Assembly (NCBI GenBank): GCA_020073465.1 | Contig: JAIQFC010000023.1 | Location: 1 to 64,000, forward strand | Origin: Terriglobia bacterium | GTDB lineage: Bacteria > Acidobacteriota > Terriglobia > Terriglobales > Acidobacteriaceae | Reading direction: 5' to 3' | Length of the DNA stretch: 64,000 nucleotides | Shown here: in pieces, positions 1-64,000 of the stretch | Numbering within the stretch: the stretch's first letter is position 1 | Layout: each line of letters begins with the position of its first letter | The notes under the pieces: model-generated | What the model was told of the DNA's origin: nothing | Database searches by the model: none | The model's input: the letters and a program-made list of their open reading frames with translations, nothing else | Translations under genes and position numbers: made by a program

Positions 1-2
1 TT

Positions 3-33
<31 letters not shown>

Positions 34-104
34 GATTTTGATGGAGGAGCCGGTCCGCTGCCGATATTTCGGCACGAAAGCAGCCGCACGGAGATAATCT
101 CCTC

Positions 105-284
105 ATGGAAGCAGGATTTCAGTGTGCCGGTTGTGGGGAGTGGAACATCACGACTGTCGATCAATCGGCCGGACGCCAGCAGAGCTACGTCGAAGACTGC
201 CAGGTCTGCTGCAAGCCGAATTTGCTGCGGGTTCAGTACGATCTTTCTGCGGAAGAGTTCTTCATCACGGCCGAACTGGAGTAG
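105..284 (+). CDS. CPXCG-motif cysteine-rich small protein (59 aa)
   Basis: A 59-residue protein of the Cys_rich_CPXG type, probably a small metal-binding protein of unknown role. It has an N-terminal CAGCG knuckle (residues 7-11) and a second cysteine cluster DCQVCCKP (31-38) after the SAGRQQSYVEDC stretch, which is the family's recognisable core. The start is the only ATG that keeps the first cysteine pair. A GGAG stands just upstream, inside the short palindrome GGAGAT-A-ATCTCC, so the ribosome binding site could pair with itself. The acidic C-terminus (AELE) is typical. Nothing before it in the window can be assigned. Confidence 0.75.
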   Translation: MEAGFQCAGCGEWNITTVDQSAGRQQSYVEDCQVCCKPNLLRVQYDLSAEEFFITAELE

Positions 285-418
285 AAGACCTCAGGCCTCA
301 GACCTCAGCCGGCAACTCTCAGCCCCAGCTCTAAGACCTAAGACCTCATGCCTAAGACCTGCGGCGCGGGCTTGTGGTTGGCTGCAGTCTGAGGTCCGAG
401 GTCCGACGCCAGGCGTCC
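285..418. repeat. Palindromic GACCTCAG-type repeat region (family B)
   Basis: Serial GACCTCAG/GACCTAAG words on the left are answered by TCTGAGGTCCGAGGTCCGAC on the right, so the segment can fold into a long imperfect hairpin. The same words recur after rsmH (3391-3486 and 3596-3660), after gcvH (8671-8745) and inside rsmH. It is non-coding here and sits between two plus-strand genes. Confidence 0.75.
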
Positions 419-493
419 GCCGTGAAGTACTCGCCCTCGCTCTCCACTCGCGTTATAGTTAGCTGCTCAGCGGGCGCAAGGGGAAGGATTGCC

Positions 494-859
494 ATGGCGA
501 CAGGCTTTGCGGGGGGAGGGCGGATGGTAGGACACTTGATGGTGACGACACAGTTCGAACTGGCCGGGTATCGCGTGACGCGCACGCTGGGAGTGGTGCG
601 CGGCATCGTGGTGCGCTCGCGTTCGATCTTTGGCACGATCGGCGCCGGATTGCAGACGCTGGTCGGCGGCAACATCACCCTGCTCACCAACCTGTGCGAG
701 AAGACGCGGCAGGAAGCTTTTGACCTGATGCTGCAGCACGCGGGGGAACTGGGCGCCAACGCGGTCGTGGGTGCACGCTACGACGCAACCGAGGTGATGC
801 AGGGAGTCACCGAAGTGCTGGCCTACGGCACCGCGGTCGTCGTCGAACCGGTGAAGTAG
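494..859 (+). CDS. YbjQ/UPF0145-family protein
   Basis: A 121-residue protein matching the YbjQ (UPF0145) fold, a small pentamer-forming family sometimes called heavy-metal-binding; its cellular role is not established. Recognisable parts are the opening [20 protein letters not shown], the central segment with [20 protein letters not shown], and the ending [15 protein letters not shown] followed by GTAVVVEPV. Typical members are about 105 residues, so the first 10-15 residues may be extra. ATG 494 has GGGAAGG upstream; ATG 524 and ATG 539 are in-frame alternatives, 524 having GGGGGAGG close by. It is flanked upstream by a repeat and is not obviously in an operon. Confidence 0.75.
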
Positions 860-882
860 AGATCTCTTCGATTTCCTATTCT

Positions 883-1308
883 TTATTCTTTGTAGATCCA
901 GCCTGCGACCAGTGTCGCCAGGATCGCGCCTACCCACATGTCCAGCATCCAGCCCAGGGGGAACATGCGATCCACCGGAGACCACGTGGCTTGCGCGAAG
1001 TTCAGCGGAAATCCAGCGACGAAGCCCACAAGAACACCGATTTTCAGTGCCGTGCCGGGGCCTGGACCAAGTGTCTGGCGGGCCCACGCGTACAGGTGCG
1101 CCACGATGATCGCCGCGATGAAGAGGATGAGAAGCCACTGGCCCACAAAATACGGATAGCGCGCCATCTTCAAGAACAGTCCGGCGTTCTGCACCGCCAC
1201 GTAGCGCGCGTCCGTGATGATGAACTTGCCAACGAGAAAGCTCCAGAGCACCCAGACCACGCCTCCAGCAATACCACCCAACCAGATTCTCGCTTTGTTG
1301 AGCTGCAT
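883..1308 (-). CDS. Small four-helix membrane protein, unknown function
   Basis: A 141-residue integral membrane protein with hydrophobic stretches at about residues 8-26, 55-72, 88-108 and 118-138, ending in WIYKE. I do not recognise a named family; similar small proteins are annotated only as hypothetical. The start is the ATG at 1308, preceded by GGAGG six bases upstream; a longer reading to 1428 adds an arginine/proline-rich leader that does not look like protein. The gene converges on the plus-strand YbjQ gene with 23 bases between their ends, which contain no clear terminator. Confidence 0.7.
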   Translation of the reverse strand: MQLNKARIWLGGIAGGVVWVLWSFLVGKFIITDARYVAVQNAGLFLKMARYPYFVGQWLLILFIAAIIVAHLYAWARQTLGPGPGTALKIGVLVGFVAGFPLNFAQATWSPVDRMFPLGWMLDMWVGAILATLVAGWIYKE

Positions 1309-1631
1309 AATCGCCTCCGTGATGTGTGCGCCTCGACGGCGGCGCCAGAAGCGCACGAAGTGTACACCAAAGCCTGCAGGAGGAGGCGGCCGTAGGTCAC
1401 TTCGGTGTCTTGAGACCGGCGGCCACAAAACGCACTTTTCGGTGAACCGCCGTTGATTTCCACAAGAAAATCCGCGTCAGTCGCGGAGATCAAGAAAAAT
1501 GTGAGCGAAAGAACGGCGAAGGAACCAGGAGCGTAACCCCAACCCCTTGTGGTCGCTTGAATGGTTAACCACAAGCCTTCGTATTTTCTGGAATCAGTGC
1601 TGGAGTGGGACTGGCACCTTCAAGTTTCTGC
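1309..1631. other. Non-coding stretch upstream of the dcw promoter
   Basis: No convincing gene is visible on either strand. The one structure noted is an inverted repeat CTTGTGGT / ACCACAAG at 1546-1575 with a 14-base loop; it has no following T-run, so a terminator is not clear. Confidence 0.5.
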
Positions 1632-1659
1632 TTGACAATAAACGACTTACGGCTAAGAT
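1632..1659 (+). promoter_or_regulatory. Sigma-70-type promoter of the mraZ operon
   Basis: TTGACA at 1632-1637 and TAAGAT at 1654-1659 are separated by 16 bases. This is close to a housekeeping consensus and lies directly before the MraZ-type boxes. Transcription from here would give an mRNA leader of about 290 bases before the mraZ ATG. Confidence 0.75.
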
Positions 1660-1685
1660 GTGGTACAAAGTGGTAAGAAGTGGTA
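1660..1685 (+). promoter_or_regulatory. MraZ operator: three GTGGTA direct repeats
   Basis: GTGGTA occurs at 1660, 1670 and 1680, exactly 10 bases apart. The first box starts right after the -10 element. MraZ proteins are known to bind short GTGG-containing direct repeats in front of their own gene, repeated about once per helical turn, so autoregulation of the operon is the natural reading. Further GTTGGG and GTGGGA words follow at about 1692-1706. Confidence 0.75.
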
Positions 1686-1903
1686 GCACCAGTTGGGTTC
1701 GTGGGAGTTAGGAGCTGATAACGAGGAGCCGGTGGGAAACCGACCCAAAAGCACGATAGACAGCCCGAACCGCCCGAGATTGATCGAGTTTTGCGCTGTA
1801 TTTACCTCCTCCCTGGTAGTGGTCGCAGTAGCCGATAAGGATGCGTGCCAAACGCGCGTTTTTGTTGCCCGCAAAGAACGCGGGCAATTCGCGCGGCACG
1901 CCC

Positions 1904-1945
1904 AGGTCCTTCGGCGACGAAAGGCATGTCGCCTCAGGATGACAG
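1904..1945. repeat. Family A repeat hairpin in the mraZ leader
   Basis: The segment begins AGGTCCTTCGGCGAC and ends GTCGCCTCAGGATGACAG, the two ends of the TCCTTCG...CTCAGGATGACA repeat seen repeatedly in this window. The arms GGCGAC (1913-1918) and GTCGCC (1928-1933) form a perfect stem. A second small stem, GCCCGC/GCGGGC, lies at 1867-1885. The repeat sits just upstream of the mraZ start, where a ribosome binding site would be expected. Confidence 0.7.
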
Positions 1946-1954
1946 ATCAAGAAC

Positions 1955-2395
1955 ATGTTTCGCGGCAATCATCCAACCCGGGTCGACGAAAAAGGACGGT
2001 TGAAGGTCCCGGCCGAGTTCAAGCGGGTGATCGACGAGAAGTACGGTCAGCAATTCTACATCACCAGTCTGGATGGGAAGGTTGCTCAAGTGTATCCCTT
2101 CGAGGAGTGGGAGCGCATCGAGCAGAAGCTGGCCGGTCTCTCCACTTTCAATCCTACGAAGAAGAAGTTTCTGGCCCGGGTGAACTACTACGGGCAGCAG
2201 GTCGAGATGGATGGGCAGGGGCGGTTGCTGGTGCCGCAACTGCTACGCGAGTCGGCGCAGATCAAGGGCGAGGTAGCGGTTCTGGGGAACCTGACCTATT
2301 TGGAAGTCCGGAACCTGGAGCTGTTCAAGAAAGAGATCGAAGAAGAAAAATTCACGCCTGACGATGAGAAGACGCTCGACGAATTGGGCATCTAG
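1955..2395 (+). CDS. mraZ: Transcriptional regulator MraZ
   Basis: A 146-residue DNA-binding protein of the MraZ/AbrB-like fold, first gene of the division and cell-wall cluster. Both half-domains carry the DxxxR signature: DEKGR at residues 11-15 and DGQGR at 86-90. The family is a ring-shaped repressor or activator of its own operon, and matching boxes lie at 1660-1685. ATG 1955 gives the usual N-terminus MFRGNHPTRVD. No strong ribosome binding site precedes it; the nearest AGGA belongs to the repeat hairpin in the leader. The stop codon shares a base with the GTG start of rsmH, so translation is probably coupled. Confidence 0.95.
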   Translation: MFRGNHPTRVDEKGRLKVPAEFKRVIDEKYGQQFYITSLDGKVAQVYPFEEWERIEQKLAGLSTFNPTKKKFLARVNYYGQQVEMDGQGRLLVPQLLRESAQIKGEVAVLGNLTYLEVRNLELFKKEIEEEKFTPDDEKTLDELGI

Positions 2396-3390
2396 TGGGC
2401 GAGGGTTCAACAGACACCCCTCAGGGGGTTGGGCATGGTGGTGGAAGGGAAGCGCGCCATGTGCCGGTTCTTTTAAAAGAAGCGATCGACTTTTTAAACG
2501 TGCGGCGTGGCGGGACCTATATCGACGCCACGGTGGGCCTGGGCGGGCACAGTTACGAAATCGCAAGACGCCTCGGCGCACCGGGACATTTGATTGGGCT
2601 CGATAAGGATCCGGCGGCGCTGGAGATTGCGGGCGAAAGGCTGACCCAAGGTCCCTCGACTGCGCTTTCGGTCCCTGGCGGGACCGAAATGCTCGCTCGG
2701 GATGACAACGGATTGAGGGATTGGCCGACGATCGAACTGCGGCAGGGTTCCTTCGCTGGTTTGGCTGAGGGCCGAGGGCTGAGGGCTGACGGCATTCTCG
2801 CCGATCTTGGAGTAAGCAGCCTGCAACTCGATGATGCCGCGCGCGGATTCAGTTTTCAGGCGGATGGGCCTCTTGACATGCGGATGGACCCGCGGTCGGA
2901 GCGCACCGCCGAACAAGTGGTAAACCACCTCGACGAGCGCGAGCTTGCCGATGTGATTTACGAATTCGGAGAGGAAAGGAGGTCGCGGAGAATCGCCAGA
3001 GCCATTGTCCGGTCGCGGCCGATACGATCTACCGCACATCTTGCGGAGGTCATATCAGCCGCGGCCCGGCCAATGAACCAGGCAGAACGTAGGATTCATC
3101 CCGCGACGCGAACTTTCCAGGCGCTCCGAATCTTCGTAAACCGCGAACTGGACGATCTGAAGGCGCTGCTCGCAGCGGCGCCCCGGATTCTGAAGCCAGG
3201 CGGACGGGTGGTGGTGATCAGCTTTCATTCGCTGGAGGATCGCATCGTAAAGGATGCCTTCCGCGAGGGCGGAATGAAGGACAAGTACTACCGGGTGCTG
3301 ACCAAAAAACCGGTGACAGCATCGGAAGAAGAAAGCGATCGCAATCCGCGGGCACGCAGCGCGAAGTTGCGGGCGGCGGAAAGGATCTAA
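2395..3390 (+). CDS. rsmH: 16S rRNA C1402 N4-methyltransferase RsmH (MraW), with in-frame repeat insertions
   Basis: SAM-dependent methylation of C1402 in 16S rRNA. The 331-residue protein shows HVPVLLKEAIDFL at the N-terminus, the SAM-binding segment TYIDATVGLGGHSYEIARRL, DGILADLGVSSLQLDD and the C-terminal VVISFHSLEDRIVK. GTG 2395, overlapping the mraZ stop, is the only suitable in-frame start. Residues about 86-108 are encoded by a family A repeat (2650-2709), and residues 123-133 lie in a family B repeat (2763-2793). Both fall between SAM motifs at a place where homologues have a short variable loop, so activity may be retained. The following intergenic gap is also full of repeats. Confidence 0.95.
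   Translation: MGEGSTDTPQGVGHGGGREARHVPVLLKEAIDFLNVRRGGTYIDATVGLGGHSYEIARRLGAPGHLIGLDKDPAALEIAGERLTQGPSTALSVPGGTEMLARDDNGLRDWPTIELRQGSFAGLAEGRGLRADGILADLGVSSLQLDDAARGFSFQADGPLDMRMDPRSERTAEQVVNHLDERELADVIYEFGEERRSRRIARAIVRSRPIRSTAHLAEVISAAARPMNQAERRIHPATRTFQALRIFVNRELDDLKALLAAAPRILKPGGRVVVISFHSLEDRIVKDAFREGGMKDKYYRVLTKKPVTASEEESDRNPRARSAKLRAAERI
2650..2709. repeat. Family A palindromic repeat inside rsmH
   Basis: GGTCCCTCGACTGCGC leads into a perfect 10-bp stem TTTCGGTCCC (2666-2675) / GGGACCGAAA (2680-2689) with a 4-base loop, and the segment ends GCTCGGGATGACAA. The outer ends match the intergenic element at 4492-4554. It is translated in frame as roughly residues 86-105 of RsmH. Confidence 0.8.
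2763..2793. repeat. Family B repeat words inside rsmH
   Basis: GGCTGAGGGCCGAGGGCTGA followed by GGGCTGACGGC uses the same GCTGAGG words as the non-coding stretch at 3630-3655. It encodes residues 123-133 (AEGRGLRADG) of RsmH. Confidence 0.6.
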
Positions 3391-3660
3391 AGACGGCGTC
3401 GGACCTCAGACCTCGGGCGTCAGTACAGGGATGCAGAGATCGAATTGGTTTAGCTGAGGTCCGAAGCTGAGGTCTGACGCCGGTTTCAAAAGTTTAGGCT
3501 CCGGAAAAACTGCCGGAGTCCCCGGCATAGCTGTGATGGCGGTGCCGGGTCAAGATCAGGTTCGACGAGGCGGACGGAGATCCGCTGCGAAATGCGACGT
3601 CAGACCTCGGACGTCGAACCTCAGCAAAGCCGCTGAGGGCTGAGGGCTGAGGTCCGAACG
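3391..3660. repeat. Two family B palindromic repeat blocks after rsmH
   Basis: The first block (3391-3486) begins GGCGTCGGACCTCAGACCTC and ends GAGGTCTGACGCC, forming an imperfect hairpin. The second (3596-3660) repeats the words GACCTCGGAC, GCTGAGGGCTGAGG and GGTCCGAACG. Between them (about 3487-3595) I see no gene. Confidence 0.75.
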
Positions 3661-3697
3661 GGTTCCGTGGTAGGAATCCAAATTGAGGTTGAGGGAA

Positions 3698-3859
3698 ATG
3701 TACACGGGCACACTGATTCAGGAATTGATGGCGACGGTCGAGCGGGCTGAGCGGGACGTCAGTCGGCGGCAGGTTTCCGAGGTGATGGAGTTAGAGCGGC
3801 TCTACGAGCTGCGGATTCCTTCGATGCAGGGCGACGAAGTTTTCGCGGGAGCGGCATAA
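3698..3859 (+). CDS. 53-aa conserved-position small protein between rsmH and ftsL
   Basis: A charged helical 53-residue protein, MYTGTLIQELMATVERAE... , ending VFAGAA. It has no cysteines, membrane segment or signal peptide; the heptad-like pattern suggests a short coiled coil (about residues 6-37). The ATG is preceded by GAGGGAA at good spacing. The TAA stop is followed directly by the ftsL ATG (TAAATG), so the two are almost certainly co-translated. I do not recognise a family. Its position in the division cluster suggests a small division-associated or regulatory protein, which is inference only. Confidence 0.6.
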   Translation: MYTGTLIQELMATVERAERDVSRRQVSEVMELERLYELRIPSMQGDEVFAGAA

Positions 3860-4327
3860 ATGGCGGCAGCAGCGGCGGCAATTCGGGATGCGGGACCGGT
3901 GGCGGGGCGGCGGACTTTGTGGACCGGGACGCCGGAGATTTACTTCGCCAAAGCGATCGATAACTCGCGGCTGGTAAAGGTGGAAGATCCGCGGCGCAAT
4001 CGCGAGATGAAGCAGTTCGTGACCGCGCTGGCCTGCCTGTTCCTGTTCGTCTTTCTGTACGCTTGGCAACATTTCAAGGCGATCGAGTACGGGTATCAGA
4101 TCGAGTCGGCGAAGCAGGAACTCGGTGCGCTGACGGAGATGAGCAGAGCTTTGAAGCTGGAGGACGCCTCGCTGCGCGATCCGGAGCGAATTGATGTGAT
4201 GGCGCGGCGAATGGGTCTGGTGCCACCGGAGCCGGGACAGGTGATCCGCATGGATGGTGCGGCGGCGGAGGCGAGCAGTCCGGTCATGGCGAGCGCGAGT
4301 CCGATTACGGTGATGGCAGGGCAGTAG
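3860..4327 (+). CDS. ftsL: FtsL-like cell division protein
   Basis: A 155-residue bitopic membrane protein with the FtsL layout: about 50 cytoplasmic residues, one membrane helix at 52-70, then a periplasmic coiled coil (about 73-103) and the motif DPERIDVMARRMGL (107-120), which is typical of FtsL/DivIC-type proteins. FtsL links FtsB/FtsQ and activates FtsWI at the septum. The alanine-rich tail after residue 133 is low in complexity. It follows the 53-aa gene without a gap and lies upstream of ftsI, the usual order. Confidence 0.8.
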   Translation: MAAAAAAIRDAGPVAGRRTLWTGTPEIYFAKAIDNSRLVKVEDPRRNREMKQFVTALACLFLFVFLYAWQHFKAIEYGYQIESAKQELGALTEMSRALKLEDASLRDPERIDVMARRMGLVPPEPGQVIRMDGAAAEASSPVMASASPITVMAGQ

Positions 4328-4602
4328 AAGATTGTGTAGGGCCGGATCTTCGATCCGGCCGTGCCGAGCGAAGCTCGGCTGAGTTTCGGCGGCGGCCTGT
4401 CTGTATGTGGGCCGCCATGTTTGTCTGAGGTGAGGTTGAAGTCGTGGCGGAAATTCCTTTCGAGGCTGCCGGCAGCATCCAGGTGGTAGGGGTCCTTCGA
4501 CTGCGCATTCCGATTCGCTTTGCTCATCGGAATGCTCCGCTCAGGATGACAGGGTTTTGATGAGCCAACGACCAACGACTGGCGACCAACGACGGTTTAC
4601 CC
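4328..4602. repeat. Repeat-filled gap between ftsL and ftsI
   Basis: There are four structures. A hairpin GGCCGGATCTTCGATCCGGCC lies at about 4341-4361, and CCGAGC-GAA-GCTCGG follows. A family A element, TCCTTCGACTGCGCATTC...GCTCAGGATGACAG, runs at 4492-4554. A tandem word CCAACGACC / ACCAACGAC lies at 4563-4591. No gene is seen. Confidence 0.75.
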
Positions 4603-6834
4603 ATGGCGGCTGACTCCAAGCTCGGCAAGAACTCCCGGCTTTACCTGTTGGGTGGGATGCTTTTGCTGTGGGGCGTGGCAATCTGCTTCCGGCTGGTGCA
4701 CCTGCAGATCTTCAGCTACGGCAAGTTCGCCAAGCAGGCGGAGCATCAGCAGCAGCGCGAGATTCCGTTGTCGGCCAAGCGGGGCGTGATCTACGACCGG
4801 GCCGGGCACGAACTCGCGATGTCGGTGCTCGTCGACTCGGCATTCGCTGTGCCCACGGAAGTCAAAGACCTGCCGACGGCGGTCCATCTCATCACGCGGA
4901 TCACGGGCGATGACTACAACGTTGTTCTCGCCGACTGCCGTAATCACAAGACATTCTGCTGGGTGGCGCGCAAGGCTAACGACGAGACCATTGACCGCAT
5001 CAAGTCGCTGAACCTGCAAGGCATCCATTTTCAGAAGGAGCCGAAGCGGTTTTATCCGGCGCGCGATCTGGCAGCGCAGGTGCTTGGGTCCGTCGGGATG
5101 GAGGACTCGGGGCAGAGCGGCATCGAGCACGCCTTTGATGACGAACTGCGCGGCAAGCCGGGGAAGATGTTTATCTCGGTGGATGCGCGCAAGCAGTGGT
5201 TTTCTGACGTGGAGAAACAGCCGGAGCCGGGCGAGAACCTGGTCCTGACCATCGACAAGAACATTCAGTACATCGCCGAAAAGGAACTGGAGCAGGCGAT
5301 TCACGACACGCAGGCGATTGCGGGCACAGTGATCGTGGAAAATCCGCACACGGGAGAAATCCTGGCGCTGGCCAACCGTCCGACATTCAATCCGAACCTG
5401 CGGAAGCAGATTACGCCCGCGGCGCTGACCAACCGCGCGGTAAGCCATGTGTACGAGCCGGGGTCGACGTTCAAGCTGGTGACGATTTCGGCGGCGCTGG
5501 AAGAGAAGGTCACGAGTCCGGATGAAATCTTCGACTGCCAGATGGGTGCGATCGTCTACAACGGCATGCGCATCCGCGACTCCAAGCCGCACGGGCTGTT
5601 GCCGGTGTGGGGAGTGCTGGCCGCGTCAAGCGACGTGGGCGCGATCAAGATTGCGCTGCGTCTGGGCGAGGATCGTTTCTACAAATACATTCGCGCGTTT
5701 GGATTCGGACAGCAGACCGGGATCGAACTGCCGGGGGAGACCCGCGGCCTGACCAAGCCAGTGAGCCGATGGTCGCGGGTTTCGATTGCCGCGATCTCGA
5801 TGGGGCAGGAGATTGGAATTTCGCCGCTGCAGCTGTCAGGGCTGGTGTCAACGTTCGCGAATGACGGCGTCTGGGTGGCGCCGCGGATTGTTGCCGGCAC
5901 CGTGCCGCCCAATACCGATCTAAAGAGCGCTCCGCAGACGGTGGCATTCCATCCCGCAAACTCGCATCGGGTGATCTCGCCCTACACTGCCGCCCAGATG
6001 CGCTCGATGATGGAGAAGGTCGTGCTCGATGCGCACGGCACCGGCCGCAGGGCGATTCTGGAAGGGTATACCTCCGCGGGGAAGACCGGGACAGGGCAGA
6101 AGGTGGATCCGGCGACGGGAGCGTATTCGAAGACGAAGTACATCGCATCGTTTGCGGGATTCGCTCCGGTGAATAATCCGCAGATCGTGGTGGCGGTGAT
6201 TCTGGATTCGCCGGTGGGATTGCACCAGGGCGGACAAGTGTCGGCTCCGGTATTCCGGCGCATTTCCCAGCAGGTACTCGAGTATCTCCATGTGCCGCAC
6301 GATCTGCCGCTCGCGCCTCAGCATCAGTTGCTGTTGGCCGCGGCTAAGACGAAGGAGAAAGATCTGGAGGAGGGGACGCCGGATCATCCGGGTGAGCCGT
6401 TGGAGACGGCGGAGGTGAATGGGGATACGGGATCGGACGCTACGCCGGCGAAGGTGCCGGGGGCTGGGTCCGCGGGCGAGGGCGCCCGCGCCACATCTGT
6501 CGTGCAAGCGGCGATGAGAGAAGTTGAGTCGGGACCTGCAGCCGCAAGAGGAAGCAAGGGGCAAACGTCCCCACCGCAAACTTCGGGCGCAGCGGATGCA
6601 GCCGCGACACAAGCCAAGCTCCCGGTAACCGGCACCGTAGTCCTGGATGTCGAGCAAGGGGGAATCGAAGTGCCGTCGTTCGTCGGGAAAACCGTACGCG
6701 GCGCGGTGGAGGCTGCCCAGGATGCCGGGCTTCAACTCGAGGCCGTGGGCAGCGGCGTGGCCCGGCAACAGTCTCCGGCAGCCGGGACGCACGTGGCGGC
6801 AGGGTCGCGGGTGACGGTGCAGTTCGGGAAGTAG
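4603..6834 (+). CDS. ftsI: Septal peptidoglycan transpeptidase FtsI (PBP3-like) with PASTA domain
   Basis: A 743-residue class B penicillin-binding protein that cross-links septal peptidoglycan in the periplasm. There is an N-terminal membrane anchor (about 12-32) and a dimerisation domain containing the KRGVIYDRAG motif. The transpeptidase motifs are S288-T-F-K, S342-S-D (where many relatives have SxN) and K494-T-G-T. A single PASTA domain (about 686-743, VPSFVGKTVRGAVEAAQDAG) ends the protein, reached through a long low-complexity linker (about 580-680). The linker DNA contains palindromes at 6471-6490 and 6556-6572, so repeats have probably contributed to it. ATG 4603 follows repeat sequence with no clear ribosome binding site. 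Confidence 0.93.
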   Translation: MAADSKLGKNSRLYLLGGMLLLWGVAICFRLVHLQIFSYGKFAKQAEHQQQREIPLSAKRGVIYDRAGHELAMSVLVDSAFAVPTEVKDLPTAVHLITRITGDDYNVVLADCRNHKTFCWVARKANDETIDRIKSLNLQGIHFQKEPKRFYPARDLAAQVLGSVGMEDSGQSGIEHAFDDELRGKPGKMFISVDARKQWFSDVEKQPEPGENLVLTIDKNIQYIAEKELEQAIHDTQAIAGTVIVENPHTGEILALANRPTFNPNLRKQITPAALTNRAVSHVYEPGSTFKLVTISAALEEKVTSPDEIFDCQMGAIVYNGMRIRDSKPHGLLPVWGVLAASSDVGAIKIALRLGEDRFYKYIRAFGFGQQTGIELPGETRGLTKPVSRWSRVSIAAISMGQEIGISPLQLSGLVSTFANDGVWVAPRIVAGTVPPNTDLKSAPQTVAFHPANSHRVISPYTAAQMRSMMEKVVLDAHGTGRRAILEGYTSAGKTGTGQKVDPATGAYSKTKYIASFAGFAPVNNPQIVVAVILDSPVGLHQGGQVSAPVFRRISQQVLEYLHVPHDLPLAPQHQLLLAAAKTKEKDLEEGTPDHPGEPLETAEVNGDTGSDATPAKVPGAGSAGEGARATSVVQAAMREVESGPAAARGSKGQTSPPQTSGAADAAATQAKLPVTGTVVLDVEQGGIEVPSFVGKTVRGAVEAAQDAGLQLEAVGSGVARQQSPAAGTHVAAGSRVTVQFGK
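6471..6572. repeat. Palindromes inside the FtsI linker
   Basis: CGCGGGCGAGGGCGCCCGCG (6471-6490) and GGGGCAAACGTCCCC (about 6558-6572) are hairpin-forming words like those in non-coding repeats (compare 11822-11866). They are translated as part of the low-complexity linker between the transpeptidase and PASTA domains. Confidence 0.5.
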
Positions 6835-6850
6835 ATCCAAGAGAAATCTC

Positions 6851-6937
6851 AACCACAGAGGACACGAAGTTACACGAAGGAGGTCCAGATACAAGATCCT
6901 TTAGTTCCTCTGTGAAATTCTGTGACCTCTGTGGTGT
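6851..6937. repeat. Family C inverted repeat (ACCACAGAGGACACGAAG type)
   Basis: AACCACAGAGGACACGAAG on the left is matched by TGTGACCTCTGTGGTGT on the right, with about 24 bases between the arms. Variants occur at 8214-8242, 24495-24571, 36535-36560 and 44494-44588. Here it lies between ftsI and gcvT and could act as a transcript end, but has no T-run. Confidence 0.75.
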
Positions 6938-6948
6938 GACCCTCCTGT

Positions 6949-6978
6949 TTGACCCGCCGAAAAAGCGCGTGATACGGT
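6949..6978 (+). promoter_or_regulatory. Possible gcv operon promoter
   Basis: TTGACC at 6949-6954 is followed by TGATAC (15-base spacer) or TACGGT (18-base spacer). This is the best promoter-like sequence before gcvT, but the -10 match is weak. No glycine riboswitch-like fold was recognised. Confidence 0.3.
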
Positions 6979-7030
6979 TATCAGTCACACCATCCCAGCA
7001 GGCCAGCCGCTGCGCTGATTGAGGTTCTGC

Positions 7031-8191
7031 TTGTCCGCTGTTGAGGCGACCACAACTCCCGCCACTCCCGCCATCCGCAAAACTGCGTTGAACGCCGTCC
7101 ATCGCCAGATGGGGGCGAAGATGGTGGAGTTCAATGGCTGGGACATGCCGGTGGAGTATCCCGCGGCGATCGGCTGCGGAATCATCAACGAGCACATGGC
7201 GGTGCGCACGGGTGTGGGCATTTTCGATGTCAGTCACATGGGCGACATCCGCCTGGCGGGGCCGCAGGCGCTGGCTGCGGTGCAGCACATCTCCATGAAC
7301 GACGCTTCGCGGCTGGCGGTGGGGCAGGCGCAGTATTCGGCGCTGCTCTATCCCGAGGGGACGTTTGTGGACGATGTGATTGTCCACCGGCTGGGTGAGG
7401 ACGAGTACCTGCTGGTCATCAATGCGGGCACGCGGGAGAAAGACTTTAGCTGGGTACGGGAGAATACGCGACAGTTTGACTGCGCGGTGGAGAATCTGTC
7501 GGACGACTTCACGCAGATTGCGATCCAGGGGCCGAAGGGCGTGGATCTGCTGCAGAAGCTGACGGACGCGGAATTGAGCGCGGTGAAGTTCTACTGGGTG
7601 ACGCGCGGGACAGTGTGCGGGATTCCTGGTGTGTTGATGGGGCGAACGGGGTACACGGCGGAAGATGGGTTCGAAATTTATGTTCCAGCAGACGAGGCGA
7701 CCAGCGCGCGAGTGTGGCATCAGATTCTGGCGGGGGGAAAGGAATTCGGCGTTGTCCCCTGTGGCCTTGGTTCCCGCAACACGTTGCGTCTGGAAGGCAA
7801 GCTTCCGCTCTACGGGCATGAGATTTCCGATACGATTAACGTTTGGGAAGCCGGGCTCGATCGCTTCTGCAAGATGGAGAAGGAGGAGTTTGTTGGGCGG
7901 GCCGCGCTGGAGAAGGCTCGGGCCTCCGGTGTGAAGCGGACGCTGGTGGGTCTCGAGATGACCGAGCGTGGCATCGCGCGCGACGGATATAAGGTGCTGG
8001 ACGGCGGTGAGCGTGAGATTGGGTATGTGACCAGTGGGTCTCCGGCACCGTTTTTGAAGAAGAATATCGCGCTCGCCTATGTGCCGACGGAGTTTTCGGC
8101 AGTAGGGACAGCGATCAAGGTCGAGATTCGTGGGCAGGGCGTAGGAGCGGTGGTGGTCCCGACGCCTTTTTATAAGCGGCCGAAGAAATGA
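7031..8191 (+). CDS. gcvT: Glycine cleavage system T protein (aminomethyltransferase)
   Basis: T protein transfers the methylene carbon from the aminomethyl-lipoyl H protein to tetrahydrofolate, releasing ammonia. The 386-residue protein has the family opening KTALNAVHRQMGAKMVEFNGWDMP, the folate-site segment GVGIFDVSHMGDI and the GRTGYTAEDGFEIY motif, and near-standard length. I chose the TTG at 7031, which has TTGAGGT six bases upstream; a TTG at 7019 would add four residues but lacks that signal. It heads the set gcvT-gcvH-gcvPA-gcvPB, all on the plus strand. Confidence 0.93.
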   Translation: MSAVEATTTPATPAIRKTALNAVHRQMGAKMVEFNGWDMPVEYPAAIGCGIINEHMAVRTGVGIFDVSHMGDIRLAGPQALAAVQHISMNDASRLAVGQAQYSALLYPEGTFVDDVIVHRLGEDEYLLVINAGTREKDFSWVRENTRQFDCAVENLSDDFTQIAIQGPKGVDLLQKLTDAELSAVKFYWVTRGTVCGIPGVLMGRTGYTAEDGFEIYVPADEATSARVWHQILAGGKEFGVVPCGLGSRNTLRLEGKLPLYGHEISDTINVWEAGLDRFCKMEKEEFVGRAALEKARASGVKRTLVGLEMTERGIARDGYKVLDGGEREIGYVTSGSPAPFLKKNIALAYVPTEFSAVGTAIKVEIRGQGVGAVVVPTPFYKRPKK

Positions 8192-8213
8192 AGACCCGGC
8201 AGGGAAAATCTTC

Positions 8214-8280
8214 AACCACCAAGGACACGAAGGTACACGAAGTAGAGCTAGAAGCTAGCAGCTAGGAGCTAGAAGCTTTT
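8214..8280. repeat. Family C half-element plus AGCTAG tandem words before gcvH
   Basis: AACCACCAAGGACACGAAGG (8214-8233) runs into serial AGCTAGAAGCTAGCAGCTAG words that continue up to the gcvH ATG. The only candidate ribosome binding site of gcvH, AGGAG, is part of these words. Confidence 0.7.
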
Positions 8281-8670
8281 ATGGCGTATCCAACAGATCG
8301 CAAATATACGAAAGAGCATGAGTGGATTCAGACGAGCGGAACGTCCGCGACGGTCGGCATCACGGACTATGCGCAGGAGTCCCTGGGCGACATTGTCTTC
8401 GTCGAAGTGCCGAAGGTGGGCGTGGAACTCACGGCGGGCAAGACGTTTGGCACCGTCGAATCCGTGAAGGCGGTGTCGGACTTGTACGCTCCCGCTTCCG
8501 GAACGGTCACCGAAGTGAATGGGGATCTGGCATCGTCGCCGGAGAAAGTGAACAAGGACCCGCACGGCTCGTGGATGGTGAAGATCACACTGAAGAATCC
8601 GAAGGATCTGGATGCGCTGCTCTCCGCCGCCGACTATGAAAAGTTCGTGGCGGAAGAGAGCGGGCACTGA
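8281..8670 (+). CDS. gcvH: Glycine cleavage system H protein (lipoyl carrier)
   Basis: H protein carries the aminomethyl group on a lipoyl lysine between P and T proteins. The 129-residue sequence has the family hallmarks: KYTKEHEWI near the start, GITDYAQESLGDIVFVEVP, and the lipoylation site FGTVESVKAVSDLYAP with K63 as the modified lysine. ATG 8281 gives the normal N-terminus. The upstream AGGAG lies inside AGCTAG repeat words, so repeat DNA appears to have supplied the ribosome binding site. A repeat hairpin separates it from gcvPA. Confidence 0.95.
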   Translation: MAYPTDRKYTKEHEWIQTSGTSATVGITDYAQESLGDIVFVEVPKVGVELTAGKTFGTVESVKAVSDLYAPASGTVTEVNGDLASSPEKVNKDPHGSWMVKITLKNPKDLDALLSAADYEKFVAEESGH

Positions 8671-8745
8671 GGCCGGACCTCAGACTTCAGACCTTAGACC
8701 TCGGCCATGCATTGCTGAGGTCTGACGCCCGAGGTCCGACGCCGG
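8671..8745. repeat. Family B palindromic repeat after gcvH
   Basis: GGACCTCAGACTTCAGACC on the left is answered by GCTGAGGTCTGACGCC and GAGGTCCGACGCC on the right, forming an imperfect hairpin around CATGCATTG. The same words occur at 285-418 and 3391-3486. Confidence 0.75.
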
Positions 8746-8817
8746 TTTTGGTGCACTTGAGCGTTGGCGAGGCGGCTGCAATCAAACAGAATCTGTCCTA
8801 CATCTAATTAACTTCTT

Positions 8818-10194
8818 ATGCGCTATTTACCGAAATCTCCTGCCGACCGCGAAGCCATGCTGAAGGCGATTGGCCTGCGCTCGGTGGACGACCTGTTTGC
8901 GCCGATTCCGGCAGAATACCGGCTGGACCGCGATTTGAAGATTCCGCGACAGATGGCAGAGTCGGAAATTGTCGACTTCTTTAAACAGCGCTCGCGCGAG
9001 AATGGCGACGGCTATACCAGCTTTCTGGGCGCTGGAGCGTACTTTCATTACCGGCCCGTCATTATCGATTCGCTGATTTCGCGCGGCGAGTTTCTCACTG
9101 CCTACACCCCTTACCAGGCGGAGATTTCGCAGGGGACGCTGCAGTCCATCTTTGAATTTCAGACGATGATCTGCGAACTGACCGGCATGGAGGTGGCGAA
9201 CGCTTCCATGTACGACGGTTCGACCGCGGCGGCTGAGGCGGTGATGATGGCGGTGCGGCTGACGGGACGACGGTCGGTGGTGGTGGCGCGCAGCCTGCAT
9301 CCGGAGTATCGCGAGGTGCTGGCGACCTACGCGACGCATCAGGGGATGCCGCTGGCGGTCGCGGGCTTTGGTGCTGACGGGCGGCTGAATCTCAAAGAGC
9401 TTGAGAAGTCGATTACCGCGGAGACGGCGGCGGTACTGATCCAGTCGCCGAACTTCTTTGGGACGATTGAGGACGTGGCCGCCGTTGCAGAGATTGCCCA
9501 CAAGCACGGGGCAATGCTGGTAGTTTCGATTGCCGAGGCGGTGTCGCTCGGAATCGTGGAGCCGCCGCGGGAAGCCGACATCATTGCAATGGAAGCGCAG
9601 TCGTTCGGCGTACCGATGGGATTCGGCGGGCCGTACTGCGGAGTGATCGCCACGCGGGAGAAATTCGTGCGGCAGATGCCGGGGCGACTGGTCGGGCAGA
9701 CGACCGACAAGCACGGCAATCGTGGATTCGTCCTGACGCTGGCTACCCGCGAGCAGCACATCCGGCGGGAGAAGGCGACATCGAACATCTGCACGAACCA
9801 GGCTTTGGTGGCGCTCATGGTCAACATCTTTATGACCGTGTACGGAAAGATTGGGCTGAAAGAACTTGCGAAGCAGAACCTGGCGAAAACCGCGTATGCA
9901 GCAGGGCAGTTTGCCAAGCACGGGAAAGTTCTGTTTGGCGGTGCGCCACGGTTCAACGAATTCGTAGTCGAGACCAGTCAAGATCCTTACGCGATCAACA
10001 GCCGCCTGCTGGGACACAAGATGGTGGGTGGATTGCCGCTGAAGAAGTTTTATCCCGAACTGGGGAATGCGGCGCTGTGGTGCTGCACCGAACTGACCAC
10101 GCGATCCGCGATCGACACAGCTGTGGGACTGGTGGCTGAAAGCGAGCGCTCGGTGCGACCGGCGAAAGAGGAAGTCGAGGAGGTGGCGCGATGA
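8818..10194 (+). CDS. gcvPA: Glycine dehydrogenase (decarboxylating) subunit 1
   Basis: The N-terminal half of the split, two-subunit P protein, which decarboxylates glycine together with subunit 2. The 458-residue length is usual for GcvPA. The sequence contains [40 protein letters not shown] and the conserved end segment beginning [10 protein letters not shown]. This half lacks the PLP lysine, which lies in subunit 2, as expected. The stop overlaps the gcvPB start by four bases (ATGA), so the two subunits are translationally coupled. Split P proteins are common in Acidobacteriota and Firmicutes. Confidence 0.95.
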
Positions 10195-11681
10195 AACGCA
10201 TGACCCGCAAGGCCACGCGCCACGTCAATCAGAACGAAGGGCTGATCTTCGAGAAGTCATCGGCGGGAAAGGCGGCGTGGAAGTTGCCGCCGCTCGATGT
10301 GCCGGAAGTGGATACGGCCGCGCTGCTGGGCGTGGCGGAGAGAAAAGACCTGGGAAGCATGCCCGAGGTGAGCGAGATCGAGATCATCCGGCATTTCACT
10401 CGGCTTTCGACCTGGAACTATGCCATTGATCTGGGTATGTATCCGCTGGGATCGTGCACTATGAAGTACAACCCGCGCGTGAATGAGCACGTTGCGCGAG
10501 TGGAGGGCATCGCGAACGGGCATCCGTACCAGCCGGAGAAGATCTCACAGGGCGCGCTGCACATCCTGAAAACGCTGAGTGAATGCCTGCTGGAAATCAC
10601 CGGCATGGACGCGATTACGCTGCAGCCCGCGGCCGGCGCGCACGGCGAGATGACCGGCCTGCTGATGGTGCGGGCGTATCACCACTCGAAGGGCAACGCG
10701 CGGAAGAAGATTCTGATTCCCGACTCGGCGCACGGGACCAATCCGGCGACGGCTGCGATGGTGAACTATGCGGTCGAGAATCTGAAATCGGACTCGCGCG
10801 GCATGGTCGATATTGCGGCGTTGGAAGCGCAGATGAGCGAGGATGTGGCCGCGCTCATGCTGACGAATCCCAACACGCTGGGAGTTTTCGAACAGGACAT
10901 CCACAAGATTGCCGACATCCTGCATGCGAAGGGCGGCCTCCTCTATATGGACGGGGCCAACATGAACGCGTTGGTGGGCAAGGCGCGTCCGGGCGATTTT
11001 GGTGTCGATGTGATGCACCTGAACCTGCACAAGACGTTTTCGACACCGCATGGCGGTGGCGGGCCGGGATCAGGGCCCGTCGCAATCAAGAAAGCCCTGG
11101 AACCATTTCTGCCGCGGCCCGTGGTGGTGACCAAGCCGGACGGCACGCTGGGCTTCGACTACGACCGCCCGCAGTCGGTGGGGCGGGTGCGCGCGTTCTA
11201 CGGAAATTTCGGCATGTTCGTTCGCGCCCTCGCCTACATTCAGGCAAACGGACCTGACGGTTTGCGGCGGACGACCGAAGATGCGGTGCTCAACGCGAAC
11301 TACATTCGCAAGGGACTCGAGGGCACGTACGATCTGCCGTACGCGACGCCGACGATGCACGAAGTTGTCTTCAGCGACAAGGTGCAGGCGAAAAAGGGCG
11401 TGCGCACGATGGACATTGCCAAACGACTGATCGACTACGGATTCCATCCGTATACGACGGCGTTTCCTCTGATTGTGCCGGGCGCGATGATGATTGAGCC
11501 GACGGAGAGCGAGTCCAAGGAAGAAATGGATTTGTTCATCGAAGCGATGAAGTCGATTGCGGACGAAGTGGAAGAAGATCCGCAGACGGTGCTCGATGCG
11601 CCACATTCGACGCGGGTTTCGCGGTTGGATGAGACGGCGGCCGCGAGGAAGCCGGTCTTACGGTGGAAACCGACCGCGTGA
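10191..11681 (+). CDS. gcvPB: Glycine dehydrogenase (decarboxylating) subunit 2
   Basis: The catalytic PLP-binding half of the P protein, 496 residues. The PLP lysine is K281 in [20 protein letters not shown], preceded by [10 protein letters not shown]. Other family segments are [14 protein letters not shown] and [12 protein letters not shown]. It overlaps gcvPA by four bases. No lipoamide dehydrogenase gene is nearby, so the L protein must be supplied from elsewhere. The ATG at 10191 is used; an ATG nine bases downstream is the only close alternative. Confidence 0.95.
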
Positions 11682-11728
11682 ATTGTAAGCGGCTCAACAG
11701 TATGCTGAAAGACTCGGTTGGGTACCTC

Positions 11729-11870
11729 GGGGGCTAAAGCCCTGACAGAAAAAGGTCTTTATCGCAGCGCTGAAAGCGCTGCGCCACCCAAAATCGAAGG
11801 CTTTCAGCAAACCGTAAAGCCGCGGGCTCTGCCCGCGGGACAGCCGAGGCGGCCGTCCCTACACAAGCCC
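11729..11870. repeat. Cluster of short palindromes after gcvPB
   Basis: Serial hairpins: GGGGGCTAAAGCCC (about 11729-11742), CAGCGCTGAAAGCGCTGCGC (about 11766-11785), GCGGGCTCTGCCCGCGG (about 11823-11839) and GGACGGCC-type words ending GTCCCTACAC. There is no gene in 11682-11916. One of these could end the gcv transcript, but none is followed by a T-run. Confidence 0.6.
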
Positions 11871-11916
11871 CTTCCCCCCAGTCTTGCGGGGACACCAACG
11901 GCAATCTGCCTTTCGA

Positions 11917-12081
11917 TCAACTCTTCCTTGACGTCACCGCAAAAAACGCGGCAGCCTCCTGCTCCACGTGCTTACTGCCACAATGAGGACATTTGACATC
12001 TTCCTTGTCGTGCTCGGTCAGGGTGAGGACGGTTTCGAAGGACTTGTGACAATCGAGGCAGACGTAATCGTAGACGGGCAT
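11917..12081 (-). CDS. FmdB-type zinc-ribbon small protein (54 aa)
   Basis: A 54-residue protein starting MPVYDYVCLDCHKSFE with two CxxC knuckles (C8-x2-C11 and C31-x2-C34, CPHCGS), the layout of FmdB/zinc-ribbon regulatory proteins. The ATG at 12081 is preceded by GGGAGG at good spacing. Its partner or target is unknown; such genes are often orphans, and this one stands alone between the gcv operon and a DUF2911 gene. Confidence 0.75.
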   Translation of the reverse strand: MPVYDYVCLDCHKSFETVLTLTEHDKEDVKCPHCGSKHVEQEAAAFFAVTSRKS

Positions 12082-12130
12082 GGGAACCTCCCGTGGGGAA
12101 TGCTGCTAGGAGAATTGTACGCCGAAGGGA

Positions 12131-12245
12131 AATTGTTGATTGTTGATTTTTGATTGTTGATTGAAACCCTTCGATTTCAGTGGCGAACCTCGCGTGAGGC
12201 GGTTTTCCAATCAACAATCAAAAATCAACAATCAACAATCAAAAG
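12131..12245. repeat. Family D inverted repeat (TTGTTGATT type)
   Basis: AATTGTTGATTGTTGATTTT at 12131-12150 and following words are matched by AATCAACAATCAAAAATCAA at about 12209-12228 and following words, giving a stem of about 35 bases around a GC-rich centre with its own CCTCGCGTGAGG hairpin. A related element with different bases (TCGGATTTTCGATTGCC / GGCAATCGGAAATCGG) lies at 36563-36652. Confidence 0.8.
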
Positions 12246-12261
12246 CTGCTCGCCCTCGGCC

Positions 12262-12783
12262 TTACTTCGCCGAGATGTCGACCGAGGCGCGGGTGGATTC
12301 CCAATCCATGCGCAGCGTGCAGCCGCTGCTCGACTTGTCGTAGGCAATGGTGAAGTTCTCAACCGGCGACGGCAGCTTGGAAACCTTCATGTCGACGCGG
12401 GCCAGTTCGTCGCTCTCGTACTTGTAGGGGATACCCCATTCGCCGGTTTTCTTGTTGATGATGAGGGTCCACTTGTCGGCGTTGGGGACGGTGAAGATGG
12501 TGTAGCTGCCAGCGGGAACGGCCTTACCGCCGACTGCGAGATCGGCGCTGGTGACGAAGGTCGTGGCTTCATTGGCTCCGGTGCGCCAGACTTCCCCGAA
12601 GGGTACCAGGCCGCCGTAGATCTTGCGTCCTTTTACGCGCGGGCTGGAGTAGTCGGTCTTGATGGTCTTGCCGCCCAGATCACACGAAGCGGAGGCCGGG
12701 GGGCTGGGGCGGCTGCCTTGGGCCGAGGCGAAGAGGGTCAGAGCGAAAATCACACATGTGAATAGGGCGAGTCTTTTCTTCAT
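12262..12783 (-). CDS. DUF2911-family secreted protein
   Basis: A 173-residue protein with a signal peptide (MKKRLALFTCVIFALTLFAS, cleavage near residue 22) followed by a DUF2911 domain. The domain shows YSSPRVKGRKIYG, GEVWRTGANEATT, AGSYTIFTVP and WGIPYKYESDELARVD. The family is frequent in Bacteroidota and Acidobacteriota and has no established function; it is exported to the periplasm or anchored outside. The ATG at 12783 has AAGGAG upstream. It stands alone, with repeats downstream. Confidence 0.85.
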   Translation of the reverse strand: MKKRLALFTCVIFALTLFASAQGSRPSPPASASCDLGGKTIKTDYSSPRVKGRKIYGGLVPFGEVWRTGANEATTFVTSADLAVGGKAVPAGSYTIFTVPNADKWTLIINKKTGEWGIPYKYESDELARVDMKVSKLPSPVENFTIAYDKSSSGCTLRMDWESTRASVDISAK

Positions 12784-12922
12784 GGTCTCTCCTTTTGGTA
12801 GTCAGCAATCGTTAGTCGTTAGTGGTCTGCAATCGCCAAGAGATTTTGACGTGCGAGTGAGGAATATGTCAGCAGGACGTAGCCATTATGCTCCTTGCGC
12901 GACGGCGGTTACAATCACCCCT

Positions 12923-13174
12923 ATGCCGGTATTCGATGAAAAGCAGGAAGAGCTGGAACATTACGAGACCATGATGGGCGTCCCACGCGGGCGGCTGGCC
13001 GTCACGATGGATACAATCACCGACGCCATGGCGCTGGTTGGGCAGCATGGCGTCTACTGCCAGAGCCAACGCTGGCCCGGCAAGCCCGTGATGGACATCC
13101 AGATCGTCATGAAGAGCCTTACCGACGCGAAGGAACTGATCCAGAGTGTGATGGAGGAGCTGAAGAAGGGTTGA
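12923..13174 (+). CDS. Conserved-looking 83-aa protein, function unknown
   Basis: An acidic, soluble 83-residue protein (MPVFDEKQEELEHYETMMGV...) ending EELKKG. It has no signal peptide and no cysteine pair, and I do not recognise the family. ATG 12923 has no ribosome binding site, but TACAAT (12910-12915) stands 7 bases before it, so the mRNA may be leaderless. An in-frame ATG at 12866 with GAGGA upstream would add 19 residues of less protein-like sequence. Confidence 0.6.
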   Translation: MPVFDEKQEELEHYETMMGVPRGRLAVTMDTITDAMALVGQHGVYCQSQRWPGKPVMDIQIVMKSLTDAKELIQSVMEELKKG

Positions 13175-13482
13175 GGGACCGCGCGTGGGACACGCTCCTG
13201 CTTCATCTTCACCCTCCAGGCCGTGTCATCCTGAGCGGAGGGATGCTTCGCGAAGCGGAGCAGCCACGCAGTCGAAGGATCCCTATCAGCTTGTAGTACC
13301 CGGCGGTTCAAGTGTTCTCCCCGCGATCCAGAAGGGTCTCTCGATCGCCGGCCCTACCGAGATGCCGCGGTTGAAACGCCTTGACGAACCGCCGGTGCTG
13401 CACGGGTGCAAGGGATCCTTCGACTCCGCAAGTGCTTCGCATTCGCGAAGCACTTGCTGCGCTCAGGATGACAAATTATAAG
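13175..13482. repeat. Two family A repeat elements in a non-coding gap
   Basis: One element (about 13226-13286) runs CATCCTGAGCGGAGGG...GCAGTCGAAGGATCC. The other (about 13408-13472), in opposite orientation, runs ATCCTTCGACTCCGC, then the stem AAGTGCTTCGCattcGCGAAGCACTT, then GCGCTCAGGATGACA. No gene is seen in the gap. Confidence 0.8.
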
Positions 13483-14670
13483 TTACGGTTTTGCGGCGAC
13501 CATCACCACGGCGTGCGAGGCGACAGACGCCGAAAACTTCCCGGTGAACTTTCCGAGATCCTTGTGCTGCCACAAATCGCGGACGGCTGCGCTTAGATGA
13601 TCGGGATATCCGAGATCTTCCCAGGCTACTGTAATGTTTTGCTCGGATGCGCTGCGATTCAGCAGCACCACGGCGCGACTTCCGTCCTTCAACTGTTTGG
13701 CCCAGACTTCCAGGTCGCCGTTCTTTGCAACGCGGGTTCCTTCGCGGCCTAGAGGATCCTGATTCACGGCAATGACCTCTTTGTTAGTGAGGATGTTGTG
13801 AGTTGCGGGACGCATGCTGCGCAGGTCATTGCCTGCAATCAGCGGCGCCGCGAGGATTGCCCATAGGCTGAAATGGGAGCGGTACTCGGTGTCCGTCATG
13901 CCGCCGTTGCCAACCTCGAGCATGTCAGGATCGTTCCAGTGGCCGGGACCGGCGTAGGACTCGAGTCCGACTTGCAGATCGAGGATGTCGAGCATGCCGT
14001 AGCTGCAGCAGTCACCGGGGGACCACTCCTTCTTGCCTTGCCAGCGGTCCTGAATGTCGCCGGTGGTGCGCCACAAGTTGCCGCCAACTTCTTCCCAGAG
14101 CCAGGGCTTGGCCTTTCCCCACTCGCAGATGCTGAGGACGATGGGGCGGCCGGCAGCGTCGAGCGCGGCGCGCATGTTGGCGTAGGCGGCCTTGGCATCC
14201 TGCGTGGTTGTGCTGCACCAGTCGTATTTCAAATAGTCGACGCCCCAGGCGGCGTATTGAATCGCGTCCTGATATTCATGGCCGAGGCCGCCGGGACGGC
14301 CGGCACAGGTCTTCGAGCCGGCGTCGGAGTAGACGCCGAACTTCAAGCCGAGTGAGTGAATGTAATCGCCGACGGCCTTCATGCCGTGCGGAAAGCGCTG
14401 CGGGTCGGCGACGATGTTGCCGGCCGCGTCACGGCTGACCTGCCAGCAGTCGTCGATATTCACGTATTGGTAGCCGGCGTCTTTCATGCCGGACTTCACC
14501 ATGGCGTCGGCCATGCTCTTGATCATGTCCTCGCTCACGTTGCAGGCAAACTTGTTCCAGGAATTCCAACCCATGGGTGGCGTGGGGGCAAGAGTGCTTT
14601 CCTGGGCTTGCAGGGAGCCGGCAAGTAAGAGTCCAAGGATTGCGATGAGGTGCAGCGCTCTGGTTTTCAT
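13483..14670 (-). CDS. Secreted GH27 alpha-galactosidase
   Basis: A 395-residue glycoside hydrolase of family 27, removing terminal alpha-galactose from oligosaccharides or plant polymers. A signal peptide (1-22) is followed by the family opening TPPMGWNSWNKFACN (30-44) and NIDDCW (71-76). The nucleophile is D150 in YLKYDWC, and D205 in RTTGDIQD is the probable acid/base (R201-x3-D205 spacing as in other GH27 enzymes). The C-terminal beta-sandwich runs to residue 395. The ATG at 14670 lacks a ribosome binding site but has TACAAA seven bases upstream, suggesting a leaderless transcript. An alpha-N-acetylgalactosaminidase specificity cannot be excluded. Confidence 0.9.
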   Translation of the reverse strand: MKTRALHLIAILGLLLAGSLQAQESTLAPTPPMGWNSWNKFACNVSEDMIKSMADAMVKSGMKDAGYQYVNIDDCWQVSRDAAGNIVADPQRFPHGMKAVGDYIHSLGLKFGVYSDAGSKTCAGRPGGLGHEYQDAIQYAAWGVDYLKYDWCSTTTQDAKAAYANMRAALDAAGRPIVLSICEWGKAKPWLWEEVGGNLWRTTGDIQDRWQGKKEWSPGDCCSYGMLDILDLQVGLESYAGPGHWNDPDMLEVGNGGMTDTEYRSHFSLWAILAAPLIAGNDLRSMRPATHNILTNKEVIAVNQDPLGREGTRVAKNGDLEVWAKQLKDGSRAVVLLNRSASEQNITVAWEDLGYPDHLSAAVRDLWQHKDLGKFTGKFSASVASHAVVMVAAKP

Positions 14671-14891
14671 CGTGACATTTGTATCAGAGGAACGAACGGG
14701 TGAGAGAAGAAAACTGGAGCCATCTCGTGAAGTCTCCGCACTGGAACAGAAGCGCGACCCTGAGGGGCTAAAGAACGGATCTTAGGTGACACTTGGAAGG
14801 CACCCTTCGGCTCGCTAGCGCTCGCTCAGGGCAGGCTCTAGAACAGAAGCCGTGCCCTTCCCAAACCATTCATGAGATCGCTTCCGACTGC
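14671..14891. repeat. Gap with CCCTTCGGCTC...CTCAGGGCAGGC repeat
   Basis: At about 14799-14838 the element CCCTTCGGCTCGCTAGCG/CGCTCGCTCAGGGCAGGC forms a near-perfect hairpin. It is a variant of family A and is also found at 22578-22602 and inside the nested repeat at 44548-44573. A GGGGCTAAAG word precedes it. No gene is seen. Confidence 0.7.
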
Positions 14892-16766
14892 TCAGGGCAA
14901 CAAGCCGAAGACGGCTACGCCGGTGGGCGTTCCTACGTATACCTTGCCATTGGCGATGATGGGGGCGATGAACTTGTTTCCCGGTCCGAACTGGTCGCGG
15001 GAACCGGCGGCCTGATTGCTGTTGTAGAGCTCGGTGGCCAGGTTGGTGGCGTCGTAGGCATGCAGGACTGCGGGGTTGCTGTTCTCCACGGCCCACAGGA
15101 TTGCGCTGCCGGTGCCGTTCGCCGAGACACTGGGCGTGGCTCCGGGATAGGTGAAAGTAATGCTCGTCCTCGAACTCGGGCTTGTGCCGAGCCTGGCATT
15201 GGAGATGGTGAACGCTTTGATGGCATCCGAGACGGCGCCATAGTAGATCGTCTGGTTGAAGTATGCGGGAGTGGAGAACACGCTGCCGGCCAGGGCCCCA
15301 AGAATCTCCTGGTAAATGGTGTCGGTGGAGTGGAATTTCCCCATGGCATTGCGATCCACCACGTAGATGATGCTGTCCTTGCCGGCTCCGACTGCAAGCT
15401 GGTGGATCTGGCCGCCATTATCGGAGAGGTCGGGCAACACGATGGCGCCGCCGGAGCCGAGGTCTATGTCCGCATTGGATTCGGCGATGGTGTTCGACAT
15501 GGTGAAATAGTCGGCGACGCTGAGCGTTCCTGAGGTGGAGAGCTTCACGAAAGCGTTGCCGTAGTTGTCCTGACTGGGGAAGCCGTTGGCGTCGAGCGTC
15601 GTGTCAAAGGTGCCATTTCCGGTAAGGAAGTAGATGTTGTTGCCGGCATCGGCGGCAGGGCCGTTCCCGGCCATCCAGATCGCGCCTTCATTTCCGTTGG
15701 GAGTCACGTTCAGGACGTGGGTCTGGGACAGCGTGGACGCGTCGTAGCCGATGACCCATCCCGTGTACGGACGAATGTCGCAATGCGAGGTCCAGGTGGT
15801 GTAGAGCACGCCATTGAGCAACAACAAAGCCGCGCGTTCCTCGTACTGCTTCGAACTGAAGGTCACGTTCCCGCCGGAAGCGCCGTCGCCCGTCCCCGGG
15901 TAAAGCGCCTGGACGGCAACCGGACCGCCGAACAACTCGTTCCCGGTACTCAGGCTCAAAGCGTGGATGCGCTGGAAGTAGCTTGACCCGCTCTTCGACA
16001 TTGCGACCAGGTAGATGGCGCCACGCGAGCGGTCGATGACCGGAGTCGAGGTGATGCCAATCTCAGGCGTGACCTGAGAGCAACCGTTGACCGGTTCGCT
16101 GGTCGTCTCACCTGTACCGAGCATCGACTTCTGCCAGAGAACGGCTCCGCTGTCGGCGTCGAAAGCATAGACGCTGTCATGCTCAGTTGCCACGTAGAGA
16201 ACGTTGTGGGTTCCGCCTGCAATGCTGTGTTGAGAAAGATAAAGAGGCTGAGCGTCGACCTTGCCGTCGACGGTGAAAGAGCCGATCTTTCCGAACTTTG
16301 TGGAGTTCACGTTGCTGGGAGTGAGGATCACTTCTCCCAGATTTGCGCCGGTGCGGGCGTTGTTGTACTGGAAGGTGACGACATCGGCTAGAGCCACGGC
16401 TACGTTGAGGGTCGCCGTGTTGCTGGTGACGTTGCCCAGCGAGTTGCTGATGGTGACGCCGAACTGCGACCCGTTGTCGCCGAGCGTAGTGGCGGGCGTG
16501 GTGTAGCTGGCGGAAGTTGCTCCAGGAATGCTGACGCCTCCCTTTTGCCATTGATAGCTCAGAGGACTGGTGCCCGCTGCAACCACGGCGAACGTTGCCG
16601 GCTGGCCGACAACCACCGTCTGGTTCGAGGGCTGGGAGGTGATCGAAGGTGCGACCGGCGGTGGGGGCGTCGAACTCGAACCTCCACATGCCGTGAACAG
16701 GGAGGCAGCCAGAAGGACCGCGACCGATGCGGCGGGTCGTCGAATACGGAACGACGAAAAGCACAT
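14892..16766 (-). CDS. Lipoprotein with Ig-like domain and PQQ-type beta-propeller
   Basis: A 624-residue exported lipoprotein. The signal sequence ends in the lipobox LFTAC with C27 as the lipid-modified residue, followed by a GGSSSTPPPP linker. Residues about 40-123 form an Ig-like domain (VVVGQPATFAVVAAG, SYQWQKGG). The rest (about 130-624) resembles a PQQ/quinoprotein-like beta-propeller (LYVATEHDSVYAFDADSGAVLWQKSM). No obvious catalytic motif was seen, so binding or a structural role is likely. The ATG at 16766 lacks a ribosome binding site; TACAAT ends eight bases upstream, so the transcript may be leaderless or nearly so. Confidence 0.8.
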   Translation of the reverse strand: MCFSSFRIRRPAASVAVLLAASLFTACGGSSSTPPPPVAPSITSQPSNQTVVVGQPATFAVVAAGTSPLSYQWQKGGVSIPGATSASYTTPATTLGDNGSQFGVTISNSLGNVTSNTATLNVAVALADVVTFQYNNARTGANLGEVILTPSNVNSTKFGKIGSFTVDGKVDAQPLYLSQHSIAGGTHNVLYVATEHDSVYAFDADSGAVLWQKSMLGTGETTSEPVNGCSQVTPEIGITSTPVIDRSRGAIYLVAMSKSGSSYFQRIHALSLSTGNELFGGPVAVQALYPGTGDGASGGNVTFSSKQYEERAALLLLNGVLYTTWTSHCDIRPYTGWVIGYDASTLSQTHVLNVTPNGNEGAIWMAGNGPAADAGNNIYFLTGNGTFDTTLDANGFPSQDNYGNAFVKLSTSGTLSVADYFTMSNTIAESNADIDLGSGGAIVLPDLSDNGGQIHQLAVGAGKDSIIYVVDRNAMGKFHSTDTIYQEILGALAGSVFSTPAYFNQTIYYGAVSDAIKAFTISNARLGTSPSSRTSITFTYPGATPSVSANGTGSAILWAVENSNPAVLHAYDATNLATELYNSNQAAGSRDQFGPGNKFIAPIIANGKVYVGTPTGVAVFGLLP

Positions 16767-16936
16767 GCCAGAGCATTGTAGATCAGGAATGCCCGGCGCC
16801 CTGCAGTAGAAAGTGCCGACTTACGCCATGATGCCGGGGGGAAGGAACTTCGCGGGGGTGAGGCAAGTCGGATTTACAATCCTCGGTTGCAGCCGCTGTC
16901 GTGTTCCAGAGCTTTCATCGGACGGGGGAAATTCTC

Positions 16937-18451
16937 ATGCGTAAAGTACGACGGTCTTGTGTGTTTGCGGTGAGTGTTGTTTGCATTGTTGCGTTTGCGC
17001 CTGGCCTGCTCCGGGCGCAGGGTGTGGCGGCGCCCGTCGGAATGTTCGAAGGCCATGGGGACGTCGGCACCGTGCTGCATGCGGGCTCCGTGGACTATGA
17101 CGGGGCGAAGCGGACATACACCATCTCCGGCAGCGGCGAGAACATGTGGTCGGTGGCGGATGCCTTTCAGTTCGCATGGAAGAAGGTTTCCGGGGATGTG
17201 ACTTTGACCGCCGAAGTCTCGTTCGTGAACAAGAGTGGGAACGAACACAAAAAGGCGGTGCTGATTCTGCGGCAGAGTCTGGATGCCGACTCCGTTTACG
17301 CGGATGTGGCGCTGCATGCCAGCGGTTTGACCTCGCTGCAATTCCGCGACCAGAAGGGCGCGGTCACCCGTGAAATTCAGTCAAATCTCTCGGCTCCCAA
17401 ACGGCTGCGTATCGTCAAGCGTGGAGAGTACGTCTACATGTCGCTGGCTGCGGATGATGGCGAGCCGAAGGTGGCCGGGGGATGGCTGCGAATCCCGCTG
17501 CAAGGCGCGTTCTACGTCGGGATCGGAGTCTGCTCTCACGACAAGGATGTGGTGGAGAAAGCGGTGTTCTCCAATGTGTCGCTGGCGGCACCCAGTTCTG
17601 CAGCATCCGCTCAGGCGACGCTTTACAGCACACTGGAGACCGTAGCCATTGACTCCGCGGACCGGAGGGTGGCTTATCTCGCGCCGGGACGCTTCGAAGC
17701 GTCCAACTGGGCGCGCGAGGGCAGCGCGTTCCTGTTCAATCGCGAGGGGCGCATCGTGCGCCTGCCAGTTGCCGGTGGCACGCCCGAAGTAATTGATACC
17801 GGCTTCGCCACGCGCTGCAACAATGATCACGGAATTTCGCCAGATGCTTCGCAGCTTGCGATCAGCGACAACTCACAGGAAGATCACAACTCGATCGTCT
17901 ATGTCGTGCCCATCGGCGGCGGGACGCCGCGGCGGATCACGCAGAAGTCGCCGTCGTACTGGCACGGCTGGTCGCCGGATGGAAAGACGCTGGCCTTCGT
18001 TGGCCAGCGCAACGGCGAGTTCGACATCTATGCGATTCCCGCTGCTGGAGGGGAGGAGACGCGGCTGACCACGGCGAAAGGTCTGGATGACGGCCCGGAA
18101 TATTCTCCGGATGGAAAATACATTTACTTCAACTCGGAGCGCACCGGCCACATGCAGGTCTGGCGCATGAAGGCCGATGGCAGCGAGCAGCAGCAAGTGT
18201 TCTCGGACGATCTCAATAACTGGTTCCCGCACGTCTCGCCCGATGGGCATTGGATGGTATTTCTCACCTACGAAGCGGACGTGACCGGCCATCCCGAAAA
18301 CAAAGATGTGATGCTGCGGCTGATGTCGCTTAGCGACAAAAAGATCACCGTGCTGGCGAAATTGTTTGGCGGGCAGGGGACGATCAACGTGCCGTCGTGG
18401 TCCCCGGACAGCAAGCGGGTGGCGTTTGTGAGCTACGTGCTCGTGCCGTAG
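16937..18451 (+). CDS. Secreted PD40/TolB-like beta-propeller protein
   Basis: A 504-residue protein with a signal peptide (about 1-28). The N-terminal beta-sandwich region (about 40-215) resembles DUF1349/concanavalin-like domains. The C-terminal propeller is built of PD40 repeats: [56 protein letters not shown] and [12 protein letters not shown]. Such proteins are often annotated as TolB-like or biopolymer-transport associated, but no Tol operon is present here. ATG 16937 follows GGGGGAA at good spacing; TACAAT at about 16876 may be its -10 element. Confidence 0.8.
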
Positions 18452-18528
18452 GAGGGCACGGCAGTGGCAAATAGCTGCTCGGATCCAACCAGAACAAAGG
18501 TAGAAGGCTAAGAAGTAGGGAGGAAGAG

Positions 18529-18906
18529 TTAAACAAGGGGCTTGATGTGTTGACGGATCCAGTCGAGGATCTGGGCAAAGCGGAATTCATGGCGGTCCAT
18601 CGAGCCATCGATGAACGCGTGTCCAGCTTTGCCATCTACTTCCAGTTCGAACCCGTTGGTCCGGAGCAAGACATCGGTGGCGGTGAAGGCGATCCGCTTG
18701 TTGCCGTCGACGAAGCCGTGATTGTTGCCGAGCGACTCCATCAGCGCTGCCGCCTCTTCTTCAATGGAGTTGTAGTAGCCGGTTTGAGGACGGAAGACAG
18801 CGGCCTCAACAGCGCCCTTGTCGAGGACACCATGTCGGCCGCCAAATCTTTCGATCAAGTGATGCTGCATCAGGTAGACTTCGGCTACCGTCAGGTACTT
18901 CGCCAT
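18529..18906 (-). CDS. doc: Doc/Fic-family toxin (death-on-curing type)
   Basis: A 125-residue Fic-fold protein with the core NHGFVDGNKRIAF (H63 to R71), a variant of HxFxxGNxR. Doc proteins phosphorylate elongation factor EF-Tu and stop translation; related Fic proteins transfer AMP. Length and the YLTVAEVYLMQHHLIERFGG start fit the Doc branch. The ATG at 18906 follows the antitoxin stop directly (TAAATG), so the pair is one transcript. It lies next to an IS1595-family insertion, which suggests a mobile neighbourhood. Confidence 0.9.
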   Translation of the reverse strand: MAKYLTVAEVYLMQHHLIERFGGRHGVLDKGAVEAAVFRPQTGYYNSIEEEAAALMESLGNNHGFVDGNKRIAFTATDVLLRTNGFELEVDGKAGHAFIDGSMDRHEFRFAQILDWIRQHIKPLV

Positions 18907-19143
18907 TTACTTGGCGAGACGCTCAAGAAGGTCTCGGTTGCGGGCCACGGATCGCTCGAAGGCGTTCATTACCTCAGGGCGGACAAGGTGCTGAGACGGA
19001 ACCACATTGCGCAGATAGAACTCGAGCGCCTGCTCGAGAACATGCCGTTTCGTCTGCCCATTCTGTTCGGCAACCGCAACGAACTCATCGTAGAGCTTGG
19101 CATCGATCTCAGGAGTAAACTTCTTGGTCTTGGTGGCTGGCAT
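18907..19143 (-). CDS. Antitoxin partner of Doc toxin
   Basis: A 78-residue basic then acidic protein, MPATKTKKFTPEIDAKLYDE... , of ribbon-helix-helix-like appearance, placed directly upstream of the Doc toxin. It presumably neutralises the toxin and represses the shared promoter. I chose the ATG at 19143, which has GGGAGG at suitable spacing; a GTG at 19152 sits too close to that site. Its -35/-10 region (19170-19197) lies about 45 bases from the left end of the IS element. Confidence 0.75.
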   Translation of the reverse strand: MPATKTKKFTPEIDAKLYDEFVAVAEQNGQTKRHVLEQALEFYLRNVVPSQHLVRPEVMNAFERSVARNRDLLERLAK

Positions 19144-19169
19144 GGTCCCCACCTCCCTGTTTGACTTCT

Positions 19170-19197
19170 ATCTTACCCCTTAACCATGATAAGTCAA
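19170..19197 (-). promoter_or_regulatory. Promoter of the antitoxin-doc operon
   Basis: Reading the minus strand, TTGACT (19192-19197) and TAAGAT (19170-19175) are 16 bases apart. The spacing and -10 are good, and the start codon follows 27 bases downstream. Confidence 0.65.
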
Positions 19198-19234
19198 GGC
19201 AAATCGTTATTTATCCATGTCGTTGAAAACAAGT

Positions 19235-19242
19235 ATATTAAA
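19235..19242. repeat. Left copy of 8-bp target-site duplication
   Basis: ATATTAAA lies immediately outside the left terminal repeat and is repeated at 21185-21192 outside the right one. An 8-bp duplication is characteristic of IS1595-family transposition. Confidence 0.9.
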
Positions 19243-19265
19243 GGGACTTATCCATTTAACTACCT
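19243..19265. repeat. Left terminal inverted repeat of the IS
   Basis: GGGACTTATCCATTTAACTA plus CCT; it matches the right end at 22 of 23 positions. The last passenger gene ends 12 bases inside it. Confidence 0.9.
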
Positions 19266-19276
19266 AAGTGCAATGA

Positions 19277-19540
19277 CTAAACCATGATACCTTCGACTAG
19301 GATTTCGATCCAAGATGAATCGCCGTGCGTGCAGGTTGCCGCGTGTTTTATCGTCCCACCCCGCGAAGCGACGGCCCGACAATCGCAGCACCGTTTCAGT
19401 CCCCATTGCTCGACGCTCTTCATAACCTGCCATGCCTTGTACGGGCCACGATACAAGTCTCCGTGGGGCGAACGCCAGAGATCAACGCGAACGGCTGTCC
19501 ATCCGGCATCGCGTAACTCTTGCTCCCAGTTCTCAGGCAT
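19277..19540 (-). CDS. IS passenger gene 4: 87-aa protein, unknown
   Basis: An 87-residue protein beginning MPENWEQELRDAGWTAVRVD, with PHGDLYRGPYKAWQVMKS and a cysteine/histidine cluster (RCCDCRAVASRGGTIKHAAT followed by C and H) that could bind zinc. The family is not recognised. The ATG lies inside the last codons of passenger gene 3 (GATGCCTGA), giving an eight-base overlap and probable translational coupling. It ends 12 bases from the left terminal repeat. Confidence 0.65.
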   Translation of the reverse strand: MPENWEQELRDAGWTAVRVDLWRSPHGDLYRGPYKAWQVMKSVEQWGLKRCCDCRAVASRGGTIKHAATCTHGDSSWIEILVEGIMV

Positions 19541-19895
19541 CGGCCTTTTTCCACTCTGGGAACGGCGCTTCGCTTTCCCGATTCCACCATCGAAGCCGAA
19601 GGCCGCGAAATCCAGGTATCGGTTCTGCGATGGTGCAAGCCACTCCCCCGCCGTGCCGGATAATGGCGTAACTCTTGCCATCGCCGCCAACGTCTACGCG
19701 CACGACAGGTGCCCATCCCCGCAACTTGCCGTGAGCCACAACGTAGAAGCGATCTCCGGGCTGAATGCTACGGGCCTTGCGGTCGCCCGTGTACCATCCC
19801 CATTCTTGGCCAGTGTAAGGTTCGCCAGCGGCATCGCCTTCGGCGATCCACTCCGTCCAGAAATCTTTCGGGCAGGTCCCAACAAGATCAGCCAC
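19533..19895 (-). CDS. IS passenger gene 3: 120-aa protein, unknown
   Basis: A 120-residue soluble protein, MADLVGTCPKDFWTEWIAEG... , rich in tryptophan and glycine, with GWYTGDRKARSIQPGDRFYV, a WAPVVRVDV segment and GFRGLRLRWWNRE near the end. The beta-rich look and the PGDRFYVVAHGKLRG strand pattern resemble small ASCH/PUA-like or phage-encoded proteins; this is an impression, not an assignment. The GTG start overlaps the stop of passenger gene 2 by eight bases. Confidence 0.7.
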   Translation of the reverse strand: MADLVGTCPKDFWTEWIAEGDAAGEPYTGQEWGWYTGDRKARSIQPGDRFYVVAHGKLRGWAPVVRVDVGGDGKSYAIIRHGGGVACTIAEPIPGFRGLRLRWWNRESEAPFPEWKKADA

Positions 19896-20004
19896 GTTTC
19901 ACCTGCTTCGCTCGCTTCCGTTTGCGCGGCTTTGGCTGTTTCGACTTCGGACGGTAGGCCAGGACTACATCCGCTATCTGCTCTAGAGCCTTCGGTGGTT
20001 TCAT
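19888..20004 (-). CDS. IS passenger gene 2: 38-aa basic peptide
   Basis: A 38-residue peptide MKPPKALEQIADVVLAYRPK... ending in a very basic tail (KPRKRKRAKQVKRG), which could bind nucleic acid. Its ATG overlaps the stop of passenger gene 1 (ATGA) and its own stop overlaps the GTG of passenger gene 3. The precise overlaps on both sides are the main reason to treat it as a gene. Confidence 0.55.
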   Translation of the reverse strand: MKPPKALEQIADVVLAYRPKSKQPKPRKRKRAKQVKRG

Positions 20005-20210
20005 GACTGCGCCCCACGTTGCGCGGGGAAAAAGGCGCTTGGTGCCCAATCGCAAACCCGATTGTCTGCGATGTTACCGCCAAGGAAATCGTTGCACTTG
20101 CGAAACCGCGCGCAGTCGGAGCAGGTTTTTCCTTCGGGAAGTCGCATGTCTGGCTCAGACCACGAAGGCCACGCCCACACTGAAGGAGTTACTTGGATCG
20201 AGTCGCTCAT
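20001..20210 (-). CDS. IS passenger gene 1: 69-aa cysteine-containing protein
   Basis: A 69-residue protein with the cysteine pattern KTCSDCARFRKC followed by VCDW, a four-cysteine arrangement common in small phage or plasmid proteins and likely to hold zinc. The ATG overlaps the transposase stop (ATGA), so it is coupled to transposition-gene expression. No function can be assigned. Confidence 0.7.
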   Translation of the reverse strand: MSDSIQVTPSVWAWPSWSEPDMRLPEGKTCSDCARFRKCNDFLGGNIADNRVCDWAPSAFFPAQRGAQS

Positions 20211-21127
20211 GCGGTCAACCCCGCATAGGTCAGGCGCTTGCCGCTGACCGCTTCGATCATGCTGTCCAGCCGCTCAAGGCTGTGGCGCTTCACGTTGCCT
20301 TCGTTCAGCCGGAAGGTGAACTCGTTGACGTACCGGGCAAGATGTTTGGGGCTGACCTTGTGGTAGACGCCATACAAGCCGCGTTTCAGCACTGCCCAGA
20401 CACTTTCGATGCTATTAGTATGGGCAGCACCAGCCGCGTACTCGCCAGCGGAGTGATTCACGGCATCGTGCTTGTAGAACAGGCCGTCCAGCCCTGTGAA
20501 AATCAGGTGCTCATCCGTGTAGAGTTGCGTTCCGAGTTCAATGTTCTCGTGGATGCGCTGTGTCGCCTCTTGCAGGCTGCGCTCTGTCATCGGAGCGGCA
20601 ATGGTGCGACCGCCGCGTTCCCGCATTCCGAGCACGGCGGTCTTGCCAACGGCACCACGCCCCATGCGGAGCTTTTTGTGCTCGTGTTTGTTGGCTTCTT
20701 TACCACCAATAAAACACTCATCCAGTTCGACGATACCCTTGAGCTTCGTCAGTTTCGGCCCACCGCAAGCTTCCCGAAGTCTGTGCAGCATGAACCATGC
20801 GGACGATTGCCGGATACCGATCTCCTTCGCCAACTGCATCGAAGAGATGCCCTTGCGGGCGGTCACGAGCAGATACATGGCATAGAGCCACTTATGCAGG
20901 GGAATGTGCGACCGCTCGAAAACCGTCCCGGTACGGATGGTAAAATCCAGTTTGCAGGGGTTGCAGCGGTAGAACCCGCCCTTGCGCGTGGTGATGTTCT
21001 CCGAGGCTTTGCAGGCGGGACAGATTGCTCCGTCTGGCCAAAGGCGCGACTCCAAAAACAACCGCGCAGACTCGGCATCGGGAAACATCGTGAAAACTTG
21101 AAACGTGCTGATTGTGCTTTTGCTCAT
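20207..21127 (-). CDS. IS1595-family transposase
   Basis: A 306-residue transposase. An N-terminal zinc ribbon (CPACKASEN...CNPC, about residues 37-63) and a helix-turn-helix region (QLAKEIGIRQSSAWFMLHRL) precede the DDE-type catalytic domain with VELDECFIGG, LYTDEHLIF and HTNSIESVWAVLKRGLYGVY, the IS1595 pattern. The length is normal and the frame is intact, so it is probably active. The ATG at 21127 has no ribosome binding site, and a near-consensus promoter ends six bases before it. Its stop overlaps passenger gene 1. Confidence 0.95.
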   Translation of the reverse strand: MSKSTISTFQVFTMFPDAESARLFLESRLWPDGAICPACKASENITTRKGGFYRCNPCKLDFTIRTGTVFERSHIPLHKWLYAMYLLVTARKGISSMQLAKEIGIRQSSAWFMLHRLREACGGPKLTKLKGIVELDECFIGGKEANKHEHKKLRMGRGAVGKTAVLGMRERGGRTIAAPMTERSLQEATQRIHENIELGTQLYTDEHLIFTGLDGLFYKHDAVNHSAGEYAAGAAHTNSIESVWAVLKRGLYGVYHKVSPKHLARYVNEFTFRLNEGNVKRHSLERLDSMIEAVSGKRLTYAGLTA

Positions 21128-21133
21128 GTACGT

Positions 21134-21162
21134 ATTCTAGTTAACTCCCTTGAGCTTGTCAA
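21134..21162 (-). promoter_or_regulatory. Transposase promoter, predicted leaderless
   Basis: On the minus strand, TTGACA (21157-21162) and TAGAAT (21134-21139) are exactly 17 bases apart. The A of the transposase ATG is the seventh base after the -10, so transcription should start at or next to the start codon. The first base of the -35 overlaps the inner end of the right terminal repeat. Confidence 0.8.
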
Positions 21163-21184
21163 GGTAATTAAATGGATAAGTCCC
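21162..21184. repeat. Right terminal inverted repeat of the IS
   Basis: This is the complement of the left end with one mismatch at position 18. It is followed immediately by the second ATATTAAA target copy (21185-21192). Confidence 0.9.
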
Positions 21185-21409
21185 ATATTAAAGGTACAGA
21201 AGGTGATTCCGCCGACCCGGTACTTCGCGGCTAAACAGATGCGCTGGAAGCATCCACCTTCCGAGCGCCGATGGCATGATGTCGCCGATGGCCAACAAGG
21301 CACCCCAGGGCCAATCCTAGCCACGAGTGAGTTTCCATTGTTCGCACCGACTCGCTATTAGCGCGACATGCTCATTACACCAGCAACACCGACATCTGCT
21401 TTGTAAGCC

Positions 21410-22462
21410 CTACCGTCCAACTCTCTCATCGAAGAACTTCGCCATCAGTGCGAGCGCCTCTTTCGTCTCGGGCAACTGGAAGTGATACCAGAAGGCGTGA
21501 GGCAGCGCCTCAAAGACGACCAACTGCGCATCGTCTCCGGCGCTCAGCAAGGCACGATGAAGCGTGGCCGTGTCGCTCAACAGCAGGTCGCGTGTGCTGG
21601 TGACGAGCAGGCTGGGCGGCAGGCCGTGAAGGTCGGCGAAGATGGGAGAAAGGACTGGGTCTTTGCGATCGGTTTTGCCGACATATTGATCGTCTGGCAG
21701 GTGATTGGGATCGACGGGCTCCAGCCGCCCGGGGAGACCGTTGAGTGTGAACATTTGCCGGGAGTCGCCGACTCGGCTGAAGTCGGCGAGGCCCGAGAAA
21801 ATTCCCAGCGCGGAGGGCAGTGGGAACCCGAGTTGTTTGAGACGGACAGCGACTTCGCAGGTGAGGATGGCTCCCGCCGACGTGCCGAAAATTCCAATGT
21901 TATGCGGTGGGTAGGTTTTCAGTAGCTCTTTGTAGACCGCGACTACGTCATCCACGGCTGCCGGGAACGGATTTTCCGGGGCGAGGCGGTAGTAGACGGA
22001 GACGACCTTGATTCTGGCCAGGTTGGCGATGGGGACGCCTTCGATCAGCGAGCCTGAGTCAGAGTTGAATCCGCCGCCGTGAAGATTGATGATCACACGA
22101 TTGGTTTTCGGAGTTTCAAGTGGCGTGATGATGTCTGTGCGCACACCGGCGATGCTGGCTTCCTCGATGTTCACGGGATAGAGTTTGCGTGCCTCCGCCG
22201 AGTCCATCTTGCGCCAGGCATCGGTGTGGGTGCGGCGTTCGGCGAGGGTCTCCGGCGGTCCGACTTTTTGCTGGTTGAGCGATTCCAGCCATTTCTGCGC
22301 CTCAGGACTGATGGTCGATGGCATCGGAATGACGCGCGTGACATGCGCGGTGCCGTCAGGGTCGAAGGTAGCGGAGTCCTGCGGTGCGGCTGGGCTCGAC
22401 TGGGGGGCCAAGGTTGCTGCAATCGCGAGCGTGGCGAGGACGTTTAGTGCTTTGATCTTCAT
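21410..22462 (-). CDS. Secreted HSL-type (GDXG) alpha/beta-hydrolase esterase
   Basis: A 350-residue carboxylesterase/lipase of the hormone-sensitive-lipase group. The signal peptide covers about residues 1-27. The oxyanion motif HGGG is at 128-131, the nucleophile S195 lies in GTSAG, and D292 (STRDLLLSD) and H322 (PHAFWYHF) complete the triad. The substrate is probably a short-chain ester. The ATG at 22462 lacks a ribosome binding site, and TACAAA ends six bases upstream within TCTGATACAAAT, the same -10 region as the GH27 gene. It may therefore be expressed as a leaderless mRNA. Confidence 0.88.
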   Translation of the reverse strand: MKIKALNVLATLAIAATLAPQSSPAAPQDSATFDPDGTAHVTRVIPMPSTISPEAQKWLESLNQQKVGPPETLAERRTHTDAWRKMDSAEARKLYPVNIEEASIAGVRTDIITPLETPKTNRVIINLHGGGFNSDSGSLIEGVPIANLARIKVVSVYYRLAPENPFPAAVDDVVAVYKELLKTYPPHNIGIFGTSAGAILTCEVAVRLKQLGFPLPSALGIFSGLADFSRVGDSRQMFTLNGLPGRLEPVDPNHLPDDQYVGKTDRKDPVLSPIFADLHGLPPSLLVTSTRDLLLSDTATLHRALLSAGDDAQLVVFEALPHAFWYHFQLPETKEALALMAKFFDERVGR

Positions 22463-22526
22463 TTTGAATTTGTATCAGAGGGATCGTGACTGAGGAAGGG
22501 TGGGGTCTGACAGCAGTTTCACTCTG

Positions 22527-22650
22527 TCATCCTGAGCGGAGCGAAGGACCTGTGCAGCTCCCAGCCGATTGCATAGGTCCCTTCGGCAGGCTCAGGGCAG
22601 GCTCTTCGGCCCGCAAAGGCGCGGACCTCAGGATGACAGGCTTGTAACGA
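22527..22650. repeat. Compound family A repeat before the esterase gene
   Basis: CATCCTGAGCGGAGCGAAGG at the left and GCGGACCTCAGGATGACAGG at the right enclose GGTCCCTTCGGCAGGCTCAG plus GGCAGGC, so two repeat variants are nested. No gene is seen in 22463-22682. Confidence 0.75.
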
Positions 22651-22682
22651 GAGACCGTAACGCGACGTAGTCCTAAACTCAT

Positions 22683-24482
22683 CTACGCCAGTGTGTATTT
22701 TCCCCGCTCGATCGTCTTCTGCGCGATCTGCTGGCGCAGTTCGATGGTGTTGAACGGCTCGTACTTGGCGAGTCGGCGAAGAATCGCCAGCTGCGTGCGC
22801 AACATGTCGCCATCGGCGACGGCGGCAATGACTTTTCTGGCGGCAGACTCGACCTTCTCTATCGCTTGCGATAGATAGACACGCGTCATGGCGATGGGAA
22901 GAGCGGCATCCGACTCGCCTTTTGCCTGGGCGATCTTCTGGGCGCGCAACACCGCCGATTCCATAGCATACGTCTCAATTGTCATGTCGGCGATGGCTCC
23001 CATGATCTCCTGCTGGTCCTGGATCGCCTGCATGTATTTCTGGGTGGCTGCTCCAGCGGCAAACAGGCCGAGCTTCTTGGCCTGCGCCACCAGTTTCCGC
23101 TCGTCGGCAAGCGGGCCTTCTAGGTCTTCGCTCACCGACGGACCGGAGAGAACTTCGTCCATCAGCTTTTTGATGGCGGGCATGAGCGGCAACTGGCCTG
23201 ACATGGCACGCTTCAGCAGGAATCCCGTGATGATGAGACGGTTGATTTCGTTCGTGCCTTCGAAGATGCGGTTGATGCGTGCGTCACGATAGGCACGCTC
23301 GGCGGGATATTCTTCGACGAAGCCGTAGCCGCCGTAGATCTGTACCGTCTCATCGACGACGTAGTCGATCATCTCCGAGCCCCAGACTTTGATGATTGAG
23401 CACTCGACCGCGTATTCCTCGATGGCTTTGAGGGTCTGTTTGGCGGCATCGGCGGCCGACTTGTCGACTTCGCTGAGCGCGCCATCCATCAAGGCGACCG
23501 TACGATAGACGAGCGATTCGCCCACGTAGAGCAGCGTTGCCATGTTGGCGATCTTTTCGCGCACCAAGCCGAAGTCGGCAATGACTTTGTTGAAAGCCTT
23601 GCGCTGCTTGGCATAGGCGATGGCATTTTCGAGCGAGACACGGCCTCCGCCGACGCACATGGCGCCGAGTTTGAAGCGGCCGACGTTCAGAATGTTGAAA
23701 GCGATGACGTGTCCCTTGCCGATTTCCCCGAGCAGGTTCTCGACCGGCACTTTGCAGTCGTTGAGGATGATGGGGCAGGTGGACGATCCGCGGATGCCCA
23801 TCTTGTGTTCTTCGGCGCCGATGGAGAAGCCGGGGAAGCCTTTTTCAACCAGAAATGCAGTGAACTTCTCGCCATCGACCTTCGCAAAGACGGTGAACAG
23901 GTCGGCGAAGCCGGCGTTGGTGATCCACATCTTTTCGCCGTTGAGGATGTAGTGTTTGCCGTCGGTCGAAAGCTGGGCCCGGGCGCGGCAGTTCATGGCG
24001 TCGGAGCCGGAGGTGGACTCCGACAACGCATACGCGCCAACGATTTCTCCGGCGGCCAGTCGCGGCAGATATTTCTTCTTCTGCTCTTCCGTGCCGAAAT
24101 AGACGATGGGCAGGGTGCCGATGCCGGTGTGTCCGCCCCAGGTCGTGGCGAAGCCGGCGTATTTCGCGATGTGGTCGGCGATCACGGCGGCGGTGACTTT
24201 GTCCATCTCGAGGCCGCCGTAGGCTTCAGGAATCTCTACCGAACTCAGGCCGAGTTCTCCCGCCTTCTTCAACAGATCGCGCGTGACCGAGAAATCCTTG
24301 TGCTCGATCTTCTCGACGTTGGGAATAATCTCGTTCTGCGCGAACTCTTCGGTGGTCTGACCGATGAGCTGATGCTGCTCGGTGAAATCTTCGGGCGTGA
24401 AGACTTCTTCGGGGCGCCGAGTTTCGAGCAGAAAGCTGCCGCCGGTGATCTTGGTCTTGGGAACTGCTGTCGTCGTGGACAT
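22683..24482 (-). CDS. fadE: Acyl-CoA dehydrogenase (FadE/VLCAD-like)
   Basis: A 599-residue flavoenzyme catalysing the first step of fatty-acid beta-oxidation. The segments KMWITNAGFADLFTVFAKVD, YALSESTSGSDAMN, YGGYGFVEEYPAERAYRDAR and FEGTNEINRLIITGFLLKRA are typical of the family. The extended C-terminal domain (about 420-599) is found in FadE-type and VLCAD-like enzymes. The start is the ATG at 24482 (MSTTTAVPK) with AAAGG upstream; a longer reading adds seven residues. Together with the thiolase and the FadB-like gene it forms a spread-out fadNAE set on the same strand. Confidence 0.93.
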   Translation of the reverse strand: MSTTTAVPKTKITGGSFLLETRRPEEVFTPEDFTEQHQLIGQTTEEFAQNEIIPNVEKIEHKDFSVTRDLLKKAGELGLSSVEIPEAYGGLEMDKVTAAVIADHIAKYAGFATTWGGHTGIGTLPIVYFGTEEQKKKYLPRLAAGEIVGAYALSESTSGSDAMNCRARAQLSTDGKHYILNGEKMWITNAGFADLFTVFAKVDGEKFTAFLVEKGFPGFSIGAEEHKMGIRGSSTCPIILNDCKVPVENLLGEIGKGHVIAFNILNVGRFKLGAMCVGGGRVSLENAIAYAKQRKAFNKVIADFGLVREKIANMATLLYVGESLVYRTVALMDGALSEVDKSAADAAKQTLKAIEEYAVECSIIKVWGSEMIDYVVDETVQIYGGYGFVEEYPAERAYRDARINRIFEGTNEINRLIITGFLLKRAMSGQLPLMPAIKKLMDEVLSGPSVSEDLEGPLADERKLVAQAKKLGLFAAGAATQKYMQAIQDQQEIMGAIADMTIETYAMESAVLRAQKIAQAKGESDAALPIAMTRVYLSQAIEKVESAARKVIAAVADGDMLRTQLAILRRLAKYEPFNTIELRQQIAQKTIERGKYTLA

Positions 24483-24494
24483 CGAAAACCTTTC

Positions 24495-24571
24495 AACCAC
24501 CAAGGACGCGAAGGTACACGAAGGAAGCCCTTGCGTTTCGACCTTCGTGTGGCTTCGTGTCCTTGGTGGTT
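24495..24571. repeat. Family C inverted repeat (full copy)
   Basis: AACCACCAAGGACGCGAAGG (24495-24514) with following words is matched by GCTTCGTGTCCTTGGTGGTT (24552-24571) and the preceding CCTTCGTGTG, giving a stem of nearly 30 bases with an 17-base loop. It is the most complete copy of this family in the window. Confidence 0.85.
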
Positions 24572-24577
24572 ATTGCT

Positions 24578-24820
24578 CTACTTCCAGCCTGTACCGTTCA
24601 CGAATCGCTTAATGCCGTCTTTCATGTGGACAACATTGAAGTTTATAAGCAGTCCGATGGATTTGCCACTGAGTTTCAGGTACGAAAGGATTTGGGCCTG
24701 GTGGACAGGTGAGATGCCGTCGACCGACTTGATCTCCACGACGACGAGGTCTTCGACCAGCAAGTCCATACGATAGCCGAGTTCGAGCTTCACTCCGCGG
24801 TACACGACGGGGAGGCAGGT
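24578..24820 (-). pseudogene. GxxExxY-family gene, N-terminally truncated
   Basis: The 75-80 remaining residues, (V)[16 protein letters not shown]..., match the C-terminal two-thirds of GxxExxY proteins, a small PD-(D/E)xK-like family of unknown function, including [27 protein letters not shown] and DGIKRFVNG. The name-giving GxxExxY segment is missing. An in-frame TGA (24821-24823) stands just before the homologous region, and the adjoining upstream DNA is unrelated. A GTG at 24805 could start a short product, but loss of the N-terminal half makes function doubtful. Confidence 0.75.
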
Positions 24821-24837
24821 TCACGATGGGAGAACCT

Positions 24838-25845
24838 CTAAAGAGCCAGCGGATCCGGCAGCATCGCCCGACAGGCTATGGGCGCTTCGTTCATGAGCAT
24901 CCGGTAGCGCTGCAGCACGAGATCGTAGCTTTGCTTCAGATCGCTGCACTGCTGCCCCGAGGGATTGTTCGAGCAAGCGCCCTGCATGCCCATCTTGGCC
25001 GTGCGCACCTCGTGGGCCAGCAAGGCCGCTCTCGCATTGATGCTGGCACATTCATCCGCCCTGGTTTCGCATCTGATGCCATTCCAGAATTCATCCGGGC
25101 GGCATTGAGTCTGGGCGTGGTTCACGCAAACGGCGCCATTCCAAGTCTGGTTGGGCTGGCACTGGTCAGAGCTGGTGGTTGTCGGTGGAGTTGTGGCCAC
25201 GCACTTTCCATCCTTTCCCGCCGACTGTCCGGCCGGACACTCCAGGCAGGGACCGTTGAGGCAGACTCTGCGGCGCAGGTCGGACTCGGGCGGTGGCGGC
25301 TGCACAGGAGCCTCGGCACAAGGCCCGTTCAAGCAGATTCTGCGGCGCAGGTCCGGCGCGACAGGTCTCAGTTCGCGTTCCCGGGGAGGCGCGGGTTCGC
25401 CAATGCGTGGCGACGCAATGATCCTGCCCTCGTCACCGGGGAGTTTGCGCTCCGGAATCACGCGTTCGGGGCTGGGTTCGGGAGGATGCACAATGGGGCG
25501 CGACATCGTCGATCCGCCACTCGGGCTCGGGGAGACGGAGGGGCTGGGAACGTGGCTGGGCGCCGGAGTTGGGCTCGCCGACGCATGGCTGCCCATCGAA
25601 GAATTCACAGGACTCGGGCCCGGACTGGGGCTTGGAGTCGGGCTCGGGCTCGGTGCACTGGCGTGTGACACGCTCGCGCTCGACGAAACGCTGGGTGCAG
25701 GGCTGGGCGCCGGTGCGGGCGGGGGACTGCTGGGAGCCGCGCTCGGTGGCGGACTGGGGGGAGCGCTGCTCGACGAGGAATGTTGTGTGAAGCCTGTGGA
25801 GGAGAACAGCAGGATGGCTGCAACAACCAGGCTGGAGAGCCGCAT
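24838..25845 (-). CDS. Secreted Pro/Ser-rich protein with Cys-rich repeats
   Basis: A 335-residue exported protein with a signal peptide (about 1-20). A long Pro/Ser/Ala linker (about 22-130) is followed by two copies of a DLRRR(I/V)CLNGPC repeat, then further cysteines in CQPNQTWNGAVCVN and CRPDEFWNGIRCE, two more related units. The C-terminal helix region (about 270-335) contains DLKQSYDLVLQRYRML. It looks like a surface or envelope protein with disulfide-bonded modules. I do not recognise a named family. The ATG at 25845 has AGGAGG upstream. Confidence 0.75.
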   Translation of the reverse strand: MRLSSLVVAAILLFSSTGFTQHSSSSSAPPSPPPSAAPSSPPPAPAPSPAPSVSSSASVSHASAPSPSPTPSPSPGPSPVNSSMGSHASASPTPAPSHVPSPSVSPSPSGGSTMSRPIVHPPEPSPERVIPERKLPGDEGRIIASPRIGEPAPPRERELRPVAPDLRRRICLNGPCAEAPVQPPPPESDLRRRVCLNGPCLECPAGQSAGKDGKCVATTPPTTTSSDQCQPNQTWNGAVCVNHAQTQCRPDEFWNGIRCETRADECASINARAALLAHEVRTAKMGMQGACSNNPSGQQCSDLKQSYDLVLQRYRMLMNEAPIACRAMLPDPLAL

Positions 25846-26043
25846 AAAGCACCTCCTACCAACCGCGACAGACTTTTCGTCTCACATCATTCAGACTCAG
25901 CCGACCATCTGAAGGGTAGCGCAGAACCGCGTAAAAGAGCGTAACGATTGGGTAAAGAAGTGTTGGCAAGGGCGTAGAATGGCAACCTCCCCCGGCTGGT
26001 CTTGATGCAAGGCGTCGCCCCACATGAGTGTTGGAGAGGAGTT

Positions 26044-26772
26044 ATGCATAGTTCAGACATGCAGAAGTACTGCGACCTGATGGAAGAAATTAAGAGGCGG
26101 ATGAATGTCATTGATCTGTTTCTGAGCGGTAAAGGGCACGCCGTCTACGAGCCCACAACACTTGAATCAGTTGGCTTGCAAGTACGAAAGATCCTGGAAC
26201 TGATCGCCTTTGGGTCCCTCGTTGCCAATAAAGCCGTCTATTCGGCGATCTATTTGAATTTCGCAAAGCACTGGCACGCTGGCCGCTTGCTAAGAGATCT
26301 CGCAAAGGTGAATTCCAGCTTTTATCCGAAGCCAATCGTCGAGATCCCATCAAAACAACCAGGTGTCAAGAGTGAGCTTAAGGATCGCGATCCCGACTAC
26401 TTGATCAAGGCCGACTTTGAAGAGGTCTATGACGAATGCGGTCCACTAATGCACGCTGCGAACCCGTATGGGTCGACAATCGACTACAAGCACTATCAAA
26501 GGAGTTTCCCTATTTGGCGGCAGCAGATTATCAATCTGCTGAACTCGTACCAAATTCAACTGGTAAACAACCCGAATCTCTACCTAGTCCACATGAGAGA
26601 GGATCGAGATGACAAAGTGCACTATTACGCGTTTGAACCCGCGTCAGGCCCCCGGCATAGTTCGGAAGGAGTCAGTGCACATTCTCGAAAATTCCCGCCG
26701 CGCCCATGCCGCCGCCCACGCACATGGTCACCATGCCGTAGCGGGCATTGCGCCGCTTCAGTTCGCGGATGA
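26044..26772 (+). CDS. Orphan protein with C-terminus running into the thiolase gene
   Basis: A soluble protein ([20 protein letters not shown]...) that looks genuine up to about residue 198 (KVHYYAFEP), then becomes arginine/proline-rich where it reads antisense through the end of the thiolase gene. The original 3' end was probably lost, so the present stop at 26772 is incidental. The base composition is visibly less GC-rich than its neighbours, consistent with transfer. ATG 26044 follows GGAGAGGAG. No family is recognised. Confidence 0.6.
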
Positions 26773-27850
26773 TGGTTGCGGTCAGCTTTGCTCCGGTGCA
26801 GCCCAGGGGATGTCCCAGAGCGATGGCGCCGCCGTTCGGGTTCACTTTTTCCGGATCGAGTCCGGCTTCCTTGATCACCGCCAGCGACTGCGCGGCGAAA
26901 GCTTCGTTCAACTCGATCACATCGATGTCGGAGAGCTTGAGCCCCGCCATCTTCAGCGCTTTTGGAATTGCGAACACGGGGCCGAGTCCCATTTCTTCGG
27001 GCTTGTATCCGGCGGTCGCGAAGCAGACGTAGCGGGCCAGTGGCTTGATGCCCAGAGCCTTTGCGCGCTCGGCTGACATGACCACGGCAGCAGCTGCGCC
27101 GTCGGACATTTGCGAGGAATTGCCGGCGGTCACCGTGCCTTTCACGTGGAAGGCCGGCTTGAGCGAGAGCAACGCTTCGAGGGACGTGTCGGCGCGCGGG
27201 CCTTCATCCACTTTGAAAGTGATTTCGTGCTTTTTTGGTTTTGAGCCATTCGGGGTTGTAAAGCTCACGGTCACTGGGACCGTCTCGTCGTCGAACTTTC
27301 CCGCCTGGATCGCAGCCATCGCCTTCTGATGACTGCGCAGCGAGAACTCGTCGGCCGCTTCGCGCGTGATTCCGAACCGTTGGCCGACCCGCTCAGCCGT
27401 CAGGCCCATCGAGAGATACGCGTCCGGATAGTGATCGACGAGCCAGGGGTTGGGCGAAATTTTGTGGCCACCCATGGGGATCATCGACATGGATTCGGTT
27501 CCGCCGGCGACGATCACCTCGGCGCCGCCACTCATGATGCGCTCGGCGGCGATGGCGATGGCCTGCAGGCCCGACGAGCAAAAGCGGTTGATGGTCAACG
27601 CCGAGATCTCGACCGGCAGCCCGGCGCGCAGCGACGCGATGCGGGCCACATTCATGCCTTGCTCGGCCTCGGGCATGGCGCAGCCGAGGATGACGTCTTC
27701 GATATCTTTAGGATCCAGTTGGGGTACCCGCTGCAGCGCGCCCTTGATTGCGACAGCGGCCAGTTCATCGGGACGGGTGGCGCGGAGCGTACCTTTGAAG
27801 GCGCGTCCCACGGGTGTGCGGACGGAAGAAGCAATGATGACTTCACGCAT
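26672..27850 (-). CDS. fadA: Acetyl-CoA C-acyltransferase (thiolase)
   Basis: A 392-residue thiolase performing the last step of beta-oxidation. The nucleophilic C91 lies in [11 protein letters not shown]347 in [16 protein letters not shown] and the second cysteine C377 in CVGGGMGAA. The ATG at 27850 ([15 protein letters not shown]) has GGGAG upstream, and TACAAT about 30 bases further up may be its -10. In the direction of transcription it lies between a FadB-like gene (34074-36506) and an acyl-CoA dehydrogenase (22683-24482), the fadN-A-E order, but with accessory genes inserted on both sides. Its 3' end overlaps a convergent orphan gene. Confidence 0.95.
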
Positions 27851-28160
27851 AGAAAACTCCCAGGGTCCATTGTAGATCGACCCAACACGGGTCTCCACTC
27901 ATGCTATTCCCTATGGGTGGGGAGTGTTCAAGTCCTCTCCTTTGAAAGCACGGGCGGTCACGCCCGCATGCGGGCTGGATTGACTTTGGAGCCGTAGCCA
28001 TAGGACAATTCGCAGCTTGGAACGACCGGGTGCGATCCGCAGCTTCCCCTTTTGAAGATCCCCGGAGTTGGTCGAAACTCCCGGCAGTAGCCTTCAAACT
28101 CGCGGTTGAACTTCGGACTTCTGGTTTCCGTCCCCCAGGAAACCGGTGAAGGGTCAACCT
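27851..28160. other. Divergent intergenic region, no gene
   Basis: The region lies between the divergent thiolase and nitrilase-like genes. A short palindrome GGGCGGTCACGCCC sits at about 27952-27965. TTGACT at about 27980 lacks a good -10 partner. Nothing else is recognised. Confidence 0.4.
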
Positions 28161-29777
28161 ATGAAGATCAGCAAGTTTCGAGAGGAATTGTCCGCCTGCG
28201 ACTGGCTGTTCGATCTTTTCGCAACCGGGTACGACTATCTGTTGAACCGGGTCGTTTCCGCCGATGACCAACTCAACCTGACTCTGTTTGAGCATGCCGA
28301 GGAACTGGGCCGCCGGCGAATCCGGCCGAGACTCGTCACCTACGATGGGGGGATCCCCCCTGAATTGTGGATGTTTCTGGGAAACTCCAGCCAGGTCCCC
28401 GACTGGAAGAATGTTCCAGACACGCAATTGGAGGACGAAGCTTTTCTACGCCGCCTGCTGGCGGTTCTTCGTCTCATCGATGAAGTCGCGGGGGATTTCA
28501 GCTACTTCAGTCACGGATTATCGGCGAGAGAGTGGCAGGGGGTGCAGAGCTTTCTGAAACTGCACCACCACGAGCTGAACCGCGACACCGACAGAACCGT
28601 GATTCTGAAGCCCCTCGCCCTGGAGGCCATGGAGTGGTGGCAAGTGGCGACCCGGCCATCCGGCCCCAAAGTGAGCGATTGGAAGCAACCGGAGATGCGC
28701 GGCCAGTTTCTGGAGCGACTCTTCAAGAACCTGTCGCGGGTCCCGAATTACGGCGAATTGAACAACTGCAATGTCACACATATTGTTGTCCCCGCCCGGG
28801 ACGATGCGGAGAAGGGACTACGAGGTCCACTCAAGATCGCGGTGGTGCCGACTATCCACGACGCGAAGGGTGACACAAGCGGCCTGAAGCTCCTCCCCGG
28901 ACCGCTGTGCATCGTGCCGGTCGACGGATCGAAATTCGTAGTCCGCGTGGAAGACAAACCTGATTTTGGGCCACTAGTGAAAAGCGTGGAGAATTCGCTG
29001 CGCACATTATGCCAGCGCGGTACCCATGTCATCGTGTTTCCCGAACTTGTGATTCCGGACCCGGTGCTCGCAAAAATCCAGGAGACTCTGCTCTCCTTGA
29101 CCAAGGCGGGCAGCCCGGGTCCTTTTTTGGTTGTGGCGGGGAGTTTTGGCAGACCCGGTCCGCAGCGCGGCGATGACTACAACACGGCCGTAGTTCTCAA
29201 CGGACGCGGCACGGTGCTCTTCCGGCAACGCAAGATGCACGCCTACACGATGTATCCTTACGAGCAGCCGAGATATAGCCTTGACAAGCTATTCGGCGGA
29301 AAACCTCGTACCGAGCAGATGCAACTGGCACCTCGGGAACTGGTGGTCTGCGATTCTCCGCAAACCGGGTTCCGCTTCAGCATCTTGATCTGCGAAGACT
29401 TCTGCCAGGCGAAGCCCGGCCCCAACCTGATTGCAGAGATGGGCGGGAACCTCGTCCTGTCTCCGGTGATGGCCGGTAGTCTCACGGAGAAATCCGGCTT
29501 CTTCAGTTCTGCGAAGTCGCTGGTGGATACGGCGGGAGCGGCGGTGGTCGTCGGCAATTCCTGCGCGCTGCCTTCACAGGAGAACGGTTTTAAGAAATCA
29601 GGTTGCGGGCTGGCGATCATGGGCTCTCCCCTCAAGGATCTTTCCGCCGCCGGCGACCTTCAAGTCAGGGTCGTAAAGCACGTTCCGGGCCAGGATTTCG
29701 TGGAATTCTCCATCCCGAATAAGTTATTAAGTATATTAGTTTCATGCTGTTGTAGATATGCAGTGTTGATAGTATAA
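28161..29777 (+). CDS. Nitrilase-superfamily protein with unknown N-terminal domain
   Basis: A 538-residue protein. The C-terminal part (about 225-500) is a carbon-nitrogen hydrolase fold with the full Glu-Lys-Cys triad: E295 in VIVFPELVIPD, K358 in FRQRKMHAYT and C411 in SILICEDFCQ. The N-terminal part (about 1-215) is helical, charged and tryptophan-containing, with no recognised motif. Such two-part nitrilases are not ordinary metabolic amidases; a signalling or defence role is possible but unproven. ATG 28161 follows GAAGGG. The last 17 residues (LLSILVSCCCRYAVLIV) come from a sudden AT-rich stretch, so the original C-terminus may have been replaced. Confidence 0.75.
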   Translation: MKISKFREELSACDWLFDLFATGYDYLLNRVVSADDQLNLTLFEHAEELGRRRIRPRLVTYDGGIPPELWMFLGNSSQVPDWKNVPDTQLEDEAFLRRLLAVLRLIDEVAGDFSYFSHGLSAREWQGVQSFLKLHHHELNRDTDRTVILKPLALEAMEWWQVATRPSGPKVSDWKQPEMRGQFLERLFKNLSRVPNYGELNNCNVTHIVVPARDDAEKGLRGPLKIAVVPTIHDAKGDTSGLKLLPGPLCIVPVDGSKFVVRVEDKPDFGPLVKSVENSLRTLCQRGTHVIVFPELVIPDPVLAKIQETLLSLTKAGSPGPFLVVAGSFGRPGPQRGDDYNTAVVLNGRGTVLFRQRKMHAYTMYPYEQPRYSLDKLFGGKPRTEQMQLAPRELVVCDSPQTGFRFSILICEDFCQAKPGPNLIAEMGGNLVLSPVMAGSLTEKSGFFSSAKSLVDTAGAAVVVGNSCALPSQENGFKKSGCGLAIMGSPLKDLSAAGDLQVRVVKHVPGQDFVEFSIPNKLLSILVSCCCRYAVLIV

Positions 29778-29784
29778 AATAGTA

Positions 29785-29836
29785 TTGACACGGATATACG
29801 TATTCTGTACATTATGACAGTGTATTAAATACGTAT
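29785..29836 (+). promoter_or_regulatory. Promoter with two ATACGTAT palindromes before the winged-helix pair
   Basis: TTGACA (29785-29790) and TACATT (29808-29813) are 17 bases apart. The palindrome ATACGTAT occurs at 29796-29803, inside the spacer, and at 29829-29836, 33 bases later (about three helical turns). This suits a repressor binding across the start site, perhaps the adjacent winged-helix proteins. The block lies in an AT-rich island (about 29715-29850). Confidence 0.6.
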
Positions 29837-29898
29837 AGTCATCTTGAACCTTAACTCTTGAGTGACGATGAACGGGACAGCATCAGCAGGGAGTAAGT

Positions 29899-30486
29899 AT
29901 GGCAAGTAGCGGCGAGCACATCAACGCCATTTCCGAAGTTTGCGATTGCCTGCGGGCGGGCAGCCTTGAAGAGAGGAGCGGCGAAGAACGGGAGCAGTTG
30001 GGGAATTTGCTGAAGGCCGCACAGCTCCAGCTACTCCACATTTTCACCGAACCGTTCACTGATCGCGTGGAAACATTCCTCTCTTGTGTGCGCCGGGCTG
30101 GATCTGTAGTAGCGGCCACGGCGGGACCGGTTCACACCAATCCCGCGTACTTTCTGGGCCAACTCGATGCCATGGCCGAACTGGCCGACCTGACCCGTCA
30201 GCAGAAGATTCCTCCCACTGCAGCGAAGGTACTGATCAACCACAGCGATGCGCCGCGAATTGCCGCCATTGTTTTTGAGCACGGCAGCATCGGTTTGACG
30301 CGGCTTGCCGAAAAGCTGGGCAAGCACTCGCAGAACCTGCACAGCATCCTCCGTGACATGCAGGCGGCACAGCTGCTGCGTCGCGATGAACTGGGGCGCA
30401 ATGTCCTGTTTTCTCCCACGCCACTGACGCGCGCCGCCATTCAATGGAGTGCAGAAGAGTCTCGCGCGCAAGAAAAAGCGGCTTGA
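29899..30486 (+). CDS. Winged-helix protein, tandem paralogue 1
   Basis: A 195-residue protein with an N-terminal helical part (about 1-110, LKAAQLQLLHIFTEPFTDRV) and a C-terminal winged-helix region (about 118-180) containing HGSIGLTRLAEKLGKHSQNL and LRRDELGRNVLFSPT. This looks like MarR/ArsR-type DNA binding. It is clearly homologous to the next gene. ATG 29899 follows GGGAG. The promoter upstream carries two ATACGTAT palindromes that may be its operator. The effector is unknown; the N-terminal half may be an oligomerisation or ligand domain. Confidence 0.75.
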   Translation: MASSGEHINAISEVCDCLRAGSLEERSGEEREQLGNLLKAAQLQLLHIFTEPFTDRVETFLSCVRRAGSVVAATAGPVHTNPAYFLGQLDAMAELADLTRQQKIPPTAAKVLINHSDAPRIAAIVFEHGSIGLTRLAEKLGKHSQNLHSILRDMQAAQLLRRDELGRNVLFSPTPLTRAAIQWSAEESRAQEKAA

Positions 30487-30529
30487 CCGCGGAACAGACA
30501 CAGAAGGGAAATTCGGGCCTGGAGTAGTT

Positions 30530-31183
30530 ATGACACAAACAGCCGAGGTTGCTGAGCAGCAGGAAACTTCCACCGACGCGATTACCATGCTTCTCGACTG
30601 CCTGCGAGCCAGCGGTCTGGAAGGGAAGAGCCATCAGGATCTGGACCGGATTCAGGATTTGCTGAACGCGGCGCAGCTGCAATTGCTCAACATTTTCACC
30701 GAGCCGCTGGTAGATCGGGTGGAGCCCTTCCTTACTTCCCTGCGCAGGGCAGGATCAATCGTGGCGACTGCCGCGGGACCGCAGGCGCACCAGGCTCCGG
30801 CCTACTATCTGGGTCAATTGGACGCGATGGCGGAACTGGGAGAACTGACCCGCCGACAAAAGATTCCGCAGGCAGCGGCCAGGGTGCTGATCAACTTCAG
30901 TGATGCTCATCGCATTGCCGCCATTGTTTTTGAGCACGGCAGCATAGGTTTGGCGCGGCTGGCCGACAAGCTGGGCAAGCCTTCTCAGAACCTGCATGGC
31001 ATTCTGCGCGAGATGCAGGCCGCCCAGTTGCTGCGTCGCGATGATCTCGGACGGAACGTCCTCTTCTCTCCTACTCCGCTTACCCGGGCTGCGATCCATT
31101 GGGGAAATGAAGAAGCCTCTTCAGCACCTTCGTCAGCGGCCGCGGCGGTGTCGGGCAGCAGGTCTCAGGCCGGAGCCGATTGA
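30530..31183 (+). CDS. Winged-helix protein, tandem paralogue 2
   Basis: A 217-residue paralogue of the preceding gene, sharing long stretches such as AAQLQL, YLGQLDAMAEL, RIAAIVFEHGSIGL and NVLFSPTPLTRAAI, so the pair arose by tandem duplication. It differs at the N-terminus (MTQTAEVAEQQETSTDAITM) and has an Ala/Ser-rich tail. ATG 30530 follows GGAG, 43 bases after the first gene's stop, so one transcript is likely. The strong similarity of the winged helices suggests the same or overlapping DNA sites. Confidence 0.78.
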   Translation: MTQTAEVAEQQETSTDAITMLLDCLRASGLEGKSHQDLDRIQDLLNAAQLQLLNIFTEPLVDRVEPFLTSLRRAGSIVATAAGPQAHQAPAYYLGQLDAMAELGELTRRQKIPQAAARVLINFSDAHRIAAIVFEHGSIGLARLADKLGKPSQNLHGILREMQAAQLLRRDDLGRNVLFSPTPLTRAAIHWGNEEASSAPSSAAAAVSGSRSQAGAD

Positions 31184-31233
31184 TGCTGGGCTTTGGGAAC
31201 TGATCCACGATCGGTCGTGCGTGCGCGCGAGAT

Positions 31234-31779
31234 TCACTTGGCAGGAGCGTAGAAGTAGTAGTCCGCGGTGTAACTGCTCTTGGCTTCGGCGCCTTTGTGA
31301 GATTCGTCACAGCCATCGGCCGGCGGCTTGCCGCCGTGGGTGTGGACGCGCTGAATTGTCGTCACGCTCGTGAGCACGCCTTTTCCGGAATGACTCACAG
31401 CGTTGACCAGTAGCCACGGGATCGAATCGGGGTCCAACGAATCTACGTGGGCGGCAGCTTTGCCGGTGACTTCACTGCCATCTTTCAGTTTCCATGTAGG
31501 GCCGGCGGAATGCTGACCGATCACTTTGTCGTTCCGGTCGTGCAACTCAGCCTCAGGCGCTTTGAGCGTCCAAGTGAACTTGCCGTCAGCGTCAGCCTGG
31601 CAGGCATAGATCTGCGAGCCAGAGGCACGTGCGAACAGGACAACTTCCAAGCCTGCAGGAACCTGAATCGCGTCCGGAACGTCGGGCGCAGTTTCTTTCT
31701 GCGCGTTCGCCAGAGGGAGTCCGAGGAGGGCTGCGATTCCGATGATCGCGGCGGCACAAGCTGACAGCAGCCTTCGCAT
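31234..31779 (-). CDS. DUF3455-family secreted protein
   Basis: A 181-residue protein with a signal peptide (about 1-27, MRRLLSACAAAIIGIAALLG) and a DUF3455 domain: VPAGLEVVLFARASGSQIYAC, FTWTLKAPEAELHD, GPTWKLKDGSEV and RVHTHGGKPPADGCDESHKG. The family is exported and uncharacterised. The ATG at 31779 has no ribosome binding site; TACAAT ends six bases upstream, so the mRNA is probably leaderless. A TTG seven codons upstream is a weak alternative start. It converges on the winged-helix pair. Confidence 0.8.
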   Translation of the reverse strand: MRRLLSACAAAIIGIAALLGLPLANAQKETAPDVPDAIQVPAGLEVVLFARASGSQIYACQADADGKFTWTLKAPEAELHDRNDKVIGQHSAGPTWKLKDGSEVTGKAAAHVDSLDPDSIPWLLVNAVSHSGKGVLTSVTTIQRVHTHGGKPPADGCDESHKGAEAKSSYTADYYFYAPAK

Positions 31780-31909
31780 GGGGCGATTGTAACGCAGCAA
31801 GCTTCAAGGATCGGAATCTCCGCCGTTTGAAAACCGTGAAGGGGGCCCGCCCTCAAGGGGATGGACCCCTGCAGCACGGAAGCAAAGGCAGGCCAGCCCC
31901 AACCAGTGC

Positions 31910-32260
31910 TCAGGCGCGCTGCATCTGCGCAGACCTGCCGTACTTCTGAGTGGCGTAGCCGACGATCAATCCGACCATCCCACCGGGTAGCATGATCTGG
32001 AGATAGTAGCCGTGCTGCAGCACGGCAATGACGAAGGCGAGCGCCAGGCCGACTCCCAGCCCGAACAAGATCCCGAGAGCCAAGGAATGTACCTTACGCG
32101 CGAAGACTCCGATCAGAATGCCGGCGATCACGCCCTTCATGGTCGATCCAAAGACGATTCCGACGATGCCGGCTCTGGCTGCAGGGGTAAACCACGCAGT
32201 CAGACCGTCGAAGATGCCCAAGATTCCACCCAGAATCAGTCCTAGCAATATTTTGTTCAT
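31910..32260 (-). CDS. Small hydrophobic membrane protein, unknown
   Basis: A 116-residue membrane protein with glycine-rich hydrophobic segments at about 3-20, 30-52, 60-82 and 88-104 (GLILGGILGIFDGL, LGILFGLGVGLALAF). The glycine zippers suggest tightly packed helices, but no named family was recognised. The ATG at 32260 is preceded by CAGGAGA. It lies just downstream of the kinase/sigma pair on the same strand but across a gap of about 80 bases. Confidence 0.65.
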   Translation of the reverse strand: MNKILLGLILGGILGIFDGLTAWFTPAARAGIVGIVFGSTMKGVIAGILIGVFARKVHSLALGILFGLGVGLALAFVIAVLQHGYYLQIMLPGGMVGLIVGYATQKYGRSAQMQRA

Positions 32261-32336
32261 GTCGTCTCCTGAGGAGCCTTTTCTGGCGCTCTGGTCCTGC
32301 TCCCTGTAGATCTATTACCCGATTTGTGAACTTCCT

Positions 32337-33317
32337 TTAGCGCTTGGCAAAAAGAATAAAGAGACCTCTCATGAACAGGTAAGCCAGAACCAGGACGATT
32401 GCGGTCGCGTGCCGGTGCATGAGCCGGACGCTGCGCTCCAGGACGTTTTCCCGGTAGGCGCTCACCGGCATTTGTTCCAGGTACCTGGAGATGTCTGCGG
32501 CGAGCGCCTCGACGGACTCATATCGCAAGGCGGGATTCGCCGCCATGGCCTTCCCGCAGATTGATCGCAGCGGGCGCGGCAGGGAGCGGAAAGCATTCTT
32601 GGGTGCGGTGTGCGCCAGCGTGAACGCCATCACGGCACCGAGGGAGAAAACGTCCGACCGCGGACTTGCGGCGTCCCCCCTTTCCTGCTCCGGCGACATG
32701 AAGCCAGGAGTTCCGACAACTCCGGTCGCCGGGGGATTGGTGCTGTGCCCAGCCTCCGGGTGAATAGCCAAAGGTGGGGCGGTGGCTGCGCTAGCGAGTT
32801 CGATTCGTTTGGCCAGTCCCCAATCCATGACCAGCACCTCGCCGAAGGGGCCAATCATGGTGTTTCCTGGTTTCAGATCGCGGTGTAAAACGCCATGGGA
32901 GTGGGCGAAGGCCAACGGCTCGGCGATGCGCAGGATCAGCCGAAGGGCCTCAGAAGTCGATCCCAGACGTCGCACATGCTGCTCCAGCGTTTCTCCCTGC
33001 ACATACTTCATGCAGCAAAACACACGGCCGTCCGCGAGGGTGCCAGCATCGTGCACGGGGACGATGCCGGGATGTTCGAGGCTCGCCAGTATCTCGGCCT
33101 CTCGCAGCAGTCTCGCAGCGAGGTCATCTTTCCCATCTGCGAGATCCAGAACCTTCAAAGCGACCTGCCGGTGGAGAACGGTGTCTTCCGCCAGCCAGAC
33201 GGCAGCCATACCGCCACGGGCTAGAAGCCGCACGGCGCGATAGCGGGTTCCGCTCAAATCGGGGAACCCAAGGTTCGCGCGGAGCTGATCGACTACCTGA
33301 TCAGAGAGCCACTTCAT
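32337..33317 (-). CDS. Serine/threonine protein kinase, membrane-anchored
   Basis: A 326-residue Hanks-type kinase. The P-loop is LLARGGMAAVWLAED, the ATP lysine K55 lies in VALKVLD, the catalytic loop is HRDLKPGN (145-152, D147) and DWG replaces DFG (165-167), a change common in bacterial kinases. TPGFMSPEQ follows. One C-terminal membrane helix (about 302-322) anchors it, with no extracellular sensor. The ATG at 33317 overlaps the stop of the upstream sigma-factor gene (ATGA), so kinase and sigma factor are co-translated and likely act in one pathway. Confidence 0.92.
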   Translation of the reverse strand: MKWLSDQVVDQLRANLGFPDLSGTRYRAVRLLARGGMAAVWLAEDTVLHRQVALKVLDLADGKDDLAARLLREAEILASLEHPGIVPVHDAGTLADGRVFCCMKYVQGETLEQHVRRLGSTSEALRLILRIAEPLAFAHSHGVLHRDLKPGNTMIGPFGEVLVMDWGLAKRIELASAATAPPLAIHPEAGHSTNPPATGVVGTPGFMSPEQERGDAASPRSDVFSLGAVMAFTLAHTAPKNAFRSLPRPLRSICGKAMAANPALRYESVEALAADISRYLEQMPVSAYRENVLERSVRLMHRHATAIVLVLAYLFMRGLFILFAKR

Positions 33318-34051
33318 TTTGCGGTTGCACCCAGCAGCGCCCGGGCTTCGGCCTGAAACTCTTCTTCGGTTGCGGTCATGTCGCGAAGCTGATCGAGAAC
33401 GCATTGCCTGAAGTCTCGGCGCGCAGAAGATAGGTAGTTGGTTACATCGGAAGGGGAAAGGTGAAACTCCGCAGCCAGTTGCGCGTAGGTCGGATGCGAA
33501 TCCTGGTCTTCTGTTAAGTTGTATCGCTCGAACACGGCCAGGTAGACGAGTTTGCCAGCGACGTCATACTTGCTGCGCAAGCGTTCCAGCGCCAGAGCAA
33601 ACAAGCTTCGGAGGCATTCTCGCTCGAAGTACTGCTCGAAGTTGTCCGCACTCGAAAGGGCGGTGTGCGCAAGCTCCCGCTCGGCGGTTTCAAAATCGAG
33701 CTCGACATGGGAGTTGTCGCCGCCTCGCTTCAGGCGATGTGCGTCTCGCGACTGCTTCAGGAACAGCCGGTCGGCGCAGGTGCGCAGGAAAGTGCGCAGC
33801 CGTCCTTTGCCCGAATCGTAGCCGGCGAGAAAGTCTTTTTCGATCAACCGGGCAAAGAATTCCTGCGTCAGATCCTGAGCGTCGGCCGAGTTGAGTTCCC
33901 AGCGCAAGCGGAGGTGTTTGTAGATCGGCTTCCAGTAAGCTGCCGTGATGGTCTCGAGGGCTCTCGATTTCTCGGCCGGGTCATCGCTCTGTACCGCGGC
34001 AAGGATTGAATGCCGCGTCAGCGGGAACTTGTCGGCGACGACCTCTTCCAT
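33314..34051 (-). CDS. ECF-type RNA polymerase sigma factor, kinase-linked
   Basis: A 245-residue sigma factor with region 2 (YWKPIYKHLRLRWELNSADA then QDLTQEFFARLIEKDFLAGY) and region 4 (TYAQLAAEFHLSPSDVTNYL). It is longer than typical ECF factors because of an insert between regions 2 and 4. It is translationally coupled to a Ser/Thr kinase, an arrangement known from Planctomycetes and Acidobacteriota in which phosphorylation is thought to replace an anti-sigma factor. No anti-sigma gene is nearby. The ATG at 34051 has AGGAG upstream. Confidence 0.85.
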   Translation of the reverse strand: MEEVVADKFPLTRHSILAAVQSDDPAEKSRALETITAAYWKPIYKHLRLRWELNSADAQDLTQEFFARLIEKDFLAGYDSGKGRLRTFLRTCADRLFLKQSRDAHRLKRGGDNSHVELDFETAERELAHTALSSADNFEQYFERECLRSLFALALERLRSKYDVAGKLVYLAVFERYNLTEDQDSHPTYAQLAAEFHLSPSDVTNYLSSARRDFRQCVLDQLRDMTATEEEFQAEARALLGATAK

Positions 34052-34073
34052 CCAGAATACTCCTGAGCTGAAT

Positions 34074-36506
34074 CTAGTTCCTCAGCGTCTTGCCGGTCTT
34101 CAGTGTGTACTGAATTCTCTCCTGGGTTTTCTTCTCACCGCAGAGTGATTTGAATCCCTCGCGCTCGAGGTCAAGGATGTACTGCTCGCTCACGGGCGTG
34201 CCGGGAGTGACGTGGCCGCCGCAAAGCACTTCGGCGATCTTGCCACCCAGCTTCACTTCATAGTCGGTAATGTAGTCACCCTGGCGCATGAGGTGGACGC
34301 CCATCTTGAGGGCGGCCAGAAGATTTTCGCCGGGGGCAGGGACGTCGGTGCGGGGGACGGGTGGCTCGTAACCCGCGCGGACGAGTTCGAGGGCGCGGCC
34401 CTTGGCGTCGCTGAGAACGCGCTCGCGGTTCATGGAGATGCGGTCGCTGTCGGTCAGGAAGCCGAGGACGCGGGCTTCGTGTGCCGAGGTGGCGACCTTG
34501 GCGGTGGCGATGGTTTCGAAAGCGCGCTTCATGGCTTCCATCATTTCGACGGAGCCGGCAAGGGCTTCGCCGGAAGTCTTGCCCCGCGATGCAGCGGCGC
34601 TATCGACGGCGCGCAGCAGCATCTCTTTGCAGCCTCCGCCGCCGGGGAGCAGGCCGACGCCGATCTCGACCAGGCCGGTGTACAGTTCGGCGTGAGGCTG
34701 GCGTGCCGCGGCGTGCAGCGAGATTTCCGTGCCTCCACCGAGACACAGTCCAAACGCCCCGACGACTGCGGGCTTGGGAGAGAATTTGATGGCCTGGGTC
34801 ATGCCCTGGAACTGGCGGATGGCGAGGTCGACGTCGTCCCATTCTTCTTCCTGCACGCTCATGAGCAGCAGCATCAGGTTGGCGCCGACGGAGAAGTTCG
34901 CGGCGTCGTTGGTGATGACGAAAGCGTCGAAATTGTCGCCGGGACCTCCGGGCTTCAGGGACTGCGTGATCAGGCTGATGATATCGGCGCCGAGCGAGTT
35001 CATCTTGCTGTGAAACTCGATGCAGGCCACGCCGTCGCCGAGATCGACCAGCGAGGCGCCGGAATTTTTCTTCACCACGCCGTTGGATTTCTTGGCGACG
35101 GTGACCGACCACACGCCGGCAGGGACTTGAACCGGCTCCCAATTCTCCGTTCCCAGTTCCCAGTACTTGCGCCCCGCTGGTGACTTGGGATCATCGCTAT
35201 ACCAGGATTTTCGTCCGGCATTGAGCAGCTTTTCGACATTGTCGGCGACGGGACGACCCTCTTTCTTCATGCGGGCGACGGTGGCTTCGACGCCGGCGGC
35301 GTCCCACAACTCGAAGGGGCCGAGTTCCCAGTTGAAGCCGAGGCGCATGGCGCGGTCGATCTCGACGATGGAGTTGGAGATTTCAGGGACGCGGTTGGCG
35401 GAGTAGGTCCACAGATCACACAACGCAGACCAGAGGAACTGTCCGGCTTTGTCGCCCTTCTGCGGGCCGGCGCCATCCAGGCCGAGCAGGGTGCGCAGGC
35501 GGGCTCCCGTATCTTCGATATTTCTTGCCATGTCGAGCGCGGCAAATTTCGGCTTCTGGCGGGGATGGTATTCGAGCGTTTTCCAGTTGAGAGCGAGGCG
35601 TTCGTCTTCCTTGCCGTTGCCCTTTGCTTTCTTGTAGAAGCCGCCCTTGGTCTTGTCGCCGAGCCATTTGCGCTGGAGCATCTGAGTGAAGAAGTCGGGC
35701 AGGCGAAGATCGTTGCGTTCGTCGTGGACGTTGGTGGTCATGTTTCCGACCACGTGGCCCAGGATATCGAGCCCGACCAGGTCGATCGTGCGGAAGGTCG
35801 CTGACTTCGGCCAGCCGACGGCCTGTCCCGTCAGCGCGTCAACTTCTTCGATGGTGAGGTCCATCTCCTGCATCAGGCGAATGACGTTGAGCACAGAGAA
35901 CGTACCGATGCGGTTGCCAATGAAATTAGGAGTGTCTTTGGCGATGACGACGCCTTTGCCCAGGCGCACGTCGCAGAAGTGGGCCACCGCGTCGATTGCG
36001 GCGCGGTCGGCTTCGGGCGTCGGGATGATTTCGAGCAGGCGCATGTAGCGTGGCGGATTGAAGAAGTGCGTGCCGAACCAGGCCCAGCGGAAGTCGTCGG
36101 AGAAGCCCGCCGCGATTTTGCCGACGGGCAAGCCGCTGGTGTTGGTCGTGACGATGGTGCCGGGCTGGCGGATGGCTTCGACCCTGCGTAGCAGGGAGCG
36201 CTTGATTTCCAGATTCTCAACCACTGCTTCGATAATCCAGTCGGCGTCGGCGAGCTTCTGCAAGTCGTCTTCGAAATTACCGACGGTGACGAAGCGGGCA
36301 AGCGACGGCTCCATAAAAGCAGCGGGCTTGGATTTCCTGGCAGCGTCGAGTCCGGCGGCCGCGATCTTGTTGCGGGCAGGCACATCAGCGTCAGGAGGCA
36401 CGATATCGAACAGGTAGCTGGGGACGGCGGCGTTGGCGAAGTGTGCGGCAATGCGGGCGCCCATGGTTCCGGCGCCGAGGATGGCGACCTTATTGATGCG
36501 TTTCAT
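34074..36506 (-). CDS. fadN: 3-hydroxyacyl-CoA dehydrogenase / enoyl-CoA hydratase (FadN-like)
   Basis: An 810-residue bifunctional beta-oxidation enzyme. The N-terminal NAD-binding domain starts VAILGAGTMGARIAAHFANA. The dehydrogenase active region contains TNTSGLPV and GTHFFNPPRYMRLLEIIPT. The C-terminal hydratase-like domain (about 500-790) has SLGADIISL and GAFGLCLGGGTEISLHAAA. The domain order, dehydrogenase first, fits FadN rather than FadB. The ATG at 36506 lacks a strong ribosome binding site. It would head a fadN-fadA-fadE set if the inserted accessory genes were removed. Confidence 0.92.
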   Translation of the reverse strand: MKRINKVAILGAGTMGARIAAHFANAAVPSYLFDIVPPDADVPARNKIAAAGLDAARKSKPAAFMEPSLARFVTVGNFEDDLQKLADADWIIEAVVENLEIKRSLLRRVEAIRQPGTIVTTNTSGLPVGKIAAGFSDDFRWAWFGTHFFNPPRYMRLLEIIPTPEADRAAIDAVAHFCDVRLGKGVVIAKDTPNFIGNRIGTFSVLNVIRLMQEMDLTIEEVDALTGQAVGWPKSATFRTIDLVGLDILGHVVGNMTTNVHDERNDLRLPDFFTQMLQRKWLGDKTKGGFYKKAKGNGKEDERLALNWKTLEYHPRQKPKFAALDMARNIEDTGARLRTLLGLDGAGPQKGDKAGQFLWSALCDLWTYSANRVPEISNSIVEIDRAMRLGFNWELGPFELWDAAGVEATVARMKKEGRPVADNVEKLLNAGRKSWYSDDPKSPAGRKYWELGTENWEPVQVPAGVWSVTVAKKSNGVVKKNSGASLVDLGDGVACIEFHSKMNSLGADIISLITQSLKPGGPGDNFDAFVITNDAANFSVGANLMLLLMSVQEEEWDDVDLAIRQFQGMTQAIKFSPKPAVVGAFGLCLGGGTEISLHAAARQPHAELYTGLVEIGVGLLPGGGGCKEMLLRAVDSAAASRGKTSGEALAGSVEMMEAMKRAFETIATAKVATSAHEARVLGFLTDSDRISMNRERVLSDAKGRALELVRAGYEPPVPRTDVPAPGENLLAALKMGVHLMRQGDYITDYEVKLGGKIAEVLCGGHVTPGTPVSEQYILDLEREGFKSLCGEKKTQERIQYTLKTGKTLRN

Positions 36507-36534
36507 GAATTAGCCCCGCTGATAATGACGTTCG

Positions 36535-36655
36535 AACCACAGAGGATATGGAGGACTTGGAGAATTTCGGATTTTCGATTGCCGAGTGCCGATTGAAGAT
36601 CCGCAGAGTCTCGGGTCGTCGGCAATCGGAAATTGGCAATCGGAAATCGGGATCT
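36535..36655. repeat. Family C half-element and family D-like inverted repeat
   Basis: AACCACAGAGGATATGGAGG at 36535 is a decayed family C arm. It is followed by TTTCGGATTTTCGATTGCCG (about 36565-36584), whose words recur as CGGCAATCGGAAATTGGCAA and TCGGAAATCGGG (about 36620-36652). Together they form a long imperfect stem. Confidence 0.65.
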
Positions 36656-36663
36656 GCTCCTGT

Positions 36664-37146
36664 CTAGGGAAGTTTATCGATTGTCCAGTCATTGTTGCCA
36701 GTGTTCAAAACAACTATTTGGGAGAACCGGCGGCGGGCGCGCTTGCTCCCCAGGGCCGGACCGACCAGCACAACGGGAAACTCGTAGCGTCCGTGGCGCA
36801 GCATCTTGCCTCGACCAATCTCGTAAGCAAGAGGACCGGGGGCAGAGAAGACGTCTTCGAGGATGTCAGTTGTAACTTTTTCCTTGGCATGGTTGGTCAG
36901 CAGCGCCATCCCGGTTTCGACATCGCCAGACTGCCAGGCCTGCAGGTAGTGGTCGGCAGTGGCGAGGGCGAAAAGGTAGCCTGGGTCCAAGGGCGGCGTG
37001 CGTTGAGTCTTGCCGGCAACTGTCGACAGCGGTAGCGCTACGCACAGGAAGATGAGCGGCAGGCGGAAAGGGAAGGCAGGATGCCTTCCCGACAGCCGGC
37101 GGGACGCGGGCGCTACGTTGCTGGGAACGCTCTTGCTGAGTCGCAT
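36664..37146 (-). CDS. Exported hypothetical protein (160 aa)
   Basis: A 160-residue protein with a hydrophobic segment (LPLIFLCVALPLSTVAG, about 28-45) that looks like a signal peptide, then a soluble domain with DHYLQAWQSGDVETGMALLT and RYEFPVVLVG, an NTF2-like or DUF4878-like appearance that I cannot confirm. Residues about 10-26 are encoded by a palindromic repeat (37070-37119), so the true start may lie further in. The ATG at 37146 lacks a ribosome binding site; CATAAT lies six bases upstream, suggesting a leaderless mRNA. Confidence 0.65.
   Translation of the reverse strand: MRLSKSVPSNVAPASRRLSGRHPAFPFRLPLIFLCVALPLSTVAGKTQRTPPLDPGYLFALATADHYLQAWQSGDVETGMALLTNHAKEKVTTDILEDVFSAPGPLAYEIGRGKMLRHGRYEFPVVLVGPALGSKRARRRFSQIVVLNTGNNDWTIDKLP
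37070..37119. repeat. Palindromic repeat within the 5' end of the 36664-37146 gene
   Basis: GGGAAGGCaggatGCCTTCCC (37070-37090) is a perfect hairpin followed by GCCGGCGGGACGCGGGCGCT, a style of element otherwise found in non-coding DNA. It is translated here as residues about 10-26. Confidence 0.65.
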
Positions 37147-37194
37147 GCATTCATTATGCGGGATGACGAGAACTTCTTCTGCTTAGGGGGTGAG

Positions 37195-37704
37195 TCACGG
37201 TAGGACATCCGAGGGATGCTCCTTTACATACTCAAGTGCGCGTCGTGCAACATCCTTTTCTCCCTTGTATGCGAGCAGTTTTGGAGCATCCTGCAAGGGC
37301 ACCCAGCACGCACGCGCAACTTCGATACGCATTTCCGGGGTGATGTCGTCGATGCGTCCGGATTCGTAGCGCAGCAGGTAGAAACTTACGATCTTGAAGA
37401 CGCGCTCGCCGTCAGCCCAGGTGCGGACGTAGACATACTTGATGTCGGCGAGCTTGCAGACCGGGCTGGCGGTGATGCCAGTCTCCTCCTGAACTTCGCG
37501 CAGGGCTGCGTCCACAGGCTTTTCGCCGGGATCGACCAGGCCCTTGGGCAGGGCAAGGACGGGCTTGGGTTTCGAACGGGAAACGCGGCGAGCGGGATCG
37601 GGCAAGGCTGTGTCCGGCGCCGTCGGCAGTTCTATGACGGCCATCCACCAGGTCCCTTCCTGGTTCCGGATGACCACGCCGCCGGCCGAAATCTCCCGCA
37701 CCAT
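37195..37704 (-). CDS. Nudix hydrolase
   Basis: A 169-residue Nudix protein with a complete Nudix box at residues 55-77 (GLVDPGEKPVDAALREVQEE plus TGI), which binds the metal and cleaves nucleoside diphosphate-linked compounds. The substrate cannot be told from sequence; the ALPKGLVDPGE context resembles diadenosine-polyphosphate or general house-cleaning members. The ATG at 37704 (MVREISAGGVV) is the natural family start. The gene stands alone. Confidence 0.88.
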   Translation of the reverse strand: MVREISAGGVVIRNQEGTWWMAVIELPTAPDTALPDPARRVSRSKPKPVLALPKGLVDPGEKPVDAALREVQEETGITASPVCKLADIKYVYVRTWADGERVFKIVSFYLLRYESGRIDDITPEMRIEVARACWVPLQDAPKLLAYKGEKDVARRALEYVKEHPSDVLP

Positions 37705-37794
37705 ACAGTCGGCAAGTTAGCAGGAATACAGCGGTTAGTCACGCCCGGCAGGGTGCGGTGGTAACCAGCTGCCTGAGGACCGTCGTAATCCGCA

Positions 37795-37822
37795 TGTAGC
37801 ACGGTCGTGCCCTACATCCGGT
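37795..37822. repeat. Short hairpin ATGTAGCAC...GTGCCCTACAT
   Basis: ATGTAG-CAC and GTGC-CCTACAT pair around GGTC in the non-coding gap between the Nudix and patatin genes. It has no T-run and resembles the other small palindromes in the window. Confidence 0.5.
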
Positions 37823-37890
37823 GCAGCGAATGTGGCATCTTACATGCTACGTAGTGGTTCGGTAGTTCCGGCAGCAGCGAGGCCGGAGAT

Positions 37891-38832
37891 GTGGGGTACG
37901 CAGTGAAGAGCCTGGGGAAGATTATCCGGTCGGTGCAGGCCTTTGGGCGGGAGCTCTCCCGCAAGACTGGCCTTCCAGAGTCATCGCGAGCGATTCCAGC
38001 TGTGGGTGTGGCGTTGGGTGGCGGATTTGCCCGCGGCATCGCGCACATTGGTGTTCTGAAGGTTCTCGACGAAGAGGGGATTCCCGTCCGAGTGGTTACG
38101 GGCACGAGTGTGGGCGCGCTGATCGGTGCGTGCTATTGCAGCGGGCTCTGTTCTGAAGAACTCGAAGAAGTCGCGCGCTCGGTTCGCTTTACCACGTTCG
38201 CGCGCTGGACGCTCTCGCGCTATGGCTTCGCTACCAATGACCGCATGGTTGAATTTCTCAATCGTACCCTGAAGGTGAAGACCTTCGAGGAATTGCGTGT
38301 TCCTCTGGGCGTAACGGCTACGGATTTCAACAGTGGCGAAGGAGTTGTGTTCCACTCCGGAACGATTATCGATCCCGTGCGCGCCAGCTGCGCCTATCCC
38401 GGGATGTTTCTGCCGGTGAATATTCGCGGGCGGTGGCTGGTGGATGGAATGTTGTCGCATCCGGTACCCACGCGGCCGTTGCGTGAAATGGGGGCGGATC
38501 GCGTCCTCGCCGTGCACTTGAAGGGGCAGTGGTCGAAGAATGGCGCACCCCGGCACTTGTTTGACGTGATCGGGCAGTCGTTCGCCATCGCACAGGACAG
38601 GATGTCGGATGTGTGGCGGGGCGCGGCGGATCTGGTCATCGAGCCGGATGCGGCCGGCTTCGCCTACGACGACTTCAAGCGGGCGGACGATTTGATGCAC
38701 GCTGGAGAAGTGGCTATGCGCAGGGCGCTGCCCGCAGTGCGCAAGTGGTTTGAAGCTTCCCTGGCAACTTCTGCTGTACCCGCGAAAGCGCGTCCGGCGG
38801 TGGCAAAGCCCGCGCCCGTGCCGGCGGACTGA
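37891..38832 (+). CDS. Patatin-like phospholipase (RssA/NTE type)
   Basis: A 313-residue bacterial patatin. The oxyanion motif is ALGGGFARGIAHIGVL (41-56), the nucleophile S73 lies in GTSVG and the catalytic Asp D185 lies in LVDGMLSHPVPTRPL. It likely hydrolyses phospholipids or lysophospholipids at the inner membrane; no export signal is evident. GTG 37891 has GGAG three bases upstream, while GTG 37903 would remove four residues with better spacing. The C-terminal tail after residue 290 is Ala/Pro-rich. Confidence 0.9.
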   Translation: MGYAVKSLGKIIRSVQAFGRELSRKTGLPESSRAIPAVGVALGGGFARGIAHIGVLKVLDEEGIPVRVVTGTSVGALIGACYCSGLCSEELEEVARSVRFTTFARWTLSRYGFATNDRMVEFLNRTLKVKTFEELRVPLGVTATDFNSGEGVVFHSGTIIDPVRASCAYPGMFLPVNIRGRWLVDGMLSHPVPTRPLREMGADRVLAVHLKGQWSKNGAPRHLFDVIGQSFAIAQDRMSDVWRGAADLVIEPDAAGFAYDDFKRADDLMHAGEVAMRRALPAVRKWFEASLATSAVPAKARPAVAKPAPVPAD

Positions 38833-38923
38833 CTCGCCACGCGTACTCCCACCTTGCTTCCTCTGATGAAAGACCACGGTAGCGCAATCCTCACATACTG
38901 AATGGTCTCGGGAGTCAATGATT

Positions 38924-39784
38924 TCAGTAGAGCCTCGTGATGATGGCAAGGAGTGGTAAGAGCAATAAAACCCAAAGGCCGTACTTTGCGGAACTTGGCA
39001 TGTTCGGGGACCCCTGATAGTACAGAATTGTCGCAACGAGGCCGATCACCAGCCCGATGCCCAGAGGAAGAACCAGTTCGCGATACGGTGTGTACATCAG
39101 ATAGAGCGGACCTCCAAACATCAAAATGCACCACAGCACCGAGGCTACTGCCGTGATGGAGGCACGAACAGATGGGGTGGCTTGAACGACTCTCGCGGTC
39201 GGTGCCCAAGCCGCCAATCGGCTGCGGAAGTCGTCATAGTCAAGCAACCCATTACTAACAAAGAGGGTCTTGAGCCGGGAGTTTGTCTGAATATTGATTC
39301 CGCGAGAAGACTCTACGATTGTCGTGACGGCATTCGGCACCATGTCCAGGGGAGGAAAGTCCGGCAATCTACGAATCAAACAGGCGTCGCTGAGCTCCAG
39401 AACCAGCGCATCCCACTTTCGGCGTTCGCGTTGAATCGACCGGTAACTCACCCACACCAGCATTAGTGGGAGGAACACGAAATCGAAGAGGCGGTGCTTT
39501 GACTCGAAACGCCCATCCAGATACCAAATCCCCGCAAGCATCAACGGGCCGACAATAGCCACGCCAATAATCATTCTTCGACGCAGTCCAGCAAAGCGCG
39601 CTGGGTCCAGTCGGTAGCTGCGCGACTGCGGGACAGCCGGGTTCTCTACGTTGGCGACCACCGAGCGAATGTTAGCACGCTCCAGAGCCAATGCACCGCA
39701 GGCGATGTGGGCCTTCGCAAACTCGGAAATCGCTTGACAAGAGCAAGTTGGCGAATCAAACTGATGTCTAGTCAGACTAGTCAT
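38924..39784 (-). CDS. Membrane protein of unknown function (286 aa)
   Basis: A 286-residue protein with hydrophobic segments at about residues 70-87, 98-112, 205-228, 230-250 and 268-284. A cytoplasmic stretch between (about 115-200, RRKWDALVLELSDACLIRRL) resembles a PH-like module such as those in YcxB or bPH2 proteins, but this is not certain. The ATG at 39784 lies within the divergent promoter region of the Phd/PIN toxin-antitoxin pair. A start further in, at the MIIGVAIVG methionine, cannot be excluded because the first 60 residues are not family-like. Confidence 0.55.
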   Translation of the reverse strand: MTSLTRHQFDSPTCSCQAISEFAKAHIACGALALERANIRSVVANVENPAVPQSRSYRLDPARFAGLRRRMIIGVAIVGPLMLAGIWYLDGRFESKHRLFDFVFLPLMLVWVSYRSIQRERRKWDALVLELSDACLIRRLPDFPPLDMVPNAVTTIVESSRGINIQTNSRLKTLFVSNGLLDYDDFRSRLAAWAPTARVVQATPSVRASITAVASVLWCILMFGGPLYLMYTPYRELVLPLGIGLVIGLVATILYYQGSPNMPSSAKYGLWVLLLLPLLAIITRLY

Positions 39785-39787
39785 AAT
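39734..39787 (+). promoter_or_regulatory. Probable operator/promoter of the Phd-PIN toxin-antitoxin pair
   Basis: TTGACA (39734-39739) and CATAAT (39782-39787) are too far apart to be one promoter, but both are promoter-like. Between them GTCTAGTCAGACTAGTC (about 39766-39782) carries overlapping GACTAGTC-type palindromes next to CATAAT, a typical place for antitoxin autorepression. Confidence 0.45.
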
Positions 39788-39801
39788 CGAAAGGGAGTTC
39801 C

Positions 39802-40128
39802 ATGGCAAGATCACTGAAGAAGCCCAACCGCGGCGTCACGCCTGCCCCGTCTCGCAGCCTCAAAACCTCCGGAGATTCGTGGCAAGTTCAGACCGCGAAG
39901 GCCCGTTTCAGCGAAGTGTTCCGGCGGGCGCGAACGGAGGGGCCGCAACGCATCACGCGGCAGGGTAAGGAAGGCGTGGTGATGGTTGCGGAGGAACAAT
40001 ACGAACGCCTGGTGGGCAAGTCTCATCAGCCCAAGAATCTGGTGGAATTCTTCCGGCAATCGCCGCTGGTGGGGGTCGAGCTCGACCTGGAGCGAGATCG
40101 CGATGCGGGACGCGACGTTGAGCTATGA
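39802..40128 (+). CDS. Phd/YefM-type antitoxin
   Basis: A 108-residue antitoxin. The core WQVQTAKARFSEVFRRARTEGPQ followed by ITRQGKEGVVMVAEEQYERL is the Phd/YefM DNA-binding fold. The C-terminus (FFRQSPLVGVELDLERDRDA) is the toxin-wrapping part. The first 27 residues are a basic extension. ATG 39802 follows GGGAG. The stop overlaps the toxin start by four bases (ATGA). Confidence 0.9.
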   Translation: MARSLKKPNRGVTPAPSRSLKTSGDSWQVQTAKARFSEVFRRARTEGPQRITRQGKEGVVMVAEEQYERLVGKSHQPKNLVEFFRQSPLVGVELDLERDRDAGRDVEL

Positions 40129-40550
40129 GTGGATTCCTGCTGGACACGAATTGCATCTCTGAAGTTGTCCGCAGCAAGCCGGAACGGCGCGTGCTGGAGT
40201 GGATGGCGGCAGCGGATGAGAGTTTGCTCTACCTGAGCGTCCTGACGCTGGGGGAGATTCGCAAAGGAGTGGCGGGCCTGCCGCAGAGCAAACGGCGGAC
40301 CCGGTTAGAATCCTGGCTGGAATTGGAGCTGGGAGCCCGCTTTTCCGGGAGGATTCTCCCCGTTGATGCGGCGGTCGCTGACCGTTGGGGGTTGCTCTCC
40401 GCCGAGGCGAAGCGCAACGGAAGGTCCCTGTCGGCGATCGACGGTTTATTGGCCGCGACTGCGCTTCACCACAATCTCACGATCGTTTCGCGGAATGTCA
40501 GCGACTTTGCGAACACGCAGGCACCCGTTTTGAGTCCCTGGGAAGCGTAA
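40125..40550 (+). CDS. vapC: PIN-domain toxin (VapC/FitB type)
   Basis: A 141-residue PIN-domain ribonuclease. The acidic residues lie in FLLDTNCISE (D7), in LGEIRKG (E45 region), and in the SAIDGLLAATAL segment, with a further acidic residue in NVSDF near the C-terminus. The family cleaves RNA, often tRNA or rRNA, when released from its antitoxin. Translational coupling to a Phd-type antitoxin matches the FitAB-like arrangement. Confidence 0.92.
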   Translation: MSGFLLDTNCISEVVRSKPERRVLEWMAAADESLLYLSVLTLGEIRKGVAGLPQSKRRTRLESWLELELGARFSGRILPVDAAVADRWGLLSAEAKRNGRSLSAIDGLLAATALHHNLTIVSRNVSDFANTQAPVLSPWEA

Positions 40551-40596
40551 CCTTCCGGAGTGTCCAGGTGACGGACCGAGATCGAACCGAAGGCTA

Positions 40597-41346
40597 TTAC
40601 GGCAGAAATGCTTTTCCCTGCAACTCCTGAGCGGCTTGGGCCACATTCTCCGGCTTGCCGAGATCGCGCCAGTAGTATTCATCGGCGCGGAAGGCGAGGA
40701 TCTTCTCTCCCTGGCCGGCGACTCGCAGATACGAATTGATGATGGAGAAAACGCCTGGCTCCGACATCATCGGCAGGAAGCGTGGGGAGATGATGTGAAT
40801 ACCGGAGAAGGCTAGTGTCTGTGTGCTCTTTGGTGAGCGGACGAGTTCGGGTTGCTTATCGTGTCCGGAGCGGCGGCCGCAGAGTTCGTTGTTCTCGTCG
40901 AAGAGGAGGTAGCGCGAAGTCTCGCGGTCTTGCACCGCCAGCGTGGCCAGAGCTCTGCGGGCTGTGTGGGACTGCAGCATGCGTGGCAGATCGATCGTAC
41001 TGATCACATCGACATTGTGCACGAGAAACGGCTTGTCGGAGGAGTTGGAGCCTTCGAGAAAGAACCAGGCTGCCTTCTTGAGCCCACCGCCGGTATCGAG
41101 CAAGACATCTTCGCGCGACACCTCAATCCGCATGCCGAAGTTGTCATTCGCCTTCAGGTAATCGACGACCATGTCGGCAAAGTGATGCACGTTCACGATC
41201 ACTTCGCGAATCCCCAAGGTGCGCAGGCGGGAGAGGGTGATCTCCAGCAGCGTGCGGCCGGCGACTTCCACCAGCGCTTTGGGGCGATTGTCGGTAAGCG
41301 GACGCAGGCGCGTTCCGAGGCCGGCGGCCAAAATCATCGCCTTCAC
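40597..41346 (-). CDS. murU: MurU-like sugar-1-phosphate nucleotidyltransferase
   Basis: A 249-residue nucleotidyltransferase with the signature MKAMILAAGLGTRLRPLTDN and RPKALVEVAG, plus HNVDVISTIDL for metal binding. Its neighbour is an AmgK-like kinase, and the two overlap by four bases, so the likely role is N-acetylmuramate-1-phosphate uridylyltransferase in the peptidoglycan-recycling shortcut. A mannose-1-phosphate guanylyltransferase role is the main alternative; the gene pair argues for MurU. Confidence 0.82.
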   Translation of the reverse strand: MKAMILAAGLGTRLRPLTDNRPKALVEVAGRTLLEITLSRLRTLGIREVIVNVHHFADMVVDYLKANDNFGMRIEVSREDVLLDTGGGLKKAAWFFLEGSNSSDKPFLVHNVDVISTIDLPRMLQSHTARRALATLAVQDRETSRYLLFDENNELCGRRSGHDKQPELVRSPKSTQTLAFSGIHIISPRFLPMMSEPGVFSIINSYLRVAGQGEKILAFRADEYYWRDLGKPENVAQAAQELQGKAFLP

Positions 41347-42800
41347 CGGGCTGCCTTCTCCGACTCCAGCGTCTCCGACGCCATTCTGTCCAATTCGCGA
41401 TGGTGTACCACCACCTCGACGTTGGTTCGTCCGCGCAAACGCTTCGCCACCTGCTCGGCGAGATAAACGGAGCGATGCTGGCCTCCGGTGCAGCCGAACG
41501 ACACCATCAAGTTCTTGAAACCGCGCTTCTGATAGTTGTTCACGCTGGCATCCACCAAAGACATCACGCTGGCGAGAAACTGGTGCACGCTCTCCTGCTG
41601 GTTGAGATAGTCGATGACCGGAGCATCTCTTCCCGTCAGGGGCTTGAACCGATCCTCGCGTCCGGGATTCGGCAGGCTGCGGCCGTCGAAAATGAATCCG
41701 CCGCCATTGCCGGTTTCATCTTTTGGCAATCCGCGGTGGAAGGAAAAACTGAAGATCCGCACGATCAGGTTGTCGGCGTCGGATGCCAGGCCCTGTAGCT
41801 TCTCCGACGCCAGCATGCTGTTGAAGGCGTCCATCAGCGTGGGCAACGCGATGGGCAGGGTCACGTTGTGCAGCAGCCAGCGGACGTTCTTCAGGGCGTA
41901 GGGCACGCTCTGCAGGAAGTGGACCTTGCGCTCATAAAATCCGCGAAAGCCATACGCGCCCAGCGCCTGCATGATGCGGATGTAGACGTAGGCGTAGTAG
42001 TGCCGCATGAAGCCTTCGCGGCCAAGGTCGGTGAACGCGGCAAGTTTGTCGAGATAGTGATCAAGGAGTTGCTGCCGAAGTTCCGGCGGCAGATCGGCCT
42101 TGGCATCGTAGAGAAGCGAAGCGACATCGTATTGCAGCGCGCCTTTGCGGCCGCCCTGGTAATCCAGGAAGAACGGATGGCCGTTGTGCAGCATCACATT
42201 GCGCGACTGGAAGTCACGATACAGGAAGTATTCGCGGTCCGCGCTCAGCAGGAATTTCGTCAGGCGGCTGAAATCGTCCTCCAGCGCCTGTTCGTTGAAT
42301 GGGATACCGGCGAGCCTCAGAAAGTAATATTTGAAATAGTTCAGATCCCAGGCGATGGACTGGCGATCGAAACTGCCCCGCGGGTAACAGACCTTGTAGT
42401 TAAGGTCGCGGGCAGCTTCGATCTGAAAGCGTGGCAGGGTGGCGACGACTTCACGGTAAGCGTCAATTGCTTGTGGGGAAATCGTCTCGCCCGCTCGATT
42501 CTTCGAGAGGAACTCAAACAGCGTGGTGTCGCCCAGGTCCTCCTCGAGGTAGGCGCCCTGGTTCAAATCTTCCGCATAAATTTCCGGTACGGGCAGGCCG
42601 TGACGGCGAAAATGCCGCGAGAATTCGAGGAATGCGGCGTTCTCTTCCCGAACGTTGTACAGGATTCCAATCGCACTGAATTTGTCGTTGGCGAGCCGGA
42701 TGATATTGCGACCGGAGCCGCTGAACTGGCCTTGCAGCGGCTGCACGCGCTCGGCAGGCGAGTGGAAATGCTGCTCAAAGAGTTTCTGGAGAACGTCCAT
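41343..42800 (-). CDS. AmgK-like sugar kinase fused to RapZ C-terminal domain
   Basis: A 485-residue two-domain protein. Residues 1-340 are an aminoglycoside-phosphotransferase-fold kinase like AmgK (anomeric MurNAc/GlcNAc kinase), with the catalytic YRDFQSRN (194-201, D196) and DYQGG (213-217). Residues about 344-471 match the C-terminal domain of RapZ: SFSFHRGLPKDETGNGGGFI, FDGRSLPNPG, FKPLTGRDAPV and GCTGGQHRSVYLAEQVAKRL. In enterobacteria that domain senses glucosamine-6-phosphate and binds RNA. The RapZ N-terminal P-loop domain is absent. The stop overlaps the murU start. The ATG at 42800 lacks a clear ribosome binding site. Confidence 0.88.
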   Translation of the reverse strand: MDVLQKLFEQHFHSPAERVQPLQGQFSGSGRNIIRLANDKFSAIGILYNVREENAAFLEFSRHFRRHGLPVPEIYAEDLNQGAYLEEDLGDTTLFEFLSKNRAGETISPQAIDAYREVVATLPRFQIEAARDLNYKVCYPRGSFDRQSIAWDLNYFKYYFLRLAGIPFNEQALEDDFSRLTKFLLSADREYFLYRDFQSRNVMLHNGHPFFLDYQGGRKGALQYDVASLLYDAKADLPPELRQQLLDHYLDKLAAFTDLGREGFMRHYYAYVYIRIMQALGAYGFRGFYERKVHFLQSVPYALKNVRWLLHNVTLPIALPTLMDAFNSMLASEKLQGLASDADNLIVRIFSFSFHRGLPKDETGNGGGFIFDGRSLPNPGREDRFKPLTGRDAPVIDYLNQQESVHQFLASVMSLVDASVNNYQKRGFKNLMVSFGCTGGQHRSVYLAEQVAKRLRGRTNVEVVVHHRELDRMASETLESEKAAR

Positions 42801-42910
42801 GAAGAATTGTCAACGGTTCAGGTTTGCACGGATCACCACAAAGATAACATCATGGCCATCGCTGAGCGGACTATTAGCTTCTAAGTCGGGGTGCATTTGA
42901 GTACATGAAG

Positions 42911-42964
42911 ATGCACGCAAGATCCTTCACTCCGCCTGAAGAGCGGCTGCGCTCAGGATGACGC
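42911..42964. repeat. Family A repeat between the AmgK-RapZ and decarboxylase genes
   Basis: CAAGATCCTTCACTCCGCCT and GCTGCGCTCAGGATGACGCC are the two ends of the TCCTTCG...CTCAGGATGACA element, here with a decayed centre. Confidence 0.7.
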
Positions 42965-42972
42965 CGGACACA

Positions 42973-44433
42973 TCAGGGATGATGAGCTCGAACTGCATCA
43001 CCAGTCTTTTCTGCTTCTTCCCGGATACGTTCCCAGGCCCGCTCAACATGCCGTGCCTGCGTGTGGGTCTGGCCGACGGAGAGGCGCAGCGTGAGTTTCC
43101 CGTTGAGCTTGGTGTGGGTGAGGAAGAGATCGCCGCTGCGGTTCAGGCGGTCCATGATGGTCTGATTTGCCGTATCTCCACTTTTGTGGCGGAAGCAGAC
43201 CAGGTTCAGCGGGGCGGGTGCTGCCAGCTCGAAGCGGGCATCTTTGCGAACCCACTCCGCGAACTGCTGCGCCAGTTTTACGTGCTGACGGATGTGATGC
43301 TGCAGGCCCTCGACGCCGTAGTGGCGGATGACGAACCACAACTTGAGCGAGCGAAAGCGGCGGCCGAGCTGGATGTGCCAATCGCGATAGTCGATGACGG
43401 CTCCTGATTCCGTGGCCTGGTTGCGCAGGTATTCCGGCAAGATGCTCAGCGTCTGAATCAGCGCCTTGCGATCAGCGACCCAGAAGCAGTTGCAGTCGAA
43501 GTTGGTGAACATCCACTTGTGCGGATTGAAGTTGTAGCTGTCGGCGAGTTCGACGCCGTTGTGAAAGTGGCGGAATTCAGGACAGAGTGCAGCGGTCCCC
43601 GACATGGCGGCGTCTACGTGCAACCAGAGATTATGCTGGCGGCAAATTTCTCCGATCTGTTTGACCGGGTCCATGGCATTGGAAGAAGTCGTGCCAACGG
43701 TGGCGCACACGAAGCAGGGAGTCAGGCCGGCGAGCTTGTCGGTCTCAATCTGGCGGGCGAGGGCCTCCGGACGCATGGCGAAGTTCTGGTCGACTTCGAT
43801 CAAGCGCAGGTTCTCGACGCCGATCCCGGCGATCATTGCGGCCTTTTCCAGAGACGAATGCGTTTGGGTCGACGCGTAGGCGACGATGCGGCCATCGCAT
43901 CCCTTTTTGTTGCTCGTGTACTGGGTGGCGCGCTCGCGACCGGCCAGCAGAGCACAGAGCGCGGCGCTCGAAGCCGTGTCTTGAATCACGCCACCGCCGG
44001 TCTTCGACGACAGGAACTTCTCCGGCAAGCCGAGCATCGAGACCAGCCAGTCTAATACATGGGTTTCGAGTTCGGTGCACGCTGGGCTGGTCGACCAAAG
44101 CATTCCCTGCACGCCCAATCCTGAAGAGAGAAGATCACCGAGAATTCCTGGCCCGGATGCATTGCAGGGAAAGTATGCGAAGAAATTAGGAGACTGCCAG
44201 TGCGTGACTCCGGGCAGAATCAGTTTTTCGACGTCTCTCATCAGTGCGTCAAAAGGTTCGCCCTTTGCCGGAGGAGAAGCCGGCAATGAAGCGCGAATGT
44301 CTCCCGGCTTGACCTGCGAGAGCACCGGGAATGATTCGATACGCGATTGGTAGTCGGCGATCCAGTCCACCACGGCGTGACCGTGGCGGCGGAATTCGTC
44401 GGGCGTCATGTGGAAGGACTTTTCTTCAGGCAC
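42973..44433 (-). CDS. Group II PLP-dependent decarboxylase (aromatic-L-amino-acid type)
   Basis: A 486-residue PLP enzyme of the aromatic amino acid decarboxylase group. The PLP lysine is K306 in NFNPHKWM. Other family segments are LGDLLSSGLGVQGMLWSTSP, GGGVIQDTASSAALCALLAG and LWLHVDAAMSGTAALCPEFR. Substrate choice (tryptophan, tyrosine, DOPA or phenylacetaldehyde-forming variant) cannot be read reliably. The start used is GTG 44433 (PEEKSFHMTPDEF); ATG 44409 would give MTPDEFRRHGHAV, the more usual N-terminus. It is a single gene between repeats. Confidence 0.92.
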   Translation of the reverse strand: MPEEKSFHMTPDEFRRHGHAVVDWIADYQSRIESFPVLSQVKPGDIRASLPASPPAKGEPFDALMRDVEKLILPGVTHWQSPNFFAYFPCNASGPGILGDLLSSGLGVQGMLWSTSPACTELETHVLDWLVSMLGLPEKFLSSKTGGGVIQDTASSAALCALLAGRERATQYTSNKKGCDGRIVAYASTQTHSSLEKAAMIAGIGVENLRLIEVDQNFAMRPEALARQIETDKLAGLTPCFVCATVGTTSSNAMDPVKQIGEICRQHNLWLHVDAAMSGTAALCPEFRHFHNGVELADSYNFNPHKWMFTNFDCNCFWVADRKALIQTLSILPEYLRNQATESGAVIDYRDWHIQLGRRFRSLKLWFVIRHYGVEGLQHHIRQHVKLAQQFAEWVRKDARFELAAPAPLNLVCFRHKSGDTANQTIMDRLNRSGDLFLTHTKLNGKLTLRLSVGQTHTQARHVERAWERIREEAEKTGDAVRAHHP

Positions 44434-44493
44434 GTGGATTGACCTCAGAAGATACGGCCAGAGCAGATCGTATCAGAGCAGATCAGGGTTTTA

Positions 44494-44588
44494 CCTTCGT
44501 GAACCTTATAGTCCTTCGTGGTAGAAAATTCATGACCGCGAAGGACACCCTTCGGCTCCGCTCAGGGCAGGCTAAGGTTCACGAAGGA
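44494..44588. repeat. Nested repeat: family A variant inside a family C-type inverted repeat
   Basis: The outer arms CCTTCGTGAACCTTA (44495-44509) and TAAGGTTCACGAAGG (44574-44588) are perfect complements. Between them lies CCCTTCGGCTCCGCTCAGGG plus CAGGC (44549-44573), the variant also seen at 14799 and 22578. One mobile-looking repeat has apparently landed inside another. Confidence 0.8.
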
Positions 44589-44597
44589 AGTCGGGCT

Positions 44598-45362
44598 TCA
44601 GCTCAGGTGGCCGAAATAGAGGCGGGTTTTGTATTCGAATGCGACTTGGCCTTTGATGGCATGGGCATCGAAGATGCTCCTCAACTCGCGCGCCATCGGA
44701 TCATGCCTGGGATGCTCCGGCCCCGGCGCGTACGATGACGAAAGCAGCCGGCCTTCCAGACCTCCGTAGTCAAATTCCTGCCGCATGTCGAACGTACGCT
44801 CGTGAAATGGGGCCGGGTCGAAGAATTCGTTGACTGCGGCGGTCGTGTTCTCGTGGCGGACTTCCTGATAATCGGTCCCGTAGGTCAGCAGCAACTGCTC
44901 GTAGGCGCGAAGGAACGGCGTCGCATCGGTTCGACGCTCGTTCCACAAGAGCACCAGCCATCCACCGGGCCTGAGGATGCGCTCGAACTCTCGTCGCGCC
45001 CGCTCGCGATCAAACCAGTGCGCAGCCTGCGCGGCGCTGACGAAGTCCACGCTCTGGTCGGACAGCGTGGTCGCTTCTGCCGTTCCCGCTACGCTCTTGA
45101 AATTCGTAAACGCCGCCAGCAGTTGCTCACCCGCCTGCCGCATCTCGGCATTGGGCTCGACTCCGAAAACGCGGTTGCCGTTTTCCAGCAACATGCGCGT
45201 CCAGATCCCCGTGCCGGAGGCGATGTCGACGACGACGTGCGCGGGAGCCAGACCGCATTCGGACTTCAGCGTTTGCAGTACTTCCGGCGGATATCCCGGC
45301 CGGTAGCGGACGTAGTTCTCGACCCGATCGGAAAAGCGGCTGGTGGCGTTGGAAGCAGGCAT
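44598..45362 (-). CDS. Class I SAM-dependent methyltransferase
   Basis: A 254-residue methyltransferase. Motif I is VVDIASGTGIWTRML, the acidic residue at the end of strand 2 lies in VFGVEPNAEM, and motif II/III is VDFVSAAQAAHWFD followed by LRPGGWLVLLWNE. The layout resembles UbiE/trans-aconitate-type small-molecule methyltransferases. The substrate is unknown. The ATG at 45362 gives MPASNATSRFSDRV, the usual start for this group (RFSDRVENYVRYRPGYP). No operon partner is present; proB diverges upstream. Confidence 0.88.
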   Translation of the reverse strand: MPASNATSRFSDRVENYVRYRPGYPPEVLQTLKSECGLAPAHVVVDIASGTGIWTRMLLENGNRVFGVEPNAEMRQAGEQLLAAFTNFKSVAGTAEATTLSDQSVDFVSAAQAAHWFDRERARREFERILRPGGWLVLLWNERRTDATPFLRAYEQLLLTYGTDYQEVRHENTTAAVNEFFDPAPFHERTFDMRQEFDYGGLEGRLLSSSYAPGPEHPRHDPMARELRSIFDAHAIKGQVAFEYKTRLYFGHLS

Positions 45363-45542
45363 GCGAACCCCGGGGTGGCAAGATTTTTCAGCTTGCCAGA
45401 AAGCCATTCTAACGGCAGGATAGAGATGTTGTCCCTCCCCGCCGGGGTCACCGGGCTCTCCTGACCGGAGTTTTGCGGCAGCGAAGAAAAGAAGAAGAGC
45501 GAGACAAAGAAGCTGGCCCGGCTTGCAGCCATACAAACGAAC

Positions 45543-46298
45543 ATGAGAGTGGTCATCAAAGTCGGCACCAGCCTCATCGCCCCCGGGGGGCAGATTGACG
45601 CCAACCTGCTGCGCGCCATGGTCGATCAGTTTGACCTGACGCGGAATGAGTATTTGATCGTGACGTCGGGTGCCATTGCCGCCGGCATGTCGGGGCTGAG
45701 CCTGTCGAAACGCCCGAGCGACGTTCCGCGGATGCAGGCCTGCGCCGCCGTGGGCCAGAGCAAGCTGATGCACACGTACGAGCGCCTGTTCTTCGGCAAG
45801 AAGGTGGTGGCGCAACTTCTGCTTTCGAGCGATGACTTCACTTCTCCTGTGCGCTACCGCAATCTGCAGAATGCGCTGGCGGAACTGCTCTCGCTCGGAG
45901 TTGTACCGATCGTCAACGAGAATGACAGCGTGTCGGTACGCGAACTGGAAGGCGTTTTCGGCGATAACGACGAATTGAGCGCGCTGCTGGCAACCGCCGT
46001 GAAGGCGGACTGGCTGCTGCTGCTGACCGACGTTGATGGCTTCTACGTTCCCAACGGACGCAAGAAGCCGAAGCTGCAGCGTGTCATCCGCAAGCTCACG
46101 CCCGCTCTGGAAGCGCAATGCAATGGCAAGAGCGCGCTGGGGCGTGGCGGGATGATTTCCAAGCTGCGGGCGGCAAAACTGGCCAGCGAAGCGGGCGTGC
46201 ACGTGGCCATTGTCAATGGCCGCCATCCTCATGGAATTACGCTGGGGATGGAGCGCAAGATCGGAACTTATTTTCCTCCGGCGCAGGTGGAAGGCTGA
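45543..46298 (+). CDS. proB: Glutamate 5-kinase (no PUA domain)
   Basis: A 251-residue amino-acid kinase that phosphorylates glutamate as the first step of proline synthesis. It contains VVIKVGTSLI, VTSGAIAAGMSGL, VPIVNENDSV and GDNDELSALLAT. The C-terminal PUA domain of E. coli ProB is absent, a known short form. ATG 45543 has no ribosome binding site; TACAAA lies five bases upstream, so a leaderless start is possible. The stop overlaps the proA start (TGATG). Confidence 0.92.
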   Translation: MRVVIKVGTSLIAPGGQIDANLLRAMVDQFDLTRNEYLIVTSGAIAAGMSGLSLSKRPSDVPRMQACAAVGQSKLMHTYERLFFGKKVVAQLLLSSDDFTSPVRYRNLQNALAELLSLGVVPIVNENDSVSVRELEGVFGDNDELSALLATAVKADWLLLLTDVDGFYVPNGRKKPKLQRVIRKLTPALEAQCNGKSALGRGGMISKLRAAKLASEAGVHVAIVNGRHPHGITLGMERKIGTYFPPAQVEG

Positions 46299-47551
46299 TG
46301 TCGACAACGATCACCAGCCCGATAACGACAAAGGAAAAGCTGCTGCGCGCACGAGACGCTTCGGCGAAGCTTGCGCTGTTCTCGACGGACGAGAAGAACG
46401 CGCTGCTGCTGGCGATTGCCGACGCGATTGAAGCTGGATCGGACAGCATCCTTACGGCAAACCGTGAGGATGTGAAGACCTCCGGCCTTGAGGGCGCGAT
46501 GCGCGACCGGTTGCTGCTGACTCCGGAGCGGATCAAGGACATGGCACAGGGAGTGCGCGATGTGGCCGCGCTCGCGGATCCCATCGGTGAGACTCTGGCC
46601 GAATGGACGCGGCCCAACGGCCTGCGCATCCGCAAGCTGCGCGTGCCCCTGGGAGTTGTCGGAATCATCTACGAGTCGCGGCCCAACGTGACGGTAGACA
46701 CCGCCGTGCTGGCGCTGAAAACGGGCAATGCCATTGTGCTGCGTGGCGGCAAAGAAGCGGCTCAGAGCAACCAGCAGCTGGTTGAAATTCTTTCTGCCGT
46801 GCCGGGAGTGCCCGAGGGCGCGATCGAACTGCTGGATTCAAGCACGCGCCAGTCGGTGCAGGAACTGATCAAGGCGCGCGGGTTGGTCGATGTAATCATC
46901 CCCCGCGGCGGCGCTGGGCTGATCACCTTTGTCACGGAGAATTCTGCCGTTCCGGTCATTGAGACCGGAGCAGGGAACTGCCATATCTTCGTCGACGAAT
47001 CGGCGGATTTCGACATGGCAGACCGGATCGTCATCAACGCCAAGACGCAGCGGCCGTCGGTCTGCAACGCGGCAGAGAAGTTGCTGGTTCACCAGCGAGT
47101 TGCCAACGATTATGTCCCGCGCATTGTCCGGAAGCTGATTGAGGCCGGGGTCGAAGTTCGTGGCGACGGAAAATCGCGCAGCCTAGCCGCCGGTTTGCTG
47201 ATCGGCCCGGCCACCGAACAGGACTGGTACGAAGAATATCTGCGGTTGTGCATGGCGGTTCGCGTGGTGGCAAATGTGGATGAAGCAATCAGCCACATCA
47301 ACCATTACTCCACAAAACATTCCGACTCGATCGTCACGCGCGATGAAGCCAATGCCCGCAAGTTCCTGCGCGGCGTCGACTCGGCTGCAGTTTACTGGAA
47401 CGCCTCCACCCGCTTCACCGACGGGGCTGAGTTCGGCTTCGGCGCCGAGATGGGGATCAGCACGCAGAAACTCCACTGCCGCGGGCCCTTCGCGCTGGCG
47501 GAGCTGACTTCTTCCAAGTACGAGATTGTCGGGACCGGGCAGGTCAGGTAG
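46298..47551 (+). CDS. proA: Gamma-glutamyl phosphate reductase
   Basis: A 417-residue NADPH-dependent reductase converting glutamyl phosphate to glutamate semialdehyde. Family segments are PLGVVGIIYESRPNVTVDTA, VLRGGKEAAQSN, the catalytic cysteine in QRPSVCNAAEKLLVH and the end segment GFGAEMGISTQKLHCRGPFA. Standard length. ATG 46298 overlaps the proB stop, so the two enzymes of the proline pathway are translationally coupled, as is usual. Confidence 0.96.
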   Translation: MSTTITSPITTKEKLLRARDASAKLALFSTDEKNALLLAIADAIEAGSDSILTANREDVKTSGLEGAMRDRLLLTPERIKDMAQGVRDVAALADPIGETLAEWTRPNGLRIRKLRVPLGVVGIIYESRPNVTVDTAVLALKTGNAIVLRGGKEAAQSNQQLVEILSAVPGVPEGAIELLDSSTRQSVQELIKARGLVDVIIPRGGAGLITFVTENSAVPVIETGAGNCHIFVDESADFDMADRIVINAKTQRPSVCNAAEKLLVHQRVANDYVPRIVRKLIEAGVEVRGDGKSRSLAAGLLIGPATEQDWYEEYLRLCMAVRVVANVDEAISHINHYSTKHSDSIVTRDEANARKFLRGVDSAAVYWNASTRFTDGAEFGFGAEMGISTQKLHCRGPFALAELTSSKYEIVGTGQVR

Positions 47552-47582
47552 AACTCGGCCGAAGGCTGCTTTCCTACTCGCA

Positions 47583-47981
47583 TCAGCGCCAGACCGGAAC
47601 GCGCATCAGGTCAAAGTGATGGTCATACGTCCACACTTCCAACCTCAGGCGCGTAGCGAGAACCGCCACAGTCGCGTCGAATAATGTGATGGGTTGGTCG
47701 GCCAGTGCTTCAACTCTCGCTATAGCCTGCCGGTAGTCTTCTGGTGTGGGGTTGATCAGAGCCGTGTCAACCATATCGGCAAGCCAGTCTGAGGCTGCGC
47801 TTCTGCCAAGCCGGCGGAGAACCATGTTGTGGGCCTCAAGCAGGATCGGATAAGCGACCACAACCCTACGCTTCTCGCGAGCCAGCCTGCGCATTTCCGC
47901 GACCGCCTGCTCGTGGAACTCATCGCGCGGATCGACAGCTGCATAGAGCGGTCCGGTGTCCGCCAGCACGGGGTGCATCAT
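47583..47981 (-). CDS. vapC: PIN-domain toxin (VapC type)
   Basis: A 132-residue PIN-domain ribonuclease with acidic residues in VLADTGPLYAAVDP (D8), in LLEAHN (E49 region) and in LFDATVAVLA, then TYDHHFD near the C-terminus. It starts four bases inside the antitoxin's last codons (ATGA overlap). It is the second PIN toxin in the window and is not closely similar to the one at 40125-40550. It converges on proA. Confidence 0.9.
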   Translation of the reverse strand: MMHPVLADTGPLYAAVDPRDEFHEQAVAEMRRLAREKRRVVVAYPILLEAHNMVLRRLGRSAASDWLADMVDTALINPTPEDYRQAIARVEALADQPITLFDATVAVLATRLRLEVWTYDHHFDLMRVPVWR

Positions 47982-48220
47982 TTCTTCATGCCTGCCAGGT
48001 ACAGGTCATGGTTGATGCTTCCGTCGCTGCTCCCGCTCCCCCGTTTGGCCGGCCTGATCTTCAATGCCTTATAGGGGCGAAGAAATCCCCGCTCGCTCAG
48101 GTATTCCCGCAGGGCTGCCTGCAGCACCGTGGTGAGCGCGGGAGGGGTCTCTTGGGCTTGCAGGTAATTGTCCATCGCTTCGGCCAAGTCGTCCGGAAAC
48201 GTCATGGTGGCTCGTTTCAT
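47978..48220 (-). CDS. vapB: VapB-type antitoxin
   Basis: An 80-residue antitoxin beginning MKRATMTFPDDLAEAMDNYL, a ribbon-helix-helix N-terminus, with a C-terminal tail ending DGSINHDLYLAGMKK that should embrace the PIN toxin. The ATG at 48220 has a perfect TATAAT six bases upstream and no clear ribosome binding site, suggesting a leaderless mRNA. Direct repeats TGAAGTTGGTGA lie just upstream and may be its operator. Confidence 0.85.
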   Translation of the reverse strand: MKRATMTFPDDLAEAMDNYLQAQETPPALTTVLQAALREYLSERGFLRPYKALKIRPAKRGSGSSDGSINHDLYLAGMKK

Positions 48221-48226
48221 GCTTCC

Positions 48227-48280
48227 ATTATAGATGAGTAGGTGAAGTTGGTGAGATAAATGAAGTTGGTGATTTTGGTG
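48227..48280 (-). promoter_or_regulatory. VapB promoter and direct-repeat operator
   Basis: TATAAT (minus strand, 48227-48232) ends six bases before the vapB start codon. Upstream, TGAAGTTGGTGA (plus-strand reading) occurs at 48243-48254 and 48261-48272, 18 bases apart, with a partial third copy after 48274. The placement over the -35 area suits autorepression. Confidence 0.6.
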
Positions 48281-48404
48281 ATGCATCGACCCGGGCTCAA
48301 CCCGACCTCCGCTTCGACCCGAACGACAGGTTGGAGTCGCTCTCTCCAGAACCAACGGACACGCGCTCTGTGCTACCTTACCTTCTTCCACCGCCGGGAG
48401 CCCG

Positions 48405-50579
48405 ATGCGATTCTTCTCAGCAGCCCTACTTTCCGTAGTTGTCCTGATTTCCACCTCGTCCACGAGTGTCACAGGCGACGCGCCCGATAAGGTATCAAGC
48501 GCCCCACCCATCTTCGGATTCCGTGACGCCGCTGTGGAGACCGCCACGGAAGCGCGTTTCCTGGCCGTCCCCGATCCCAAGCTGGCGGAAGCGCATCTGC
48601 GCACGCTGACCCAGGCCCCCCACATGGCCGGCACGCCTGAGGACAAAGCCACCGCCGACTACGTCGCGCAGAAGTTCCGCGAAGCGGGACTCGACACCGA
48701 GATCGTCGAATACAGAGTCTGGATCAACTACCCCTCCGAGATCAGCGTGGATGCAACCGCTCCCGCCGGGGTTGATATGCACGGACCCACCCGCGAGCAC
48801 GTCGACGGCGATGGGTATGAGGATGACCCGCGAGTTGTCATGCCCTTCAACGGGATGTCGCCGTCCGGAGATGTGGAAGCCGAGGTGATCTACGCCAACT
48901 ACGGTACTCCGGAAGATTTCGAGAAGCTAGAGAAGTTGAAAATTGACGTGCGCGGCAAGATCGTACTGGTGCGCTACGGTCAGAATTTTCGCGGCGTCAA
49001 GGCGTTTGTCGCGCAGGAACGCGGAGCGGCGGGCGTGATCATTTACTCTGATCCTGCCGACGATGGCTGGCGGCGTGGCGACAAGTATCCGGTCGGGCCG
49101 TGGCGGCCGGACACGGGCGTACAGCGGGGATCGGTGGGCTACATGTTCGAATTCCCCGGAGATCCGACCACGCCGGGAGTCGCCTCGGTGCCGTCGCTGC
49201 CGGAGTCGCAACGCATTTCCCCGCAGCAGTCACCACAGATTCCGAAGATTCCAGTCACGCCGCTTTCCTACCACGATATCTGGCCCGTGCTGCAGCATCT
49301 CGGGGGACCTGAATCGCCGCGTGACTGGCAGGGCTCGCTCCCGTTCACCTACCACGTTGGTCCGGGGCCCGTGAAAGTGAAGTTGCATCTCAAGCAGGAC
49401 TATCAATTCCGCACGCTCTGGGACGTGATCGGCCGTGTGCGGGGAAGTGAACTGCCGGACGAGTGGGTGGTCTCCGGCAACCATCGCGATGCCTGGGTCT
49501 ACGGTGCCGTCGATCCTAACAGCGGTACGGCGGCCATGCTGGAAGCTGTGCACGGCATTGGCGTGTTGCTGAAGTCAGGGTGGAAGCCCAGGCGGACGCT
49601 GATCTTTGGCAGCTGGGATGGCGAGGAAGAAGGCCTCATGGGGTCGACCGAGTGGGTGGAACAGCACGAGGCCGAACTCGCGAACGCGGCAGCCTACTTC
49701 AATGTGGATGTGGCCGTTTCTGGTCCGAAGTTCGGAGCCTCGGCGGTCCCGTGCCTGAAACAATTCCTGCGAGATGTGACCAAGGCCGTGCCCAGTCCGA
49801 AGGGCGGGACGCTTTACGAAGCCTGGCAGAAGACGGATCAACCCGGTGTGGTCTCGGCGCAGTCTCCGACCGAAGCCATCGGGGATAGCCGGCGCACCCC
49901 CGCGGCGCAAGTCAAGGGCGACGTGCCCGTGGGTGATCTGGGCAGCGGTTCCGATTACACCGCCTTTCTGCAGCATATTGGCGTGCCTTCCACCGACATC
50001 AGCTCCAGCGGGCCCTACGGCGTCTATCACTCTGCCTTCGATAACTTTGCCTGGTTCAAGAAGTTCGGAGATCCCGATTTCGTTTACGAGCAGCAGATGG
50101 CGCGTGTCTATGGCCTGGAAGCGTTGCGGATGGCGGACGCCGACGTTTTGCCGTACGACTACGAGGAGTACGGGAAGGAGATTGCCGCGTACCTTGAAGC
50201 GGCGAAGAAGCGGGCGGACAGCAAGTTCACCGAGCATCCGCTCGATTTCAATGCGGTGACCGCTGCGGCGCACCACTTTCAGGATGCAGGAGCGAAGATT
50301 CTTGCCAGGCAGAAGAGTTCTCCACGCGATTCTGCCCGCCTGAACCAGGTGCTGCGGCAAACTGAGCGCGCTCTGCTGATTCCCGAGGGACTTCCGCACC
50401 GCCCGTGGTACCGCCATGCCATCTATGCTCCCGGTGAATACACGGGCTACGCCGCGGTCGTAATCCCGGGAGTGAACGAAGCTCTGGATAAGGGAGATGC
50501 AGACAGAACGCGACAGCAGTTGACAGCCCTGACTGCGGCCCTCGATCGGGCAGCGCGAGTCCTAGACAGTTATAAGTAG
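48405..50579 (+). CDS. Exported M28-family metallopeptidase (glutamate carboxypeptidase II-like)
   Basis: A 724-residue peptidase. A signal peptide (about 1-24) is followed by a PA domain (about 130-290) inserted ahead of the M28 catalytic domain. Zinc-site segments are GNHRDAWVYGAVDPNSGTAA, SWDGEEEGLMGSTEW and SSGPYGVYHSAFDNF. A transferrin-receptor-like dimerisation domain forms the C-terminus (about 590-724). The enzyme is expected to remove C-terminal residues from peptides in the periplasm. ATG 48405 is preceded by GGGAG. It forms a single-gene unit. Confidence 0.92.
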   Translation: MRFFSAALLSVVVLISTSSTSVTGDAPDKVSSAPPIFGFRDAAVETATEARFLAVPDPKLAEAHLRTLTQAPHMAGTPEDKATADYVAQKFREAGLDTEIVEYRVWINYPSEISVDATAPAGVDMHGPTREHVDGDGYEDDPRVVMPFNGMSPSGDVEAEVIYANYGTPEDFEKLEKLKIDVRGKIVLVRYGQNFRGVKAFVAQERGAAGVIIYSDPADDGWRRGDKYPVGPWRPDTGVQRGSVGYMFEFPGDPTTPGVASVPSLPESQRISPQQSPQIPKIPVTPLSYHDIWPVLQHLGGPESPRDWQGSLPFTYHVGPGPVKVKLHLKQDYQFRTLWDVIGRVRGSELPDEWVVSGNHRDAWVYGAVDPNSGTAAMLEAVHGIGVLLKSGWKPRRTLIFGSWDGEEEGLMGSTEWVEQHEAELANAAAYFNVDVAVSGPKFGASAVPCLKQFLRDVTKAVPSPKGGTLYEAWQKTDQPGVVSAQSPTEAIGDSRRTPAAQVKGDVPVGDLGSGSDYTAFLQHIGVPSTDISSSGPYGVYHSAFDNFAWFKKFGDPDFVYEQQMARVYGLEALRMADADVLPYDYEEYGKEIAAYLEAAKKRADSKFTEHPLDFNAVTAAAHHFQDAGAKILARQKSSPRDSARLNQVLRQTERALLIPEGLPHRPWYRHAIYAPGEYTGYAAVVIPGVNEALDKGDADRTRQQLTALTAALDRAARVLDSYK

Positions 50580-50660
50580 GACTCGACGGGCGACCCGCTT
50601 TGGAGAAAGGAACCTGCCGGCGACGATGCCCTTGGCCGGTTTGCCGGCTGTGTTGTTTCG

Positions 50661-51668
50661 CTATGGGGAAGATGCCAAGGCGGTGGAACGCCTGAGGATC
50701 AAGCTGGTCACCAACGTGTACTCGCTCCCGCGATTTGCCAGGGACGGTCGCTCGGTTTCGTCCATCAGCGCCTGGAAGGCGAGTCTCGCGAGTTCAACCT
50801 GGGACATCTGAACCGTGGTCAGGGGCGGAGTCGTAAATTGCGCGAGCCGGATGTCGTCGAAACCTATGATCGAGAGGTCGGACGGAATCTTGATCTCGTG
50901 ATCGTAAGCCTCGCGAATCACCCCGATCGCCGTCATGTCATTTGAGCACAGGATGGCGGTGGGTTGCTTGCGGCGCATGCCGATCAGTTCATTGAGTGCC
51001 CGCATGCCGCCTTCAAGCGTATGGTCGCCTTCCACGATCAGAGTTGAGGGCAAACCGATCTCAGCCATGGCATGCTGGAAGGCGCTCCTTCGGGCCATCG
51101 CCGATTTCAGATGATGGGGGCCGGCAATGAATGCAATCCGTGAATGTCTGAGCGCTGCCAAATGTTGCACGGCCTGCCGGATCCCGTTCTGGTAATCGAT
51201 TCGGATATTGGCGATGTGCGGCGCGTCCGGACCCACATCAACAAATACCAGTGGCACCTTGCGAAAACGTAGATGCTCGAGAAGAGATTCCTCCATGCCG
51301 AACGTCAGAATGGCGACGCCGTCGACCCGGCGTTCGATCATGCGCCGGACCGACGATTCCATCCGTTTCGGATCGTGCACGGTCGAGGTCAGAAGGATTT
51401 CGTAGTTATTCTCGACGGCAAGATTTTCGAAAGTCTGGACGATCTCAGGGAAAAAGGGGTTGGTGATTTCGGAGACGATCAGGCCGAAGATCCGGCTTCT
51501 TCCCGAGACCAGGGCGCGGGCCTGGGTGTTGGGGTAGTAGCCAAGTTCGTCCACCACCTTCCACACGCGCCGGGAAAGCTGAGGATCGACGGTGGGGACA
51601 CGGTTGATGGCACGGGAAACCGTGGCGGTGGAGACCTTGGCGCGCCGTGCAATCTCTCGGATGTCCAT
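50661..51668 (-). CDS. LacI-family transcriptional regulator
   Basis: A 335-residue regulator with an N-terminal LacI helix-turn-helix (MDIREIARRAKVSTATVSRA) and a periplasmic-binding-protein-like sugar or effector domain (GLIVSEITNPFFPEIVQTFE, TAILCSNDMTAIGVIREAYD, IIGFDDIRLAQFTTPPLTTV). I chose the ATG at 51668; an ATG at 51692 adds eight residues but overlaps the predicted -10. It is divergent from the flavin oxidoreductase, and two LacI-style palindromes lie between them, so that gene is a likely target besides autoregulation. Confidence 0.92.
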   Translation of the reverse strand: MDIREIARRAKVSTATVSRAINRVPTVDPQLSRRVWKVVDELGYYPNTQARALVSGRSRIFGLIVSEITNPFFPEIVQTFENLAVENNYEILLTSTVHDPKRMESSVRRMIERRVDGVAILTFGMEESLLEHLRFRKVPLVFVDVGPDAPHIANIRIDYQNGIRQAVQHLAALRHSRIAFIAGPHHLKSAMARRSAFQHAMAEIGLPSTLIVEGDHTLEGGMRALNELIGMRRKQPTAILCSNDMTAIGVIREAYDHEIKIPSDLSIIGFDDIRLAQFTTPPLTTVQMSQVELARLAFQALMDETERPSLANRGSEYTLVTSLILRRSTALASSP

Positions 51669-51694
51669 GGGGCGGCAGAAATGCGAAGGCATCT

Positions 51695-51707
51695 TACCAT
51701 ATTGGTA
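51695..51707. promoter_or_regulatory. TACCA-TAT-TGGTA palindrome at the lacI promoter
   Basis: The arms TACCA (51695-51699) and TGGTA (51703-51707) flank TAT. On the minus strand TAAGAT (51692-51697) and TGACGA (51716-51721) could be -10 and -35 with an 18-base spacer, so the palindrome lies within the promoter of the LacI-type gene. Confidence 0.5.
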
Positions 51708-51801
51708 TACGTTTTCGTCACACGGCGGCGGCCATTCAATTGAATTAGAGCGGCGCCTGCGGCGGCGATAGGGCCGGAAACAGGCCTCGGAAGTCGAGTT
51801 A

Positions 51802-51815
51802 GGTAAACGTTTGCA
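51802..51815. promoter_or_regulatory. LacI-family operator candidate (GTAAACGTTTGC)
   Basis: AAACGTTT with a central CG (51805-51812) and flanking GGT/GCA is the usual form of LacI/GalR-family operators. It lies between the divergent regulator and oxidoreductase genes. Confidence 0.55.
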
Positions 51816-51882
51816 GCCCCGGGAAACGCCGCGCCCGCAATGCGGGATGCGCTGGATGCCGACCGCATCGTCGGCGCCGTAC

Positions 51883-52116
51883 CTAGCTCCACATTCGATT
51901 CCACGATTCAGAAGTATTTGACGGCGAAGGCGCAGCGCCGCCGCGCGTGGGCAGCACTTTATACCCGTCCGCGGAGCTCGGCTCCATGCCACCGTAGGCC
52001 ATTTCCCGCGAGACCGGATCGAAGCGTCCCGCGAGCACCCCATAGCTCGCGGCCTGGACGTTTTCGTTGTCGGGAATGCTGTCAATGTGCGAACCTGACA
52101 GGGAAGTCAGATCCGA
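51883..52116 (-). pseudogene. 5'-truncated gene fragment, unknown family
   Basis: An open frame with protein-like composition (SGSHIDSIPDNENVQAASYG then VLAGRFDPVSREMAYGGMEP and YKVLPTRGG) runs for about 77 codons to a TAG at 51883. It has no start codon: an in-frame TGA lies at 52117-52119, next to the oxidoreductase start. It looks like the C-terminal part of a lost gene. No family is assigned. Confidence 0.35.
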
Positions 52117-52128
52117 TCAGTGGAGGGA

Positions 52129-53421
52129 ATGAGCAGGGAAATGCCGTTGCGCTTTGAAATTCTCGTCATCGGTGGCGGGCCGGCGGGCATGGCGGCAGGT
52201 GTCCGTGCGGCCGAATGCGGCGCCCATGTGGGCATCGTCGACGACAATGCGAAGCTTGGAGGACAGATCTGGCGAGGCCAGTCTGACCAGCAGGGAAAAA
52301 GCGAGATGGCGCCATGGGCCGATCGCCTCCAGGCTGCCGGCGTTACGAAGCTCTGCGGGGTCCGCGTCTTTCACCAGCCTGAGGCGGGGGTCCTGCTGGC
52401 GGAAGGAACTGATGATCTCATTGAACTCCGCTATGAGAAAGTGGTGCTGGCAACGGGAGCGCGCGAACGGTTCTTGCCATTCCCAGGCTGGACACTGCCC
52501 AATGTGATGGGTGCGGGCGGTTTGCAGGCGATGGTGAAGAGCGGGCTTCCCATTCGCGGCAAGCGTGTCCTCGTGGCCGGCACAGGGCCGCTGTTGCTCG
52601 CGGTTGCAGCGTATCTCCGCACGCATGGAGCCGAGATCTCGATGATTTGCGAGCAGGCATCTTGGGCCAATCTCGCCGTTTTCGGTCTGTCCCTAGCAAG
52701 CCAGCCCCGCAAGGTTATGCAGGCGATTCAGCTGAAACGGGAACTGGCCGGAGTGCCGTTCGTCCCCAACAGTTGGCCGGTCGCCGCTCATGGTCAGCGG
52801 GCGCTCGAGAAGGTGACGATTGCGCGACGTGGAAAAACTGAGACCCTTCCCTGCGACTACCTCGCCTGCGGTTTCCATCTTGTTCCCAACGTCGAATTGC
52901 CGTTGCTGCTCGGTTGCCAGGTCCGCAACGGTTTTGTGACTGTCGATGAGTTTCAGAGAACCAGTCTGCCGGACGTCTTCTGCGCCGGTGAACCAACCGG
53001 CATCGGCGGCGTCGAGTCAGCGCTTGTTGAAGGACAAATCGCCGGCCTCGCGGCGGCGCATCGCACCGCCGAGGCGCAAGAACTGTTTCGCGAGCGGGAG
53101 AAGGCTCGCCACTTCGCGCGAGTTCTGGACCAGACATTCCGTCTGCGTCCCGAACTTCGCACTCTGCCGCGACCCGAAACCATCGTTTGCCGCTGCGAAG
53201 ACGTTCCGTACTCCCGCCTGCGCCAACACACCTCCTGGCGTGCGGGCAAGTTGCAGAGCCGCTGTGGCATGGGACCCTGCCAGGGGCGCATCTGCGGACC
53301 CGCAACTCAATTTCTTTTGAGCTGGGATCCCGATTCCGTGCGGCCGCCGGTCTTTCCCGCTCGCGTTGCGAGCCTGGCCACGGTCACCCAACATTCGGGG
53401 GTACCCGGAGCGCAGGGATGA
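52129..53421 (+). CDS. FAD-dependent oxidoreductase with BFD-like 2Fe-2S tail
   Basis: A 430-residue flavoprotein. The FAD motif is ILVIGGGPAGMAAGVRAAEC, a second dinucleotide-binding motif is GKRVLVAGTGPLLLAVAAYL and DVFCAGEPTGIGG closes the FAD site. The C-terminus (about 345-385) has the CxC-x31-CxxxxC pattern (IVCRCEDVPY, SRCGMGPCQGRIC) of BFD-like iron-sulfur domains, as in opine and hydroxyproline dehydrogenase subunits. The ATG at 52129 is very close to GGAGGG; ATG 52141 is an alternative. The stop overlaps the start of a truncated DapA-family gene, pointing to a hydroxyproline- or opine-type pathway. Confidence 0.88.
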   Translation: MSREMPLRFEILVIGGGPAGMAAGVRAAECGAHVGIVDDNAKLGGQIWRGQSDQQGKSEMAPWADRLQAAGVTKLCGVRVFHQPEAGVLLAEGTDDLIELRYEKVVLATGARERFLPFPGWTLPNVMGAGGLQAMVKSGLPIRGKRVLVAGTGPLLLAVAAYLRTHGAEISMICEQASWANLAVFGLSLASQPRKVMQAIQLKRELAGVPFVPNSWPVAAHGQRALEKVTIARRGKTETLPCDYLACGFHLVPNVELPLLLGCQVRNGFVTVDEFQRTSLPDVFCAGEPTGIGGVESALVEGQIAGLAAAHRTAEAQELFREREKARHFARVLDQTFRLRPELRTLPRPETIVCRCEDVPYSRLRQHTSWRAGKLQSRCGMGPCQGRICGPATQFLLSWDPDSVRPPVFPARVASLATVTQHSGVPGAQG

Positions 53422-53474
53422 ACTGGAAAGGTGTGTTGCCTGCGATAACAACTTGTTTCAGCGAGGATCTCCAG
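53418..53474 (+). pseudogene. Remnant of a DapA-family (dihydrodipicolinate synthase-like) gene
   Basis: ATG 53418 overlaps the oxidoreductase stop (ATGA) and begins MNWKGVLPAITTCFSEDLQ, the standard N-terminus of DapA/N-acetylneuraminate-lyase-type aldolases (MxWxGVxPAITTPF). After about 19 codons homology stops and the reading continues as unrelated sequence that runs into the 3' end of the BNR-protein gene. The remaining 270-odd residues are missing, so the gene was cut by a deletion. Flavin oxidoreductase plus DapA-like deaminase is a known hydroxyproline-catabolism pairing. Confidence 0.65.
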
Positions 53475-53550
53475 AGCTCTCCGGTTGGTCGATCATTGGA
53501 TTGTCGGTGCCCTCATTGTCCACCTACGGCACCGAGGAGTAATCACGCCC

Positions 53551-54984
53551 TCATTGGGCAACTCCACTCTTGGCCGTCTTGAAGTCAGCGGTTCCAACTT
53601 TGATCACCGTGCCGCGCGGCTGAGGTTTTCCATCGTCTGATCCCTTCCCGTCGCCGGAAGCGGGTTTCTCAGCAGGAACTGGTTTCTCCGTCCAGATTCC
53701 ATAGACGCGGCCGCCAAAGGCGGCGACTCCCGTGTAATCGCCGAAGAAAACGCCGCTAGCTTCGAACGGTTCCTGGGTCCAGGCGTAGTTGTCAAACTTC
53801 TGTCCGCCATCGGTTGAGCGGGCCAGGACCACAACTTGTTTTCGATTCTGGGGATCCCCGCGGCGGTCGTAGAAGAGAACGTTCGCCGTCCCGTCGACGG
53901 GGTCGACCGCAAGCCATTGGAAGAACTGCTCGGCGCCGTCATGAACCGGATCAGTGTTCACGCGTACTGGCGAACTCCAGGAGCGGCCCCCGGTGCTGGA
54001 CGTCGAGCAGAAAACATCCAGATCGCCGTTACGGTAGTCGCTCCACGTAACATAGAGCCGGCGGCTTCGCGGATCCATGGCAATCTGCGGAAACCCGTTC
54101 GCTCTCTCCAGCGTCTGCACCGCAAACATGATGGGTGCGGTGTGGAGGATGGGGCGAGCGCGGGAAAACTTCTTGCCACCATCGCGCGATGTAGTAAGCA
54201 TGATGTCGTTGTCCTGGCTCCATACCACGTACAAAGTGCCGTCCGGCCCGACTGCGCCGGCAAATCCTTCGGCAGCTCCGTTGTCGTCACGCGGCAGACC
54301 GGGATGGCGGTCGATCTCGATCGGCTTGGACCAGGTCTGTCCGTTGTCCGTCGAGCGCGATAGCAGTATCTCGGAGTCCGTCAGCGTCCAGCGCGTCCAC
54401 CCGACGTAGAGGTTTCCGGAGTAAGGGCCTTTGCTGACGTCGGACACGAGATACGGCTTGTCTTCAAACGGGATGCCGGGCTCGGTTGGATGCTCGATGA
54501 TGGGAATGTGGTTCGCCTCCCAGGTTTTTCCACCGTCCAGCGAACGCCGCACGAATAGACCGCTGCGCGACGCATTGTGTCCCCAGTAGTTGAACGAGCC
54601 CAACTTGTCGAATGCCATGTAGCAAATGAACGCGTGACCCTGGGTGTCGAACGCGACCGACACGTCGCCGGAGACCCGATAGTTCGACGGTTCCACTCCA
54701 CTCGCTACTTGCCAGGTATGGCCAGAGTCATGCGAGTAGGCTGCATGGGCGTTGTCCTGAAACACGCCGATAACCTGCTGCGGATTGATTGGATTCACTG
54801 CGATCGCCGGTTCAGTGAAGAATCCCGGCGTTGGAGTCAGAGTGAATACCTCGGCATCGGGTGCCTTTGTCAATTCCTGACCGCGTACCGGCTCAGCCAG
54901 ACCGATAAGCACCGTGAACGCAGCGATCCCTGCGGCACAGCCCGCATATTTCCGGACCATCGTTACTCGCATTCTTTTCCCCAT
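53551..54984 (-). CDS. Exported BNR/Asp-box repeat protein (sialidase-fold)
   Basis: A 477-residue exported protein with a signal peptide (about 1-36). It has at least six Asp-box type repeats (SHDSGHTW, SLDGGKTW, STDNGQTW, SRDGGKKF, SSTGGRSW, STDGGQKF), building a sialidase-like beta-propeller. The arginine triad of true sialidases is not evident, so carbohydrate binding or another glycan activity is possible. A Pro/Lys/Gly-rich stretch lies near the C-terminus. The ATG at 54984 has AGGAG upstream; a reading extended to 55200 is not supported. Confidence 0.82.
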   Translation of the reverse strand: MGKRMRVTMVRKYAGCAAGIAAFTVLIGLAEPVRGQELTKAPDAEVFTLTPTPGFFTEPAIAVNPINPQQVIGVFQDNAHAAYSHDSGHTWQVASGVEPSNYRVSGDVSVAFDTQGHAFICYMAFDKLGSFNYWGHNASRSGLFVRRSLDGGKTWEANHIPIIEHPTEPGIPFEDKPYLVSDVSKGPYSGNLYVGWTRWTLTDSEILLSRSTDNGQTWSKPIEIDRHPGLPRDDNGAAEGFAGAVGPDGTLYVVWSQDNDIMLTTSRDGGKKFSRARPILHTAPIMFAVQTLERANGFPQIAMDPRSRRLYVTWSDYRNGDLDVFCSTSSTGGRSWSSPVRVNTDPVHDGAEQFFQWLAVDPVDGTANVLFYDRRGDPQNRKQVVVLARSTDGGQKFDNYAWTQEPFEASGVFFGDYTGVAAFGGRVYGIWTEKPVPAEKPASGDGKGSDDGKPQPRGTVIKVGTADFKTAKSGVAQ

Positions 54985-55025
54985 GAAGCAAGTCTCCTGA
55001 TCTGATGTTGTGGCCTGAGAACTTA

Positions 55026-56009
55026 TCACCAGCGTGGATGAACCTGGGCACTGATTTTTTGATCGTAGATGCGGCGGACCTGGGCCATTGTTTCTGTGGC
55101 AATGGCGGGCAGATCGGATGCGTGGCAGTTGTCCGCAACCTGCTCCGGCCGCCTGCCGCCGGGGATGGCGCAGGTCACCGCATCGAACATGAGAATCCAT
55201 CGCAGCGCGAACTGGCTCATGGAAACGCCCGCTGGCAACAGCCGGCGGACTTCCTCGACGGATTCGAGACCAGTCGCGAAGTCGACACCAGAAAATGTCT
55301 CACCCACGTCGAACGCTTCGCCGTGACGGTTGAAGTTGCGGTGATCATCGGCCACGAACTTGGAATCCGGACGAAACTTTCCCGTGAGCAGACCGCTGGC
55401 CAGCGGCACGCGCGCCAGAATTCCGACTTGCTTTTGCTTGGCTTGCGAGAAGAAGAGCTCCGCCGGCCGCTGGCGGAAGCAGTTGAAGATGATTTGCACC
55501 GTCTGCACGTTGGGGTACTCGATAGCCTTCAACGCCTCTTCCACCCGCTCAACGCTCACGCCGTAGTAGCGAATCTTGCCTGCCGTCACCATATCATCGA
55601 GTATGCCGAACACCTCCGGCCGGTAGTACAGATCGGTGGGCGGACAGTGAAGCTGCAGCAGATCGAGGCTGTCGCTCTGGAGATTCGCCAGACTGTCTTC
55701 CACCCATGCGGTGAGATTCTCGCGACTGTAACCGGCGACGAGCTGGCGCGGCAAGCGCCTCCCGGCTTTTGTGGCGACGACAATTTCTTCCTTAAGGCTC
55801 TTCTTCAGTTGCGCGATGAGACGCTCGCTGCGGCCGTCGCCGTAGACGTCGGCTGTGTCGATGAAATTGACGCCTGAATCGATCGCCTTGTACAGCGTCG
55901 CGAGCGCGTCCTCGTCCGAAACATGTCCCCATGCCCCGCCAATGGCCCAGGCACCAAAGCTGATCTCCGATACTTTCCACCCGGTTCGACCGAGCGTGCG
56001 GTATTGCAT
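55026..56009 (-). CDS. Aldo/keto reductase
   Basis: A 327-residue NADPH-dependent oxidoreductase of the AKR superfamily. It begins MQYRTLGRTGWKVSEISFGA; the catalytic Asp and Tyr lie in NFIDTADVYGDGRSE, the Lys in VVATKAGRR and the His in LLQLHCPP. The general-aldehyde reductase group related to YghZ/PdxI-like proteins is likely, but the substrate is unknown. The ATG at 56009 has AGGA upstream. It stands between the BNR protein and hypF on the same strand, with gaps on both sides. Confidence 0.9.
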   Translation of the reverse strand: MQYRTLGRTGWKVSEISFGAWAIGGAWGHVSDEDALATLYKAIDSGVNFIDTADVYGDGRSERLIAQLKKSLKEEIVVATKAGRRLPRQLVAGYSRENLTAWVEDSLANLQSDSLDLLQLHCPPTDLYYRPEVFGILDDMVTAGKIRYYGVSVERVEEALKAIEYPNVQTVQIIFNCFRQRPAELFFSQAKQKQVGILARVPLASGLLTGKFRPDSKFVADDHRNFNRHGEAFDVGETFSGVDFATGLESVEEVRRLLPAGVSMSQFALRWILMFDAVTCAIPGGRRPEQVADNCHASDLPAIATETMAQVRRIYDQKISAQVHPRW

Positions 56010-56176
56010 GATCCTGACACCCCCTGCAGCCGGGCCCTTCGGCCCAACCGCCGTAACAGATTACTATGCGTCGGGGAATTCAGCCTGAGTGGAGTGCTTC
56101 GGCTGCATGGCTTAGCAAGGCAACGTGGGTTGAATTGAGGAGCAATCGGCAGGCGAGACAGCGGCCGTAGTCTCAG

Positions 56177-58459
56177 CTACCGCTGTCGAAGGCGATGAGC
56201 TGCGACCAGTACTTGGCCCAGGCTCAGACCGCCATCCCCGGCAGGGACTTCCGAGTGCGTGAATACCTCAAAGCCCTCGCCTTCGAGTCGCGAGCGCAGG
56301 TTCGTGAGCAGGTACGCGTTGTGGAACGTTCCGCCACTCAGGCACACACGATTCAGAGAGGAACGCTGACGAAGAAGGTCGGCGATGTGAACAAAGATGT
56401 TCACCAGCCCGTTGTGAAATTGCCGGCTGATGGCCGAAACGGATATTCCTCGTTCGATGTCGTCAACCAGAGCCTCAAACAGCGGCTTGGTGCCGATCCT
56501 CCAGCAGTCTCCGTCGGTGAGCAGTTGCATCGGATAAGAGCCGTTGCCATCCGACCGTTCCATTGCCATTTCAAGCTCGATCGCCGCCTGGGCTTCGTAG
56601 TTCACCTCTTGCCGGATTCCGGCCAGCGCGGCAACCGCGTCGAACAGCCGCCCGCAGCTTGAGGTCAGCGGAGAATTCACCCCACGATCAGTTATCCGCA
56701 ACAGCAGATCAACCTTCTTGCGATCGAGTTGCTGCACGAACGGCAGCTTCATTTCCCGGAAGGCTTCTCCGAAATGATGGGCCAGGTAGCTCACCGCCAT
56801 GCGCCACGGCTCACGGATGGCGGCGCTTCCGCCCGGCATGGGTACATACTCGAAGTGCGCGGCGCGCTCAAACTTGTCGTAATCAGCAATCAGGACCTCG
56901 CCACCCCAGACCTGTCCGTCGGTGCCATAACCAGTGCCGTCCAGCGCAAAGCCAATAACCGGACCGGCGATTCCATTCTCGCCCATGCAACTGGCGATGT
57001 GCGCGTGGTGATGCTGCACTCCCATCAATTCCACACCCGTCTGCTGGAGCGCCCACTTCGTCGAAAAATAGTCAGGATGCAGATCGTAGGCGACGATTGC
57101 CGGACTGATCTCTAGAATTCTCTGGAGGTGTGCCACGGTCTGCTCGAAGAACTTGTAGCTCTCCAGATTCTCCAGGTCGCCGATGTGCTGGCTGAGAAAG
57201 ACGCGATCGCCGTCACTCACACTGATGGTGTTCTTCAGTTCGCCGCCCACTCCGAGGATTTGCGGGATCTCTTCCTTCAGAAACACCGGAACGGGAACGT
57301 AGCCGCGCGATCTCCGCATCTGCCGCGGTCTTCCGGACACGACCCGGACAACTGAGTCATCGCAGCGCAGCAGGATGTCGCGGTTGTGGACAAGAAAGTG
57401 GTCCGCTAGTCCACTCAGCCGCGCGAGAGCTTCCTGATTATCAATCGCAATCGGCTCTTCGCTGAGATTGCCGCTGGTCATGACCAGCGCGAGAAAGTTA
57501 CCTTCGGCAAACAAAAGATAATGCAGGGGCGTGTAAGGCAGAAATACGCCGAGGTCACGGTTCGACGGCGCAACCTCTCCGGCGATGGGACTTGAAGCTT
57601 TGCGCTGCAACAGCACGACGGGCCGCTGGATCGATCGCAGGGCTTGCCGGGCAGCGTCATCGACCTCGCATAGCCTCTGGACCGTCTCCAGATTAGGCGC
57701 CATGATCGCAAACGGTTTCTCGACTCGCCGTTTACGCTCACGCAGCAGCGCGACGGCCGCCGCGTTCGTCGCGTCGACCGCAAGGTGAAACCCGCCCAGC
57801 CCTTTTACCGCCACCACATGACCGGCTCTTAGCACGGTCGCAGTGTCGGCGATCGGGTCTCGACTCGCGACACGCGTCCCATTCTTGTCCCACAGTTCCA
57901 ACTGAGGCCCACAGTCCCAGCAGGCATTGGGTTGAGCATGAAAACGGCGATTCAACGGATCCTCATACTCCGCCTGACACGCCGGGCACATGGGAAACAC
58001 TGCCATCGAAGTGTGCGGCCGGTCGTAGGGGATGTCGCGCACGATTGTGAATCGCGGCCCACAATTCGTGCAGTTGATAAACGGATAGCGATGGCGCCGG
58101 TCCGTCGGGTCCAGCATCTCGCGCAGGCAGTCGTCACAAACCGCAATGTCGGGGGAGATGAGAGTGTGAACTGCCTCGCCCCGCTGGCTCGCTAGGATGC
58201 GGAATTCGCGGTCGCCATTGCAGGGCAGGTCGCGCACGGTCACGTCGGTGATTCGTGCCAGCGGTGGCGCCTGGCGGGGAAGGCAGCTGACGAAATCATC
58301 TACCGCTTGAGCTGGGCCCTGGATTTCAATGGTGACGCCGGAAGGTGTGTTGCTAACGTTGCCGCTGAGTTGGCGTTCAGTGGCGAGGCGATAGATATAG
58401 GGCCGGAATCCCACGCCCTGCACGATCCCGCAAACATCGATTCGCCGTCGGACTTGCAT
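56177..58459 (-). CDS. hypF: Hydrogenase maturation carbamoyltransferase HypF
   Basis: A 760-residue protein that makes the cyanide ligands of NiFe hydrogenase from carbamoyl phosphate, passing the group to HypE. Domains in order: acylphosphatase (about 1-90, GIVQGVGFRPYIYRLA), zinc-finger region (about 105-190, CDDC, CTNCGPR, CPAC, CWDC), YrdC-like (about 200-380) and Kae1-like (about 400-760) with the metal motif HHHAHIASCM. Full length, no defects. It is the last gene of the hyp operon and follows hypB after seven bases. Confidence 0.96.
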   Translation of the reverse strand: MQVRRRIDVCGIVQGVGFRPYIYRLATERQLSGNVSNTPSGVTIEIQGPAQAVDDFVSCLPRQAPPLARITDVTVRDLPCNGDREFRILASQRGEAVHTLISPDIAVCDDCLREMLDPTDRRHRYPFINCTNCGPRFTIVRDIPYDRPHTSMAVFPMCPACQAEYEDPLNRRFHAQPNACWDCGPQLELWDKNGTRVASRDPIADTATVLRAGHVVAVKGLGGFHLAVDATNAAAVALLRERKRRVEKPFAIMAPNLETVQRLCEVDDAARQALRSIQRPVVLLQRKASSPIAGEVAPSNRDLGVFLPYTPLHYLLFAEGNFLALVMTSGNLSEEPIAIDNQEALARLSGLADHFLVHNRDILLRCDDSVVRVVSGRPRQMRRSRGYVPVPVFLKEEIPQILGVGGELKNTISVSDGDRVFLSQHIGDLENLESYKFFEQTVAHLQRILEISPAIVAYDLHPDYFSTKWALQQTGVELMGVQHHHAHIASCMGENGIAGPVIGFALDGTGYGTDGQVWGGEVLIADYDKFERAAHFEYVPMPGGSAAIREPWRMAVSYLAHHFGEAFREMKLPFVQQLDRKKVDLLLRITDRGVNSPLTSSCGRLFDAVAALAGIRQEVNYEAQAAIELEMAMERSDGNGSYPMQLLTDGDCWRIGTKPLFEALVDDIERGISVSAISRQFHNGLVNIFVHIADLLRQRSSLNRVCLSGGTFHNAYLLTNLRSRLEGEGFEVFTHSEVPAGDGGLSLGQVLVAAHRLRQR

Positions 58460-58466
58460 GTGCCAT

Positions 58467-59141
58467 TCAAGCCACCGGCTGGGCCTTCACCGCGTGCGCT
58501 CTGCGCTGCTCCAGCCACGTCATCCACTCGCCCATGCCGCTTCCGGTCGTAGCGGAGACTCTCACGCTCTGCATGCCAGGATGGACGCGGCGCGCGTTCT
58601 CCTCTGCCACAGCGATGTCGAAGGGAACGTAGGGCAGCAGGTCGACCTTCGTCAGCACGAGCAGTTCGGACTTGAAGAAGATTGACGGATACTTCAGCGG
58701 CTTGTCCTCACCTTCGGTCACGCTGAGCAGCACGATTTTGGCGTTTTCCCCTAGATCGTAGCTCGAGGGACAGACCAGGTTTCCGACGTTCTCGATGAAC
58801 AGAAGATCGATCTCTTCCAGTTTCCAGTCGGCGAGATGCCGATCGATCATGCGCGCGTCGAGATGGCAAGTGCCCCCGGTCGTAATCTGCTTGGTGGGAA
58901 ACCCGAAGCGCCGCAGCCGTGCGGCGTCATTCTCCGTTTGAATATCGCCGGTCAGCACCGCGACGCGGTCATTTCCCGGCAGGCTCTCCAGAGTTCTTTC
59001 CAGCAGACTGGTCTTGCCGGAACCGGGAGAGCTGATCAGGTTGAGGCAGAGCGTGCCGTGCTCTCGAAACCGTTCCCGAAGCTCGCCGGCGATCCGGTCA
59101 TTCTCGCTCAGAACCTTCTTCTCAAGCGGGACTCGGTTCAT
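58467..59141 (-). CDS. hypB: Hydrogenase nickel-insertion GTPase HypB
   Basis: A 224-residue SIMIBI GTPase delivering nickel to the hydrogenase large subunit together with HypA. The P-loop SPGSGKTS is at 38-45, the metal site TCHLDAR has C92 and H93, and TKVDLL is the guanine-specificity motif. The N-terminal CxxCGC motif and His-rich region of some relatives are absent, so nickel storage is unlikely. The ATG at 59141 (MNRVPLEKKV) overlaps the end of hypA by 20 bases. Confidence 0.95.
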   Translation of the reverse strand: MNRVPLEKKVLSENDRIAGELRERFREHGTLCLNLISSPGSGKTSLLERTLESLPGNDRVAVLTGDIQTENDAARLRRFGFPTKQITTGGTCHLDARMIDRHLADWKLEEIDLLFIENVGNLVCPSSYDLGENAKIVLLSVTEGEDKPLKYPSIFFKSELLVLTKVDLLPYVPFDIAVAEENARRVHPGMQSVRVSATTGSGMGEWMTWLEQRRAHAVKAQPVA

Positions 59142-59484
59142 GTTCCTCCACCTCCAGATATGCCATCTCCAGCTCGTCTCCGCTGATGCATTCACTGTTC
59201 AGCTTTCCGCATTGCGGACAGGTAAAGTCATAATCTTTCACGTTGAAGTCCGTGTGGCAGTCCCGGCAGCGATGCCGCCGCGGACGAATCTCGATCTCCA
59301 GTTCCAGCGACTCCAGATCGGTCTCCTTGGTCAGCGCCTCGAAACAAAAGCGCAGAGATTCGGGATCGACAGCAGCCAACTCGCCGATCCGCAGCCCGAC
59401 TTTGCGCGGACTCGACCCAGGATAGCGGGCCGCTTCCGTGCGGACGGCTTCGATCACCGAGTTGGCAATTCCCATCTCGTGCAT
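59122..59484 (-). CDS. hypA: Hydrogenase nickel chaperone HypA
   Basis: A 120-residue protein starting MHEMGIANSV; the N-terminal Met-His pair binds nickel. A zinc site is formed by C73/C76 (CRDC) and C89/C92 (CPQC). The C-terminus has an acidic tail (YLEVEEHEPSPA). The ATG at 59484 is the conserved family start. The stop of hypE lies 7 bases upstream and hypB overlaps downstream, so all three are in one transcript. Confidence 0.95.
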   Translation of the reverse strand: MHEMGIANSVIEAVRTEAARYPGSSPRKVGLRIGELAAVDPESLRFCFEALTKETDLESLELEIEIRPRRHRCRDCHTDFNVKDYDFTCPQCGKLNSECISGDELEMAYLEVEEHEPSPA

Positions 59485-59491
59485 GACTCTG

Positions 59492-60553
59492 TCAGCAAAT
59501 GCGCGGCAATTGATCTCCCGCCAGCATGTCCACAATTCGGGTCGTGCCCAGGGGTGTTCGCATCACGACGAGCCCTGGATTCTTCTCCGTCACTGTGCCG
59601 ATGATCTGCGCGTCTTTCCCGAGGGGATGCCGCCGCATGGCCGCCAGCACAGTTTCTGCCACGCTGGGTTCCACAATCGCGACCAGCTTGCCTTCATTCG
59701 CGACATACAGCGGGTCTAATCCCAGCAGCTCGCATGCCCCTTTTACCTCGTCGCGGATCGGGATCGCGCGCTCGATCAGTTCGATTCCCACTCGCGACTG
59801 CGCCGCAATCTCGTTCAATGTGCTGGAGAGCCCGCCGCGCGTGGGATCCCGCATGCAGCGGATATCACCAGTGACCTTAAGCATTTCGGCGACCAGAGTG
59901 TGCAATGCTGCACTGTCGCTCTGGATTGCGCTCTCGAATTCCAGACCTTCCCGCTGCGCGAGAATGGCAATTCCGTGGTCGCCGATCGACCCGCTTAACA
60001 AAACCTTGTCGCCGGGCCGGGCGCGGTCTGCCGACATCTCAAGTCCGTCGGGCACCAGGCCGATTCCGGTCGTGTTTATGAAGAGCCCGTCGCCGCTGCC
60101 TTTCTCGACGACCTTGGTGTCTCCCGTGACCACCTGCACGCCAGCAGAATCTGCCGCCTTGTGAAGCGACTCGACCACGCGCCGCAGCACGTCCATCGAT
60201 AGACCTTCTTCAAGGATGAAGGCCGCGCTGAGGAACAGTGGCTGGGCGCCGCCCATGGCGAGGTCGTTGACCGTACCGTGCACCGCCAAAGATCCGATGT
60301 CGCCACCGGGGAAGAACAACGGCTTCACTACGAAGGAGTCCGTGGTGATTGCAATCCGCGAGCCGTTCACTTGGACGATAGCCTGGTCGTCGAGTTTCGA
60401 CAGAGCAGGGTTCTTGAAGGCAGGCAGGAAGACATCCCGAACCAGCTCGGCGCTGAGCTTTCCTCCGCTGCCGTGGCCCAGAAGAATCGTGTCTTTCGCA
60501 GGCAGAGGTGTGGGGCAACTCATCTCAGCAATCGTTTTCAGCACCTCTGCCAT
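59492..60553 (-). CDS. hypE: Hydrogenase maturation protein HypE
   Basis: A 353-residue PurM-like protein that dehydrates the carbamoyl group received from HypF to a thiocyanate. It contains ILLGHGSGGKLSAELVRDVF and HGTVNDLAMGGAQPLFLSAA, and ends in the essential C-terminal cysteine (PRIC, C353). Length and ends are complete. It follows hypD after nine bases. Confidence 0.96.
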   Translation of the reverse strand: MAEVLKTIAEMSCPTPLPAKDTILLGHGSGGKLSAELVRDVFLPAFKNPALSKLDDQAIVQVNGSRIAITTDSFVVKPLFFPGGDIGSLAVHGTVNDLAMGGAQPLFLSAAFILEEGLSMDVLRRVVESLHKAADSAGVQVVTGDTKVVEKGSGDGLFINTTGIGLVPDGLEMSADRARPGDKVLLSGSIGDHGIAILAQREGLEFESAIQSDSAALHTLVAEMLKVTGDIRCMRDPTRGGLSSTLNEIAAQSRVGIELIERAIPIRDEVKGACELLGLDPLYVANEGKLVAIVEPSVAETVLAAMRRHPLGKDAQIIGTVTEKNPGLVVMRTPLGTTRIVDMLAGDQLPRIC

Positions 60554-60562
60554 CCCTGTTCC

Positions 60563-61660
60563 TCAGCTTGCTACGGTATGCCTCCGGTAATGGTAGTACG
60601 CGGCGCATGCACCCTCGGCGGAGACCATCGGCGCGCCGAGCGGATTCTCGGGCGTACAGCGCATGGCGAACGCCGGACAATCCGTCGGTTTCTTCAATCC
60701 TTGCAGAACCATCGCGCTGATGCATTCTGCAGGCTCGTCGGCGGTGACCAGCTGGAGGTCGAAGACTTTGTTGGCATCGTGGGCTCTGTACTCCTCACGC
60801 AGCCGCAACCCGCTATTCGGAATCGGACCAATGCCCCGCCACTTCTGATCGGCAACCTCAAATACTTCTTTCATGATCTGCTGCGCCGCAAGGTTGCCGG
60901 CATAGCTGACCGAGCGCACGTACTGGTTCTCGATGCGCGCCTCTCCTTGTTCCAGTTGCTTCACCAGCATCAGGACGGCTTCCAGCAGATCCGCCGGCTC
61001 AAAACCGCCAACCACGATGGGCACGGCGAAGTCGCGAACCAGCGCTTCGTACTCCTGAAATCCCATCACCGTGCAGACATGACCGGGCGCGATAAAAGCT
61101 TGTACGCGATTCTGCCGCGAGGTCATCAGCGCACGGATCGCGGGTGGAACCAGCACATGCGACACCAGCATCGAAAAGTTCTTCAGCCCTTCGCGCTTCG
61201 CCTGGAAGGCCGCCATGGCATTGGGCGGCGCCGTCGTCTCAAAGCCGATCGCCAGGAAAACAACTTTGCGGTCAGGGTTCGCACGGGCAACCTTCACGGC
61301 TTCCAACGGCGAATACGCGATTCGGACATCCCCACCCTGGGCTTTCGCTCGGAACAAGTCTGAATTCGACCCGGGAACCCGCAGCATGTCGCCATACGAG
61401 ACGAGTGTCACGTCCGGGCGCAGGGCCAGCGCAATGGCCTTGTCGATGGTTTCGAGCGGAGTGACGCACACCGGACAGCCCGGCCCGTGCACCAGTTCAA
61501 TCTCGGGGGGCAGAAGTTCGTCGAGGCCATAACGCATGATGGTGTGGGTCTGCCCGCCACAGATTTCCATCAACACCCAGGGGCGAGTCACGCAGCGGGT
61601 GATCTCTGCGACCAGGCCGTGTGCAATGCGCTCATCGCGGTACTCGTCGAGGTATTTCAT
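60563..61660 (-). CDS. hypD: Hydrogenase maturation iron-sulfur protein HypD
   Basis: A 365-residue protein that assembles the Fe(CN)2CO unit with HypC. The motifs are [38 protein letters not shown] and [12 protein letters not shown], with further cysteines near the C-terminus for the 4Fe-4S cluster. Its start overlaps the hypC stop by four bases (ATGA). Confidence 0.96.
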
Positions 61661-61932
61661 CGGCGGCCCTCATCCGCGACTTCAGCCTCCTGCGGCAGCT
61701 CTTCCTCCAGCACGCCCATTTCTTCCAGCAGTTGGTAGGTACGCTGTGCTTCTTCGGCATTCACCACGCTGATCGCGAAGCCTACGTGCACCAACACATA
61801 GTCACCGACCGCGGCTTCCGGGACGAAATCCAGGCTGACTTGCCGCGTGATGCCACCAAACTGCACCCGAGCGCTGCGGAGTCCGTTGCATTCCTCGGCG
61901 CTTACGATTTTTCCCGGGACGGCCAGACACAT
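61657..61932 (-). CDS. hypC: Hydrogenase assembly chaperone HypC
   Basis: A 91-residue chaperone starting [10 protein letters not shown]; the second residue, Cys, is essential for binding HypD and the large subunit. [19 protein letters not shown] is the conserved middle. The acidic tail ([16 protein letters not shown]) is longer than usual. The ATG at 61932 has GGAGGG at good spacing; the start lies 31 bases inside the 3' end of the upstream protease gene. Confidence 0.95.
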
Positions 61933-62414
61933 GGTGCCCTCCAGCGACAATGTAGAGCGCGTACCTCGCTGCTGATCTGCTGGGCCACTTCTTCTACGGC
62001 TTGCCTTACCTCAGGCGAAATCTCGGCCCCACGATCAAACCGCCTGCCCTCGATCCCGTACACTCGCAGGGACTTTGGAGATTTCCCCAGCACTCTTGCC
62101 AGCCGGACCGCCTCGCCCACGCCGAATCCATGAGTCGAGGCCGGAGCGCCGCTTTCAACGTGGGGCAGTTCACGTTCCCAGCAGTGAACCGTGCCCGCGG
62201 ACGCCCCCGTCACCACGGCGTCGATGATGATGACCTCATCCTCTGTACCCCAGGCATCCATGAGTTCGGCGGCTTCCCCAATGCAGATCTTTGTGGTTAT
62301 GCCCGAGGTTTCCCCACCCGACGATTCTACGCCCAGTTCGCGGAGCCGCTCCGCCACCAGCACCCCGGCGCCATCATCTCCGCGCCCACGGTTTCCGCAG
62401 CCAATGATCCGCAT
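61902..62414 (-). CDS. NiFe-hydrogenase maturation endopeptidase
   Basis: A 170-residue protease of the HycI/HybD/HoxW group that trims the C-terminus of the large subunit after nickel insertion. It has GCGNRGRGDDGAGVLVAERL with the nickel-sensing acidic D13/D14, D65 in VIIIDAVV and H95 in STHGFGVGEA. The large subunit directly upstream still carries a 14-residue extension for it to remove. The 3' end overlaps hypC by 31 bases. Confidence 0.88.
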   Translation of the reverse strand: MRIIGCGNRGRGDDGAGVLVAERLRELGVESSGGETSGITTKICIGEAAELMDAWGTEDEVIIIDAVVTGASAGTVHCWERELPHVESGAPASTHGFGVGEAVRLARVLGKSPKSLRVYGIEGRRFDRGAEISPEVRQAVEEVAQQISSEVRALHCRWRAPCVWPSREKS

Positions 62415-62417
62415 GCC

Positions 62418-63722
62418 TCAGCCGTTGCCCGGGTCCGATCGCTCGATCTCAAGCTTCAGAAAATGCGTCGCGCATGAGATGCACGGGTCATAGTTCCGTA
62501 TCGCCTGCTCGCACTTCCACGTCGCTTCTTCGAGCGGCCATGCCACCAACCGTGCGGCGTAGTCCCGCAGATCGTCCTCAATTCTCCTCTGATTCTGCGA
62601 AGTTGGGGGAACAATCTTGGCCGTGACGATGAGTCCCTGCTGATCCAGAGCGTAGCGGTGATACAGGATGCCGCGCGGCGCCTCCGTGATGGCATGTCCC
62701 ACCCCGGCACGGTTCGGCGCCTCGACTCGCGGAGCGGCGGGCGGCACGTACTCGCGGATAATCCGCAAGGCTTCCGCACAGGCGAACACCAGCTCAACCG
62801 CCCGAACCACAATGCTGCGGAAAGGGTTCTTCACCGGCACGTTGAGATTGGCCTTGGTGGCCGCTTCCTGCGCCACTTGCGGCAGCTTGTCAAAGTTCAG
62901 GTTGAAGCGCGCCAACGGTCCCACCAGGTATGAGCCCCTGCCCCGGATCACCGAGTGCAGTGCGTTGGAGTGCTTCACGTGTAATTCGAGAAAGTGATCC
63001 TCATACGCGGCGGCATCGATATCCAGGCCGCGGCTCGACACCAGGCGTCCTTCGTTGAACGGATACTCATCCGGATGGCGAAGCGCGACAAATTCGTAGT
63101 CCTGTTCAAAGATCGGAAACTCCAAGCCCGCCGTCCACTGCACCGCCTCCAGAGAAGCTTGCAGCGCCCACTCAAGATCCTCGACGAGCTCGCGCAACTG
63201 GTACTTCGTGGGCGTCTTGTAGAAACCGCCGACCGCCGCCGAAATGGGATGAATCTCCCGCCCGCCCAGCACCTGCACGATCCGATTGCCAATTTTCTTC
63301 AGCCGCAGTGCCTGCTCAACCACGCTGCGATGCTCGCCCGCCATGGCGATTACATCGGGATATCCCAGAAAATCTGGGGCGTGAAGCATGTAGACATGCA
63401 ATGCGTGACTCTCAATCCATTCTCCGCAGTAGAACAGGCGCCGCAACAGGCGCACAGCGGGATCGATACTGATCCCCAGAGCCCGCTCGATGGCGTGGAT
63501 CGCGCTCATCTGGTACGCAATCGGACAGATCCCGCAGATCCGCGAAGTGATATCGGGCGCTTCGGAGAAATGGCGGCCCCGCAGGAAGGCTTCGAAGAAT
63601 CGCGGAGGCTCGTAAATCCTCAGCTTCACGTCGGACACGCGCTCGCCTGCCATCTTGATGTACAGCGAGCCTTCGCCCTCCACCCGGGCCAGCGTGTCCA
63701 CGCGAATCGTGCGTCCCGTCAT
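62418..63722 (-). CDS. NiFe hydrogenase large (catalytic) subunit, group 3-like
   Basis: A 434-residue catalytic subunit. The nickel ligands are C63/C66 in RICGIC and C414/C417 in DPCISC, followed by H420, after which a 14-residue tail ([14 protein letters not shown]) awaits proteolytic removal. The short N-terminus ([14 protein letters not shown]) and overall length fit cytosolic group 3 enzymes, probably the NADP-linked group 3b, rather than membrane uptake types. The start overlaps the small-subunit stop by four bases. Confidence 0.93.
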
Positions 63723-64000
63723 TGCCGTTCACACTCCTCGCTGGCTTTGCGGAACTGCCATGACCACGCATTGAATCCGCGGAAGGCGCGCGAAATCTGC
63801 TCGGGAGACTGTCCCAGAATGTGGAACTGGTTTGTGAGGGATGCCGTGTTGGAACTCTCCATTGGGCCAAAGCATCCGTAGCAACCACGGTCGTAGCCTG
63901 GACACAGCGCACCGCAGCCCGCCTGCGTCACGGGTCCCAGGCAGGCAACGCCGCGCGCCACCGCAATGCACACATTCGCCTTGCGCTTGCACTCGATGCA
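63719..64000 (-). CDS. NiFe hydrogenase small subunit, partial (C-terminal 93 residues)
   Basis: The gene runs out of the window. The visible part begins [20 protein letters not shown] and continues [19 protein letters not shown] and CYGCFGP, the cysteine pattern for iron-sulfur clusters in group 3 small subunits (sulfhydrogenase delta type). It is open to the edge and should continue upstream of position 64000. Its stop overlaps the large-subunit start (ATGA). Diaphorase subunits of a group 3b enzyme would be expected beyond the window. Confidence 0.9.

Follow-up and report, generated by a model that had tools for sequence, protein, structure and literature searches.

What does the C-terminal domain of RapZ do when it is attached to a sugar kinase? 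The question is raised by a minus-strand gene in the window (the whole stretch of 64,000 nucleotides analysed here), whose single open reading frame (ORF) begins with ATG, has no internal stop, and joins an AmgK-like kinase to a RapZ-type C-terminal domain (CTD). The features on which the argument turns are as follows, with residues numbered in the fusion protein:

40597-41346, minus strand: MurU-like nucleotidyltransferase gene, 249 aa, GTG start overlapping the fusion stop (GTGA); from the ORF, NCBIfam and a PDB search.
41343-42800, minus strand: fusion gene, AmgK-like kinase plus RapZ CTD, 485 aa; from the ORF, Pfam, NCBIfam and AlphaFold.
41781-42800, minus strand: AmgK-like kinase domain, residues 1-340, APH fold; from Pfam, with 3csv the closest solved structure.
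42198-42221, minus strand: catalytic loop YRDFQSRN of the kinase, residues 194-201; R195, D196, F197 and N201 invariant in 61 sequences.
42150-42164, minus strand: kinase motif DYQGG, residues 213-217; D213, Q215 and G216 invariant in 61 sequences.
41346-41780, minus strand: RapZ_C-type domain with a short tail, residues 341-485; from Pfam, profile search, AlphaFold and fold comparison.
41697-41711, minus strand: G(N/H)GGG insertion, residues 364-368; in 107/109 fused CTDs and 0/32 canonical RapZ CTDs.
41658-41663, minus strand: G380-R381, at the positions of E. coli RapZ H190-W191; Gly in 109/109 and Arg or Lys in 109/109 fused CTDs.
41469-41495, minus strand: phosphate loop GCTGGQHRS, residues 436-444, with a C-x5-R-S signature; from sequence and alignment.

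A Pfam scan places the APH family (PF01636) at residues 51-251 (E 1.3e-14) and RapZ_C (PF22740) at residues 346-470 (E 4.2e-36; 124 bits against a curated cut-off of 27), and finds no match in the fusion to PF03668, the N-terminal Walker A/B (P-loop) domain of RapZ. The NCBIfam RapZ model matches over the C-terminal half only (profile positions 155-278, 118 of 244 bits). The joining of an AmgK-like kinase (residues 1-340) to the RapZ CTD and the absence of the P-loop domain, both described in the first-pass annotation, are thus confirmed. Two more RapZ proteins, complete with PF03668, are encoded elsewhere in the genome, one of them at about 88 kb on the same contig. For the kinase part the only NCBIfam matches are AmgK models, at 59.3 of 500 and 53.6 of 550 bits and hence below both equivalog cut-offs; the APH-type kinase signature is intact, with the catalytic residues D196 and N201 and with D213, the last by analogy presumably the metal-binding Asp, invariant in the 61 sequences and aligned with a Sinorhizobium kinase. 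The NCBIfam scan of the fusion (E up to 1) returned RapZ and AmgK models only, and the HAD-type MupP model NF009696 was not matched. AlphaFold models the whole protein with a pLDDT of 92.8 and a pTM of 0.71, so that the arrangement of the domains is less certain than their folds. A promoter and terminator scan gave no signal exceeding that of shuffled sequences.

The first-pass annotation had allowed for a sequencing frameshift that joined two genes, and for loss of the GCTGGQHRS site in homologues. In 120 genomes drawn from the window's own family the kinase is found in 45, of which 42 have it in a single open frame with the CTD; the matches of the remaining three (G221, G235, G247) are interrupted by contig ends, and G221, considered as a natural kinase/CTD split, was left uncounted because both halves stop at contig ends. 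A scan of named genomes returned at least 508 stretches encoding a relative, not all of them shown to be fusions since the scan patterns sit in the kinase part. The best 80 of these, which were analysed further, come by record title from Acidobacteria, Bacteroidetes, Elusimicrobia, Calditrichia, Ignavibacteria, Neomarinimicrobiota, Deferribacteres, Verrucomicrobia/Opitutia, Latescibacterota and other bacteria. GCTGG-x-HRS is found at 79 of the best 80 loci, in the first (kinase) ORF at 78 and in the next ORF at a Calditrichota locus (L127); at the remaining locus (L090) the ORF runs past the contig end. Loss of the loop was therefore not seen, and a frameshift or assembly join as the origin of the fusion is rejected, because the architecture recurs across family genomes and in several phyla, Acidobacteriota and Bacteroidota among them. 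Members from Bacteroides and Parabacteroides are labelled 'RNase adapter RapZ' in RefSeq.

The downstream gene may indicate the pathway. MurU is the best NCBIfam model for its product (129 bits, below the equivalog cut-off of 250), and the top PDB match is 4y7t_A, titled 'Nucleotidyl transferase', which we take to be Pseudomonas MurU; ranks two and three are mannose-1-phosphate guanylyltransferases, and 8hhd_A, an N-acetylmuramate alpha-1-phosphate uridylyltransferase, ranks fourth. The 4-nt overlap with the fusion, together with a MurU-like ORF 3' of the fusion at 29/29 further family loci besides the window, bears out the suggested coupling of the two genes. A same-strand downstream MurU-like ORF is present at 61 of the 80 named loci; of the 19 without one, L090 and L092 end at contig ends and the other 17 do not. 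Past the MurU-like gene, no further cluster is shared by more than five loci (L091-L147). In Parabacteroides, a relative of Tannerella forsythia that carries the fusion, the kinase part again matches AmgK models and no others in NCBIfam, and the downstream protein scores best with MurU; T. forsythia AmgK has been expressed in E. coli with MurU as a labelling control (PMC13041923). The fusion kinase resembles AmgK, the anomeric kinase of MurNAc and GlcNAc, in its APH fold, its RDF-x-S-x-N, D-x-Q and YD motifs and its MurU-like neighbour, but lies far under the equivalog cut-offs and bears a RapZ-type CTD. An AmgK-like kinase is likewise fused in Sinorhizobium, as the C-terminal part of a protein with an adjoining nucleotidyltransferase gene, although there the partner is TsaE, whereas in the window it is RapZ_C; the name AmgK for the Sinorhizobium protein rests on similarity and neighbour, its record saying TsaE.

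The CTD has the RapZ fold. It is modelled with a pLDDT of 95.8, and fold comparison (VIA) gives RapZ 5o5s first (Z 19.5, 1.5 A across 123 residues), followed weakly, at Z about 6, by phosphofructokinase and P-loop kinases; a structure search at E up to 0.001 and a profile search against the PDB both returned RapZ chains only. The C-x5-R-(S/T) loop lies between a strand and a helix, as in PTP-type phosphatases, but the PTP fold is not among the matches listed, which thus give no sign of global PTP homology. Conserved D361, D372 and D392 are candidate general acids only. The phosphatase likeness of the loop is already known for RapZ and is not new here. The E. coli pocket has been compared to the PTP phosphatase loop and hydrolysis of glucosamine-6-phosphate (GlcN6P) suggested (PMC7199280). 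In work on the RapZ:GlmZ structure, C247A and C247S were inactive, a catalytic role of the -SH was suspected, and a probable transformed product was seen in the CTD with GlcN6P (PMC9841335). For the homologue YvcJ, NTPase and phosphatase activities are reported, as is the lack of the RNA-binding sequence (PMC7525490). Among open-licence PMC papers, we found none on the meaning of the Cys loop in a kinase fusion and none treating RapZ and AmgK jointly; the main text of a soil phosphatase paper (PMC6355987) does not mention YvcJ.

Which parts of the RapZ pocket the fusions keep was examined by comparing 109 fused CTDs with 32 canonical ones (E. coli and 31 loci from the window's phylum). A further fused CTD, L051, was excluded, since N is read at the motif in its locus; the other 109 of the 110 have the C-x5-R-(S/T) loop. 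Invariant in both sets, in E. coli numbering, are S166, F167, D182, R184, N188, P189, G246-C247-T248-G249-G250, H252-R253-S254 and H276. Five of the six pocket residues (H190, T248, G249, H252, R253 and C247) are retained in the fused CTDs; the sixth, H190, is glycine in all 109, although histidine occupies this position in only 22 of the 31 canonical CTDs from outside E. coli. Position 191, W or F in canonical CTDs, is R or K in 109/109, position 236 is R in 107/109 (canonical E, D or N), and position 238 is F or Y in 109/109 (canonical K or R). The G(N/H)GGG insertion is absent from L132 and L147, and G415 (L179) has no G.GGG match. A tree of 14 canonical CTDs and 41 that are fused or separated divides them into these two groups at 100/100 support. 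Fold and invariant residues thus ally the fused CTDs with RapZ/YvcJ (UPF0042), from which they differ by the missing P-loop domain, the insertion, the changes at 190, 191 and 238, and their separate tree group. Because H190 has become glycine throughout, the ligand need not be GlcN6P; on these alignments, a retained phosphate cradle with an altered sugar side would be fitting for a ligand other than GlcN6P. The idea that a recycling enzyme and an amino-sugar-phosphate pocket have been joined in one protein is supported.

The two domains are apart in some genomes. Among 24 CTD-containing Bacteroidota (from the draw described below), four have the CTD as a separate ORF: G299 (L175) and G382 (L174) encode kinase, 135-aa CTD and MurU-like ORFs in series, G318 (L180) has the same order with the CTD start 3 nt past the kinase stop, and in G467 a 133-aa CTD ORF and the kinase lie on different contigs (L167, L168), both well inside. 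The Calditrichota locus L127 is split like G318. In the linked splits the CTD is still in the kinase frame, with four stops between them in L175 and one each in L174, L180 and L127. Given the four stops of L175 and the unlinked genes of G467, sequencing error or a single mutation is set aside for both; such a cause is unlikely in L174, a near relative of L175, and possible in L180 and L127. Separation likely came after fusion, because in the trees, with modest support and long branches, separated CTDs branch among fused ones. A CTD kept intact as a gene of its own probably has a function of its own.

What that function may be is suggested by the company that the CTD keeps. In Pseudomonas salvage AnmK yields MurNAc-6-phosphate (MurNAc-6P), which is dephosphorylated by MupP before AmgK and MurU act (PMC5371407). 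An E. coli K-12 murQ mutant is reported to build up MurNAc-6P (PMC5371407). Of 30 fusion genomes (the window's own and 29 from the 80 named loci), AnmK is present in 25, including the window's own, and missing from five; MurQ is likewise matched strongly, at E below 1e-60, in 25/30, and the window's own genome has MurQ. That genome also encodes eight HAD_2 proteins, among which the highest score with the MupP model is 91 of 359 bits. NF009696 reached its cut-off in 0/30 fusion genomes, yet also in 0/14 controls, Caulobacter included, and the absence of MupP was therefore dropped as evidence.

The second set was a draw of 198 Bacteroidota genomes (E up to 1e-15 for the kinase, 1e-10 for AnmK and 1e-30 for MurQ). 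The kinase occurs in 67 and the CTD in 24, all within the 67, and in 20 of the 24 the two are in cis. Among the 24, AnmK is found in 16, MurQ in 11, either in 18 and neither in six, whereas none of the 43 genomes with kinase and no CTD has AnmK or MurQ; 42 of these 43 are nearly evenly spaced in the draw and are probably one clade, genome completeness not being given. MurQ occurs in 130 of the 131 kinase-less genomes. The CTD is present in 7/7 genomes with AnmK and no MurQ, against 9/128 with both (Fisher 8e-8, which ignores kinship); the CTDs of the seven share 42-58% pairwise identity, apart from one pair at 88%. The CTD is thus associated with AmgK-type kinases and with genes for MurNAc-6P. 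Kinases without a CTD adjoin MurU-like genes at L169-L173.

The explanation that we tentatively favour is a bifunctional enzyme of MurNAc salvage, in which the CTD handles MurNAc-6P, most likely as a phosphatase, and feeds the kinase and MurU. AnmK or another kinase would produce MurNAc-6P, the phosphate of which would be bound in the CTD loop G-C437-T-G-G-Q-H-R443-S; hydrolysis, with C437 as nucleophile and R443 as cradle, would release free MurNAc, to be phosphorylated at C1 by the AmgK-like part of the protein, and the co-translated MurU-like enzyme would convert the product to UDP-MurNAc. The CTD would stand in place of MupP, which it resembles in this proposed role alone: both would fill the step between AnmK and AmgK, but MupP is an unrelated HAD-like phosphatase (PMC5371407), while the CTD combines a Cys loop with the RapZ fold. 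An enzyme converting MurNAc-6P to MurNAc would account for the loop, the altered sugar side and the gene order, as well as for the free-standing CTDs and the presence of the CTD in genomes that have AnmK and no MurQ.

The favoured salvage enzyme draws on the invariance of the C-x5-R-S loop, the published PTP comparison (PMC7199280) and YvcJ activity (PMC7525490), the split between genomes with and without MurQ, the AnmK or MurQ found in 18/24 CTD-containing against 0/43 kinase-only genomes, the AnmK of 25/30 fusion genomes, and the CTD ORFs of 133-135 aa that stand free of the kinase. Against it, six of the 24 CTD-containing Bacteroidota have neither AnmK nor MurQ and five of the 30 fusion genomes lack AnmK; in the window's own genome a phosphatase is not strictly missing, given MurQ and the eight HAD_2 proteins; the kinase-only genomes probably count as one clade; the fold points to RapZ, then weakly to phosphofructokinase, with no PTP among the matches listed; the general acid is a candidate; and the loop is equally invariant in canonical RapZ, which in E. 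coli is regulatory.

That last point leads to the second reading, in which the CTD is an allosteric sensor that binds GlcN6P or MurNAc-6P without turnover and switches the kinase, dividing the sugar between salvage and catabolism. This is possible, though we rank it below the phosphatase. The E. coli CTD binds GlcN6P with a KD of 10 nM by SPR (PMC7073468), the phosphate cradle is invariant, the cis arrangement prevails in 20/24 genomes, and MurQ, present in 11/24 and in the window's own genome, would make MurNAc-6P a branch point. Yet the CTD may be a separate protein, once unlinked from the kinase, and the Cys of 109/109 fused CTDs goes beyond what phosphate binding alone would be expected to need. 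Genomes with AnmK and no MurQ, moreover, require some phosphatase, and a sensor supplies none, unless a HAD phosphatase feeds AmgK. A GlcN6P sensor accounts for the genomic pattern no better than an enzyme acting on MurNAc-6P does.

It is rather improbable that the kinase and nucleotidyltransferase make another nucleotide sugar, such as UDP-GlcNAc or a heptose derivative, and that the CTD handles the corresponding 6-phosphate. The scores of 59 of 500 bits with AmgK and 129 of 250 bits with MurU do lie far under the model cut-offs, and mannose-1-phosphate guanylyltransferases stand second and third among PDB matches; however, AmgK and MurU are the sole and best models, respectively, in both the window and Parabacteroides, 4y7t leads the PDB matches, and MurQ is found in 130/131 kinase-less and 0/43 kinase-only Bacteroidota. 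More improbable still is a CTD serving for dimerisation or stabilisation alone. The RapZ CTD is able to dimerise by itself (PMC7073468), and the CTD-less kinases beside MurU-like genes would fit, but invariance clusters in the pocket loop and separate CTD ORFs persist.

The role in RNA binding and glmS control that the first-pass annotation drew from enterobacteria did not find support. In E. coli RapZ seven basic residues line the RNA path (PMC9841335). Of these positions, R184 is retained in 109/109 fused CTDs and 196 is K or R in 84/109, while 170 is basic in 54/109 and 251 in 9/109; those that distinguish fused from canonical CTDs are 238, aromatic in all, and 170. The basic tail of the E. 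coli protein is missing from the fused CTDs, but also from most canonical CTDs compared and, as reported, from YvcJ (PMC7525490). The residue pattern is weak evidence, as the 31 non-E. coli canonical CTDs likewise do not conserve the tail, 194, 211 and, in part, 251. No Rfam family was found in the 64-kb window. Despite membership of the RapZ domain family, R184 and the basic residues at 196, an RNA role of the CTD is unlikely on these alignments, and an RNA-binding regulator resembling enterobacterial RapZ is the least probable reading of all.

RapZ has been studied as an RNA-binding regulator, yet there is a Cys phosphatase-like loop in its C-terminal pocket (PMC7199280, PMC9841335). The fused and free CTDs place the RapZ domain in metabolism, beside the two types of enzyme by which UDP-MurNAc is made, and thereby offer a concrete substrate and simple assays. 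With more hesitation than for the salvage enzyme itself, we suggest that RapZ_C may represent a new class of Cys-loop amino-sugar-phosphate phosphatase, the missing MurNAc-6P phosphatase of about nine phyla (by record title), fused or coupled to AmgK, and that the sRNA regulator RapZ of enterobacteria may have come about through the recruitment of RapZ_C as a GlcN6P sensor. If so, the name 'RNase adapter RapZ' that databases give such fusions would be misleading, Bacteroidota, Acidobacteriota and others would have a MurNAc-6P phosphatase for salvage, and RapZ would have an origin.

Across the 198 Bacteroidota genomes drawn, the AmgK-like kinase and MurQ are nearly complementary in their distribution: MurQ is present in 130 of the 131 kinase-less genomes and in none of the 43 that carry the kinase only, and it is found in 11 of the 24 that have both the kinase and the RapZ C-terminal domain (CTD). 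The NCBIfam model for MupP, the Pseudomonas MurNAc-6-phosphate phosphatase (NF009696), reached its cut-off in 0/14 control genomes. Caulobacter is nevertheless listed as having a MupP homologue in PMC13046382, and this cut-off looks too strict beyond close relatives.

Besides the fusion, its own genome (G000) encodes two complete RapZ proteins, each with N- and C-terminal domains, and one of the two genes lies about 45 kb from the fusion:

G000:C28:68763-69596, complete RapZ protein
G000:C33:87945-88784, complete RapZ protein

Elsewhere in the phylum, several matches to the CTD model RapZ_C fall in open frames of 500-635 codons, which are perhaps further RapZ fusions; two examples are:

G122:C75:7092-7448, RapZ_C match in a long open frame
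G092:C26:47312-47674, RapZ_C match in a long open frame

Within the window, a gene pair adjoins the MurU-like gene, and two further groups of genes were recognized:

39802-40550, + strand, Phd/YefM antitoxin and PIN-domain pair
56177-63722, - strand, hydrogenase maturation genes hypF, hypB-like, hypE-like and hypD, with a nickel hydrogenase subunit
2395-11681, + strand, mraW, a PASTA-bearing penicillin-binding protein, then two glycine cleavage P-protein ORFs

At a Sinorhizobium meliloti locus (L166:2362-4614), TsaE is joined to an AmgK-like kinase, and a nucleotidyltransferase gene follows. AmgK-like kinases seem prone to fusion.
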